From Magnolia sinica (Eukaryota; Streptophyta; Magnoliopsida; Magnoliales; Magnoliaceae): a stretch of DNA of 64,000 bases. This document shows, piece by piece, positions 1 to 64,000 of the stretch; position 1 is the stretch's first letter; every line of letters starts with the position of its first letter. The stretch lies in NCBI RefSeq assembly GCF_029962835.1, contig NC_080583.1:70293158-70357157 (forward strand), read 5' to 3'. The position numbers were made by a program, and so were the translations under genes. The notes under the pieces are model-generated. The model searched no databases and was not told the DNA's origin. It saw nothing but the letters and a program-made list of their open reading frames with translations.

Positions 1-1957
1 TAGATTCAAGTAGTAACGTCCATACATAGTGAACATACATGAGGCCAATTGGGTTACTTAACAAGCTCGACTAATATGAGTGCATGCTAAATTGATCGAC
101 ATGGAGTGCATACACACTCTTTATGGCCTAACCACTGTTAATAATCACCATATGACTCAGATTCATCGAATGTGTGAAACTAATTCAACCACTCGTTCGG
201 AAGTCATTACCGATTGCTTGGACTGCATCGTAGACCCAATCACACTCCAAAACAATATCATTCACATATGGTAGTCATAACAGTATTGAATGAACAATCC
301 AAGCATTGCAACCATTTAAGCATTTTATATAACACATAGTGAACATGATATCATACATATGCATTTCATACATAAATCACTTAATTGGATTTAGGTTACA
401 AGAAGGAATCTATACCTATAGCTAAGGTAGTTGAGAATCTTATCTCAACACCCTTATAAAATATATTTCAGTCAGCATTTTCTCATTCTGGCATTTTATC
501 AAACACTTAGACTACACATATCAACATACATGTAATAAATTTGTTATAACATATATTATGGCAAATTCTTTCACAAAGGAGTTGCCACACATACAACAAT
601 CATGTATTCTCAATCAATAATCATGGCAAGCACAAATCATGATTCCATATTCATTCAAACATTTCAACAAACACATGAAATGCCTTATATTCAACATAGT
701 TCATATATATGTATAATACATGAAAAACATCACATCTAAGTACATGTGACAGCATTCAAGTCAGTCATAAATCATTAACTAACATTGAAAGCCTTGAAAA
801 CCATAACTAAAATATTTATAGTCCGCACCTTTCGTCGCTATGCCAATTACGAATTCGATTCGTACACTACGCCTTTGTTTATGGCACAACGGCTACCTAT
901 AGCATGAAATAGGTTAGTTATTTCACCGATCTACCTATTTGGATACCTAAAACAGATTACGGTTAGGATTTCTTACCCAAAAATGGAGTCAAAATCGCCG
1001 GTATAGCGACATGAAAAAGGGGATTCAACACTTGAAGTGACGGGAATGAATCCCTACAACCAACCACAACTCTCTCTCACTTCTCCTCACTCTTTCCTTC
1101 TCTTTTCTCTCTTCTCTCTCCTAGGGTTTAGAGAATTCATATGGAATGAGAGAGGGATGGGTTAAGGCCCTTATATAGGCCCAGAACTGATGTCAATGGC
1201 CCTAGGGCCATGATATACTTAGGTTATAGCAAAAAGTCGTCTGTTTCGGGCCAACAGAGCTCATCTAGAGGTCCATTGCTCGCACACAGTCTAAAAAAAG
1301 TTCCATGGCAATGGATCTATGCTAGGTTAAGATTTCGGTCTGATCGGATTTGTGGATCGATTGTGGAGGACCAGTTTCAATTCAACGGCTATCGTCACTC
1401 GATCAGGGCCACAAGTACACTGACTTGTGTAGGAAAATTTCCCTGATCAAAAGGTGTAGTTGGGTCAAAATCTGACGGTCTGAAACTTTAAGTTTGGCCT
1501 GCAAGCGAATGACCCAATTCACTTAAGTTTGAGTTCATTCTCTACAGATATTCGCATTTCTCACACACTTCGCTCTAGGTTCAAGTTGTGCATTTTTGGA
1601 TACTATTTGGACTTGATTCCTGAGATGGTCGTCAAGCCCAGTAAGGCAATCATAACCGTATAGTTTCACGTTAATCAGACTTTTGATGCGCGGTCCAAGT
1701 CTGATACAGAGTTTCAAGATGCTCCCGAGAGCAACTAGGTTTTGAGATTGATCCTAGGTTTTTAGATAATATAGAGTTAGCGATTCTACTGGTTTTGGGT
1801 CTTACAATTTGTATAGAAAGCGATTCAAGTTAATCTACTAATTAATTCAGTTTAACATTTAATTAATTTTCATCTAATTTTTAAAGGATTCGATCCATAA
1901 CGATTTCTGCCTGAGGTGGTACTCGGGTCATTGTATGGATTTTTCTGAGACATTACA
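1..1957 (-). mobile_element. Partial gypsy LTR (same family as 49286-52439), inverted
   Basis: Reading the minus strand from 1957 leftward gives TGTAATGTCTCAG, followed by sequence that matches the LTR at 49286-52439 over its first two thirds. The two blocks share the same order, including the AG-rich stretch near 1060-1130 and the translated shadow at 1210-1446. Position 1957 is therefore the 5' end of the LTR, and its 3' part lies beyond the window. No polypurine tract lies to its right, so this is a solo LTR or a 5' LTR whose body continues leftward. No host gene is visible in it. Confidence 0.8.
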
Positions 1958-2639
1958 CTAAATCATTATGGATAATGAATTATCCACCAAACTAATTAAG
2001 GGAATGTACATATATCAACCAACATAATTGATGGTCAGATGACATGTTAAAAATATATAAAAAATTGATAGTTAGTACTCTGATCATGAATGTAAGTAGG
2101 TGTACGGTCAATTTTATAAACGGATGATCACAAGTGAGCTTTTGGAGTGATAAAGAGCTAGAACATGTAAACCGTTAATTCAAGTAACTTATTCACATGT
2201 GTAAGTTTCTCATATTGTAGTTTTGATTATGGGTTAATCATATTCATAGGTGGTGAACAACATAAACGGATTAGAATCTCAATTTGATGTGTGTACGAGT
2301 GATGATGAGATCAAGTAGCTAGTTTACTATGATCAGGTGGTTCAAACTTAGAGCGGACGGTCAGATATCTTTACCTAGTGATGAATAGTTGACTGGACGG
2401 TTGGTTCTGATGGACGAGTGAGAATACTTGGGTATATGATGATGCTATCTCAAAATCAACGGTCAGATGGCTTGATCTATGAATGGAGATTATTCTCAAC
2501 GATCATATTCGTGTTGGAGAATTGATGTAAGGTCAGGATAGCTAGATTGGTATCATACACATGTACATAATAAGTTAAATTTCATGGTAACACTCGAGAA
2601 CTTTCAATACTCGGGTATCAAAAAGTTCAGGGTGTTACA
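1958..2639 (+). repeat. Probable 3' portion of an unrelated LTR
   Basis: This stretch has no open frame. It ends in CTCGGGTATC...GGGTGTTACA, the typical 3' terminus of a plant gypsy LTR, right where copia sequence begins. Its 5' part appears to have been lost or displaced by the inverted LTR to the left. This is inferred from the terminus only, because no second copy is in the window. Confidence 0.35.
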
Positions 2640-2787
2640 TGTATGGTGCAAAAGATCAAGCTGAGTCCTTTAACAAACACCAATGGCCTCTCAAGTAGGT
2701 ATGTTCTTTTACTTTATATTATAATCTTGTTGATCTCCATCGTTGATGCATAGATGGTCCATTAATATGCAAATTACATCTAACAGT

Positions 2788-2799
2788 TGGTATCAGAGC
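2788..2799 (+). other. Primer-binding site, tRNA-iMet type
   Basis: TGGTATCAGAGC is complementary to the 3' end of plant initiator tRNA-Met. It lies 2 bases after the LTR terminus TAACA, as in most plant copia elements. Confidence 0.85.
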
Positions 2800-3185
2800 C
2801 ACCTATGCATCAATATTGGTAGATCAGCGCAGATAATGGAATTCCTATGAGGATTGCCTATGTCTAATCCACTCTATCTCATCCATTCATAGATCAGAAT
2901 TGATAATATGATTTTGATAATAAATGATCAGATCTGTATTATTCATCTCTGGGCATTATAGTCAGATCTTGATCAAATATGGACAACTATTCAGGTATCT
3001 GTTGAGGCCAAATCTGAGTTGTGCATTTGAGGACCTTCATATCAGATCATGGCCATCCGATTCTGGATATTGATGGTCAAATCTACATTGTTAATTCATG
3101 TACATTCAAATCTAATATAAGCCATTTATTGATTTAGTACTAGAGTTTATTGAGGGAAATGGTAGTCATTTAGTATTAGAGTTTA

Positions 3186-4317
3186 TTGGGCCATGAGATA
3201 AAGGATGAACTTATCATTTACTTAGTTCTAAACTCCCTGTGTCCTCAATTCAGTCCCTTTCACATAAGTTATAATAGTCAAAAGGAAAAATTGACATTAA
3301 ACGAATTGATTTCACAGTGCGTTAGGAGGAAGAGAGGCACAAAGGGTTGGTCAAGACATATAGTACACACCTAGTGACACTTGGTAAAAGACGTAATACA
3401 AATAGGAAAAGGAAGAGTAACACAGTAAATTGTTCTTCAAGTCATGTAGATGGAAATCAAGCCCCACCTATTAAGGGGTAATTGAAAGCAAAGTGGAATA
3501 AAAAGGATGCTTGCTTCTTTTGTAAGAAGCCACGACATTAAAAGAAGGATTACACTAAATTCAAATAATGACTAGTTAAGAAGGGTAAGAAACCTGCACC
3601 TGTTTGTTTTGAATCTAATTTGCCTGATATATCCATAGACTTCTAGTGGATGGATTTCGGTGCTTCTATTCACATATGCAATTTCATGCAGGATATGTTG
3701 CAGAGCTAGCTGTCAACTGAAGCTAAAATATCAATTTATGTGGGGAATGACAAAAGGGTAGACGTGGAAGCAGTTGTCAGCTGTAGACTTAGGTTATCAT
3801 CAGGATGCATTTTGGATTTATTAGATACTATTTTTGTGCCTTCTATAAGGCGTAATTTGGTTTATATTTCCTGTTTAGACATATTTGGTTGTTTGAATTT
3901 GGGGATTGGAAATTAAGTATTTACTTTAATTCAAATATGATTGGTTCTAACAATTTAGTTAATAACCTATATCAACTAGATTTGAAAGCTTCACATATAT
4001 ATAGTATCAATTCTTCACATGAAAATAATAAGGGTATTAAGCAAAGCTTAGGCTGTGAAGATTCCTCTATGTTATAGCACAGAAGTTTAACTCACATCTC
4101 TCATGAGAGATTGGAAAGACTTGTGTGAGAAGGAATCCTTCACTTGCTAGAATTCTCAGATTTTGAAGTCTGTGTAAACTGTATCAAAGGTAAATAGACC
4201 AGAGTTAGAAAGAAAGGTGCCACTAGGAGCATAAAACTCTTAAAGGTGATATATACAGACATTTGTAGACTATTCCTTACAACATCTTGGAATGGGTAGA
4301 GGTATTTTATGACCTTC
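3186..4317 (+). pseudogene. Copia gag-protease-integrase remnant
   Basis: The gag part is seen from 3186 (LVLNSLCPQFSPFHISYN..., then LTLNELISQCV), which is the copia UBN2-type gag signature. A degenerate zinc knuckle lies near 3510-3560: CFFCKKPRH, then a stop codon, then KKDY, in which the last Cys of CX2CX4HX4C has become Tyr. The protease motif reads DFGASIHIC in place of DTGAS near 3650. The pre-integrase segment (HRSLTHISHERLERLV, then CVNCIKGK) starts about 4080, and the integrase core starts near 4250-4315 (YTDIC...YFMTF). Several stops and frameshifts make it inactive. It ends where an LTR has inserted or recombined. Confidence 0.75.
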
Positions 4318-4473
4318 TGTTGAGGGTGAAATATTGCATATTATCCTCCATTATTACTTGGTTTTATGAACATGATAATGCTTAATGTTTTATTTTAATC
4401 ATGTTTGTGTTGCAAGGTGAATTTAAGAGCTTTGATTGAAAAGGATGCTAAAAGCATGAATTTAATGCTCAAG
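4318..4473 (+). repeat. tRNA-Asp-family 5' LTR, first segment
   Basis: It matches 52822-52975 of the solo LTR, starting TGTTGAGGG against TGTTAAGGG. The match breaks at 4473 and resumes at 29254 with AATCACCAAGGCAA, which locates the insertion exactly. Confidence 0.85.
4469..4473. repeat. Target-site duplication, left copy (partner 29249-29253)
   Basis: TCAAG on the left and TCAAA on the right flank the element at 4474-29248: 5 bp with one substitution. The empty-site order is confirmed by the homologous solo LTR near 52970. Confidence 0.75.
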
Positions 4474-7400
4474 TGTAACGCCCTCATAATTGGGGGTCGT
4501 GCATAAACTCGACTCTCAAGTTCCGGGGTACAACTTTTAACCGATTTTTACTAATTTGCGTTTAATTAAGTTTAGATGCGCAGTATGAAATTTCTTAAAA
4601 CATGAAACACAACCACAACTAGTCTACCGAAATGAAAGAGGCCAAATATATACAAGTCCAAAATAATATGAATGGGTCGCACAAGGTGTTGCCCAACAAA
4701 ATCATAAAAAAATATATCTAAAAGAATGATGAGCTGAGTCCAACACCTAGCGATCCGAATCTGTCTATTAGGGTGGTGGAGAACCTCCCATCAGCTGGAA
4801 GTAGGACAACTTGTCCTCCTCATCAAGACTCGCGCCACCAGGCTCCTCGTACCCTGCGTCACCTGCAACTACGAGAGAGTCTAGTTGGTGTTTTAAAACA
4901 CCATCCCAGAGTGGGAGTGAGTGATCAACTCAGTGGGTTCTATTAATCTTAAGTTACATCAGGAATCAATTATATTATGAATTTAATGAAAGACAAACAT
5001 TAATAAATCCTTAGCTAATCTTGTTAATAAATAAGCATGATAAATGATATGATGCATGACCTCACCAAAACACACTCTTGAGCGATTCCATCTAATGATC
5101 ACACATCTCGAGTATTCCCTCATTGCGACCTTAACTACTGAGTCGCCAAATCTTAGCTAATGCAATGCATGAATAATGTTAACCGAGTATTTAGTTAGTT
5201 CCGTTCATCTAGTAGATTGGAAAAACTGGTACACCCCATGTATCAATACCCTCAACTAGTTGCGAGGCTAAGGCCCCTCAACGTGCGAGGCCATGACCCT
5301 GCAATCCTTGATCCCATCGGGTTCCCCGTCCCCGACTTCAAGCACATGGGGAGTGCTGAGAAAATGGATCGTTCGCGGTCACTACGGGGACGTTCATCAC
5401 CCCAGCGTAGGCCGACAGTTCGGATACAGTGTCCCATTCCACCATGCCCGACTCACGAGTCGTGGATCGGTTTCAATTTGGTTATCAATGGGTTGCAACG
5501 ATTGAAGGGTGCTCCAGGTTCCATACATACGTGAGTAGACATGGTTAACAAACAAGGTTGGTTAGTAAGTAGACTAAACTGCACGAGTTCAGGTGAGTAC
5601 GTGACAGACAACATCGGGTACAAGTAACCCATTTAGTCTAACTACTGTCGCCCATACTCACCCACCACAAATTCACAGGTTTTACCTCAGGATAGTCCTA
5701 CCAATGGGACCACCGTTTCTCTCCTCGGATTCCTGACCAACCCAAGGGTTTGATAGTATTCAATAACATTTCAACAATCAGGGTTATCAACTAACATAAT
5801 CAGTTTCATGCATTCATATTTTCCAAACCAAATTACAGATTCCTATAAAGCAAATGCTAACAATATTATGAAATAAAGGTGCATGTGTTGTGTGGGTTAG
5901 TGAGGAAGGCAAGCATTTCATATATCTCCTAATACCAAAATATACACAAGGGTTAATACATCAAACATGTTATGGGGAAACATTAAACAAGAATCGAGCA
6001 AAGATTGTACAAACAATCATCAATTGCATACCTAATCATGTTAAGGAACATCAAACATTTTATCACCATTCCATGTTGATTTGAGGATGATTTAAAGTGT
6101 AAGGTCTTATTTAGGTTTCTTTAGATTACCCAAATACATCATCCAACAAGTAAAATCATTAGATTCCTATTAAAATTGGTTCTAGGCCACCTAAGAACAA
6201 TAGTCTGCACCGATGAGTCGTTGAGAGTTCTATGAAATGATCTAGGGTTGCCAAGCTCACGGATGGATTGGTAGAGATCCTGAGTCAAATGAACTTTGCA
6301 TGTTATGGTTACATGCAAATCCTAGCTCAACACAAAAGATTACAAAAAGATGGGTGCTTACCTCCCCAATTGGTTAGAAATGGAGCTTGGAGTTGTGGAT
6401 GTGGGAGAAAGGAAGGAGATTTGTTAAGGTTCCAAGTTTCCTTGGCTCCTCCACCAACAACACCCTCCTTCACTCTCTTCTTCATCTCTTCCTTCTCATT
6501 TTTCTTTCCTCTCTCCCTTTGTTCCACCTAGGAAAAATTCGTATGGGGAGAGGGGGTGCCCAAATAGGGCCTTTATATAGTGCCAGATTTGGTGTAAATG
6601 GCCCTAAGGGATGGGTTTTTACTATACTAGCCCTAGGAGATTATTTTTTTACCATTTGGGGGCCACTACGGGGAGTATGAGTCAACACCCACCATTGGAT
6701 AGTGGGCCCTAATGATGATCTACGTATAGATATGATCGGCCTGCCATTTGGATGCGCCGATCGACAGATATGATTAGAAGTCTGTTCAATAGTCACCAAT
6801 GGTCGATCGGGACCACGGCTATACGGATATGAGTAGGGAAATATCCTTACACCACGTGTGAAGTTTGGTCATAAACTGACGGGCCGAAATCCTCAACTTT
6901 GCGTAAGAGTGGACGACCCAATTCACTTAAGTTTCAGCTTCTTCCCTTAGGGTATTTGCACTTCTCATGCACTCGTCCTTTGGCTCAAGTTGAGCAGTTC
7001 TGGACAGTACCCAGGTCTGACTCTCGCAATAGACGTCAAGCCCAGTAAGATGGACATTATTCTATAGTTTTGGTACTAGCGGCCCACTAACAAGCGGTCT
7101 AGAACTTGCTCGAAAAATCGAGGCATTTCTGTAATGAATTTGGTAGTGAGATTTCTCGTAGGCAGTGATTAGGTTTTGGATTAGCTATGTTCATAGTGTG
7201 GCCTATTTATAACTAGTGAAAGTGGAGATTTGGTCATGATTACTCTAAATTATCGGTTTTAGGAAAAAAGAATAGCGGGGTTCATTTAATCTATTAGTTA
7301 AGATTCGATCCTTATCTGACTCGGCTTCAGTTAGATCTTTAATTTAGTTATTCTTGTCTTGATTAGTTAGTAATGGGTCGGTTAGATTTGGGCCCTATGT

Positions 7401-7618
7401 GAGTAAATCATGGGGCTAAAGTTCATGTTCAAGTGATCGGGCAGATTCGTTGGCTTCCTACTGTTAATTAATCGGACTTGTGCAGTTCTTTACTGGTTCC
7501 ACCCACGTATAAATAACATTGAGTGCTAATGGTCAGTAAGTGATAATATAAGTTAATCACATAAAAAAATTTAAGGATTTTTGGAGATCCAAAACAGTGA
7601 AAAATCGAGGACGTTACA
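4474..7618 (-). repeat. 3' LTR (element orientation) of the LARD-like element
   Basis: It is 3145 bp with TGTAAC...GTTACA ends and matches 11147-11868 joined to 26602-29248. It holds no gene. The short open frames at 5217-5534, 5890-6084 and 6268-6680 recur as decayed versions in the partner LTR and follow no coding pattern. Confidence 0.85.
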
Positions 7619-7631
7619 ATCTACCCCCCTT
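7619..7631 (-). other. Polypurine tract of the LARD-like element
   Basis: On the minus strand it reads AAGGGGGGTAGAT, directly abutting the LTR start. This fixes the element's direction as minus. Confidence 0.75.
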
Positions 7632-8803
7632 AAAAATAATTTCATCCCCGAAATTGCCTAAGGGTAATAAGTAAGATTTTTATTATTTTATTTTCCTATA
7701 TTTTATTGATTTCAAGTTTCTATGTATGGTAGGGTGTATACTATCTATACTAGTTTGGCTCATTTTAGTTTACTCCCCTTAAAAAAATTTCACCTTGATG
7801 GTTTACTACAATTTTATTTATTTATCTATTTATATTTAAAGATTTAGATTCATGGCGACAGTTTTCCTCTATCTAGAGTAAAAATATTTTTTTTCAATGT
7901 TAGACTAATATGGAGAGACAGTTGTAGTGAGCTTGAACACGATACATCGATCATCTACCTGACCAGGGTAGAAGGCTCATTGTATCCCTTATTCGTCCAT
8001 GTGGATCCTGGTCTTCTGCTTGGTCAAAGCAGTGAGTCCGTTGGTAATCGCCCAGGATTGAGAATTGAGTCAAGCCGCGAATGCTTCATAGGTGTATACT
8101 TCTGTAATTTCGTAGTCCGATCAATCTAAATATTTAAGGAATGACCATCATTGGAAAGTTCAAATCTCCTATTTATAAGGTTGTTCTTTAGGTCTCAGTT
8201 TACGAGAGTCCTCGTTTTAATTTATATCCAAATTGGAGGTTAATAAATCTCTCGATATGCCTATGGTCAAAGATCATCCTAGAAAGTTTCTAAAGGCACA
8301 AAATTTTATATGAATTACCATTTCAATCTTAGGGCTAGTGGGTTATGAGCAGACTACAATTCGATTTCATAAATTTCAAGAATGAAGGAATAGTTGAAGT
8401 TTTAAGGTATTTTTGTGGTTTGAAGTGCTGATAATGCTAATAAAGATGTGGTAAGGCATCATACATACAAGCATTCACAAGGTGACAAGAAAATTCCAAG
8501 GCAATCCATAATTCATATTGGATTCAAAGTGTCATTGGTATGGCCAGTTACATCCTACAGTATAGATTTACATGTATTACTAGATACTCTAAACATAAAG
8601 GAAAAAACGGACTAATCAAGCAAAAGTTCTAACTATCTTTAATACATGGAAGTAGTCCTAACTGACTCAAAATAAAATTACTGTTTATCAGTAAGGTCAA
8701 GCTACTACTCTTCTGGGTCAGACGAGGATGAGGGTGCTTCCTCCCCCTTACTACAGCAAATCAGGGTCCTTATGGCTCGATATATCTTCTTATTCCATTT
8801 CTC
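7632..8803. other. Internal, non-coding part of the LARD-like element
   Basis: It is AT-rich and has no open frame of note on either strand. It corresponds to the region between the ORF and the polypurine tract. I see no gene or RNA structure in it. Confidence 0.6.
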
Positions 8804-9619
8804 CTACTTCACTTGGTTCTCCTCGATCCTGGTCATTCTAGTGTCGAGTGCATCCAAGCGCTCAAGTATGTCTGGGGCGATAAGTGGCTCCCCGCCGACT
8901 TCTTCAATTTCCTCGGCTTCTTTGGCCTCCTCAGCTTCATCCTCATTCTCATTCTCGTCGCTTTCATCGCTTTCCTCTTCTTCTTCATCAGGGTCCCCGT
9001 ATTGGTCAATGTGGGCCTGTCGCTGCTTGGGGCCTATCCCCATCTTATTCAACATGTCATAGCCCAATAGCTGTGTCGGTAAAGGATTTCCATCCAATCC
9101 ACCCACTCCGTATTGTTGAACCAACCGACAAACCAGGTGACCAAATGAAAGGCATGCACTCTTCCTCGTAGCTCTTGTAGCCTGCACAATCTGGTGGAGT
9201 ACTACGCTAGGGAAGCACACATTTTCTCCCTGTCCCACCTGATATAGGAACTCTACCATATAGTGGGAGCACTCGGAGTGGTTCAGTAGCCTCGGGTACA
9301 CATTATGGGTGCAAATGTGGTGAAAAGCTCGGTACACTGGGCTAAAGTTGGTCAAGCTCAGACCGACCTCTCGCTCCCCACGCTTCCATTGGGGAACCCA
9401 CCCACAAAAAAAGTGGGTCCACTCATCACGGGCTTGACTCGTATCTAAGTTTCCCTCATCAATCTGTACCTCACATCGTGGCACTCTAAGTACGTCGGCA
9501 ATATCCTCCACTCCAAAGTGGAACCTCTTGCTACCCACTATAACATCAAAGCCTAGGGGTTTGAATTGAGGGTTTAAAATCCGCACTAACTTATCCTTCA
9601 TCTGCCTAGGAATCTCCAT
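8804..9619 (-). CDS. Putative plant transposon protein (LARD internal ORF), 271 aa
   Basis: This is an uninterrupted frame from ATG at 9619. Residues 1-190 resemble the large, poorly characterised family annotated as putative plant transposon protein: a conserved segment FDVIVGSKRFHFGVEDIADVL, a central VYRAFHHICTHNVYPR segment, and a helical IVQATRATRKSACLSFGHLVCRLVQQYGV segment. Residues about 205-240 are strongly acidic (EEEEESDESDENENEDE), and a short coiled-coil-like tail follows (ILERLDALDTRMTRIEENQ). There are no zinc-knuckle, protease or polymerase motifs. Upstream, a second frame encodes FEASLEEHLFDKYALL and LMEKEWGLIFYGDS up to the start codon (about 9730-9620). The ancestral protein was probably longer and a frameshift separates its N-terminus. 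The family assignment is from memory of its pattern. The function is unknown, possibly gag-like. Confidence 0.6.
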   Translation of the reverse strand: MEIPRQMKDKLVRILNPQFKPLGFDVIVGSKRFHFGVEDIADVLRVPRCEVQIDEGNLDTSQARDEWTHFFCGWVPQWKRGEREVGLSLTNFSPVYRAFHHICTHNVYPRLLNHSECSHYMVEFLYQVGQGENVCFPSVVLHQIVQATRATRKSACLSFGHLVCRLVQQYGVGGLDGNPLPTQLLGYDMLNKMGIGPKQRQAHIDQYGDPDEEEEESDESDENENEDEAEEAKEAEEIEEVGGEPLIAPDILERLDALDTRMTRIEENQVK

Positions 9620-9740
9620 AGAATATTAGACCCCATTCCTTTTCCATAAGCCGACCAAGTAGGGCGTACTTATCGAACAGATGCTCCTCCAAGGAGGCTT
9701 CGAAGGCGACGTTACGTACACGAAAATTTCCCATATCTTC
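9620..9740 (-). pseudogene. Frameshifted N-terminal extension of the LARD ORF
   Basis: The minus-strand translation in the neighbouring frame gives VRNVAFEASLEEHLFDKYAL, then GRLMEKEWGLIFYGDS, before meeting the 271-aa frame. Continuity of character across the frame change suggests a single indel in an originally longer protein. Confidence 0.45.
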
Positions 9741-10507
9741 AATGGGCGGTTAGGAGGCTTGGGTTGTGAGCCCTCTTTGGGGATCATTTCGGCACTTGGA
9801 TCAGACTTCTAAGGCTGCCTTCCCCTTTGGATCAGCCATTTGCTTGCTTCGCCTTTCTCGGCTCGGTCCCGACTCAGCGGTTGCCAGTCTTTTCTTCCCC
9901 ATGAGTAAAAGAATCACCGGGATGGAGAAGAAAGAGGCGACGGCGGCTAGGAAATGGATGGTTGATAATGTAGGTGGATTGTTGGAGGAATGATCTTAGG
10001 GATGGCTTTGAGAATGACTTGAGGATGGGTCTAGGAATGGGTTTTGGGGAAAATGGGTTGGAAGTGGATGTTGGTGATGGGTTTGGGTTGGGTATGAGGA
10101 AGAAGAGATGGGAGTTTGTTGAAGGGTAGGGATTTGAGGAGTGGTTTGAAGAAATGGGTGTTGAGAAGGGTTGAAGATGGGTTGTCAAGAGGGTTTTGGA
10201 GAAATTAGAGTGAGGTGGGTTAGGGAGATGCGTAATGTGGAAGAAGAAGATTGTAGATTGAGATTTGGATTTAAGATTGGGGAAGGGAGAGACTTTTTAA
10301 GGGTTTTAAAGCAATGGAGGGGAGTGAGATGGGAGGAAAATGGAGCTATTAGGTCTTCATTTGTAAGAAAACCCACACGTGTGTATATTGCAAATGAGGA
10401 GGGGATCCATGGTTTGGGTTCGGGCATGGTCTGCGCCAGTCGGGCGTGGGCTGCGCCCGCTGGGTGTGGCCACGCTGAGCCTCTAGACAATCGGGCGTGG
10501 GCTACAC

Positions 10508-10915
10508 TCACTGGCGTGGCGAGTGCAGACGGTCGGGGTGGCCAGGCGTGGTCACACCAGCCGGGCATTTTTCCAGATAGGGCCCATTTGTTTTGTGATT
10601 TTTCAGGCGCCGGTAAGGTCCCCGAGGAAGTACCATATATGAATTTGGGGTAGGAGAAGTTGGTCTATGCAATAGGCCTACTATTTCATGAAATTCCTCC
10701 TGGTTAGTGACCAAAACCTCATTTTTCTCCAGTTTCACTATTTTCAGTAAATGTTTGTTCAATCCTAACTCTTTATCCCCAAATAGGTTGAAACTTTCAA
10801 ATTTGGCCGGATATTCGCTCATTTGATCTAGGACGATAGTTTCAATCATCCGATCATTCAGTTTCCGGGTTGTTTCTATTAGCGGGCTGAGGTAATGTAA
10901 GACTCTCGGACCCAT
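10508..10915 (-). CDS. Hypothetical ORF near the 5' end of the LARD internal region
   Basis: It is a 135-aa frame from an ATG at 10913-10915. The first 85 residues have ordinary composition (MGPRVLHYLSPLIETTRKLN..., then a Lys/Glu-rich stretch KIVKLEKNEVLVTNQEEFHE). The C-terminal part is proline/arginine-rich and overlaps a GC-rich tract that also reads open on the other strand. I do not recognise it. Its place just inside the 5' LTR is where a gag leader would lie, but no gag motif is visible. It may be chance. Confidence 0.25.
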   Translation of the reverse strand: MGPRVLHYLSPLIETTRKLNDRMIETIVLDQMSEYPAKFESFNLFGDKELGLNKHLLKIVKLEKNEVLVTNQEEFHEIVGLLHRPTSPTPNSYMVLPRGPYRRLKNHKTNGPYLEKCPAGVTTPGHPDRLHSPRQ

Positions 10916-11131
10916 TCCTTAGCGTCACTACTCTCCTTTACTTCTTAACCCTAACTCTTTAGAAGTCTTATCTTCCGTTCAAGATTGCCGGTTTAGAGCA
11001 TGGAATGGTTCCTAACACTCTATGTCTTCGTTGCATTCCCTATCGTTTCTATATCGCTATTGTGTTTCTTCTCAAGTCAGCGAACGCATTAGTGGGTTCA
11101 TGGTCCACGACCCAATTAATTCCAAACCATT

Positions 11132-11143
11132 GCTCTGATACCA
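11132..11143 (-). other. Primer-binding site, tRNA-iMet type (LARD-like element)
   Basis: GCTCTGATACCA on the plus strand is TGGTATCAGAGC on the minus strand. It lies 3 bases inside the LTR that begins at 11147. Confidence 0.85.
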
Positions 11144-11146
11144 ACT

Positions 11147-11868
11147 TGTAATGCCCAGAAAATTGGGGGTCATGCATACACTCGACTCTCCAAGTTCTCG
11201 GGTATCACTTATAACTATTTTACTAATTTGCGTTTAACCAAGTTTAGATGCACAATATGGAATTTCTTGAAACATGAAGTACAACCACAACTAGTCAACT
11301 AAAATGAAAGAGGCCAAATATATACAAGTCCAAAATAATATGAATGGGTCGCACAAGGTGTTGCCTAACAAAATCATAAAAAATATGTCCAAAGGAATGA
11401 TGAGCTGAGTCCAACACCTAGCAATCCAAATCCATCTACTAAGCCGGTGGAGAACTGCCCATCAGCTAGAAGTAGGACAGCTTGTCCTCCTCATCACGAC
11501 TCGCGCCGTCAGGCTCCTCGTACTCTGTATCACTAGCAACTACGGGAGAGTCTGGTTGGTGTTTTAAAACACTGTCCCATAGTGGAAGTGAGTGATTAAC
11601 TCAGTGGGTGCTATTAATCTTAAGTTACATCAGGTATCAATTATATTATGAATTTAATGAAAGACAAACATTCATAAATCCTTAGCTAATCTTATTAATG
11701 CATAAGCATAATAAATGATATGATGCATGACCTCGCTACAACACTCCCTCGAGCGACTCCATCTAACAATCGCACATGACCAGCACTCCTTCATTGCGAC
11801 CTCAAATGCTAAGTTACCAAATCCTAGCTAATGCAATGCGTGAATAATGTTAACCGAGTATTTAGTTA
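11147..11868 (-). repeat. 5' LTR (element orientation) of the LARD-like element, first segment
   Basis: It begins TGTAATGCCC and matches 4474-5200. It ends at the TTA target duplication of the CACTA insertion and resumes at 26602. Confidence 0.85.
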
Positions 11869-11884
11869 CACTACCAAAAAATCG

Positions 11885-11995
11885 AGCAAAGGCTATGGAG
11901 AGTGGAAGCTTTTAGCTACGGATTTAATCCGTAGTAATATAGCTACGGATTTAAGCCATAGCTATAGCCTAAGTTTTCTGTCGCTAAAGCTACTC
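11885..11995. repeat. Left subterminal palindromic repeats of the CACTA element
   Basis: Copies of GCTACGG...CCGTAG(C) occur at about 11932-11980, directly inside the left terminus. In CACTA elements such subterminal repeats are the transposase (TNPA-like) binding sites. That role here is inferred from the family. Confidence 0.7.
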
Positions 11996-11999
11996 CCCA

Positions 12000-12892
12000 C
12001 CTAAAATATATTAAATATATATTAAATATAAATGGTGCTCTAGGGGATCCATGAGGTCCACTTGAATATATGAGTTTGATCTAAGCCGTCCAAAAATTCT
12101 GATATATAATTTTAGTGTATGAGCCCAAAAATTATGTAGTTTAAATCTCTAAGTGGACCATACCATAAGAAATAATAGAAATTAAATTTATACTGTTAAT
12201 ATATTGTGTGGTCTCCTTATAGATTCGATCTAACTCATTTTTTTTTATCAACACTTATAATAATAATTTAAAATTAATGGACGGAGTGGATATATGAAAT
12301 ACATCACAGTGGGCCCCACGGTCCTAAAAACATAAAACGTCCAGGAGCCGTCCGTCACGCGCCCCTCCAAAACCTCAAAATCCCTTCAAAACCCAAAACG
12401 CCCGTCCGCCATTTTCTCCCGCTCGCCCGACGAACCCATCTCTCTATCTCTTTCTCGCACTCAATCTCTCTCTCTTTCCTTTGCCCTCTCTCGATCTCCC
12501 GATCTCCCTCACCCTCTCTCCCTATCTCAAGGCCGCATTCTCCTCTCTATTTTCAAAAACCCATTTTGCTGTAAGAAGGAGAAGAAGAAGGAGAAGGAGA
12601 AGAAGACGGAGCACGGTTAGTTTCTTTCTTTCTCCCTCTTTATCTCTTTCTCAAAACTTTCAATCCTTCAATCCGCATTCCCCTCTCCTTGTTTCTGAAA
12701 TCTAAGGGCCCAATTGGCCAGTCGGATTGGAAGGGATTGGATGTTGTTGGAAGGGATTGGAAGTTAAATCCTGGGATTGGCCGGGCGTGCCAAACAGATT
12801 CAACCACCCATATTGGCCATTTTGGGCATTTCAGATACAGGCCAACCTCGCATGGAACGCCCACCATTAGGGCCTGTGGTGATTGAACGCCC
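12000..12892. other. CACTA left arm with CT-rich, 5'-UTR-like tract
   Basis: The block is shared with the second CACTA copy (about 45300-46060). It includes a conserved segment with GATATATAATTTTAGTG and a CT-rich tract of the sort found in 5' leaders (12405-12700). A GAAGAAG-rich stretch lies at 12572-12610. No coding frame is convincing. Confidence 0.5.
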
Positions 12893-13112
12893 ACCATTAG
12901 GGCCTGTTTGGCCAGGCAGATTGGATGGAATTGGATGGTATTAGAGTGGATTGCACAGATTTCTAGGTAATGATAGTTGCGTCAGTGGATTGGTGCAAGA
13001 TCTATGGGATTGCTATATCCTGGGATTGCTATTTCCGGTCTATTTGGGATGCCCGGCCAATACCGGGATTAAACCTTCAAATCCCTTTTAATCCCTTGAA
13101 CCAAACACGTCC
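12893..13112. mobile_element. Possible small MITE inside the CACTA element
   Basis: The ends GGGCCTGTTTGG and CCAAACACGTCCC form imperfect inverted repeats about 220 bp apart. I found no clear target duplication, so the call rests on the ends only. A direct duplication of GAACGCCCACCATTAGGGCC (about 12857 and 12884) precedes it. Confidence 0.35.
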
Positions 13113-13223
13113 CAAGCAATTTTGAAGGGATTAGGGGTGGATTGGATGGGATTTAAAGGTAATGATGGTGATGTCAGTGGATTGTCTTAAGATCCTGAAA
13201 TGAATTCCAGAATTTTTTTTTTT

Positions 13224-13533
13224 TGGGTTTGTCAGATTGTGACGTCAATTTGAATTTCTATATTTTTTTTTCAATGTCTTTTATGTTACTGGCACAGGCA
13301 TTCATATACATTGAAAAATATGATTGAAGTGCTAGACTAGCATGTGCATTTACACCATTTTTTAAATGTTGGTGACTCATCCACCACACGTGTCATAAAA
13401 CATGTTAATCCACTGCATTGCATTCATCAGGAATCAAGCAGTGGTATGGAGCTACTGAGATGCATCTGACTTTATTGCACACTACTGCAATGGTTGGTCA
13501 TAGTGTTTGCAAACATCAACTAACTTTCATTCA

Positions 13534-13598
<65 letters not shown>

Positions 13599-13872
13599 AT
13601 CTTGAAGAGAATTTCAGAAAATTTGTTGGTTTGTCAGTTTGCGAGATCAATTTGAATATCTTTTAATTTGGTATAATGTCTGTTATGTTACTGGAACGAG
13701 CATTCATTTACATTCAGAAATGTGATTGAAGGGCTAGACTAAGTCACTAAGATGTGCATTTCCACCATTTCTTAAATGGTGGTGTTTCATCCACCAAACA
13801 TGTGCCATAACACATGTTAATTCACCTCACTGCATTTTTCAGGTATCAAGTAGTGGCATGAAGCTACTAAGA
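13224..13872. repeat. Diverged direct duplication of about 245 bp, with a CA/TA microsatellite between copies
   Basis: 13224-13466 and 13624-13872 share GTTTGTCAG..., ATGATTGAAG..GCTAGACTA, ATCCACCA and the ATCAAGCAGTGG/ATCAAGTAGTGG segments in the same order. A (CA)n(TA)n tract at about 13535-13593 lies between them. Confidence 0.65.
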
Positions 13873-14991
13873 TGTGCATTGCCATAACACATGTTAATTC
13901 CATAACCTTTGCTCCATTTTTTGGTAGTGTAAATTTTCATGAAGTTCTCAAGACCATTCCTTGAGAACAATATTGCATTGTGATATATGTGGCTTTATTA
14001 TCAGCTTATGATTCGGAATATTTCAGGTGCCCGGATTGTAATGTGAGGTATTTGTTTTTTGGCAGCCATTGGATTTAGGCCTCACAAACTGTAAATAAAT
14101 ATAGAATTTTGGCTCTCAAGTTTACAGTCCCTGTCTACGGTGTTTTTATGTGAGATGGAAATGAGAAATGGGTCCTGGGAGTTCCATGAAATTTGCGAAG
14201 TGTTTGAATCAAATTAACTGTGGGTACAAAACAAAAACTTTGGCTGCAACTATACTTTCTAGCTCATTTAACAGGTTTAGGGCCTGTTGGATGTCCCATG
14301 TAACCATTTTGGGATTGAAGGATATCTAAAAAAGTAATGGCCGAAGATTTGTTTCCCCACTTCTATCAGTTTGGAGCAAAGAACTATTGAAAATGTTGCT
14401 TATTTAGATTCAGAATTTTTTGCATGACAGATGAGCATCTGTTCTGCCTCAGATAGTCAGTTTGGAAGATGACCAAATGTGCCCTTAATTTCTTAAGTTT
14501 AGGATATGATAGTATGAGAACTCATGTACTTTCCTCAGCATTTGGCCGATATTATTGGAGGAAATTCTCGATATCTGCTGCGCACTGCAGTTCCTGGCTG
14601 ATTGATGTATTTACTACTGTTCATGTTGCATTGCCATCTTTCATTTTTGTGCTTCTTTTCCTTTTTAATAAATTGTGGGGTATCCATAAACAAGGAACTT
14701 TCACACTGTCATCCACACTTTAGTTACTTGGTTTGTTGTCTGCATGGAAGTTTTTTTTTTTTTTTTAACCGTTTAATTTCTAGCAAGAGGTGCTTGACTT
14801 TCAGGTCCATGTATATAAACCTCTTTGTATTCCTACTCCTTTTTAACTCTAATAAATGTGGTTGGTGTCATGTATTTGTATTTTTATTTTGACTATTGTT
14901 AGAAAATGCTTAATAAATGTTTGATCATTTTCTGCATTTTCAAGTTTAATTTCTGCTTGAATTTCTTGGTTATGAGAATCCCATCTTGCAG

Positions 14992-15601
14992 GCTTTATGG
15001 TCTTGATGTACATCTTTGAGACATATCTGGATATACGGCAACATGCATCTCTAAAGCTGCCAATTCTTCCTAAACCTTTGGTTGGAGTGGTCAGTCAAGA
15101 AAAAGTTGAGAATTCTCAAGCATTTAGTCTTGATAAAAGGTTTGTTTTTATCCATTGAGGATCATTCTGCATCCCATGTGTATGCGCTTGTGATTCAAAA
15201 ATCTGCTTTAAACATGTTGTCGATCCATTTCAGCGGTTGAATTAGTTTACAGCTTCATCAGTCTTCTTATTACATGAAATTAAATTGGTTATATAGATTG
15301 GAATCTCTGGCTGGCTGAGACTAACTTCTTTGAGGTTTATATATTTTAGCAACTTCCACTTTATTCATGGGGCTGTAACCATACTAATGGATACCACAAT
15401 TTTGTTCTTTGGTGTGCTGCCATGGTTTTGGAAGGTGAGTCAAGAGAATTGTGTCACTGTTGTTCTTTTGGCAGAAATTCATTTGCTGTGCTTTTTGGGC
15501 TGCAGAGATCTGGAGACTTTCTGGTGCACATGGGCCTTAATTCAGAGAATGAAATACTTCACACCCTTGCATTCTTAGGAGGTGTTATGATTTGGTCACA
15601 G
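14992..15601 (+). pseudogene. STE24: Captured STE24 (CAAX prenyl protease 1) exons
   Basis: Three exon-like segments encode an N-terminal piece of plant STE24, the membrane zinc metalloprotease that trims prenylated CAAX proteins in the ER. The segments are 14992-15139 (GFMVLMYIFETYLDIRQHAS, then LPKPLVGVVSQEKVENS), 15350-15434 (NFHFIHGAVTILMDTTILFF, then GVLPWFWK) and 15506-15601 (SGDFLVHMGLNSENEILHTL, then AFLGGVMIWSQ). Acceptor AG and donor GT bases are present at every junction, and the phases fit (Gly and Ser codons split correctly), with no stop codon in about 109 codons. The first exon and everything after the third, including the HExxH zinc site, are absent. It is therefore a transduplicated fragment and cannot be an active protease. 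It could still be spliced into a transposon transcript. Confidence 0.85.
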
Positions 15602-16078
15602 GTGTGATATAAAATCTTCCAATGGTTCTCAAATATTTAAATTGCACTTCATTTTCAAAAAATTGACTATAGTTTTCATGTCTCGTAGTACCCTTTTTCT
15701 TGTATTTGGTGTGGAAACTTGAATTTCATTCATGTAACCATCATGTGATGAGATATCTCTTTTTTTTTTTCCTCACTGAGTTTGTGAAGTTGAGAAATCT
15801 TCTCCTGTAATTTTTTTCCTTTTTCTAATGTGGACATATAAAACAGTACATGGATATCCATATCCAACTTCACTAGTTAAATAGATTGATTGTATGTCCA
15901 ACACAGTACATATTGTTATTTATTGTCATTAATATATGCGGGATTGCATGTACATGCTAAAGTCAGCAAGGAAGTTCATGCAAGGTCGAAGTCGTTTAGC
16001 AGGTGGCCCATTGCCCCAGCTTGTATGTGTCTTGGCCAAAAAATTAGGATAGTTATGATGTTGCCTATATTGTGTAGT

Positions 16079-16079
16079 G

Positions 16080-16122
<43 letters not shown>
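16079..16122. repeat. (GT)n microsatellite
   Basis: An uninterrupted run of about 20 GT dinucleotides lies inside the intron-like part of the CACTA element. Confidence 0.9.
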
Positions 16123-17115
16123 GACCACCAAAAATATTTATTCGAATTGCATCCAAGCAGTTAATTAAGAGGGGAGAAGAACTAGTCAACTATTGAATTA
16201 AAAAGATCCTCCATTCCTTGAACTGCCAATCTTCAAAGAGTATTCATCATCATCATAATAGCCTGGTCCCAACTATTTGGTCTGGCTTTATGAATCCTGT
16301 TATGCCAATCATTTGAAATTGGAATTCCCATGATTGCTTGGAAACTGTATGAAAACTGGCATCCATCTAACTTCAGCTTTCTTTTATCTGGGCTGGGGTC
16401 CAGAAAATTAGATACATGCCTATAAATAAGCGAGCCCATTCTTTCTGGTCGCTTGGCAAGGGCATGACTACTGGCTGTCTGCCTGAAATTAGACCTCTTT
16501 TATCTGGTCTGGGAACAGTGAAAATAGATACATGTGCAGAAATATGCAATTTTTTTTGAAGGGTAATAAATATGCAATTCTTCTGGAGATTTTGGAGATT
16601 CTCATGATTAGGGGAGATCCATATTTCTTGAGAAGCATCAGTTTCTAATGAGCAGACGACCTTTTGATCACACTATTAATAGATGCCTTTGTCCTTGAAG
16701 GTTAAAATTATGTGTCATTAACAGATGTATTTATGCTAAAAGGATAAAATTATGCTTGCAAGGAATCTTTTATGCGATGACTTACCTGATGAGTGGATTT
16801 TTAACTCAATGGCCAAATGTATGGCTGTGGTGCTAAATAGTCCCATATGTTTAAATAGTGGCCAAAGGGACTGTTGCATTAACAATTTTCCACGAGAAAA
16901 CAGAGATTTTCAACTAGAATAGAAGACAACAACACATCCTAAACTGTTAAAGAAGTTCTTCATGCCACACATGAAAATTTTGGTGCTTGATATAGGGAAA
17001 AGATATAATCGGTCCATTTATTTGCAAAATGATTTATTATGGGCACAATCACTAAGAAGCTGGTAGATAGTTATATTTGTTGCTTTTCTCAATGATGTCC
17101 ATTAAAATGCTGCAG

Positions 17116-17224
17116 GTTTCTCATCTGTTCACTGAATGGTGTCAAATTTGTGAACTTCCTGGTATGAATGATGCATCTTATGCCCATTACATTTCATAAT
17201 TGCAACAAAGTGGGCTACTTAAAG
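17116..17224 (+). pseudogene. NOT1: Captured exon of NOT1 (CCR4-NOT scaffold)
   Basis: After an acceptor (TGCAG) the sequence encodes VSHLFTEWCQICELPGMNDA, then SYAHYIS, a stop, and LQQSGLLK, ending before a GT donor. This matches my recollection of a conserved region of plant NOT1/CNOT1, the scaffold of the CCR4-NOT mRNA deadenylation complex. A TAA replaces a Gln codon (CAA) in the middle. Only this 109-base exon is recognisable, and the surrounding sequence looks like introns. It lies about 1.5 kb after the STE24 pieces, in the same orientation, inside the same transposon. Confidence 0.7.
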
Positions 17225-17793
17225 GTTTTCTTTGTTATGTGGTCATGACTTGTTTGTTTCTTCTCTCACTACGATTAAACTGGTTATATCTGATATTGTT
17301 GAGCTTGACTTCTTTCAAGGAGTGTTAATTCAGACCCAATTAGGTAGACTATTGCAAAAGCACGTCATAGAGGAAAGTTTAGACCAAATATATTGAGTTT
17401 AAGAGAACCATTGAGAAAATTAACATCTTCCCTTGATGCTAGTGGATATTAACAACAGGAAAATGCCACTTTCAACTACCCTTGTGACATTACTGTTCAA
17501 ATTTGGCCTACTTTACATTTAAAAAGGAAGTAAGATTAGACATACCCATCTTCTAAACTAGAAACTTTTCCTCAGTTCCTGAGATTTAAGGCTCTCTTGA
17601 ATATAAATTGTTGTTGATGGGTTCTTTCTTGCTATCAGTTTTGTTGGTCTGTAAGGAAAACCTTGGAAGCATACAATGGAAGGTAAGGAAAACCCTCGAG
17701 GTCCCTTCTTTGAATCATGAAAAGGTATTTGTGCTCTTTTCATTGAGTGGGTAGTTGATTACTCAAGCATGACGGTTATGCGTATTCTTTCAG

Positions 17794-17847
17794 GTGGATG
17801 TTGCATGTGGAAAGATTGGAGCTGCATATTTCAGATTCAAGCATCTG
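17794..17847 (+). pseudogene. Short exon-like fragment, origin unknown
   Basis: A 54-base open segment is bounded by TTTCAG and GTACGT splice consensus. It encodes either VDVACGKIGAAYFRFKHL or, in another frame, WMLHVERLELHISDSSIW. I do not recognise either reading. It may be a further captured exon. Confidence 0.35.
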
Positions 17848-18099
17848 GTACGTCTCTTGTCAAGAATGCACATGTGTAGTTCATTAAACAGTACATTATG
17901 TGATATCGTGTGCATGATATCTATGTTGTAATTTTCCTCATGTATTTTGCTTAAAATCCATGTTTATGCATGATTCTCATGCATTGACATGGATTTGAGC
18001 TAAAAAAGATCGAAATGGAAAATTTGAGAAAACAGGGGAGATTTTCTTTTATAAAGTAAGTATTTGGGACCAAGTGGTTACGTATTTGCTCCATTAAAT

Positions 18100-18432
18100 T
18101 TGCTCGAAATTAATGGAGCAGACCCGGATGTGCGTCGGAGCTATCCGGATGAGCGGGGGTCCCTGGAAGGTGGGAACCGCTGTTATGACCATGATGAAGC
18201 TGTCCATTTTCTATGGACAGCATTGGAGGGGCCTGACCATTTAGACAGGCCGTGTTTATATATTTGATCGAAATTAATGGAGCAGACCCGGATGTGCGTC
18301 GGAGCTATTCGGAAGAGCGGGGTTCCCTGGAAAGAGGGAACCGCTATTATGACCATGATGAAGCTGTCCATTTTTTATGGACAGCATTGGAAGGGCCTGG
18401 CATTTGTGTCGGATGGCCGTGTTTATATCTGT
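18100..18432 (+). repeat. Tandem duplication (about 165-bp unit) bordering the telomere-like array
   Basis: The unit beginning near CGAAATTAATGGAGCAGACC occurs at about 18104 and 18269. It continues through GATGTGCGTCGGAGCTAT and AAGCTGTCCATTTT to GGCCGTGTTTATAT. The copies differ at a few percent of positions. The second copy runs into the CCTAAA array after a short TTTGCTTTGCAGGGACC segment. Confidence 0.85.
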
Positions 18433-18448
18433 GTTTGCTTTGCAGGGA

Positions 18449-21400
18449 CCATACCCTTAACCTAAACCAAAACCTATGACCTAAAACCTTAACCTATAAC
18501 CTAAACCTCAACCTTAACCTAAACCTAAACCTTAACCTAAATATATAACCTTAACCTAAAACCTAAAACCTAAACCTAAACCTTAACCTATTCTCAATTC
18601 CCTAAACCTATATCTTATAACCTAAACGTAAACCTAAACCTTAACCTATACCTATAACCTTAACCTAAACCAAAACCTATGACTTAAAACCTTAACCTAT
18701 AACCTAAACCTCAACATTAACTTAAACCTAAACCTCAACCTAAACATATAACCTTAACCTAAAACCTAAAACCTAAACCTAAACCTAAACCTATAACCTA
18801 AATGTATTCTCAATTCTCTAAACTTAAACCTACACCTAATCCTAATCTTAACTCCCTAACCTAAACCTATACCTAAACTTGAAAACCCAAACATAAACCC
18901 GATCCCGAACCCAAACCCGATATCCTAAACCTAAACCTTAACCTATTCTCAATTCCCTAAACCTATATCTTATAATCTAAACTTAATCAAATCCCAAAAC
19001 CTAAACCTTAACTTATACCTATAACCTATAACCTAAACCAAAACCCATGACCTAAAACCTTAACCTATAACCTAAACCTCAACCTTAACTTAAACCTAAA
19101 CCTTAACCTAAACATATAACCTTAACCTAAAACCTAAAACCTAAACCTAAACCTATAACCTAAATGTATTCTCAATTCTCTAAACTTAAACCTACACCTA
19201 ATCCTAATCTTAACTCCCTAACCTAAACCTATACCTAAACTTGAAAACCTAAACATAAACTCGATCCCGAACCCAAACCCAATATCCTAAACCTAAACCT
19301 TAACCTATACTCAATTCCCTAAAACTATATCTTATAACCTAAACTTAATCAAATTCCAAAACCTAAACCTTAACTTATACCTATAACCTATAACCTAAAC
19401 CAACACCCATGACCTAAAACCTTAACCTATAACCTAAACCTCAACCTTAACTTAAACCTAAACCTATAACCTAAACTCAATTCCCTAAACCTAAACCTAG
19501 ACCTAATCCTAAACCTATAGCCTAAACTCAAATCCCTAAACCTTAACCTATAACCTAACCTAAACCTATACTTATAACCTAAAACTATTCCCAAATCCCA
19601 AAACCTATTACCTAAACTTATTCTCAAATCCCAAAACCTATTACCTAAACCCATTCTCAAATCCAAAACCTATAACCTAAACCTGAACCCATTATCAAAT
19701 CCCAAAACCTATAACCTAAACCAAAACCTAAACCTAAACCTAAACCCAAAACCTAAACCTAAACCTGAACCTATAACCTAAACTCAATTCCCTAAACCTA
19801 AACCTACATCTAATCCTAAACCTACAGCCTAAACTCAAATCCCTAAACCTTAACCTATAACCTAACGTAAACCAATACTTATAACCTAAAACTATTCCCA
19901 AATCCCAAAACCTATTACCTAAACCCATTCTCAAATCCAAAACCTATAACCTAAACCTGAACCCATTATCAAATCCCAAAACCTATAACCTAAACCAAAA
20001 CCAAAACCTATAACCTAAACCCGAACCCATTCTCAAATCCTCAAAACCCAAACCGACACCTAAACCTAACCCTAAACCTAAACCTATAACCTAAACTCAA
20101 TTCCCTAAACCTCAACCTAGACCTAATCCTAAACCTATAACCTAAACTCAAATCCCAAAACCTTAACCTATAACCTAACCTAAACCTATACTTATAACCT
20201 AAAACTATTCCCAAATCCCAAAACCTATTACCTAAACCTAAACCTAAACCTAAACCTATAACCTAAACTCAATTCCCTAAACCTAAACCTACACCTAATC
20301 CTAAACCTATAGCCTAAACTCAAATCCCTAAACCTTAACCTATAACCTAACGTAAACCAATTACTTATAACCTAAAACTATTCCCAAATCCCAAAACCTA
20401 TTACCTAAACCCATTCTCAAATCCAAAACCTATAACCTAAACCTGAACCCATTATCAAATCCCAAAACCTATAACCTAAACCAAAACCAAAACCTATAAC
20501 CTAAACCCTAACCCATTCTTAAATCCCAAAACCCAAACCGAAACCTAAACATAAACCTAAACCTAAAACCTAAACTCAATTCCCTAAACCTCAACCTAGA
20601 CCTAATCCTAAACATATAGCCTAAACTCAAATCCCTAAACCTCAACCTAAACCTAAACCTAAACCTATAACCTAAAATCAATTCCCTAAACCTCAACCTA
20701 GACCTAATCCTAAACCTATAACCAAAACCCAAGCCGACACCTAAACCTAAACCTAAACCTATAACCTAACCTCAACATAGACCTAAACTTAAACCTATAG
20801 CCTAATCTCAAATCACTAAACCTTAACCTAGACAAAGACCTAAACCTAAACTTATAGCCTAAACTCAATTCAATAAACCTCAACCTAAACCTAAACCTAA
20901 ACCTAAACCTATAACCTAAACTCAATTCCCTAAACCTCAACCTAGACCTAATCCTAAACCTAAACCTAAACTCAAATCCCTAAACCTTAACCTATAACCT
21001 AACCTAAACCTATAACTAAAACCCAAACCGACACCTAAACCTAAACCTAAACCTAAACCTATAACCTAACCTCAACCTACACCTAAACTTAAACCTATAG
21101 CCTAAACTCAAATCCCTAAACCTTAACCTAGACCTAGACCTAAACCTAAACCTATAGCCTAAACTCAATTCCCTAAACCTCAACCTAGACCTAATCCTAA
21201 ACCTAAACCTAAACTCAATTCCCTAAACCTTAACCTATAACCTAACCTCAACCTACACCTAAACTTAAACCTATAGCCTAAACTCAAATCCCTAAACCTT
21301 AACCTAGACCTAGACCTAAACCTAAACCTATAGCCTAAACTCAATTCCCTAAACCTCAACCTACACCTAAACTTAAACCTATAGCCTAAACTCAAATCCC

Positions 21401-24400
21401 TAAACCTTAACCTAGACCTAGATCTAAACCTAAACCTATAGCCTAAACTCAATTCCCTAAACCTCAACCTAAACCTAAACCTAAACCAATAGCCTAAACT
21501 CAATTCCCTAAACCTCAACCTAAACCTAAACCTAAACCTATAACCTAAACTCAATTCCCTAAACCTCAACCTAGACCTAATCATAAACCTAAACCTAAAC
21601 TCAAATCCCTAAACCTTAACCTATAACCTAACCTAAACCTATAACCAAAACCCAAACCGACACCTAAACCTAAACCTAAACCTAAACCTATAACCTAACC
21701 TCAACCTAGACCTAAACTTAAACCTATAGCCTAAACTCAATTCCCTAAACCTCAACCTAGACCTAGACCTAAACCTAAACCTATAGCCTAAACTCAATTC
21801 CCTAAACCTCAACCTAGACCTAATCCTAAACCTAAACCTAAACTCAAATCCCTAAACCTTAACCGATAACCTAACCTCAACCTACACCTAAACTTAAACC
21901 TATAGCCTAAACTCAAATCCCTAAACCTTAACCTAGACCTAGACCTAAACCTAAACCTATAGCCTAAACTCAATTCCCTAACCTCAACCTACACCTAAAC
22001 TTAAACCTACAGCCTAAACTCAAATCCCTAAACCTTAACCTAGACCTAGATCTAAACCTAAACCTATAGCCTAAACTCAATTCCCTAAACCTCAACCTAA
22101 ACCTAAACCTAAACCTATAGCCTAAACTCAATTCCCTAAACCGCAACCTAAACCTAAACATAAACCTATAACCTAAACTCAATTCCCTAAACCTCAACCT
22201 AGACCTAATCATAAACCTAAACCTAAACTCAAATCCCTAAACCTTAACCTATAACCTAACCTAAACCTATAACCAAAACCCAAACCGACACCTAAACCTA
22301 AACCTAAACCTAAACCTATAACCTAACCTCAACCTAGACCTAAACTTAAACCTATAGCCTAAACTCAAATCCCTAAACCTCAACCTAGACCTAGACCTAA
22401 ACCTAAACCTATAGCCTAAACTCAATTCCCTAAACCTCAACCTAGACCTAATCCTAAACCTAAACCTAAACTCAAATCCCTAAACCTTAACCTATAACCT
22501 AACCTCAACCTACACCTAAACTTAAACCTATAGCCTAAACTCAAATCCCTAAACCTTAACCTAGACCTAAACCTAAACTTAAACCCATAGCCTAAACTCA
22601 ATTCGCTAAACCTCAACCTAAACCTAAACCTAAACCTAAACTTATAACCTAAACTCAATTCCCTAAACCTCAACCTAGACCTAATCCTAAACCTAAACCT
22701 AAACTCAAATCCCTAAACCTTAACCTATAACCTAACTAAACCTATAACCAAAACCCAAACCGACACCTAAACCTAAACCTAAACCTAAACCTATAACCTA
22801 ACCTCAACCTACACCTAAACTTAAACCTATAGCCTAAACTCAAATCCCTAAACCTTAACCTAGACCTAGACCTAAACCTAAACCTATAGCCTAAACTCAA
22901 TTCCCTAAACCTCAACCTAGACCTAATCCTAAACCTAAACCTAAACTCAAACCCCTAAACCTTAACCTATAACCTAACCTCAACCTACACCTAAACTTAA
23001 ACCTATAGCCTAAACTCAAATCCCTAAACCTTAACCTAGACCTAGACCTAAACCTAAACCTATAGCCTAAACTCAATTCCCTAAACCTAAACCTAAACCT
23101 AAACCTAAACTTATAACCTAAACTCAATTCCCTAAACCTCAACCTAGACCTAATCATAAACCTAAACCTAAACTCAAATCCCTAAACCTTAACCTATAAC
23201 CTAACCTAAACCTATAACCAAAACCCAAACCGACACCTAAACCTAAACCTATAACCTAACCTCAACCTAGACCTAAACTGAAACCTATAGCCTAAACTCA
23301 AATCCCTAAACCTTAACCTAGACCTAGACCTAAACCTAAACCTATAGCCTAAACTGAATTCCCTAAACCTCAACCTAGACCTAATCCTAAACCTAAACCT
23401 AAACTCAAATCCCTAAACCTTAACCTATAACCTAACCTCAACCTACACCTAAACTTAAACCTATAGCCTAAACTCAAATCCCTAAACCTTAACCTAGACC
23501 TAGACCTAAACCTAAACCTATAGCCTAAACTCAATTCCCTAAACCTCAACCTAAACCTAAACCTAAACCTATAACCTAAACTCAATTCCCTAAACTTTAA
23601 CCTAGACCTAATCCTAAACCTAAACCTAAACTCAAATCCCTAAACCTTAACCTATAACCTAACCTAAACCTATAACCCAAAACCCAAACCGACACCTAAA
23701 CCTAAACCTAAACCTAAACCTATAACCTAACCTCAACCTACACCTAAACTTAAACCTATAGCCTAAACTCAAATCCCTAAACCTTAACCTAGACCTAGAC
23801 CTAAACCTAAACCTATAGCCTAAACTCAATTCCCTAAACCTCAACCTAGACCTAATCCTAAACCTAAACCTAAACTCAAATCCCTAAACCTTAACCTATA
23901 ACCTAACCTAAACCTATAACCAAAACCCAAACCGACACCTAAACCTAAACCTAAACCTAAACCTATAACCTAACCTCAACCTACACCTAAACTTAAACCT
24001 ATATCCTAAACTCAAATCCCTAAACCTTAACCTAGACCTAGACCTAAACCTAAACCTATAGCCTAAACTCAATTCCCTAAACCTCAACCTAAACCTAAAC
24101 CTAAACCTATAACCTAAACTCAATTCCCTAAACCTCAACCTAGACCTAATCCTAAACCTATAACCAAAACCCAAACCGACACCTAAACCTAAACCTAAAC
24201 CTAAACCTATAACCTAACCTCAACCTACACCTAAACTTAAACCTATAGCCTAAACTCAAATCCCTAAACCTTAACCGCTAACCTAGACCTAAACCTAAAC
24301 CTATAGCCTAAACTCAATTCCCTAAACCTCAACCTAAACCTAAACCTAAACCTATAACCTAAACTCAATTCCCTAAACCTCAACCTAGACTTAATCCTAA

Positions 24401-25737
24401 ACCTAAACCTAAACTCAAATCCCTAAACCTTAACCTATAACCTAACCTAAACCTATAACCAAAACCCAAACCGACACCTAAACCTAAACCTAAACCTAAA
24501 CCTATAACTTAAACTCAATTCCCTAAACCTCAACCTAGACCTAATCCTAAACCTATAACCTAAACTCAAATCCCAAAACCTTAACCTATAACCTAACCTA
24601 AACCTATACTTATAACCTAAAACTATTCCCAAATCCCAAAACCTATTACCTAAACCTAACTTCTCCCTAAACCTATAACCTAAACTCAATTCCCTAAACC
24701 TAAACCTACACCTAATCCTAATCTCAACTCCCTAACCTAAACCTAAACCTTAACTTGAAAACCCAAACTTAAACCCAATCCCGAACCTAAACCCGATTTC
24801 CTAAACCTAAACCATAACCCGTTCTCAAATCCAAAAACCTATAACATAAACCTAAACCAAAACCAAAACTTATAACCTAAACCCGAACCCATTCTCAAAT
24901 TCCAAAACCTATAACATAAACTCGAACCCATTCTCAAATCCCAAAACCCAAACATAAACATAAACCTAAACATAAAACCTAAACCTAAACCTATAACTTA
25001 AACTCAAATCCCTAAACCTAAACCTAATCCTATAACCTAAACTGAAATCCCTAAACCTTAACCTATAACCCAACATAAACCTATACTTATAACCTAAAAC
25101 TATTCCCAAATCCCAAAACCTATTACCTAAACCTATAACCTAAACTCAATTCCGTAAACCTCAACCTAGACCTAAACCTAAACCTAAACCTATAGCCTAA
25201 ATTCAAATCCCTAAACCTTAACCTATAACCTAACCTAAACCTATACTTATAACCTAAAACTATTCTCAAATCCCAAAACCTATTACCTAAACCTAACCTT
25301 TCCCTAAACCATAACCCATTCTCAATTCCCTAAAGCTATAACCTATAACCTAAACCTAAACCTAAACATAAACCTAACCTAAACTTATAACCTTTCCTAA
25401 AACCTTTAACTTAAACCTAAACTTAAAACCTAAATGTATTCTCAAATTCTTAAAACCAAACCTACACCTAATCCTAATCTCAACTCCCTAGCCTAAACCT
25501 AAACTTGAAAGCCCAAACCTAAACCTGATCCCGAACTCAAACCCGATTTCCTAAACCTAAACCTTAACCTGTAATCAAGTTCCCAAAAGCTAAACCTATA
25601 ACCTAAACCTTAACCTAAACCTAAACCAAAATCTATAACCTAAACCTTAACCTATAACCTAAACTTAATTATAACCTATAGCCTAACCTTAACCTAAACC
25701 TATAACCTAAACCTAAACCAAACCTAAACCTATAATC
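18449..25737. repeat. Telomere-like CCTAAA-type array with higher-order repeats (7.3 kb)
   Basis: The plus strand is composed almost entirely of CCTAAAC, CCTATAAC, CCTTAAC, CCTCAAC and CCTAGAC hexamer/heptamer variants. Canonical plant telomere units (CCCTAAA) are interspersed, mostly as TTCCCTAAACC and ATCCCTAAACC. G is nearly absent from the plus strand. The edges (18449-20000 and 24600-25737) are more degenerate than the core. In the core a marker ACCGACACC recurs at about 20052, 20732 (variant), 21027, 21656, 22284, 22759, 23229, 23688, 23931, 24175 and 24470, which defines higher-order units. It lies inside a transposon, so it is not a chromosome end. The minus-strand open frames rich in Arg-Phe are translations of the repeat and are not genes. 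Confidence 0.95.
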
Positions 25738-26155
25738 ATATGGTGAGACCATTTCTTTTGTGTCAATTTCATTCCTCTTTGAGTTTTTTTTAATTCATTA
25801 AGAAAAAAAAGTGGTTATACGTGATGCACTTCTTTTACTGTCTTTCTTTTCTCTAATGGGCATTCTAATTTATGAATGACATGACTGTTTGTAGGATAAT
25901 GGAATATACGAAGCTGCTGAAATTTGGTGAAGTCGAGCACATTTCTCTAATGAAGCCAAAGATTTGTATTTTCAGCATTATTGTATTTGTAACTGTAATT
26001 GATTGTAATTGTAATTAATTGAATGAAGGATTGTAATTGTAATTGAATGAATGAAGGATTGTAATTGTAATTGAATGAATGAATGATTGTACAGGTGGTA
26101 ATTGAATGAACAGGTGGTAATTGAATGAACAGGTGATTTAATTTTTCAATGTACA
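25738..26155. other. CACTA right arm with TGTAATTG/GAATGAATG repeats
   Basis: After the array there is an exon-like scrap (TTTGTAG, then DNGIYEAAEIW and a stop, 25892-25930). A run of TTGTAATTGTAATTGAATGAA-type short repeats follows at about 25985-26130. I recognise no gene. Confidence 0.5.
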
Positions 26156-26580
26156 AAATAGCTACGGATACTGATCGTAGCCACTAGTCAGACAGGTGTA
26201 GCCTTTTTAATTTTGGCATATTGCTACGGACTTTCAGCTACAAATAATATCCGTAGCTGTTTGAAGTTTTTGCTACAAATATAATTGCTATGGATTATAT
26301 CTGTAGCTATTTAACATACAGCTACGGATTAAATCCATAGCCATTAATCAGATAGGTATAGCCTTTTAAATTTTGGCCTATTGCTACGGACTTTCAGCTA
26401 CAAAAAATATCTATAGCTGTTTATTTTTTTTGCTACAGGGGAAAAGGCTACGGATTTAATCCGTAGCCATAGTGGCTACGGATTAAATCCGTAGCCATCG
26501 GTTCCAGCATGTTACGGACTAGCTACGGACTTAATCCGTAGCCTTAGGTCTATGGCTACGGATTAAATCTGTAGCCTTTA
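26156..26580. repeat. Right subterminal palindromic repeats of the CACTA element
   Basis: At least eight copies of GCTACGGA...CCGTAGC palindromes occur at about 26160, 26222, 26285, 26321, 26382, 26446, 26470, 26521 and 26554, the densest close to the terminus. They are presumed transposase-binding sites, by analogy with known CACTA elements. Confidence 0.75.
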
Positions 26581-26601
26581 CCCATTTTTTTGGTAGTGTT
26601 A

Positions 26602-29248
26602 GTTCCATTCATCCAGCAGATTGGAAAAACTGGTACACCCCATGTATCAATACCCTCAACTAGTTACGAGGCTAAGACCCCGCAATCCTTGATCCCGTCA
26701 GGTTTTCTATCCCCGACTTTAAGTACATGAGGAGTGCTGAGAAAAGGGATCGCTCGCAGTCACTATGGGAAGGATCGTCACCCTAGCGTAGGCCGACAGC
26801 TTAGACACTGTCCCATTCGACCATTTTAGCTCACGAGTCGGTGGATCGGTTTCAATTTGGTTATGAATGGGTTACAATGATTGAAGGGTGTTCCAGGTTC
26901 CAGACATATGTGAGTAGACAGGGTTAACAAACAAGGTTGGTCAGTAAGTAGACTAAATTGCACGGGTTCAAGTGAGTATGTGACAGACAACATCGGGTAT
27001 AAGTGAGTATGTGACAGACAACATCGTCCCCCTAGCGTAGGCCGATAGCTTGGACATAGTGTCCCATTCCACCGTGCCAGCTCACGAGTCGGTGGATCGG
27101 TTTCAATTTGGTTATGAATGAGTTATAATGATTAAAGGGTGTTCCAGGTTCCATACATACATGAGCAGATAGGGTTAACAAACAAGGTTGGTCAGTAAGT
27201 AGACTAAATTGCACGGGTTCAAGTGAGTACGTGACAGACAAAATCGGGTATAAGTGACTCATGTAGTTTAACTACTGTCACCCATACACACCCACCCCAA
27301 ATCCACGGGTTTAGCCTCAGGATAGTCCCATGAACGAGACCATTATTTCTCTCCTCGGATTCCTGACCAACCTAAGGGTTTGATAGTATTCAATAACATT
27401 TCAACAATTAGGGTTATCAACTAACATAATTAGTATCGTGCATTCATATTTTCCAAACCAAATTACAGATTCCTACAAAGCAAATGCTAACAATATTATG
27501 AAATAAAGGTGCATGTATTGTGTGGGTTAGTGAGGAAGGCAAGCATTTCATATATCTCCTAATACCAAAATATACACAAGGGTTAATGCATCAAACATGT
27601 TATGGGGAAACATCAAACAAGAATCGAGCAAAGATTGTACAAACAATCATCAATTGTATACCCAATCATGTTGAGGAACATCAAACATTCTATCACCATT
27701 CCATATTGATTTAGGGAGGATCTAAAGTGTAAGGTCTTATCTAGGTTTTTTTAGATAACCTAAATACATCATCCAATAAGTAAAATTATTAGATTCATAA
27801 TAAAATTTGTGCTAGCTCACCTAAAAACAATAGTCTGCACCTATGAGTCATTGAGAGCTCTAGAAAATAATCTAGGGTTGCCAAGCTCGCGGGTGGATTG
27901 GTAAAGATCCTGAGTCAAATGAACTTTGCATGTTAGGGTTACATGTAAATCCTAGCTCAACACAAAATATTACAAAAATATGGGTGCTTACCTCCCCAAT
28001 CGGTTGGAAATGGAGCTTGGAGTTGTGGATATGAGAGAAAGGAAGGAGATTGCTAAGGTTCCAAGTTTCCTTGGCTCCTCCACCAAGAACACCCTCCTCC
28101 ACTCTCTTCTTCCTCTCTTCCTTCTCCTTTTTCTCTCCTCTCTCCCTTTGTTCCACCTAGGGCAAATTCGTATGGGGAGAGGGGGTGCCCAAATAGGGCC
28201 TTTATATAGTGCCAGGTTTGGTGTAAATGGCCCTAAGGGATGGGTTTTTACTATACTAGTCCTAGGGGAGTTTTTTTAACCATTTAGGGGCCACTACGAG
28301 GCGTAGGAGTCGACTCCTACCGTTGGATAGTGGGCCCTAATGATGATCTACATATGGATATGATCGGCCCGCCATTTGGATGCGCCGATCGACAGATATG
28401 ATTAGAAGTCCGTTCAATGGTCACCGATGGTCGATCGGGGATCTGGCTATATAGATATGAGCAGGGAAATATCCTTACTCCATGTGTGAAGTTTGGTCGT
28501 AAACCAACGGTCTGAAATCCTCAACTTTGCATAAGAGTAGACGACCCAATTCACTTAAGTTTCAGCATCTTCTCATAGGGTATTTGCACTTCTCATGCAC
28601 TCGTCCTTTGGCTCAAGTTGAGCGATTCTGGACAGTACCCAGGTCCGACTCCCATAATGGATGCCAACCCTAATAAGACAGACATTATTCTATAGTTTTG
28701 ATACTAGTGGCCCACTAACGAGCGGTCTAGAGCTTGTTCAAAAATTTAGGGCATTTTTGGAATGAATTTGGTAGTGAAATTTCTCATGGGAAATGATGAA
28801 GTTTTGGATTAGCTATGTTCATAGTGTGGCCTATTTATAACTAGTGAAAGTGGAGATTTGGTCATGATTATTCTAAACTGTTGGTTTTAGGCTAAAAGAG
28901 TAACGGGGTTAATTTGGTCTATTAGTTAAGATTCGGGCCTTATCTGACTCGACTTCGATTAGATCTTTAATTTAGTTATGCTTGTCTTGATTAGTTAGTA
29001 ATGGGTTGGTTAGATTTGGGCCCTATGTGAGTAAATTATGAGGCTAAAGTTGATGTTCAAGTGATCGGGCGGATTCGTTGGCTTCCTACTGTTGATTAAT
29101 CGGACTTGCGAGGTTCTTTACTGGTTCCACTCATGTATAAACTAACATTGAGTGCTAATGATCAGTAAGTGATAATATAAGTTAATCACATAAAAAAAAT
29201 TCAAGAATTTTTGGAGATCCAAAATAGTGAAAAATCTAGGACGTTACA
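26602..29248 (-). repeat. 5' LTR of the LARD-like element, second segment, with internal duplication
   Basis: It continues the LTR from 11868 and ends GTTACA. Compared with the sister LTR it has an extra block: CCCTAGCGTAGGCC...GACAACATCG occurs at 26781 and again at 27030, a tandem duplication with a 249-bp offset. This accounts for its greater length. It holds no gene. Confidence 0.8.
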
Positions 29249-29253
29249 TCAAA

Positions 29254-30529
29254 AATCACCAAGGCAAAGGAGGGATCTTAAGAGACCAAGAACGGAGAAT
29301 TCTCATGCTAAAGATATAACGAAACTAAGTACAAAAGATGGAGAAAAGATTGGTAAGAGCACATGTAAAACAACAGAAAAAATACGCCAGTTTGGTATTA
29401 CCTAAGCCAACTTTGGTTGCTACTTAAAGTGTATAAAACAGTCCACCGAAGCTAATTTCAGTACCTACCTAAGCCAATTTCGGTAGCTACCTAAGCACTT
29501 TGCACATACAATCTCACGTGTGATAAATTTTAGATACGACTTCGGTGCTGCCGAAATCACGCAGAGTTGTAACACAAGGCCGACGCAAATTGCGTAAATT
29601 GAGACATTTCGCAAGAGGTTTTCCAAAATTTCAAGTCGGTGCGTAAGAGGGGGATTCACAACAATAAATAGGAGTTCCTAAGACATTCCTCCACATCTTC
29701 TAGGGTTTGAGCAGTGGAGTAAAAGGGTGGAGTCGTCGCTCGAGAGTTTTTCTTCTTCCTCCTTAGTTGATGTTTTGTTTAAGAGTCTTTAGTTCAATCA
29801 TGTCTATGGTTGGGCAAACCTCTTAGCTAGGGCTAAGAGGTAAAGCTTGTAGTGTGATTGGGATGTTTGCTTTGTTTTGATTCATGTTTTGTTGAACTCT
29901 CTTGGATTCTAGTTTGATTATAAGGAATACTTTTAGTTTTTAATGGTTTGTTGTGACAAATTACAATAGATCTGCGATAGCTTTAAATATCTTCTTTTCT
30001 TGATTTGAGATTGTGAAATTAGCAAGTCTCGTTGTTCACCATTGTCTCTTGGGCATGGTAGGATGATATAATCCTTCCTAACATTTACAATTCTCTTATG
30101 TTTAGTTGTGGGATTGGTAAATCCTGTTGTTTTCCTTGTCTCATGGGCATGATTAGGTGATGGAATCACCTGCAAATCCTCACAACTCTCATCCATTGAT
30201 GATTAGATCAATAAGAAGTTCAGAGATCTCTTCTTCCCAATTAGATAAGATAGGACTCTGATTGCAGTTGTGTCCTTCAATCAAGCAAGGTTGCATCCTG
30301 AGAACCTATAAGTGGATCCTTAACACCCTAGTTACCACGTTTAAATTTATAAGTTTCAATTACTTTATTCAAAATCACTCTCTCAAATATTTTCAGATTT
30401 AGGTTTACATTTTCTTTTAGTCCTAATTCTAGTTAAATTCAGAAACGTACAAGATTAGTCCCAGTGGATTTGACCTTGGTCTCACCGAGTTATTACTACA
30501 TCATGACCCCACACTTGGGGTTGTGAACA
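29254..30529 (+). repeat. tRNA-Asp-family 5' LTR, second segment
   Basis: It matches 52976-54156. It includes a TCTAGGGTTTGAG leader-like segment near 29700 and two diverged tandem units at about 30003-30195 (the TGTTGTT...GGGCATG...GATG pattern), and ends in TTGTGAACA. No gene is present, and the short frame at 29211-29405 merely bridges the insertion joint. Confidence 0.8.
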
Positions 30530-30535
30530 AGTTTT

Positions 30536-30553
30536 TAGCACCATTGTTGGAGA
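30536..30553 (+). other. Decayed primer-binding site, tRNA-Asp type
   Basis: It reads TAGCACCATTGTTGGAGA, against the expected TGGCGCCGTTGCCGGGGA, complementary to plant tRNA-Asp. All six differences are G-to-A or C-to-T transitions, as expected from deamination of methylated cytosines. It lies 6 bases after the LTR end. Confidence 0.7.
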
Positions 30554-30943
30554 CTAACAATTGTGCTTTTCTGAGATTAATTAGTTTTGGAATTATATTA
30601 AGATTAAGGTTTATTTGTTTTCTGTTTCTAGGTTAGGATTTTCCTGTTTTAGTTTTAGAAACTGATGTTTTTTTCAGTTTTGCAGGACCTTAATTTAAGA
30701 GCTTCTAATTTGGTAACCTTATTCTAATTCTTTCCATTTCTTTTCTAGATTTCTTATTTGTCTTAAGTTTCTTTCTTCTTAGGAATAAGTTATATTTTTC
30801 TTATTTTCTGATTTTTTCTAATCTAAGGGTTTTAGAACTTTTTAATTTTAGACTTTTATTTTTAGGATTTTTTCTGTATTTTTTTTTAGGAACTAACATT
30901 GTTTTCTATTTTGTAGGATCCCAATATAGAACTCTCCAATCCA

Positions 30944-30948
30944 GTAAC
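30944..30948. repeat. Target-site duplication GTAAC (partner 43891-43895)
   Basis: Perfect 5-bp duplication flanking the element at 30949-43890. Confidence 0.9.
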
Positions 30949-33900
30949 TGTCACGCCCCAAACTCAGAGACCGGGCTCACAAAATTCCCGATCGCCGAAT
31001 CCGGCGCCGACAGCCTCCGTAGAACCCCATTCTCGGCTCCCAGCGCCCATTCGCCAGGTTCCGATCCTGGGATGCTACAAGGAGGATTTTGTACATCAGT
31101 TTGATTCGTAATAAGCATAACCAAAGGCATAACCCACAAACAACAACCAAAAACTCCATCACATTTCCACTATAATCAAAAACTTTCCAAGTACAATGAG
31201 CATAAGGGAAATACAATGAAGATAGACCAAACTCCAAAAGAAGATCAGACACGCGTCCAAGCCTCAGCGCTGCTGCGATCCAACGTCACCTGCACGCAAC
31301 GGTCGTGCATAAGCTTATAGAAAGCTTAGAGGGTGGTGAAAGTGTATGCTCAAGGTGATAATGTAGTCATGCAGTATCAGAGTAATGCGGAACATGCTAA
31401 GAATCCCATTAGCCGTACCAAGGCCATGCGGTGCAAAGAATGATGTCGGCCATACCAAGGCCATGCAATGCAAAATGCAAGTCAAGCATACAAATCCTCA
31501 TCTAAGTCCACATGTCAATACGGCTCAAATCTCGGAATATCACCGGGTCTAGTACACTCCAAGCCGGATTCCCCATCGCGCGCAATAAGGTGAGTGGAAA
31601 AGACCTCACTATCCGCCGCCAATATCGGGCCCAGTCAATAGCGACCCATTCCTCGAGCTGGTCAGCCTAGCTTTGCCCCTCTTCTCGGGCGGGTAAGGCC
31701 GCACCTCTTCCAACCGACCACACATGGAAAGCGCAACCTGGTAATGCACCTCCGCTCATGCACCCACTCTGCCTAGCGTTGGAGCAACCTCCTGGTACCA
31801 TAAGGGTTTAGGGACTTTCACCGGTGGATATCTATCGCACCCCATGTAGAACAACATTTCTGGTATCCAATCCGGCCACCTGGGAGGCTACCTGATGTCG
31901 TTAAGGCATATAATAACCATATCACACAATGCGAATGCATGAATCACACTATCCATACAATCCTCGCGTATATGCGCTCATGTAGTAACACCTGCGTATG
32001 CGGGAGCCCTAAACAATGCGCCCAAAGGCATATGCTATGATCATCATTTCTCATATCAAGCATACGTATGATGCATATGATCATGAATCATGGAATTAAA
32101 TATGTTATATGGGGTGGATGATGTTCATAATGAAGATGGGCCTAGACGGCCTACACATTACACATGGGCCTAACAGTAGGCCCAAGGGAAAGTCATAATG
32201 CGGACATTTAACCACACTACACTTACAATGTGGACGTCAAACCAACATTGCTCCCAAGGCACGACTGCCACAAATATCATTTCATAAGTTATTTTGGGAT
32301 CACACATTGCAATGGACCTTAAGTACATCCATTGGGCCCTTAAATACATCAAATTAGCCAAGTCATATGGGCCTTACATTCATTAAGTGGGCCACACCAA
32401 TGGGCCTTATGTACATTGCAATGGGCTATACCCCGGGGGCTTCAGAACATATCAAATAGGCCTAAGCTTATGGGCCTTACACGTGTCAAATGGGCCTCGA
32501 CAGTTGGGCTCCATATGTACATCAAATGGGTCTACTCACCTGGGCCTTATATGTATCAAATGGGCCTCACCAATTGGGCCCCATGTGCACATCAAATGGG
32601 CCTCAACTCATTGGCCCCATTACATCAAATGGGCCTCGACCCATGGGCCCCTAATACATTAAATGGGCCTCGACCCATGGGCCTTTTATATACATCAGAG
32701 TGGGCCTCAACCATGGGTCACAAGTACTGAGGTGGGCCTCAATCACGGGCCTCAACATTAGTAAAAATATATACGTATAATATAGTATATAATATGTATA
32801 TAGTATATAATACATAATACATATATATAATATTATATGAAATATAATATTATATATATATATATATATACACACACACGCACACATCACAGGGGGAGAC
32901 ACTCATCACGGTGGGCCCACACTCACATAACTGAGGCAAGCATAGCGTCCAGGCGGACGGTGAGACTAAAACACACATCATGTGGGCTCCATGTGGGGCC
33001 CACCATAATGTTTATATTCCATCCGTGCCGTTGATAAGGTCACCCTGACCTGATGAAGGGTGGAACAAATTTCACTCGATCCCAAACGTGGGCCCAAAAG
33101 GGCTTTCAGGGTGGAGTTCAATTCACACTGTTTTTTCCTACGGTGTGGGCCCCCTGAGTCTTGGATCGAGCTAATTTTTGGGGTGGGCCCACGTCGGTAG
33201 GGGCCCACCATATGAACGGTTTAGATAGAGATATAAACATCAAGGTGGGGCCACGCAAGTGGGCCACCCCACTCCAAACAAAGCGCAAAATTCCTAACTT
33301 TCACGGAAAGTGCCTTTTATTATTAATTTTTTTTTTTGTTTTCCATGGATTTTGCAGTGGGGTCCACCTCTTGCAGATCTGCTCCGTCCAATACTCTAAT
33401 TTTCTACACGCCAAAACAAGCCCAATATTGGGCCTGTTTCGTTGTAAGGGGGTTAGGAAGGTTTCAATGGTGCAAACCTCCATTTGCCACGGTATGGCCC
33501 GCCTGAAGGTCCGGGATCCCATCTTTTAGGTCAACGCCTAAAAAGGGCTTAGGGAAGGAATGGATGGGTGGATTTAATACATACATCAAGGTGGGGCCAT
33601 GAGTGGACAACCCCCATTGGCAAGTTAATGTTTATGTTTTTTTTTTTTTCCAAACGTTACATCTAGAGATGGGCTTTAAATATATTAGGTGGGCCCTAGG
33701 TGGGCCACCTCATGGAAATGGTGTGGATACTACACACAAAGTGGGCCCCACTTGTAGGTGATTTGGATAATACATACCCTATGGTGGGGTCCATTCAAGT
33801 GGGCCACACAACCTCATCATCATACAAAAAATAAAATAAAATGAAATAAAATAAAATAAAATAAAAAGGGAGAGAGATAGAGAGTGAGACCGTGTGATGG

Positions 33901-34895
33901 AGGGACCCCGGCACTATGGGCCCTCCCTTGCACTAAATCATACATCAAGTGGGTCCCATTACATGTGGGCCTATTAAATTAAAATTCAACGGTGGAGATC
34001 CCTTCTCCACTAAAATAAATGGTCTCGATGACCCTAAGCATGTAAAGAAATAAACATCATGATGGGGTCCATGGAGAATGGCCCCATCATGGAATGATCA
34101 TGATGATCCAAGTGGGCCATGAGATCCAAACCATTGATCGGTTGGCCTCACTTGGCCCAACTTAAAAGCATCAAAATCTATCCTATCCAAACACCCACCG
34201 CTAGATCTTCTTGCTCCCTTGGCTTCCTTAGCTCCTTGTGCTTCTCTTGATGGAGGAAGATGGGAAATGGATGGTTGAGATGAGAGATGAAGGGGTGGGA
34301 AAGGTGGACCTCACAAATGAAGTTTTCTCACCATGGGGGACTCATACGTATGGTGCTCTCTCTTGGATTTGGATTTTTGAAAAATGAATAAGAGAGATAG
34401 TTGTAAAGGGAGAGAGAGAGAGAGAGAGAGAGAATGATGGGTGATGGAGTGATGGGGGATGGTTTGGGTTGAAAATTGTAAAAAGGTGTATGGTTGTTGT
34501 TGAAATTTGGAAAAGAGGAGTGGTGAGGTGGAAAGAATGGTGGACTTTTGAAAAGGTGGAGATGGGTTGATGTACTTGAGGTATGGGATGCTTTAATGGT
34601 TGATTGATGGGACTAATTGTAGAGATTCCTCGAAATCCGCAACGCGGTGTTTCTTCGAATAAACGCCGATCGGCATCTTCTTGCCACAGGTATCGGTTCG
34701 GTGCGCAAGTCACGGCGTTGGAACCGCGGCGAGACGCGGTCGCTATGATATAACTTTCGGACCAAGCCGACGTCGGTGCGCGGGACTTGTCAGGATCGTG
34801 CGTAAACACCGAATACGGTGCGAAGGTTTCAGAAATTTGACAGGAAGGACCGCGGAAGCTAACTTAACAGGACGGATTAGGACACGGGTCTTACG
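30949..34895 (-). repeat. 3' LTR of the Tekay element
   Basis: It is 3947 bp. Its inner terminal base is mutated (TTACG instead of TTACA, at 34895). It contains the TGGGCC-rich block (about 32150-32740), an AT/CA-rich tract (32760-32880) and a GA-rich tract (34405-34433). Confidence 0.85.
32380..32740. repeat. Degenerate tandem ATCAAATGGGCCTC units in the LTR
   Basis: Units of roughly 25-35 bp, each with ATCAAATGGGCCTC and TTGGGCC, recur about ten times. The same block is at 41260-41620 in the partner LTR. Open frames through it yield repeated GPYMYQMGL-like peptides, which are repeat translations. Confidence 0.75.
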
Positions 34896-34912
34896 GCCTC
34901 TCCCATCCTAAT
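34896..34912 (-). other. Polypurine tract of the Tekay element
   Basis: The minus strand reads ATTAGGATGGGAGAGGC directly before the LTR start, and the upstream GAAATTT...CGAGGACGAAATTT is typical of this lineage. Confidence 0.7.
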
Positions 34913-35026
34913 AGAAATTTCGTCCTCGAAATTTACACAATCATCGCAACTAGGCAGAACTCAAGAGGGAGAAGAAACATAACATCACTATATAAAATCA
35001 AAGATAACATACAACATACAATACAA

Positions 35027-38000
35027 TCAATCATCAAAAAGATGGGGATAACGCTCTCGAATCTCAGCCTCGCGCTCCCAAGAAGCCTCCTCAACAGAAT
35101 GGTGACCCCACTGAACCTTCACCAATGGAATAACCTTGGTCCGAAGGACCTGCTCCTTCCGATCAAGGATACGGACTGGCTGCTCAATATAGGAAGCGTC
35201 TTCACGAACCTCTAACGGCTGCCAATCGATAATAGGAAAGATGTCTGACCCATACTTCCTCAACATGGAGACATGAAAAACGTTGTGGACGCTAGGACAA
35301 CCGAGATGGCAAGGCAAGCCGACAGGCCACGGCGCCAACGCGCTCAGTAATCTCAAAAGGTCCTATGAATCTCGGGGCAAGCTTGCCCTTCGCTCCAAAT
35401 CGCACTACGCCCTTCATAGGCGAGACCTTGAGATACACATGGTCCCCTACATCAAACTCCAAGGGACGACGCGGACGATCAGCAAAACTCTTCTGCCGGC
35501 TCTGAGCTGTGCACATCCTCTGCCTCAGGATATCAATAGCCTCTGACGTCTCCTGTACAAGCTCGGGACCTAAGAGACGACGCTCTCCAACCTCGGTCCA
35601 ACAACTTGGTGATCTGCATGGTCTGCCATATAGTGCCTCAAAAGGAGTCATACCGATGGTCGCCTGATAGCTGTTATTGTATGCGAACTCAGCCAATCGC
35701 AGATGCTCATCCCAGCTACCCATCAACACAGGCCCGAAGCATATCCTCGAGGATCTGGTTGACCTCTCGGTCTGGCCATCAGTCTTCGGATGATACGCGG
35801 TCTTGAGCTGCAAATCAGAACCCATCGCTCTCTAAGCTCCCCAAAATCGAGACGTGAACCTCGGGTCTGGTCAGAAACGATCGAGACTGGAACGCCATGC
35901 AATCTCACAATATCCTCGATGAATAATCTCGCAAGCCGGTCCCAAAGGCCAAGTCGCACGTATCGCAATAAAATGTGCCGACTTCGTTAGTCGATCAATG
36001 ACAACCCGGATGGCGTCATGACCGCTACCGAGTCCTCGGCAAGCCCATAATGAAATCTGCCGACACGTGCTCCCACTTCCACATCGGGATACTCAACGGC
36101 TGCAATAGACCAGGGGTCTCCGATGATCGGCCTTGACACGCTGGCATGTCACACTCGGCCACAAAGTCGCGATCTGGCGCTTCATCCCCGCCAAAAAATT
36201 GTCGCCTCATGTCATGGTACATCTTCGTCGAGCCAGGATGGATAGAAAACCGCGATCGATGTGCCTCGGTCATAAGATCTCTCGTAGCTCGGGAATATCC
36301 GGGACACATAATCGGCCTCGGCGAAGTCCACCAATCCATCAATCTGCCTGACTCTCAGATTCTGCCTCTGCTCGGTAATCCGGTAACGATCTGCCGAGCC
36401 TCGATCACCCTTGCGACAAGAGAGGGTTGAATCGCAAGGCTCGATAGCTGAACGATAGATAGAAGACTGCAAGCCAAACTCAAAGTCGTACTGCTATATC
36501 CTCGAGCATCGCCACTCTGAATCATCATATGCGCCACCAGCCTCTTACTGACGGCCGAGGGCATCCGCCACCACGTTCGCCTTACCGGGTGGTGCGGAGA
36601 TCGAAATCATAGTCCTTCAGAGCTCCATCCAACGCCTTTGTCATATTCAACTCAGACTGCGAGAAGAGGTACTTCAAGCTCTTGTGGTCAGAAAAGAGCT
36701 CGAACCTAACCCCATAGAGATAGTGTCTCCACACCTTCAGTGCGAAGACAACTGCAACCAACTCTAAATCATGCGTGCGGTAGTTCAGCTCATGGACCTT
36801 GAGCTGGCGAGACGCAAAGGCCACTGGTCTCCCGTGCTGCATTAGGACAGCACCCAAACCAATATACGAGACATCGGTGAATACAATAAATTCGTCACTC
36901 CCAGAGGGAAGAGTGAGGACAGGAGAGGACGTCAGACGGTCCTTTAACTCCGTAAATGCTCACTCGCAGGCGTCGCTCCAAATAAACTCTGCGCCCTTCC
37001 GAGTCAACCTGGTCAACGGGGCTGCAATACGAGAGAAGCCCTCAATAAAACGCCAGTAGTAGCCTGCTAAACCAAGGAAACTACGGATCTCGGACGCAGT
37101 CGTGGGCTAGCCCCACTGACGCACTGCCTCAACCTTCGAGGGGTCCACTGCGACACCCTCCCTCGTCACCACGTGACCGAGAAACTTTACCTCCTCCTGC
37201 CAAAACTCACACTTCTCCAGCTTTGCATACAGCTGGTGTGCACGGAGGGTTTGCAATGTAACCTCCAAATCTGCTCATGCTCCTCACGAGTCCTCGAATA
37301 AATCGAGAATGTCGTCGATGAAGACTACAACAAATTGATCGAGGTACGGACGGAAGACCTCGTTCATCAATCGCATGAACATCGCTGGCGCATTGGTCAT
37401 CCGGTCAAGGACATGACACAAACTCGAAATGACCATAACGCGTCATGAATGTTCGTAATGTCCTCCTCTCGGACCCGAATCGGATGAAACCGTAACGCAA
37501 GTCAATCTTCGAAAAGAACTGTGCACCCTGCAGATGATCAAACAAATCATCAATCCTCGGGAGCGGTACTTGTTCTTGATCGTGACCTTGTTGAGCTCGC
37601 GGTAATCTCCGCAGCCTCAGCGAGCCATCCTTCTTCTTCACGAAGAGTACGGACGCGCCCCCACGCGAATTGCTCAGACGGATAAAGCCTAACTCGCGCA
37701 ACTCGTCCAATTGCCTCCAGTTCCCGCAACTCCAATGGTGCCATACGATATGGGGCCTTTGAAATAGGCGCAGTACGCACGAGATCAATCTGAAACTCGG
37801 TGAGTCGACGAGGCGGTAATCCCGGAATCTCCTGAAACACATCGGAAAAATCGCAAACCACAGACAAACTGGTCGACGCTCACCACTAAGGGATCCTCTC
37901 TCTAAGCACAAGACATCAAACAAGACAACGGCTCTCCTGCAGGCTCAAGCAATGAATCGAAATCTGCGCAAGCCGGGTATACAAAACGTGAAGCAATCCA

Positions 38001-38330
38001 ATATGGCGTGATACTCGGCAAGCCAATCCATGCCCTGAGATGACATCAAACTCGGACATAGGCAAAGCAAAGCAGTCGAGCAAAAACATGTCCCCAACCA
38101 AAACGGGCAAGACAAGCAAAATCGGCCCAACATGCATCTTCCCCAAGGAGTCGACATCTTGTCAACCCCTCATGAGCGGACTCCAACGGGTGGCAAATCC
38201 ATCGATCGGCAAAACTCTCGGCCACGAAAGAATGCGATGCACGAATCAAACAACACACGTGCAATGCATGCAGACACGGAAGTATACCCTCAACGACTCC
38301 TCCGAATGATTGGATCCTGGTGGGCCGCAT
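35027..38330 (-). pseudogene. Tekay pol: protease, RT, RNase H, integrase, chromodomain (frameshifted)
   Basis: Domains follow in the expected order but in shifting frames. In the protease, the frame before the active site reads VLFDSC and the next frame continues ASHSFVAESFAD (about 38200-38260), then GMDWLAEYHAILDCFT (about 38000). In the reverse transcriptase, [47 protein letters not shown] and the catalytic FIDD (about 37311-37322) are seen. RNase H shows [38 protein letters not shown] and [14 protein letters not shown] (36582-36857). In the integrase, the HHCC region includes IHPGSTKMYHDMRR, then DFIMGLPRTR, HPKTDGQTERS and LRLAEFAYNNSYQATIGMTP. The C-terminus shows FIGPFEITERVGAVACRLAL, VHNVFHVSMLRKYG, and a chromodomain-like VKVQWGHHSVEEASWEREAE ending RERYPHLFDD at 35030. 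At least six frame changes are needed. Motif residues are mostly intact, so the damage is almost all short indels. Confidence 0.85.
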
Positions 38331-38429
38331 AGAATCGAGCTCGAGCTACGGCCGGGAGGTGCTGTCCCCTCGAGCGTGCCTTCCTCTGTGGCCGAGGCGG
38401 TCACCTATGCCCTCTCGCTGCGGCCTTGA

Positions 38430-39590
38430 GGCTAGTGCGATGCGGCCGCCGAGGTGGTCTCGGTGGTGGAGGCCTGCTGTCGGCTGCTCTTGTGGGGGCC
38501 TCTCGCCGCCGCTTGTGGGGGTCTGCTCGCGCGGTGGTGGAGGCCTGCTGTGGACCTCTCTGCGGTGGGGACGAGGACACTCCCACATACGGTGTCTGTC
38601 GCACCACACCTAAAACAAGTGCCGAGAACTGCCTCTCGGAGGTGGTCTGGAGGTGCTGGGTGCCGCTTCTTGGTGCTCGAAAGGTCTGTGCGCCTCTGCG
38701 GTGGTCGACCTCTGCTGGGTATCACCGAAGGAGCTGCCTCTTAGGTCCCTCCTTCGACCACGATCGGGACCGAGAAGTTGTCCCACTCGGCCTCAAAATC
38801 TCGGGCCTTCCGCACCACTTCCTCGAAGGTAGGAGCTCATGCCCAATAACACGGCCTCAAAGACCGTAACGTAAGCCGCCTCGAATCGGCGGGCTCTCCG
38901 CTCCTCATCATCCACTAAATATGGTGCAAATCGGGACTGCTACAAAACGAGGGCATACTGAGCCCCTGTCATATCGCCCTGCACCAAGGCCTCAAACTCC
39001 AATGCTCGCGACGCCGGATGTGATCGGGAAAATATCGGCTTGGCCAAACCGATCCACAAAATCCTCCCAAGTCCAAACAAAATCGGGCTCGGCCATCCTC
39101 AATGCTGATATCCACCACTCACCATAGAGAAGAAATACGGCTAAACAGACTCGCCGCTTGGTCATGCATCCCATCGTATCAAATCTCTTCTCTACATCGG
39201 AGTGTCATCTCTCAATTACGGTCGGGTCTGGCTCACCATGGAAATGCGGGGGATCGAGTCGTCGAAACTCTCGAAGGAGGGCACTCGAGCGCTCTGCTCG
39301 CTGTGGAGAAACGACTAGTGTCTCGCCTCGCCTCAAGTGCGGTCACATACGGCTGCAGATTCTCGCCGTAATCGGGAAGCACTCACAGATACGGTTGGCT
39401 CCGCACTAGTCTCTGGTGGAGGAACTGCACCCATAGACTGGGCAGCATGAATCCCTGGCAGATGGGTGGCATCCTCAGGCGGGGCAATAGGGATCTCGGG
39501 TGGTGGGGCAGGAATCGTAGGTGGTAGTGCGGGAGCCGCAGGTGGTGGAGCGGGAGCCGCAGATGGGTCACTCTCCTGCGCGCCATGTCC
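38430..39590 (-). pseudogene. Tekay gag with degenerate zinc knuckle (frameshifted)
   Basis: The gag core is seen at 38992-39174 (VFLLYGEWWISALRMAEPDF, then VWTWEDFVDRFGQ), typical of plant chromovirus gag. The N-terminal part (39383-39586) is repetitive, with Pro/His/Leu in the open frame. The C-terminal part (38432-38725) has the knuckle CFRCGATDTVCG, in which the H-X4-C spacing is disrupted, followed by a Gln/Pro/Arg-rich tract. Several frame changes prevent a full gag. GC content is locally high, so both strands show long but meaningless frames. Confidence 0.75.
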
Positions 39591-39744
39591 TACAGGAAAG
39601 AGCGAAGGTGCCTATCAACTTTGAAAACTCTCGGAGGCACACTCGTTAAAGGTCGGTAATAAAAGATCGCTAGACTACCCGAACTTAGGACTTAAATCAT
39701 TCATAGCAGACATATAATGTTGTTTTTGGTTATTCCCGAGTTAT

Positions 39745-39756
39745 GCTCTGATACCA
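39745..39756 (-). other. Primer-binding site, tRNA-iMet type (Tekay element)
   Basis: GCTCTGATACCA on the plus strand gives TGGTATCAGAGC on the minus strand, 5 bases inside the LTR that begins at 39762. Confidence 0.9.
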
Positions 39757-39761
39757 ACTTC

Positions 39762-42700
39762 TGTCACGCCCCAAACTCGGAGACCGGGCTCACAAAATTC
39801 CCGATCGCCGAATCCGGCGCCGACAGCCTCCGTAGAACCCCATTCTCGGCTCCCAGCGCCCATTCGCCAGGTTCCGATCCTGGGATGCTACAAGGAGGAT
39901 TTTGTACATCAGTTTGATTCGTAATAAGCATAACCAAAGGCATAACCCACAAACAACAACCAAAAACTCCATCACATTTCCACTATAATCAAAAACTTTC
40001 CAAGTACAATGAGCATAAGGGAAATACAATGAAGATAGACCAAACTCCAAAAGAAGATCAGCCACGCATCCAAGCCTTAGCGCTGCTGCGATCCAACGTC
40101 ACCTGCACGCAACGGTCGTGCATAAGCTTATAGAAAGCTTAGAGGGTGGTGAAAGTGTATGCTCAAGGTGATAATGTAGTCATGTAGTATCAGAGTAATG
40201 CGGAACATGCTGGTGAATGCTAAGAATCCCATTAGCCGTACCAAGGCCATGCGGTGCAAAGAATGTGTCGGCCATACCAAGGCCATGCAATGCAAAATGT
40301 AAGTCATGCATACAAATCCTCATCTAAGTCCACATGTCAATACGACTCAAATCTGGAATATCACCGAGGTCTAGTACACTCCAAGCCAGATTGCCGCCCC
40401 ATCGCGCGCAATAAGGTGAGTGGAAAAGACCTCACTATCCGCCTGCCAATATCGGGCTCGGCTCGTCAATAGCGGACCCATTCCTCGAGCTGGTCAAACT
40501 CAGCCTAGCATTGCCCCCTACTCTCGGGCGGGTAAGGCCGCACCCCCTTCCAACCGACCACGACACAGTGGAAAGTGCAACCGTCTGGTAATCGGCACCC
40601 AGCGCTCATGCACCCACTCGGTCTAGACGTTGGAGCAACCTCCTGGTACCATAAGGGTTTAGGGACTTTCACCCAGGGATATCTATCGCACCCCATGTAG
40701 AACAGTATTTCCGGTATCCAATCCTGCCAACCACGATACGTCTGTGGAGGCTACGGCCCTGATGTCGCTAGGGCGTATAGTAACCATATCACACAATGCG
40801 AATGCATGAATCACACTACCCAGTCATACAGCAATCCTACGCGTATCATGCGCTCATGTAGGGTAACACCCCCTGTACGGGAGCCCCTAAACAATCTGCC
40901 CAAAGGCATATGCTATGATCAGTCATTTCTCATATCAAGCATACGTATGATGCATATGATCATGAATCATGGAATTAAATATGTTATATGGGGTGGATGA
41001 TGTTCATAATGAAGATGGGCCTAGACGGCCTACACATTACACATATGGGCCTAACAGTGGGCCCAAGGGAAAGTCATAATGCGGACATTTAACCACACTA
41101 CACTTACAATGTGGACGTCAAACCAACATTGCTCCCAAGGCACGACTGCCACAAATATCATTTCATAAGTTATTTTGGGATCACACATTGCAATGGACCT
41201 TAGGTACATCCATTGGGCCCTTAAATACATCAAATTAGCCAAGTCATATGGGCCTTATATTCATTAAGTGGGCCACACCAATGGGCCTTATGTACATTGC
41301 AATGGCTATAACCCGGGGGCTTCAGAACATATCAAATAGGCCTAAGCTTATGGGCCTTACACGTGTCAAATGGGCCTCGACAGTTGGGCTCCATATGTAC
41401 ATCAAATGGGTCTACTCACCTGGGCCTTATATGTATCAAATGGGCCTCACCAATTGGGCCCCATGTGCACATCAAATGGGCCTCAACTCATTGGCCCCAT
41501 TACATCAAATGGGCCTCGACCCATGGGCCCCTATTACATTAAATGGACCTCGACCCATGGGCCTTTTATATACATCAAAGTGGGCCTCAACCATGGGTCA
41601 CAAGTACTGAGGTGGGCCTCAATCACGGGCCTCAACATTAGTAAAAATATATACATATAATATAGTATATAATATGTATATAGTATATAATATATATACA
41701 TAATACATATATATAATATTATATGAAATATAATATTATATATATATATACACACACACACACACGCACACATCACAGTGGGCCCACACACTCATCACAG
41801 TGGGCCCACACACTCATCACAGTGGCTCCACGTCCACCGTCCAGGCGGACGGTGAGACTAAAACACTTACATCACTGTGGGCTCCATGTGGGGCCCACCA
41901 TAATGTTTATATTCCATCCAGGCCGTTGATAAGGTCACCTGGACCCAGGTGAAGGGTGGACACAAATTTCACCTTGATCCCAAACTTCTGTGGGCCCAGA
42001 AAAGGCTTCTAGGGTGGAGTTCAATTCACACTGCTTCCTACGGTGTGGGCCACCTGAGTCTTGGATCGAGCTGATTTTTGGGGTGGGCCCACGTCAGGTA
42101 GGGGCCCACCATATGAACGGTTTAGATAGCATATAGACATCAAGGTGGGGCCAACACGGCCGTGGGTGGCTGTGCGAACGTCCGTCCGTCCGGACGCCGT
42201 GCGTAGGCGCTGCCTGCTGCGCAGCAACGCTGCTGTGTTGCTTATTTTTTTTTTTTTTTGATTTCTTGTTTTTCAGTGGTTTCCGCAGGAGGTGTCCACA
42301 TCTAGACGATCTATTCCGTCCAACGGCCTCCCATAGCTTCTGACAAGCAAAACAAGCCCAATATTAGGCCTGTTTCAGCGTATAAAAGGGTTAGGAAAGG
42401 TTTCAATGGTGCAAACCTCCATTTGCCACGGTATGGCCCGCCTAAAGGTCTGATGGATCCCATCTTCTAGGTCAACGCCTAAAAAGGGCTTAGGGAAGGA
42501 ATGGATGGTGTGGATTTAATACATACATCAAGGTGGGGCCTACATGAGTGGACAACCCCCATTGGCAAGTTAATGTTTATGTTTTTTTTTTTTTCCCAAA
42601 ACGCCCAGCGTCCCTGGACGCTGGACCCTTGTAAATATATTAGGGGTGGGCCCTGCTTAGGTGGGCCACCTCATGGAAAATGGTGTGGATACTGCACACA

Positions 42701-43890
42701 AAGTGGGCCCCACTTGTAGGTGATTTGGATGGAATACATACCCTATGGTGGGGTCCATTCAAGTGGGCCACACAACCTCATCATCATACAACAAAATAAA
42801 ATAAAATGAAATAAAAATAAAATAAAGAGGGAGAGAGATAGAGAGTGAGACCGTGTGATGGAGGGACCCCGGCACTATGGGCCCTCCCTTGCACTAAATC
42901 ATACATCAAGTGGGTCCCATTACATGTGGGCCTAATAAATTAAAATTCAACGGTAGAGGTCCCTTCTCCACTAAATCGGACGGTCTAGATGACCCTAAGC
43001 ATGTAAAGAAATAAACATCATGATGGGGTCCATGGAGAATGGCCCCATCATGGAATGATCATGATGATCCAAGTGGTCCATTGGCCACATCTTAGGGTCC
43101 AAAGTGAGATCCAAACCATTGATCGGTTGGCCTCACTTGGCCCAACTTAAAAGCATCAAAATCTACCCTATAAAACACCCACCGCTTGATCTTCTTGTTC
43201 CCTTGGCTTCCTTAGTTCCTTGTGCTACCCTATGATGGAGGAAGATGGGAAATGGATGGTTGAGATGAGAGATGAAGGGGTGGGAAAGGTGGACCTCACA
43301 AATGAAGTTTTCTCACCATGGGGGACTCATACGTATGGTGCTCTCTCTTGGATTTGGATTTTTTGAAAAAAATGAATAAGAGAGATAGTTGTAAAGGGAG
43401 AGAGAGAGAGAGAAAGAGAGAATGATGGGTGATGGGGTGATGGGGGATGGTTTGGGTTGAAAATTGTAAAAAGGTGTATGGTTGTTGTTGAAATTTGGAA
43501 AAGAGGAGTGGTGAGGTGGAAAGAATGGTGGACTTTTGAAAAAGGTGGAGATGGGTTGATGTACTTGAGGTATGGGATGCTTTAATGGTTGATTGATGGG
43601 ACTAATTGTAGAGATTCCTTCGAAATCCGCAACGCGCGGTGTTTCTTCGGAATAAACGCTGATCGGCATCTTCTTGCCTGGGTATCGGTTCGGTGCGCAA
43701 GTCACGGCGTTGGAACCGCGGCGACGACGCGGTCGCTATGATATAACTTTCGGACCAAGCCGACGTCGGTGCGCGGGACCTGGCTTAGGATCGTGCGTAA
43801 ACACTGAATACGGTGCGAAGTTTGCCGGAATTTGACCGGAAGGACCGCGGAAGCTAACGGAACAGTACGGATTAGGACACGGGTCTTACA
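39762..43890 (-). repeat. 5' LTR of the Tekay element
   Basis: It is 4129 bp and matches 30949-34895. It is longer than its partner because of many small extra segments, such as the one around 42600 (GCGTCCCTGGACGCTGGACC), that are missing on the other side. It holds no gene. Confidence 0.85.
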
Positions 43891-43989
43891 GTAACTTCCT
43901 TCTAACTTCTCCTCTACTTACTTTCTATATTACTATAGGAATTTTCTTTTATTCACTTTTAGGATTAGATTCAGAATTAGGGTTTCACC

Positions 43990-45180
43990 ATGGAAGAGTG
44001 GGAACATCAGTATGCTGAAATAGCTAAGAGATATTGGGAAGGGATGTATGATTATTATAATAGGAAACAACCTATGTCTCAAAAATTTTCTGAAAATATC
44101 ATTGAGAACCAACCAATATATGATGCTCCATTGGTTAAGAAGTCCTTCGGTGATTATAGTCGGGAGATAATTGCACTTCACGGATTAAGAAAACAGTACT
44201 TGATTATGGGGTCATTGTGATTATTGGAATGAGGATAATTATCAACCATCCAACAGGAAAAGAACTATGTGTGAATGTATTATGGTTGATAATATGTATC
44301 AACAACCACCAGACTCTCCCACCTATGACCCATATGATTATGAATAGTGGAAACGGAGATATTTGAAAGATGAAATAGCAACACATCATAGTGATTATTC
44401 TCTTGGATCCCCTACCTTTAAAATCCAACCAGAAACGATCCAAGAAGATTCAGTTCAGAAACTCATGAATGCATAAGAGCAATTCAATCAATATCTCTTG
44501 CAATCATTCGTAGACATTGAAAAATCTATCGAATTGATTAAATCAACTAGGTTAGAATGTCAGTCACACCTCAATGAGGGGGAAGAGGCTAGTTTATCCC
44601 AACCTCAACCTAATCCAGAAACACAAGGCGAGAAAAGTGATCCTAACTCGCTTGTAGAGGGTACTGAAATTGAGAATGAAGAGTTGGATTGTGTTAATGA
44701 GCATATGGTTCAATTTCCCGAGAATCGATCTCGATGACTGTCTGAAGGAATGATCAAGAGATGTGGGTGTCTTTCAAATATAATGATACTGACACATTTC
44801 ACTCACATCACACACTTGGTTTTAATGAGGAGGAAGAGCTAGTTTATTCGAGCCTCATCCCAATCTAGAAACAGAATGTGAGGAAAACGATCCCACTCCA
44901 CTTGTGCACTGCACTAAATTGGAAGATGATGAGTATTGAGTGATAATCATGAATGTACAGCCCAGATTTCCCTGGAATCGATCTCAAGTTTGGTCTAGGT
45001 CAATGATTAAGAAGTACAGGAAGTTTTCAACCATAATGAACCACTCCACCCATCTGACATGTCTGATTTAAATGTGGAGGATGAGCCCCTTTCAACCGAC
45101 CCTTCCAACTCTTATGAGGTGTGTTTAGACCACTCCGCTGAATTAAATGATGATATGATTCGAGAGATGGATGAGTTATC
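43990..45180 (+). pseudogene. Gag-like ORF remnant of the tRNA-Asp-primed element
   Basis: It starts at ACCATGG (43990) with MEEWEHQYAEIAKRYWEGMY, a Tyr/Gln-rich protein. Near 44200 a frameshift moves the reading to HCDYWNEDNYQPSNRKRTMC, then MYQQPPDSPTYDPYDYE and a stop. A third segment (44465-44737) reads EQFNQYLLQSFVDIEKSIEL, then a Pro/Gln/Glu-rich tract. The style resembles the gag-like proteins of non-autonomous Tat/Athila-related elements, but I see no zinc knuckle or pol domain. Decayed sequence continues to 45180, where CACTA sequence begins. The function is inferred from position, just after the primer site and leader, and is not certain. Confidence 0.5.
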
Positions 45181-45647
45181 ACTACCAAAAAATTGAACAA
45201 AGGCTACGTACTTTGGAAGTTTTTGGCTATGGATATAAACCGTAGTAGGTTTGCTACAAATTTACTCCATAGTTAAAACCTACATCCTCACCAGGATCTT
45301 ATTAGAGATTGATGGTGCTTAAGGGGCTCCATGGGGCCCATTGGAATGTATGTGTTTTATCTAAGCCATCCATAAATTCTGATATATAATTTTAGTGGAT
45401 GAGCCCAAAAAGTAGGTAGATTGAAGGTCTAAGTGGACCACACCATAAGAAATAATAAAAAATAAATTTCTATCGTTAATATGTTGTGTGGTCCACATAC
45501 AGCTTTGATCTGACTCTTGTTTTTGTATCAACCCTTAAAATGATTCGTTAAAATGAATGCACGGGGTGGATAAATAACATACATAAGCAAAGTGTCGTCC
45601 ATCACACCCTAAAACCCAATCCTACATGCACCATCTCTAAAAACAAA

Positions 45648-45767
45648 TCTCTCCCTCTCTCTCTCTCTCTATCTCTCTCTCAAAACCCAATCCCGCGTGC
45701 GCCCATCTCCCCAAATCCAAAAGCCTCTCCCTTTCCCTTGCCCTCTCTCTATTTCCCACTCTCCCTC

Positions 45768-45815
<48 letters not shown>

Positions 45816-45960
45816 CCTCTCGCACTCACCCTTTCCCTCTCCCTCTCTCGATCTCCCTCGTTTCCTCACCCTCTCTCGATCTCCCGCGTTCCCTCATCTT
45901 TTGGCCCCATTCCCCTCTCTTTATCTCCCGACCTCTCTCTCTCTCTAGGGTTTTCAAAAC
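45648..45960. repeat. (CT)n-rich tract
   Basis: Long CTCTCTCT runs (a pure run at about 45770-45813) mixed with CCCTCTC produce long open frames of Ser/Leu/Pro on one strand and Arg/Glu on the other. These are not genes. Confidence 0.9.
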
Positions 45961-46302
45961 CCTCTTTCGTCGCAAACCCACCATTGATCGGTGAGCAGAC
46001 CCTGTGCCAAGGTTTTCCAAACCCCTTTCATGCAACCCTTGTCACCATCTCAGCTCATCCACCAGTGAGAGTGAGAGAGAGAGACTTGGAGAGCACTTGA
46101 AAGAAGGAGAAGAAGAAGAATGAAGAAGGTCCAAATATCATTTGCCTTTATACATTTGCTATTTATTTCCTAATACATTTGCCTCTATAATTGTATAACT
46201 TTCTGCCTAATAGTTGTGTTCATCCATGTTATTCGACATAATAATTTCTTTGGATATAATTTTTAGGGTGCTGAACTAGCTTCTTTTTTTGTGTTAAACT
46301 AG

Positions 46303-46406
46303 CTGCTCAGGAAGGAAGAAGTGCAGCCACTTCAGCTGCTTGCAGAACATTGGCATAGGAGCTCACTGAACAGCGGTTTCCTGTTCCCCGTATCCTGGCG
46401 TTCAAA
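46303..46406 (+). pseudogene. Exon-like fragment in the second CACTA copy
   Basis: It is bounded by AACTAG and AAA-GTTTG splice-like bases. In frame it reads AQEGRSAATSAACRTLA, a stop, then ELTEQRFPVPRILAFK. It looks like a captured host exon with one nonsense change. I do not recognise the parent gene. Confidence 0.4.
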
Positions 46407-46630
46407 GTTTGTTTTCCTCCAATTATCCTTATGTTTCCTTTTAAAAACTGCCAATGGCCTCACTTGTGTATATAATCTCATGTATGTCATGCATGCTAAC
46501 TATTTGATGAAATGTCTCAACAAGGAATGTTTTGTGTGGATTGCATTTTATTACCATTTTTTTGTCTACCCATGAGTCGACCCACATGGTTGTATGGTTG
46601 GATGACCTACATTGAAACTTGATGCTATAG

Positions 46631-46669
46631 GACATGCCTCAACAATTGAAAGTGAGGCTTCTAGAAGAG
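46631..46669 (+). pseudogene. Second exon-like fragment in the second CACTA copy
   Basis: A 39-base open segment lies between CTATAG and a strong donor (GAG-GTGAGA) and encodes DMPQQLKVRLLEE. It is probably from the same unknown captured gene as the fragment 230 bp upstream. Confidence 0.35.
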
Positions 46670-46939
46670 GTGAGAGAGCAAGATAGAGAACGGATTGTCA
46701 GTAAACACGATATTTTCATGCCTTGGATTGTGTCATGAGTTTCTTAGTTTGAAACTAATGATAGTGGTTTTTTATTTGATTTTCTTTGTTGATATATGTG
46801 TGGACGTGATTTTTTTTTTTATATATTTTGTTTTTATGTTTACGACTTCTTGGCTGTTTATATGATGTTTGTGTTTGCTGCCAAGAGGAGCAGCCACATA
46901 GCCGTTGAACGTCACAGCCGCCGGACATGCTAAAGTGGC

Positions 46940-46958
46940 AAACTCCTGTGGGCCCACC

Positions 46959-47014
<56 letters not shown>

Positions 47015-48921
47015 CGTCCGTGCCTGGACAGTCACATGCAACAGGGTAGGGGGTATCCCCACACGTGTGGTGGGTTCCACCATCACACGCGCTATGGTGT
47101 GGCCCATCCAATGGACGGATAACGTGAATGGGTCCCACAGACCCTGGTGAATAGGAAAAAAAATTCAGAATGATTTAAAACTTCTGCGCCCAAAGGGTTT
47201 CGATGGCGAACGCTCAACCCCACTGTTTACTACCGTGTGGGCCACCTGAGTTATGAATGAAGCTAATTTTCGGAGGGGGCTCACTTCAGGAAGTGGCCCA
47301 CCCAATGAACGGTGTGGATAATCAACATACATCATGGTGGGGCCCACGGCTGGGCCCGTGGGCTGCTGCCCGTCCGTCCGTCCGCTAGTGCGCAGGCAGT
47401 GCCTGTTGCCTTCTGACAGCAACAGCGCCTGCTGCTGCTGCATCTTTTTTTATTTTCCTGCAGTATTTCACATGTGGGGCCCACGTCTTGAGAATCCACT
47501 CTGTCCAATGGATTCTAGGGCCCAAAACACACCCAACAAGCCCAATATCGGGGGCATTTTCGTGTATAGAAACAGCAGGGTGGGTCCTAACATCCTTGAA
47601 CAGTAAGTAAGCACAGTTTTCTATGATATGGACTGCCTGATTATCGGATTGACCTCATTTTTCAGCTCAACACCTAAAATGAGCCAAGGAATAGGATGGA
47701 CGGCGTGGATTTGATGTATACGTCAAGGTGGAGCCGGTACACGTGACACACCCAAAAGCCCAAAAAGGCAATGCTGTTGTGAGTACACAGCACTGTCGGT
47801 TCTTACCACAGTCAACACGTCCAGCGTCCAGGGATGCTGGATGGACGGTGTTCTAATAAAAATCAAGGTGGGTCCCACACAGATGTGGCCCACTTGATTT
47901 AGATGGGTCTGATATTTGTGTTTCTTATCATCTAGGCCCACCGGATGACCTAGATAAAACGGATGGATGGCACCGATTTAAAAGGGCATGATCAAGGCGG
48001 GCCACACCGTTTTGGATGGGTGGCGGGTGGATGATATCATACATCAAGGTGGGCCACAAGCCATCATACACAAGAGAGAGAGAGAGAGACATCAGTGAGG
48101 ATGGAGGGGCCCCGCCACTATGGGCCCCTCTTTGATACAAAGGCTACATCAAGGTGGGTCCCAATAGATATGGACCCTTAAATCAAACAAATAAATGAAA
48201 GACAAAATTTAAAATCACCCACCGCCTTCTTCTTGCTCCCTTGGCTTCCTTTGCTCCTTAGCTTTGATTCCAACGGAGGAGATGAGGTTTGGATGGTTGA
48301 GATGGGAGATGAAAGGGTAGGAAAGGTGGGCCACACTTGTGGCTCTCTTGGAGTGGAAGAGCTTAGACGTATGGAGGTTTTTGGGTTGCTTGGATTGTGA
48401 TTTGAAAATGAAGGAGAGAGAGGGTTGTAAAGAGAGATGGGTGATGGAGTAATGGAGTGATGGATGTGGTGATTGATGGGTGTAAGAACTTTTTGACTTT
48501 TGTAGTTTTTGGTGTAAGAAAAGTATGAGCTTGTGTAAGAAACTTTTGACTTTGGGGGTTGCTTGGGAATGGGTGAAAGGTAATGTGTACTTGACACATA
48601 CTTAACATGATGGAATTGATTAATTGATGTGACAAGTCATAGAGATTCTCTCAGAATTCGCACACGCGGCGTTTTCCTCACACCGAGCGCTGGCCCGCAT
48701 CTCTTGGCCAGAGTATCGGATCGGCACGCAAGACGCGGCATCGGAACCGCGGTGACGGTGCGGTTGCAAGGGTACAAGTCTCAGTTTGAGTCGAATCAGG
48801 TTGACGGCGTGTAATGCAGGGTCGCGTGCAAATATCGGTTAAGGGTCGAATGTTGTCAAAATTTGACCAGAAAGACCGCAGAAGTCTATGGAATGGTACG
48901 GTCTAGGATATGGGTCTTACA
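46940..48921 (-). repeat. Fragment of a Tekay-type LTR
   Basis: It matches the second half of the LTRs at 30949-34895 and 39762-43890 at a clearly lower level. It shares the TGGGCCACCTGAGT block, the GTGGGGCCCAC motifs, the GAGAGAGA tract before ...ACCCCG, the GGCTTCCTTTGCTCC segment and the terminal GGGTCTTACA (ending 48921). The outer part of the LTR is absent. Confidence 0.7.
46962..47013. repeat. (TA)n microsatellite
   Basis: A run of about 25 TA dinucleotides lies within gypsy-LTR-like sequence. Confidence 0.9.
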
Positions 48922-49285
48922 CCGAGTGGGTGTGGTAGCGTACCACCTTGCTTTGCCCACACCACTCGCAGGCATGCACAACATATTTCACTTATCGATG
49001 CTGAAGAAATACGTTCCTGACCCTTCCCACATTATTAAATGGGAGCAAGTATAATTGAGTGAGGATGCTACTTATGTATTGCGACCAACGCGTATTTTAA
49101 ACAGGAAGGAACAGGCACTGCGCAGTAAGGTCATCTTGCTTGTGAAGGTATTATGGACGTATCACACTAAGGAAGAGGCTACTTGGGAAACAGAAGTCGA
49201 GGTCCGCAAGAACTACCCTCAAATTCTCGAGGAGTACGAAAAGGTACTAATTTCGAAGACAAAATTTTTCGTTAAGGGGGTAGAT
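48922..49285 (+). pseudogene. Gypsy integrase C-terminus and chromodomain-like tail
   Basis: It encodes RVGVVAYHLALPTPLAGMHN, then IFHLSMLKKYVPDPSHIIKW. After one in-frame stop near 49051 it continues SEDATYVLRPTRILNRKEQA, VKVLWTYHTKEEATWETEVE and RKNYPQILEEYEKV. This is the typical C-terminus of a chromovirus polyprotein. A polypurine tract (AAGGGGGTAGAT, 49274-49285) and the LTR follow immediately. Everything upstream is missing, since the fragment is fused directly to the terminus of the preceding LTR. Confidence 0.75.
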
Positions 49286-52200
49286 TATAACATCTCGAAA
49301 AAATTTGTATAATGACCTGAGTAACACCTCAAGGAGAAATCACTAAGGACTGAATCCTTTGGAAATTAGACGAAAATTAATTAATTGCTAAATTGAATTA
49401 ATTAGTAAATTAGCTTGAACCACTTTCTATATGAACTGCAAGACCTAAAGCTAGTAGAATCGCTAACTCTACATTACCTAAAAACGTAGGATCAATCTCA
49501 AAACCCAGTTGCTCTCGGGAATATCTTAAGACTCCGTATCGGACCTAGACCGCACGTCAAAAGTCTGATTAATACGAAGCTATATGGTTATGACCACCTT
49601 ACTGGGCTTGACGACCATCTCAGAAATCAGGTCTAAATAGTATCCAGAAACGTACAACTTGAACTCAGAGCGAAGTGTGTAAAAAATGCGAATATCTTTA
49701 GAGAATGAACTCAAACTTAAGTGAATTGGGTTGTTCGCTTGCAGGCCAAACTAAAGGTTTCAGACCGTCAATTCTGACTCAACTACACCCTTGGATCAGG
49801 AAAATTTCCCTACACAGGTCAGTGTACTTATGGCCTTGATCGAGTCACGATAGTCGTTGAACTGAAACTGGTCCTCCACGGTCGATCCACAAATTCGATT
49901 GGACCAAAATCTTAACCTAGCATAGATCCATTGCCAAGGAACTTTCTTCAGACCGTGTGCAAGCAATGGACCTCTAGATGAGTTCCGTTGGCCCAAAACA
50001 GACGACTTTTGGCTATAACCTAAGTATACCATGGCCTTGGGGCCATTGACATCAGTTCTGGGCCTATATAAGGGTCTTAACCCATCTCTCTCTCATTCCA
50101 TACGAATTCCCTAAACCCTAGGAGAGAGAAGAGAGAAAAGAGAAGGAAAGAGTGAGGAGAAGTGAGAGAGAGTCGTGGTTGGTTGCTGGGATTCATTCCC
50201 GCCACTCCACGTGCTGATTCCCCTCTTCTGTATCGCTATACCGGTGATTTTGACTTCATTTTTGGGTAAAGAATCTTAACTCTAATCTGTTTTAGGTATC
50301 CAAATAGGTAGATCGGTGAAATAGCTAACCTATTTCATGTTATAGGTAGCCGTTGTGCTATAAACAAAGGCGTAGTGTATGAATTGAGTTCATAATCGGC
50401 ATACCGACGAAAGGTGCAGACTATAAACATTTAAGTTAGGGTTTTCAAGGCTTTCAATGTCAGTTAGTGATTTATGACTAACTTGATTACTGTCACATGT
50501 ACTTAAATGCGATGCTTTCCATGTATTATACATATATATGAACTATGTTGAATATAAGACATTTCATGTGTTTGTTGAAATATTTGAATGAATATGGAAT
50601 CATGATTTGTACTTGCCATAATTATTGATTAAGAATACATGATTGTTGTATGTGTGGTAACTCCTTTTGAAAGGATTTGCTACAATATATGTTATGAAAA
50701 ATTATTACATGTATGTTGATATGTATAGTCAAAGTGTTTGATAAAATGCCTGAATGAGAAAATGCTTATTTAAATATATTTTATAAGAGTGTTGAGATAA
50801 GATTCTCAACTACCTTAGCTATAGGTCTAGATTCCTTCTTGTAACCTAAATCCAATTACGAGATTTATATATGAAATGCATATATATGATGTCATGCTCA
50901 CTATGTGTTATATAAAATGGTTAAATGGTTGCAATGCTTGGATCGTTTGTTCAATACTTTTATGACTACCATATGTGAATGCTATTGTTTTGGAGTGTGA
51001 TTGGGGCTACGATGTAATCCAGGCAATTGGTAACGACTTTCGAATGAGTAGCTGAATCAGTTTTGCCACCGCGGACACGTTCAATGAATTCGAGTTGTAC
51101 GGTGATTATCGACAGTGGTTAGGCCACAAAGAGTGAATATGCGCTCCATGTCGATCAATTTAGTGTGCGCTCGTACTAGTCGAGCTTGTCAAGTAACCCG
51201 ATTGGTCTCATGTATGTTCACCATGTATAGACACTACTGGTTGAATCTAAGGTACCACTTACCATTGAAAAACTTGTTTAACATTGATACCATGATCCGC
51301 TAAGACTCATGAGCCGGGCATGGTGGTATGGGACACCATGGTTAAGTTGTCGGCCTACGCTAGGGTGACGATTCTCCCCGTAGTGTCCAGTGAGCAACCC
51401 AAACTCGTGAGCCGAATACAGTGGTATGGGACATTATATTCAAGCTATCGGCCTATAATAAGGTGACGAGTCTTTCTCATAGTAACCTCGAGTATAAACT
51501 AGGCCTACGTTAGGGTGACGAGCCTCCCATAATGACCAAAACTTGCATGTCCACTGTTTTTAAATCAGGGGTGATATTGCCCTATAACTTGCCTAACGTA
51601 TGTGATTAACTAGGATTGATGACCCTAGATGGATCATTGTTTGGGTAATGATATAAAAGGAGGTACCTTAGCTTCCCGATTCTGCTGTATGAACATGCCT
51701 AATAAATTACTTAGCTAACACGATCATGCACCGTATTGCATGTGATTTGGCGATGAAGGCACAGTAGGAATAACATGTGCGATCATGAGATGGTGTCGCT
51801 GAGGGAGTACAGGCGAGGGCATGCATCATTAATACATATCATCCTTGCATTAACAAGAGTACTTAGGACATGATTGTTGTATTGCTTTATCATTATTGCT
51901 TGACTGAATTGATAACATTTTAACCTTTGCCTTATAGCTCCACTGAGTTGATCACTCACTCCCACTCTGGGACGATGTTTTAAAACACCAACTAGATTCT
52001 GTTGTAGTTTCAGATGATGGCGAGGCTTACTAGTCGGAGCCGGCCTTCTATGACGACGAAGAGTTCTCCTATATGCAACTCTCTGGCGAGTCTATGTAGA
52101 CCTGGAGTTGCATCGACGGGACTACAGGGATACGAATTAGTTAAGCATCACACTTGTCATTTTGTATATTTTGGAACTATACATGTAATTGTTTAACTCG

Positions 52201-52439
52201 GTATCATGTTCATACTCTAGGGACTTACAATCACTTATGTGCTTTATATATTTAACATAGTCTTCCGCTTGCATAATCAAATCATCTCTAGAGTATGAAT
52301 GTTGATTTGGTGTAATCCCATTCATATTTAATGTACTAATATGGATAACATTTAATCATCATTATTTATATAGCATAAGTGATGCGTTGGAACTCGGGAG
52401 TCAAGTTTCTGTTCGACCCTCGATTTTCAGGGCGTTACA
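49286..52439 (+). repeat. 3' LTR of a gypsy element, 3.15 kb
   Basis: It starts TATAACATCTCG, in which the second base is mutated from TGTAAC, directly after the polypurine tract, and ends GGGCGTTACA. It is the same family as the inverted partial LTR at 1-1957. It holds no gene, and the frame at 49796-50032 is the counterpart of the one at 1210-1446. Confidence 0.85.
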
Positions 52440-52787
52440 TTTAGATATAAATTCTTTTTCTAAGAATTACTTAGAAACATGCCTATAATAATGTAGAACC
52501 ATTAGATTTTCCAAAAATCTCATATCAGTAATAATTACGAAAATGCCATTAATCTAGACCCCTGAATTCTAAATCACATGGTCCTCACGATCCGCTTGAT
52601 GTGAAATTTTATACCATGCCTATGTATCATAAATTAACCATACATGTTAAATTTTGGCCCTTAGATCATTGTAAAAGTGATCCAATTGATAAATCAGCCC
52701 CTTAACCGTTGATTTTGGTGCATTGTAACATCCCGAATTTGATGTATTGCTAGTGTCCATAATCGAAAACTTGTACGATAATTGTAG
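52440..52787. other. Gene-free junction sequence
   Basis: AT-rich sequence with no open frame. A possible LTR start, TGTAACATCCCG, lies near 52726, after which copia protein-coding sequence begins about 60 bp later. Confidence 0.4.
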
Positions 52788-52821
52788 AGATGAGTGGATC
52801 CTTAACAAAAAGGATTCATAT

Positions 52822-54156
52822 TGTTAAGGGTCAAATATTGCATATTATCCCCCATTTATATCATGGTTTTATGAACATGATAATGTTTAATGTTCTATTT
52901 TACTCATGTTTGTGTTGCAAGGTGAATTTAAGAGCCAAGATTGAAAATGGTGCTAAAATCATTGATTTGATGTTCGAGAATCACCAAGGCAAGGGATGGA
53001 TCTTAGGAGACCAAGATTAAAGAATTCACATGCAAAAGATCCAAGAAAACCAAGTGAGGAATGAAGAGAATCAAAGATTTAAATTGAAGAAAAGAAATCC
53101 TGAAATCGTCCTGAAAAAGCATAGTCTGAAACTCTGGGTCATTTTGTAAAATTGTGCAGAGTGAAGTCTATTTTGGAAAACTATGCAGAGTGAAGTCTAT
53201 TTTAGCAAATTACATAAATTTGAGGCGGTTTCTAAAGTTTTGTAACTAGGTGCGAAAGTTAAAGTTCCACAACTATAAATAGGACTCCCTAGGATGTTCA
53301 TAGGCATCTTCTAGGGTTTAAAGAGTGGAGCAAAAGGGTGGAGAAGCCATCGCCAAGAGTTTTTTTCTTATTCCTTAGTTGTTTTCATGCTTTCTTCTAG
53401 GGTTTAGATCCAATCATGTCTATGGTTGGCTAAACCTCTTAGTTGGGACTAAAAGGTGAAGCTTGTAGCGTGATGGGATAATTCTCTTGATTTAATTCAT
53501 GTTTATGTTGAACTCTATGGATTCTAATTTAGTATTTAAGGAATACTTTCAATTTTTAATGGTTTATTGTAACTCAAATTATAGTATATTTGTAATAACT
53601 TTGAGTATCTTCTTTTCTTGATTTGAAATTGTAAAACTAGTAAGTCCTGTTGTTCACCATCGTCTCTTAAGCATAGTAGGGTGATGGAATCCTTCCTAAT
53701 CTTCACAATTCTCCTGCTTTGAGATTATGGGATTGGTAAATCCTGTTGTTTTTTTATTGTCTCTTGGGCATGGTTTGGTGATGCAATCCCTGCCAATTAT
53801 CATAGTTCTCCTTCATTAAGAATTAAGTCAATAGAAGTTTATATTAGGTTTTATTAATATATTTTCCAATTAGATACGATAGGACTCCAATTTTAATTGT
53901 GTTACTTGAATCAAGCAAGAGGGCTCCCTGATTACTACAATTGGATCCTTGGCACCCTAGTTCCACCTTTAAATTCTTAGTTTTAATTACTATATTCACA
54001 ATTACTCTCTCAAATACTTCAGAATTAGTTTTACATCTTTTTCTATTTCTACTTCTAGTTAATTTCAGAAATATACAAGTTTCGTCCCTGTGGATTCGTC
54101 CTCAGTCTTATTGAGATTATTACTACATCACGACCCTACATTTGGCGTTGTGAACA
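52822..54156 (+). mobile_element. Solo LTR of the tRNA-Asp family, inserted in copia protease
   Basis: It runs from TGTTAAGGG to GTTGTGAACA, 1335 bp, and is homologous to 4318-4473 joined to 29254-30529. Flanks CATAT (52817-52821) and CAAAT (54157-54161) are a 5-bp target duplication with one mismatch. Removing the LTR and one flank restores the protease reading DSY-HMTHHR. No internal sequence remains, so it arose by LTR-LTR recombination. Confidence 0.85.
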
Positions 54157-54653
54157 CAAATCACATGACTCATCATCGAAGTTGGTTCGCTAGTTATAGG
54201 TAGTGTGACGGTGGACATGTGTTTATTGGCAATGATAATGCCTATAAAGTTGTGGTTGTTGGTACGGTGTGTATCAAGATGTCTAATAGGATGGAGCATA
54301 CTTTGACTGAGGTCAGGCGTGTTCCTGATATGAAGAAGAGTTTAATTTCTCTCAGTGCACTCGAGGTAATAGGGAGCAAGTTCACCAGTCTTATTGGTAT
54401 CCTTAAAGTTTCAAAAAGGGAGACTCATGGTTATGAGAGTGGAGAGACAAACAAACCTTTATGGGGTTGATTAGGGAGCACTTCAGTAGGTGTAGCAACA
54501 ATGACTGTTATGAATTCCACGTCTGCACGTATGTGGCGTGCTCGTTTGGGCCACATGGGCATGAAGGTATTTTCTAATAGTTGTTTGATTCCAACTTTTA
54601 ATAATTTTGATTTAGATATATGCGAGTATTGTATATATAGTAAATAATCTATA

Positions 54654-54848
54654 TTATGTGCACTCTGACGTATGGGGGCCATCACTAGTGGAAAACATGT
54701 ATGTAAGGAAGTGCTTAATTATGTGCACTCTGACGTATGGGGGCCATCACTAGAGGAAAACATGTATGTAAGGAAGTTCTTAATTATGTGCACTCTGACG
54801 TATGGGAGCCATCACCAGAAGTTTTCGCTGGAGGGACTTCATGGTTTG
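54654..54848 (+). repeat. 65-bp tandem triplication in copia integrase
   Basis: TTATGTGCACTCTGACGTAT begins at 54654, 54719 and 54784, and the third copy is partial. The unit encodes the YVHSDVWGPS integrase segment. 65 is not a multiple of 3, so the triplication itself breaks the frame. Confidence 0.9.
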
Positions 54849-57229
54849 TCTCATTCATTAACGACTACTCTTAGAAAGTTTGGGTTTACTTAATGAAACA
54901 TAAATCCGAAGTTTTCACCACCTTCAAACAATGAAAGGAAATGGTGGAAAAATAATTAGGGAGAAAAATAAAGGTTGTAAGGACTGACAATGGTGATAAA
55001 TTTACTTCCACTAAGTTTAATGAATATTGTAAAGATAAATGGATCATTAGGAACAACACAGTGCACCACACACTGAACAAAATGGCGTTGCTGAGCGGAT
55101 GAATCGGACTTTCTTGGAGAGGGCTCAATGCATGTTAAGTAATGTCGGGTTGGGCAAAGACCTATGGATTGAGGCCAACACGACTTCTTATTGGTGAACT
55201 GGTCCCCTTCTACGACAATTGATTGTAAGATACTAGATGAAATATGGAGTGGTCATAAGGTTGACTACTTAGATTTGCGCATATTTGGTTGTGAGGCTTA
55301 ATCTCATGTAGCATCAATTGATAAAGACAAGCTAGACCATAGAGCCAAAAAGTATATCTATATTGGCCATGGTGTTGGTGTGAAGGGTTACAGGTTATAT
55401 GATAAGGTCACTCTGAAAATTATCACTAGTCGTGACTTCAAATTCGACGAAAGCTCCCTATTTCGTAAGAATGACCATGAGAAGCAAAAGGAACTAGAAA
55501 TGTTGGTCGTAGACGTTCATATTGACACAGGTGATACTCAGGCAAAGACAGATACACAAACATAGGGACAGGAAGAGGTAAAGCAGCCACCTAGGAGAAA
55601 TCCACCGCGAGTCGAAGGTTACCAATGAGATATAAGGACGACTCTAATATCACATATGCCCTCATTACAGATGAGGGGGACACATCTATAATTTAAGAGG
55701 TTCTTGATATGCCTAATGCTTAAAAGTGGAAGGTGGTTATGGACGATGAAATGAACTCTTTGTACAAATCAACACATAGGAGCCAGTAGAGCTTCTAGTG
55801 GGCTAAAAAGCGATCAGATGCAAGTGGTTATTCAAAAGGAAATCGGATAGATGTAAAGTAAGGAAGGTAATGAAGGATTACGCTTAGAGAAAAGGAATTG
55901 ACTTCACAGAGATATTCGTACCAGTGATTAAGAAGCTATCTATCAGATTCGTGTTGGTGTTGGTCGTCCAATATGATATCGAGTTGGAACAAATGGACGT
56001 GAAGACTACATTCCTACACGAGGAATTGGAAGAGCGGATCTTAATAAAGCAACCTAAGGGGTACGAAGTTAAATGGGTAGAGAAAAATATTTGCAGGTTA
56101 ATGAGGTCATCGTACGGCCTGAAACAGTCGCTTAGGCAGTGGTATAAAAATTTTGATTCTTTTATTTTGAGTAAGAATTTACTAAGAGTGAATATAATCA
56201 TTATGTCTATTACAAGACACTAAGTGATGGCAAGTTCATCATCCTGGTATTGTATGTTGATGGCATGTTAATCACCAGTCATAACATGTCAGATATCGAT
56301 GTACTAAAGACTTGATTATTAGTGACATTTGAGATGACAAATCTGGGGGTTGCAAAGAGGGTTCTTGGCATAAATATTCATAGAGACAGGAAGAAGAACA
56401 TGCTTTGATTATTATAAGTAGAATACCTTGAAAATGTGTTGATCAAGTATCGGATGGATAAGGTAAAGTCCATGAACATTCCCTACACGGCTCACTTCTA
56501 GCTTTCCTCAGAATAATGTCCTAAATCTAATGAGGAAAAGCGGGACATGTCTCATGTGCCTTATTCGAATGCGATAGCAATTTAATATATTTCGTAGTCT
56601 GTACAAGATTAGATATTTCACAGGCAATCTGTGTCATGAGCAAATACATGCCAAACCACGCAAACAACATTGAAAGGCGGTGAAATGGTTTCTTCGATAC
56701 ATTTGAGGTACAAAGACTATGTCTTAACTTTTGAGAAAAAAAGGGTAAAGTTGGTAGGGTATATGGATTTAGATTGCGCAGGCAGTATGAATTCTAGAAA
56801 GTCGACTTTATGTTACTCGTTTGACTTGCAGGTGGAGTGATTAGTTGGATGTTGAAAATTTAGTCCATGATGACTCTTTCCATGACCGAAGATGAGTATA
56901 TGGCAATGATAGAAGCGTTTAAGGAAGGTGTTTGGTTGAGATGCATGATAAATTAGTTGAGGCTTTAGCAGTAAGCCATGCCGGTTAATTGTGACAGTGA
57001 GAGCGCTATCAATTTGCCTAAAAATTCTATTTATCATTCACATACTAAATATATTGATATTCATCACCATTTTATCCGACAGGTGTTTGAGGAAGGAGAC
57101 GTGACTCTGGAGAAAATTCACATGAGCGTGAATTCAGCAGACTTGCTCACAAGGTGGTTACTATAGAGAAGTTCAAGTTCTGTATGCCTTCTCTAGGCTT
57201 GGCGAAGGCATAAAAGGAAGACAAAGTGT

Positions 57230-58038
57230 ACATGAGAAGCGTTGATGAAGCTATGATGCAAGAAAGAGAAAAGAGAAGAGGACAAGAAGTTAGATGTTTG
57301 ATGATTGAAGACATTACAGAAATTGTTGTAATTGATGTCTTAAATCGATTCGGTTATAGGGCCTATCGATACCATCGACAGACTGTTCGATGTTACCTTC
57401 AATGACATCAAACAGTGCACGATCCCATCAAAATTTTTCGAATTTTCTCTAGTTGGTCGCTGAACTAACTGGGTACTTTTTCAATGCTATCGAAGATGGT
57501 TCGATAACATCGAAGTTCAGTTCGATGACATCGAAGATGGCTCGATGCAATCAAAGAAAATCAGATTTTTCTAGTTTTGTCTTTATACAGTTTGGGTGTT
57601 AGTTCGATGCCATCGACATTGGTTTGATGCGATCGAATGATAAGTTTCAATGACATCAAAGTGTGTTCGATGCTATCAATCGGCATAGATTTACGCAGAA
57701 CTGCTATTTTGCGGGATTTGTTTTCGATTTCATTTGGGATTTCTTCTTGGCTTATAAATATGGATGTAAACGGGATTGGGAGAGTATTCTATGGTTTCTA
57801 AATCATCTAAGAGCTTCAAAGGGTGTAGTAAGGGTGAGATTCGAGGTTATTTGAATCAGGTAAGATCTCTCTTTGTAATTTTTACTTTCATAGTGATATC
57901 CATCGCTTTGTGCCGCAGTTTTTTTTTCCCGCAAAGGGTTTTCCATGTTAATATTTGGAGTGTTTGCGCTGTGCTTATTTGGTGCGATTGAATTACTTTA
58001 CTTGATTCATCACGGTGTGATTCCATGGTCCCCCAACA
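57230..58038 (+). repeat. Probable 3' LTR of the second copia element
   Basis: It follows the pol end and a purine-rich stretch (AAAAGGAAGACAAAG). It ends with CGGTGTGATTCCATGG...CCCCCAACA at 58038, a typical copia LTR tail. The left border is not certain. It contains the ATCGA-type repeat cluster at about 57340-57680 and no gene. Confidence 0.5.
57340..57680. repeat. Cluster of TTCGATGnCATCGAA-like quasi-palindromes
   Basis: About a dozen imperfect copies of the 13-15-mer TTCGATG(N)CATCGAA are spaced over 340 bp. Examples are TTCGATAACATCGAAG, TTCGATGACATCGAAG and TTCGATGCCATCGACA. Confidence 0.8.
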
Positions 58039-58659
58039 TACTATCGACCTAAGAACTAATAAGAAGAATGCGTGGTCCCCGAATTTCCTTGTGGGAATGG
58101 CGTTTTCCCTATCCGTGGTGTGTGAAGGAGAAGAGGAAGATCCGATGGCATCATTCTCCATCTCCGGTGAGGTTCCAGTACCAGTATTAATGGCAAACAC
58201 AAGTTAGTGCTCATGTATTCTTGGTTGGTGCACGTAGATCCTAGCTAGAGATGTATTTTCACAGTATGACCTAATAATGCACCCTTTGGGGCAAAATAGC
58301 ATGTTCAAGAAATACGGATCAAGATCTAGTCAAGTGGCCTACGTGCGCATGAGAAAGATGGATTGTTCTTGAAATATTACAAATGGTCCGTGTTCACCAT
58401 CCACATTGAGTCCAGCAGATTGAAAGTCTTTAAATATGCCATGGATTAAAAAAACATAATAATAATAAAGAAGGCTCAAACATCAGGTGAACCACACATG
58501 TGCGTTCAATATAGACTGTTGCTCATCTTTTTTCATTCTTCCCACACATTTGTAGCCCCAGCGAGGAGTTAATCAGCTTGATTTTACTTGCTGCTTGTTC
58601 ACGGTGGCACCCACCTAATGAATGGCCCATCTCTGTTATATTTGCGCGATTCATGCTAA
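58039..58659. other. Spacer between copia LTR and UGT gene
   Basis: No element or gene is recognised. It includes the 3' flank of the UGT transcript, which runs on the minus strand. The 114-aa minus frame at 57856-58200 spans the LTR border and has no recognisable character. Confidence 0.5.
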
Positions 58660-61105
58660 TCACTTCTCTAACTTGATTGCTTCAATGAAATCGTTGAAAT
58701 TCTTAAACGAAGATCCTCCTTCGGCAACATTCTTTCGGGCAGTCTGCTTGAGCTCTAAAGATCTCGCTCTTATACCCTCATCACCAAGCAATTCATCCAG
58801 CTTTCCCTTAATCTCTTCTCTTGGTATGATCCCACTGGAATCGTGTTTCAGGTGCAACCCAACCTTCCAAACATCAGAAATGTATATTTGGTTTTGGAGC
58901 TGGTCACCAAAGTAAGGCCAGCACAAGAAAGGAACTCCATTACTCATCCCCTCCATGGTCGAGTTCCACCCGCAATGAGTCAAGAAGCAGGAAATCGAAG
59001 GGTGGGCCAGCACCTTTTGTTGAGGTGACCATCCAACAATTCGCCCACGACCCGCGACTCTAGCTTCAAAGCCATCTGGGTAGGCATCCGATGGTCCGTC
59101 GGTGAGGTCTGGCCGCACTACCCATAGGAATGAACGGTTGGAAAGTTCGAGTCCAAGTGCCAGTTCGTGGAATTGACGTCGGTTGAAGATAGTAAAGCTG
59201 CCAAAGGCAATGTAGACTACTGAGCGGGGAGGCTGTTCGTCAAGCCAGCTTAGGCAAGTGGGGTCTTCAGGCCAGAAGTTCCCTTCGAGCCGCCCAAGCC
59301 GTCTTCCTGCTAGAAGAGGGCCGATGAGCCGGATGTTTGGAACCAACTCACAGGCGGATGGCTCAATCTCGTAGAATGAGTTGCAAAGAAGCCAGTTGGC
59401 CAATTTTGCAGCTTGGGTGCATTCGTGTAAGTATCGGAAGAGGGACCGTTGCGCGTCACGGTCACCGACGAAGAGCCACACTAGCTGAGTGGTGTTGAAC
59501 TGTGGCATGGTTGGGGAGAGTTTGATCATTTGCTGTGTTGTTGGAAATCCTGCGAAATATTCAATCACGGTTAGGATCTATTACATATATAGAGATTTTA
59601 TTTTCCAGGGTATTTGTACAAGTGGGGCCCTCCATCATGGCTACCATGTCAGGCATAGTTCCCATAGTTGGATGTCAAGCATGCAAGGAATCTGGACCAT
59701 TCATCACGTGGTATAAAATATAAGCATAGCATATTAGAGAAATCAGGGCAGTAAACTCATCAACAGCAGCACACATAGATTTAAGTGAGCCACGTATGTA
59801 CACTTAATTTAGTTATTGAAACCAAACAAACAAACACACACACACACAAAAACAAACAAACAAACGCTGAATTTGGATAATTGGACTTTTAGTTGTTAAC
59901 ACGTAAAATATTAAAAACAATCAAAGTAATCAAAGTGTTCACTAGCCACTTGATTTTTATAGAGAAAAACCAATTTACATGCCAAAAGTGACATTCTCTA
60001 GGAGTAATGTCAGGTTATTTTTTTGAAAAAGATAATTCATATATAAACAGTGCTCAACAGCCAGCGTATACATTCTGGCCAGCCCTAGCAAGAAATAAAG
60101 CTACGGCCCACCTATCATACCCCGAACAAATAACACCCCCAAACACTAAATGAGGCCCTGGCCTCACTGATGCTCCACCTGACATAGGAACAACTTCTTT
60201 TTCTTTTTTTTCTTTTTTCTTTTTTTCTTTCAAAAGGAATCGTAACCCCCACAATAGCTAAAACCCACCAACAAACCAAAAAAAAAATAACAAAACACTT
60301 TCCTTGAGATCTCGTTAGTCAAATTGAGTTGACTCAGTTGAGCTGAGTTGAGTTATCAAAGTTTAGAATTATATTTCAACCTACTCGGGCTTTAATATAT
60401 TGCTACTCATCAGACGGTTTTGGACCACTGAGGGCTGATGCATATGTATCATTTATGAACAAATCTGGTCTACACCGTGCGGCCCATAATTTAAACCTTG
60501 TTATTAATTGCATAAATAGAAAACCAGCAAGATAATTTTTATTTTCAGCACTCGAGCAAGCTTGAAAATCTTAAACAAAGTGAATTTCGAAATGACTTGC
60601 CTAGTTTCTATACTATGGTCTTACCGTCCGTGTCGATGATTCCGTCCTCGATCAGCTTCGGAATGTGAAACAGTAAGGCACAAAGGCTCACTGTCACAGT
60701 CCAAACCGCAGCTGCACGGATCCCCATCTTCACAGCAACTTCCACTGCCCATCCCATGGTCCCGTCTGCAATGATGCATGAGATCTTATCATGATCAGAC
60801 TCATTGATCTTACGAATCAGCGCTTCTAAACCATGGGGCATGACACGTAAAATACTCGCACATTGCTTGCCCAAGTCATTCCGGTCTTCACCTGGTGCCA
60901 TCCCATCTGGAATTGAAACCAGACGGATCTGCTCCTGCACTCTGCCCATCTTCGGCAGTGCGGCCACTACGCGGGCGTGATTGAACTCAGTATTCACGAA
61001 TGTGATCTTGAACCCATGATCCATCAAGCAATGAGAGAGCTCCATGAAGGGTATGACATGACCTTGCGCCGGGTATGGCACGACTAGGGCGTGCGGCTTT
61101 TCCAT
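58660..61105 (-). CDS. UDP-glycosyltransferase, UGT83A1-like, two exons
   Basis: It encodes a family-1 plant glycosyltransferase that transfers a sugar from a UDP-sugar to a small acceptor in the cytosol. Exon 1 is 61105-60625 and exon 2 is 59549-58660; a 1075-bp GT-AG phase-1 intron splits a Gly codon. The product is 456 aa, normal for the family. The start is the ATG at 61105 (GTCATGG context, MEKPHALVVPYPAQGHV). The catalytic His is about residue 16 (AQGHV) and the partner Asp about 114 (IIADG). The 44-residue PSPG sugar-donor box runs from about 334 (WSPQQKVLAHPS) through THCGWNST to GDQ at 377 with all signature residues. EDRNDLGK, GWAVEVAVKMGIR and the ending NFNDFIEAIKLEK fit UGT83A. 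Rice UGT83A1 acts on flavonoids and monolignols; the acceptor here cannot be deduced. There are no stops or frameshifts. It is the only apparently functional host gene here. Confidence 0.93.
59550..60624 (-). other. Intron of the UGT83A-like gene
   Basis: On the minus strand the donor is GTAAGA and the acceptor TTTCGCAG. It contains a CAAACAAACACACA tract (59827-59865) and a polypyrimidine run, TTCTTTTTTCTTTTT (60198-60232, plus strand). No coding or RNA feature is recognised. Confidence 0.85.
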
Positions 61106-61369
61106 GACCAACACCCTTTGCAATTAGTAAGAACCTCTCTTGCTCCTCGTCCTACTTGTATGGGGGATTTGGTTTCGGTGGCTGATATCCAATGTGAAGA
61201 GTTTGTACCTATAGATAACTCACCATGTATGACCGGATCCAATGCTTTCTATCTCCTGTCACTTTCATCAACGCATTGTCAAGTCCTTGCCGTTCAAGTT
61301 ACCACGTGACAAGCACTCTTCCCATTAATCGAGGCTCTGACGTATTGCTAAAGTTTCAATGGTTGCTAT
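61106..61369 (-). promoter_or_regulatory. Upstream region of the UGT gene
   Basis: This is the only stretch of about 260 bp between the start codon and the first foldback element. I see no clear TATA box; a weak TATAG lies near 61210. The promoter is probably short or overlaps the foldback sequences. The role is inferred from position only. Confidence 0.35.
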
Positions 61370-61748
61370 GGACGCGGATTGCGTCTTACCCCGCCCGTCT
61401 CTAGCCACGAAAGGGCAGTTCTGTGGGAGGGCCCACTATGATGTATCGGTTTATCCACGCCGTCCATCCCTCTTTTCAGATCATTTTATGTTTTGTCAAC
61501 AAAAATAAAGAAGATTCAACGCTAAAGTGGACCACACTAAATAATAAGCTTAGTTGCGTTAAATACAAGAGTCATATGTGGTGTGGTCCACTTGAGCATT
61601 GGGTCTGCTTTATTTTTGTGCACTTACCATAAAATGATCTGAGAAGAGGGATGTACGGCGTGGATAAACCGATACATCACAGTGGGCCCGCCTGCCTAGG
61701 TGCCCGTTCGTGGAAAGAGAAGGGTGGGGTAGGACGCAATCCGCGTCC
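61370..61748. mobile_element. Foldback MITE (379 bp) upstream of the UGT gene
   Basis: The ends GGACGCGGATTGCGTC (61370-61385) and GACGCAATCCGCGTCC (61733-61748) are perfect inverted repeats. The inner arms also pair: the ATGTATCGGTTTATCCACG block at 61440 with its complement near 61660, and the AGTGGACCACAC block with GTGTGGTCCACTT. No coding capacity is present. Confidence 0.8.
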
Positions 61749-61988
61749 GGTTTCTATGGATTGGAGTAATCTTGACAGTGAAATCACATGGGCTGCATTA
61801 AATAAATAAATAAATAAAGGGAAAAGACACTTTGCAGCCAATGTGCTTGGGGTGGGTGGACCCCACTACGTTTGCTCAATTATTGCTTACTCCGCATGTT
61901 TGATATTAGCATGCTCAATTATTGCTTAATCCGCATGTTTGATATTAGCAGGGAATTACGTTTTGAAAATTGGTCCATGCAAACCCTG

Positions 61989-63166
61989 TTATTACTGATT
62001 TAAATATGTGGGGCCCAACATGATATTTGTTAGTTATCCATACCATCTATCCTTTTAAAAAATACATTTTAAAGGCATGAGTCCAAAAATTAAGAAAATC
62101 AAAAGCTCAACTGGACCACACCTTAGGAAATAATGATGATTAAGATGTTAATGGTTCAAAGTTGTTTTCTCTTTTTGGGATCAAATTGATGTTTATTTGT
62201 CATCCAACCTGTTCATAAGGTCACAAAGTCTAGGATAAAGAGGAAACAAAAATATCAATTTGATTTAAAACTTATGGGGTCCTTAAGAAGCTTTCAATGA
62301 TAAGAGTTTAATTCTCATTGTTTCTTGTGGTGTGGTCCACTTGATCTTTGTATTTACCTCATTTTTCAAATCATGCCTTAAAATGAGTTGGCTAAAGGGA
62401 TGAACACGGTGGATAAAGCACAAACATCATAGTAGGCTCCACGATATAATATTTTTCTCCTTAAGTGATGTGAGGAGTGCAATAAAAGGTGGCGGTCAAC
62501 ATCACCTTGGATGTCCAACCGGAAACACATGGTAAATAATTATTACCTATTTACCTTAAGGGCCGTTTGATTTTCTTAATTACACAGGTAAGTCAAAGTA
62601 ATCCGATAATAATTATTCACCTAGGTATTTTTGGTTGGATTTCCAAGGGGACGTTGACGGGCACCTTTCATTTATAGCACTCCTCACGTGGCCTAAGGAG
62701 AAAAATATTAAATTATGGGCCCATTATAATGTGTGTATGTCTTATCCACACCGTCCATCCCTTTAGTAAACTCATTTTATGGGATGCGCCAAAAAATGAG
62801 GCAGATCCAAAGATCAAGTAGACCACAATACAGGAAACAATAGAAGTTGAACTCCTAGCATTGAAAGCTTCTCAAGGACTCCAAAAGTTTTGGATCTGAC
62901 TGATATTTTGTTTTCCCTTAATACATGACTGTGTGACCTTATGAACAGGTTGGATGACAAATAAACATCAATGTGGGCCCTAGGAAGAAAACAGCTTTCA
63001 ACCATTAACATCTTAATTATCATTGTTCCCTAAGGTGTGGTTCATTTGAGCTTCTGATTTTCCTCATTTTTGGGATCATGCCTTAAAATATATTTTTTAA
63101 AAGGATGGATGGTGTGGATAACTCACATATATCATGGTGGGACCCACATATTTAAATCAATAATAA
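61989..63166. mobile_element. Long foldback (hairpin) element, about 1.18 kb
   Basis: The left arm begins TTATTACTGATTTAAATATG and the right arm ends CATATTTAAATCAATAATAA. The arms stay complementary over about 550 bp, for example GATGTTTATTTGTCATCCAA at about 62190 against its complement near 62955, and the ATATTTTTCTCCTTA block near 62450 against 62700. The loop is near 62560-62600 (CTTAAGGGCCGTTTGATT). The internal sequence is non-coding. Confidence 0.75.
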
Positions 63167-63375
63167 AAAGTAGAGAAAATGACCACTGTAGACAAAACCT
63201 TTTACCCATCGGTTTTTATGAAGGAATGCAAACTTAAGTTGCCAACTTAGACTAGCACGTGCGGACAGCGACGTTGAGGACGAAACTACCCCTCCTTTTC
63301 ACTTTCACTGCGAAGACGAGCGCTGACGCTCCTCCAACTGAGAGTTGTACGAGCGGCTTAAAAGAGATCAAAGTT

Positions 63376-63657
63376 ACATGGCCCCACAGCTATGTATTTA
63401 TTATATCCACAACGTTCATCCATATTTCTAGATCATTTCGGAGCATTATCAAAAAAAGAAAATCATATCCAAAGATCAACTGGGCCACACCACAGAGCAG
63501 CGGAAAATTGATTTTCATCGTTGAAACTTTTGTAGGGCCCACCATAACATTTATTTTCCATCCAATCTATTCATAAGGTCACAAAGACCTGGATGAAGAG
63601 GAAAAACAAATTTCATAATGATCCAAAACTTGTGTGGCCCCTAAAAGGGTTTCAACA
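63376..63657. repeat. Single-arm relative of the foldback element
   Basis: The segment shares the order of motifs of one hairpin arm: ...ATCCACA, ...CCAAAGATCAACTGGGCCAC, ...GGGCCCACCATAACATTTAT, ...TTCATAAGGTCACAAAGACC and ...GGTTTCAAC. The opposite arm is missing. Confidence 0.55.
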
Positions 63658-63692
63658 GTAGACATTCAAGCAGAATGGTAATGGCATATGCA

Positions 63693-63871
63693 CAGGGATA
63701 TGGATATAGCTACGGTTATAATCCGTAGCCATAGCAGTAGCTTGGCGATCAATCCTAAAACCCGCGATTCCACTGCAAGTCGCTGTCCCTATTGGCGATT
63801 AATCGTGGATTTCGCGATTCTACCCCCGATCTATGGCTACGGATTATAACCGTAGCTATAACTGTATCCCT
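63693..63871. mobile_element. MITE with CTACGG-type inverted repeats
   Basis: It is 179 bp. Its ends are CAGGGATATGGATATAGCTA at the left and a terminus reading AGGGATACAGTTATAGCTAC on the other strand, continuing as GGTTATAATCCGTAGCCATAG in both arms. ATGCA flanks both sides (63688-63692 and 63872-63876) as a 5-bp target duplication. The core carries GCGATTAATCG/GCGATCAATC repeats. It has no coding capacity. The TACGG...CCGTA unit resembles the CACTA subterminal repeats at 26.2-26.6 kb. Confidence 0.7.
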
Positions 63872-63876
63872 ATGCA

Positions 63877-64000
63877 CTTTCTTTTTTCTTTTCTTTTTTT
63901 ATTTTTTTTTTATGTGGAGAATTTTATTCTACCTACATTTTTTTCTAACACATATTTATATAAATAAGTAAATATAAGCATATAAAAAAATTTCTCTTTT
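63877..64000. other. AT-rich tail without features
   Basis: A T-rich tract and AT-rich sequence run to the window edge. I see nothing identifiable. Confidence 0.6.

Follow-up and report, generated by a model that had tools for sequence, protein, structure and literature searches.

A non-autonomous CACTA element of Magnolia sinica carrying captured gene pieces and a CCTAAA-type minisatellite array

Pack-CACTA elements are reportedly the subject of work by Catoni et al. in 2019. Such elements carry host sequence and, in the excerpted account of the model, are proposed to be hybrids formed from closely spaced neighboring CACTA insertions (PMC13317346). From Chenopodium, CACTA elements are on record with satellite arrays and with gene fragments: the accessible parts of one report describe a Jozin-type CACTA of Chenopodium quinoa, 16.5 kb long, with a 5.55-kb tandem array near its 3' end (PMC8978399). 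We found no published description of a telomere-like array inside a CACTA element in the literature searched, which consisted mostly of titles, abstracts and passages.

Here we analyze a window of 64,000 nucleotides (bases 70,293,158–70,357,157 of contig C11) from the Magnolia sinica genome (1.84 Gb, 127 contigs), which contains a non-autonomous CACTA element of 14,730 bp (window positions 11869–26598). Taken as a whole, this locus is very probably explained as a Pack-CACTA element from a family that has the array as a standing module; the window copy would be a hybrid, with its transposase supplied in trans. Gene-fragment capture and satellite spread, usually studied apart, are here linked to one DNA transposon family at hundreds of loci.

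Boundaries and gene content of the element

The element opens with CACTACCAAAAAA at 11869 and closes with its reverse complement at 26598 (Table 1). Terminal inverted repeats that start with CACTA, together with repeated subterminal motifs at both ends (eight copies of the 25-nt palindrome GGCTACGGATTWAATCCGTAGCC within 26160–26578 at the right end, two related copies at the left), are those of the CACTA (En/Spm) superfamily, as are the 3-bp target-site duplications found at seven of eight STE24-bearing copies, all five full-length relatives and the short copy C9. The termini, the subterminal palindromes and a perfect TTA duplication had all been proposed from the window alone, and each holds up. 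CACTACCAAAAAAATGAGTAAAGGCTAC represents the family's left end. Judged by eye, no transposase-like open reading frame of at least 110 aa lies within the element. The insertion target is a repeat of which a second, uninterrupted copy exists in the window, and when the two element flanks are fused at a single TTA, they align without interruption to window positions 5073–5322. A further family member is represented in the window by its left end; a search allowing up to 2 mismatches gave no right end for it there.

Table 1. Coordinates of the element, its modules and related features in the window.
Feature	Position	Strand	Remarks
Paralogous empty site (repeat copy without element)	4474..5625	+	single TTA at about 5195-5197
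Target-site duplication TTA, left	11866..11868	.	trinucleotide read at flank
Left CACTA module, about 2.06 kb	11869..13929	+	also found in 5 further copies lacking STE24 exons
Internal inverted terminal repeat	13899..13929	-	29/31 bases complementary to left end; then TAA
Captured STE24 (CAAX prenyl protease 1) genomic DNA with introns	13930..16207	+	PF16491
NOT1-like exon, 46 bp	17116..17161	+	AG..GT borders, in-frame joining
Further exon-like piece	17794..17847	+	AG..GT borders; common to copies without STE24 exons
164-bp unit, about 1.8 repeats	18095..18450	+	directly left of array
CCTAAA-type minisatellite array, 7,282 bp	18451..25732	+	
Right internal module, starts ATAATCATATGGTGAGACC at array border	25733..26148	+	
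Right end: subterminal palindromes (8 copies, 25 nt) and terminal repeat	26149..26598	+	
Target-site duplication TTA, right	26599..26601	.	trinucleotide read at flank
Left end of second family member, about 75% similar	45180..45584	+	

The left module comprises the terminal repeat, two subterminal motifs, a CT-rich leader-like region and, at its close, an inverted CACTA end; it also contains a direct repeat whose copies, of about 280 bp, are 77% alike and separated by about 410 bp. This internal inverted end at 13929 had been missed by the original prediction, as had the size of the family. To its right, three exons with AG..GT borders (14992–15139, 15350–15434 and 15506–15601) match Pfam PF16491 (E 3.3e-16), bearing out the proposed capture of STE24. 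The captured genomic DNA matches a locus at C18:27.897 Mb at 95.3% over 2,173 bases; this locus is likely the native STE24 gene because successive matches to the N-terminal half of the protein, piecewise and in order across C18:27,897,872–27,904,402, cover residues 9–216. A locus at C1:58.09 Mb was rejected as parent of the STE24 piece because its homology is limited to about 1 kb and it has just part of an exon. The 46-bp exon farther right is a candidate NOT1 exon. It is present, as predicted, and has AG..GT borders, but its name finds no support in Pfam (0 families) or PDB (no sensible match). The further exon-like piece that had been proposed is also present, with AG..GT borders.

Host-gene exons in a non-autonomous element are what defines a Pack-CACTA, and they occur both here (STE24) and in an array-bearing relative at C2:71.79 Mb, which has a glutamate dehydrogenase piece (PF00208, above cut-off) left of the same modules and an NSF piece whose best PDB match is a vesicle-fusing ATPase (E 0.0046). 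The cargo of this one relative, read without its left end, is different; extrapolating from few cases, cargo may be exchangeable across the family generally. An exportin-like exon suspected by eye in L054 was not confirmed on follow-up.

Among eight copies, 6 of 329 sites vary in the captured STE24 exons versus 162 of 3,072 other sites (Fisher p 0.004). We do not claim selection on these exons, as the same test with all four exons pooled gives p 0.31 and the split was chosen post hoc from translations. A copy tree had mostly weak support and was left unused. A 109-aa protein that NCBI lists for Magnolia sinica as "CAAX prenyl protease 1 homolog" has exactly the sequence encoded by the transposon's captured exons, which gene annotation should take as a warning.

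Mobility of the complete unit and scale of the family

The complete unit moves with its array, which has fixed borders, varies in length and is abundant in the genome. Ten further 20-kb regions were read: the other full-length STE24 matches, nine in all, plus a single left-end locus that lacks STE24. Both CACTA ends were found in seven of these regions as well as in the window, and all eight copies with both ends and STE24 carry the array; at C18, C6 and C4b, neither a right end of this family nor an array occurs in the 20 kb read. The eight complete copies (elements of 11,016–17,772 bp, arrays of 5,214–10,161 bp) lie at different sites, and seven have matching flanking trinucleotides (TTA, GTT, GGT, GTA, TAA, ATT, ATT), as a single mobile CACTA unit should. 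The remaining copy, C19, is complete in its two ends and array, yet it is flanked by CTC/ATA, and its right end is 9–12% off the others; it may have recombined. Two of the eight (C31 and C37) are on small contigs. The right array border is common to all eight copies and the left border to seven, being deleted in copy C5 together with the NOT1 part. Divergence among the copies is 1.1–2.8% in the left part and 1.6–11.9% in the right end, which consists of repeated motifs and is most divergent in C19. The left-part values would correspond to about 1.4–3.5 million years if the published rate, as stated in the available part of its source, is taken as per site.

Relatives without STE24 exons give the same picture of the array. 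From a left-end search (best 40 of 1,089 candidates scored), 15 were read, a group at about 83% falling outside those read. In five of six further copies the left module is present together with the internal inverted end and STE24-flank DNA (13930–14452), and the exon-like piece at 17794 follows. This second lineage contains no STE24 exons; the join from about 14452 to 17794 was read in four of the five, and in the fifth (C17) the match resumes at 17837. The array starts at the same left border in all five, with one changed base in three, and the 164-bp-unit module is also present in these five as well as in L051, L052 and L053. Copy C9 (2,219 bp, same two ends, CTA/CTA) has neither genes nor array, and because it moved in this state, the array is not needed for transposition. 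Nine variant ends, listed from a pattern search, represent the left end of abundant relatives. Five of these nine had a right end 11–17 kb away in the right orientation and were tested: as full-length relatives outside the STE24 lineage (11.4–16.2 kb), all five have exact duplications (ACG, TCA, CTT, AAT, GAT), the TCA of C9a, whose right end has a changed base, having been read by eye. The array is joined directly to the right module in all three junctions read among them. The STE24-flank piece has 34 genome matches, none of them in these five relatives; the STE24 version is a small sub-lineage of a large family.

Genome-wide, the right array border occurs at 498 places (control 2; 2 mismatches allowed), the left border at 1,894 (control 0; 3 mismatches) and an array 32-mer at 1,603 (control 0; 0 mismatches), with 100 places listed for each. 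All 11 right-end matches on C1–C5, among the best 40 of 1,690, have a right border 430–935 bp away on the expected side, each an exact array-border match. On C1, the array 32-mer forms 16 clusters among the matches listed, 12 with an exact right border within 10 kb on the expected side and four without one. On C1–C2, 18 of 49 exact right borders have a correctly ordered exact left border within 25 kb; no left border in the wrong order was found on the same strand near these 49, and two have opposite-strand neighbors. Since only 18 of the 49 pair in this way, many copies are diverged, cut or differently built. The array is also present at two loci that show just a left border, picked because no right border was listed for them. 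Border-to-border spans of the 18 pairs are 2.95–18.2 kb (median 6.2 kb), and applying this median, from selected pairs, to 498 to 1,894 borders gives a rough figure of 3 to 12 Mb of array in the 1.84-Gb genome. The array-bearing mobile unit that was thought unusual is real, but with 498 and 1,894 borders it is not one odd element.

Nature of the array and origin of the window element

The 7.3-kb CCTAAA-type array that was predicted is indeed present (7,282 bp, about half of the unit), with about 67–71% matches to its repeat units over 18455–25732. Its strand bias is strong (GC skew −0.85 to −0.92 per kb, 19–25 kb), and its leading periods are 6, 51 and 57, with 108 in several copies. True plant interstitial telomeric repeats are tandems of the telomere unit, with an A/C-rich strand. 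The array resembles these in its A/C-rich strand and CCTAAA words but lacks tandems of the unit: no tandem CCCTAAA pair occurs in the eight arrays (58 kb). Genomic CCCTAAA tandems (980 matches, 100 listed) lie, among the matches listed, at or near the ends of C2, C3, C4 and C7 and at two short interstitial places on C2 and C5. A canonical telomere identity of the array is thus rejected, and by its composition we class it as a degenerate CCTAAA minisatellite that is "telomere-like" in this respect only. The dispersal of interstitial telomeric repeats that had been envisaged is real as dispersal, but what is dispersed is this minisatellite and not the telomere repeat proper. The family nonetheless offers a concrete route for telomere-resembling arrays into chromosome interiors without telomerase.

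How the array arose can be read in several ways. We lean toward amplification inside the element from a short A/C-rich seed, with the resemblance to telomeres due to chance, a reading consistent with the fixed borders, the nested periods of 51, 57 and 108, array middles that differ, and the precedent of a CACTA-derived satellite in Chenopodium, as given in the available text (PMC7320549). Against it, no array-free family member with a seed was found, and the short C9 lacks the whole region. It is doubtful that the array instead started out as genuine telomeric DNA (CCCTAAA), picked up from a chromosome end or a break, that has since decayed. CCTAAA has one base fewer than the telomere unit, single CCCTAAA words number 34–126 per array, and lag 7 is among the better lags in autocorrelation; however, lag 6 is best in all eight arrays, perfect hexamer tandems cover 9–19% of them with a longest run of 6 units, and the tandem pairs are absent as noted. 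That the array is a separate satellite which entered this CACTA copy later, or an artefact of assembly, is exceedingly improbable. Arrays are hard to assemble, and the copies on small contigs could be cited in its favor, but the array borders are common to copies with different sites and target duplications, recurring at 498 right borders and at every junction read in the full-length relatives, and the published assembly is described, in the part seen, as built from ONT reads with a contig N50 of about 45 Mb. On the common borders and target duplications we reject separate insertion and artefact alike, and the original prediction that the array is integral to the unit withstands comparison with the eight complete copies.

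The capture itself proves layered. Locus C6:9.656 Mb matches 13929–17342 contiguously (94.9%, about 3.4 kb), the STE24–NOT1 joining included, and has a UAA-transporter exon downstream. This copy sits in a complete CACTA element (9,374 bp) that belongs to a different family, has the ends CACTACAAAAAATA and CACTACAACAAATA, and is flanked by AGA/AGA; the same gene fusion is therefore carried by two CACTA families. At both C18 and C6 the homologous DNA continues unbroken exactly at 13930, reading GTCG/TAAATTTTC. Together with the inner inverted end kept in all eight complete STE24 copies, these observations make a hybrid the preferred reading of the window element, and the simple capture first proposed stands as to the reality of the exons but not as to its simplicity. 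The order would run from the native gene to fused cargo in the other CACTA family, then to insertion of a 2-kb CACTA at TAA, and lastly to mobilization of the hybrid. Specifically, the STE24–NOT1 fusion would already have been assembled inside the other family's element when the short CACTA element (now 11869–13929) inserted at TAA in the fusion DNA; the short element would have retained its own inner end, and its outer left end would then have paired with the right end of an array-bearing neighbor, the two being mobilized as one unit. A donor state of this kind, with the short element between two TAAs in STE24–NOT1 DNA, was not encountered among the loci read. Lineage 2 might have formed in a different order. 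The STE24–NOT1 block could alternatively have been inserted late into an array element like those of lineage 2, as the piece that ends near 14452 is followed directly by the 17794 piece in four of the five copies of lineage 2. We think this unlikely: lineage 2 keeps 13930–14452, a stretch that at C18 and C6 runs on into STE24 exons, and since it still holds this STE24-flank DNA, loss from lineage 2 is simpler.

The hybrid would be moved by an En/Spm-type transposase supplied in trans, its substrates being the terminal repeats together with the subterminal GGCTACGGATTWAATCCGTAGCC palindromes, with 3-bp duplications left behind. A genome search for Transposase_21, covering the best 150 of 1,669 candidates, tied no transposase to the family: the 39 matches listed on C1–C5 are all more than 30 kb away from the 94 exact right borders compared. 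The array would be a standing module with fixed borders, placed just inward of the right end; copied along with the element, it would later be altered in length by unequal exchange or slippage, with the host-gene cargo to its left varying between relatives. It is also conceivable, although distinctly improbable, that the array is a working module and not a passenger: a CC-rich, strand-biased array would stall repair or replication, and stalling during excision and gap filling would promote joining to neighboring DNA, so that the family re-swaps its left cargo and keeps the array and right end. If so, even cargo gathered by other CACTA families would be taken up.

Comparison with described CACTA systems

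Compared by description, as far as the consulted parts of that report extend, the Magnolia sinica element is like the Jozin-type CACTAs in that gene fragments are captured in the 5' part of related elements and the satellite is spread along chromosomes (PMC8978399). The same parts describe a 171-bp monomer that is not called telomere-like, place the array in elements with Transposase_21 coding sequence, do not report genes and array together in one element, and name four array elements, versus hundreds of array borders in Magnolia sinica (PMC8978399). The tnp2-derived satellite DNA of Chenopodium likewise ties CACTA sequence to the birth of a satellite family, but its 40-bp monomer, in the text available, comes from transposase sequence, of which none was seen for the Magnolia array (PMC7320549).

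The Pack-CACTA model, in the passages at hand, comes close in proposing a CACTA with host sequence and a neighbor-hybrid origin, and the capture order suggested above would fit it (PMC13317346). Under that model, as excerpted, the inner ends are lost by complementary deletions, whereas the Magnolia element keeps the inner end of its left partner and, in a further difference from Pack-CACTA as described there, devotes about half of the unit to a tandem array (PMC13317346).

Shared cargo and an internal CACTA end

The STE24-NOT1 joining of the main element—that is, captured STE24 DNA fused to a NOT1-like exon—is also carried, together with a UAA-transporter exon, by a complete CACTA element of a different family (9,374 bp, flanks AGA/AGA) at positions 1733-11106 of the region C6:9652003-9672002 (L035-L036). 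An inverted CACTA end lies inside the main element and is retained in all eight complete STE24 copies (i.e., the window element and seven others); this internal end is probably a molecular trace of hybrid formation.

A protein record matching the captured exons

Because an NCBI protein record (Magnolia sinica, "CAAX prenyl protease 1 homolog") is identical to the transposon-borne exons and stops just beyond the donor site of the third STE24 exon, it probably represents a captured fragment rather than the gene. In a post hoc comparison across the eight copies, the STE24 exons were less variable than their surroundings (6/329 vs. 162/3,072 variable sites).

Related elements and other loci

A related CACTA member is represented in the window by its left end, and no right end for it was found there. 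The window also contains a short fold-back, possibly a MITE.

Features located in the window
Feature	Position	Remarks
Inverted CACTA end	13899-13929	inside main element
STE24 exons	14992-15601	identical to the NCBI protein record
Left end, related CACTA member	45180-46100	75% similarity; similar CT-rich leader
Two ORFs	58660-61123	minus strand; by eye, resemble parts of a glycosyltransferase (UGT) gene
Short fold-back	63709-63856	GCTACGG..CCGTAGC arms resemble the subterminal palindromes

Elsewhere, a single array locus spans ~15 kb at C1:80.247-80.262 Mb, its extent judged from 32-mer matches.
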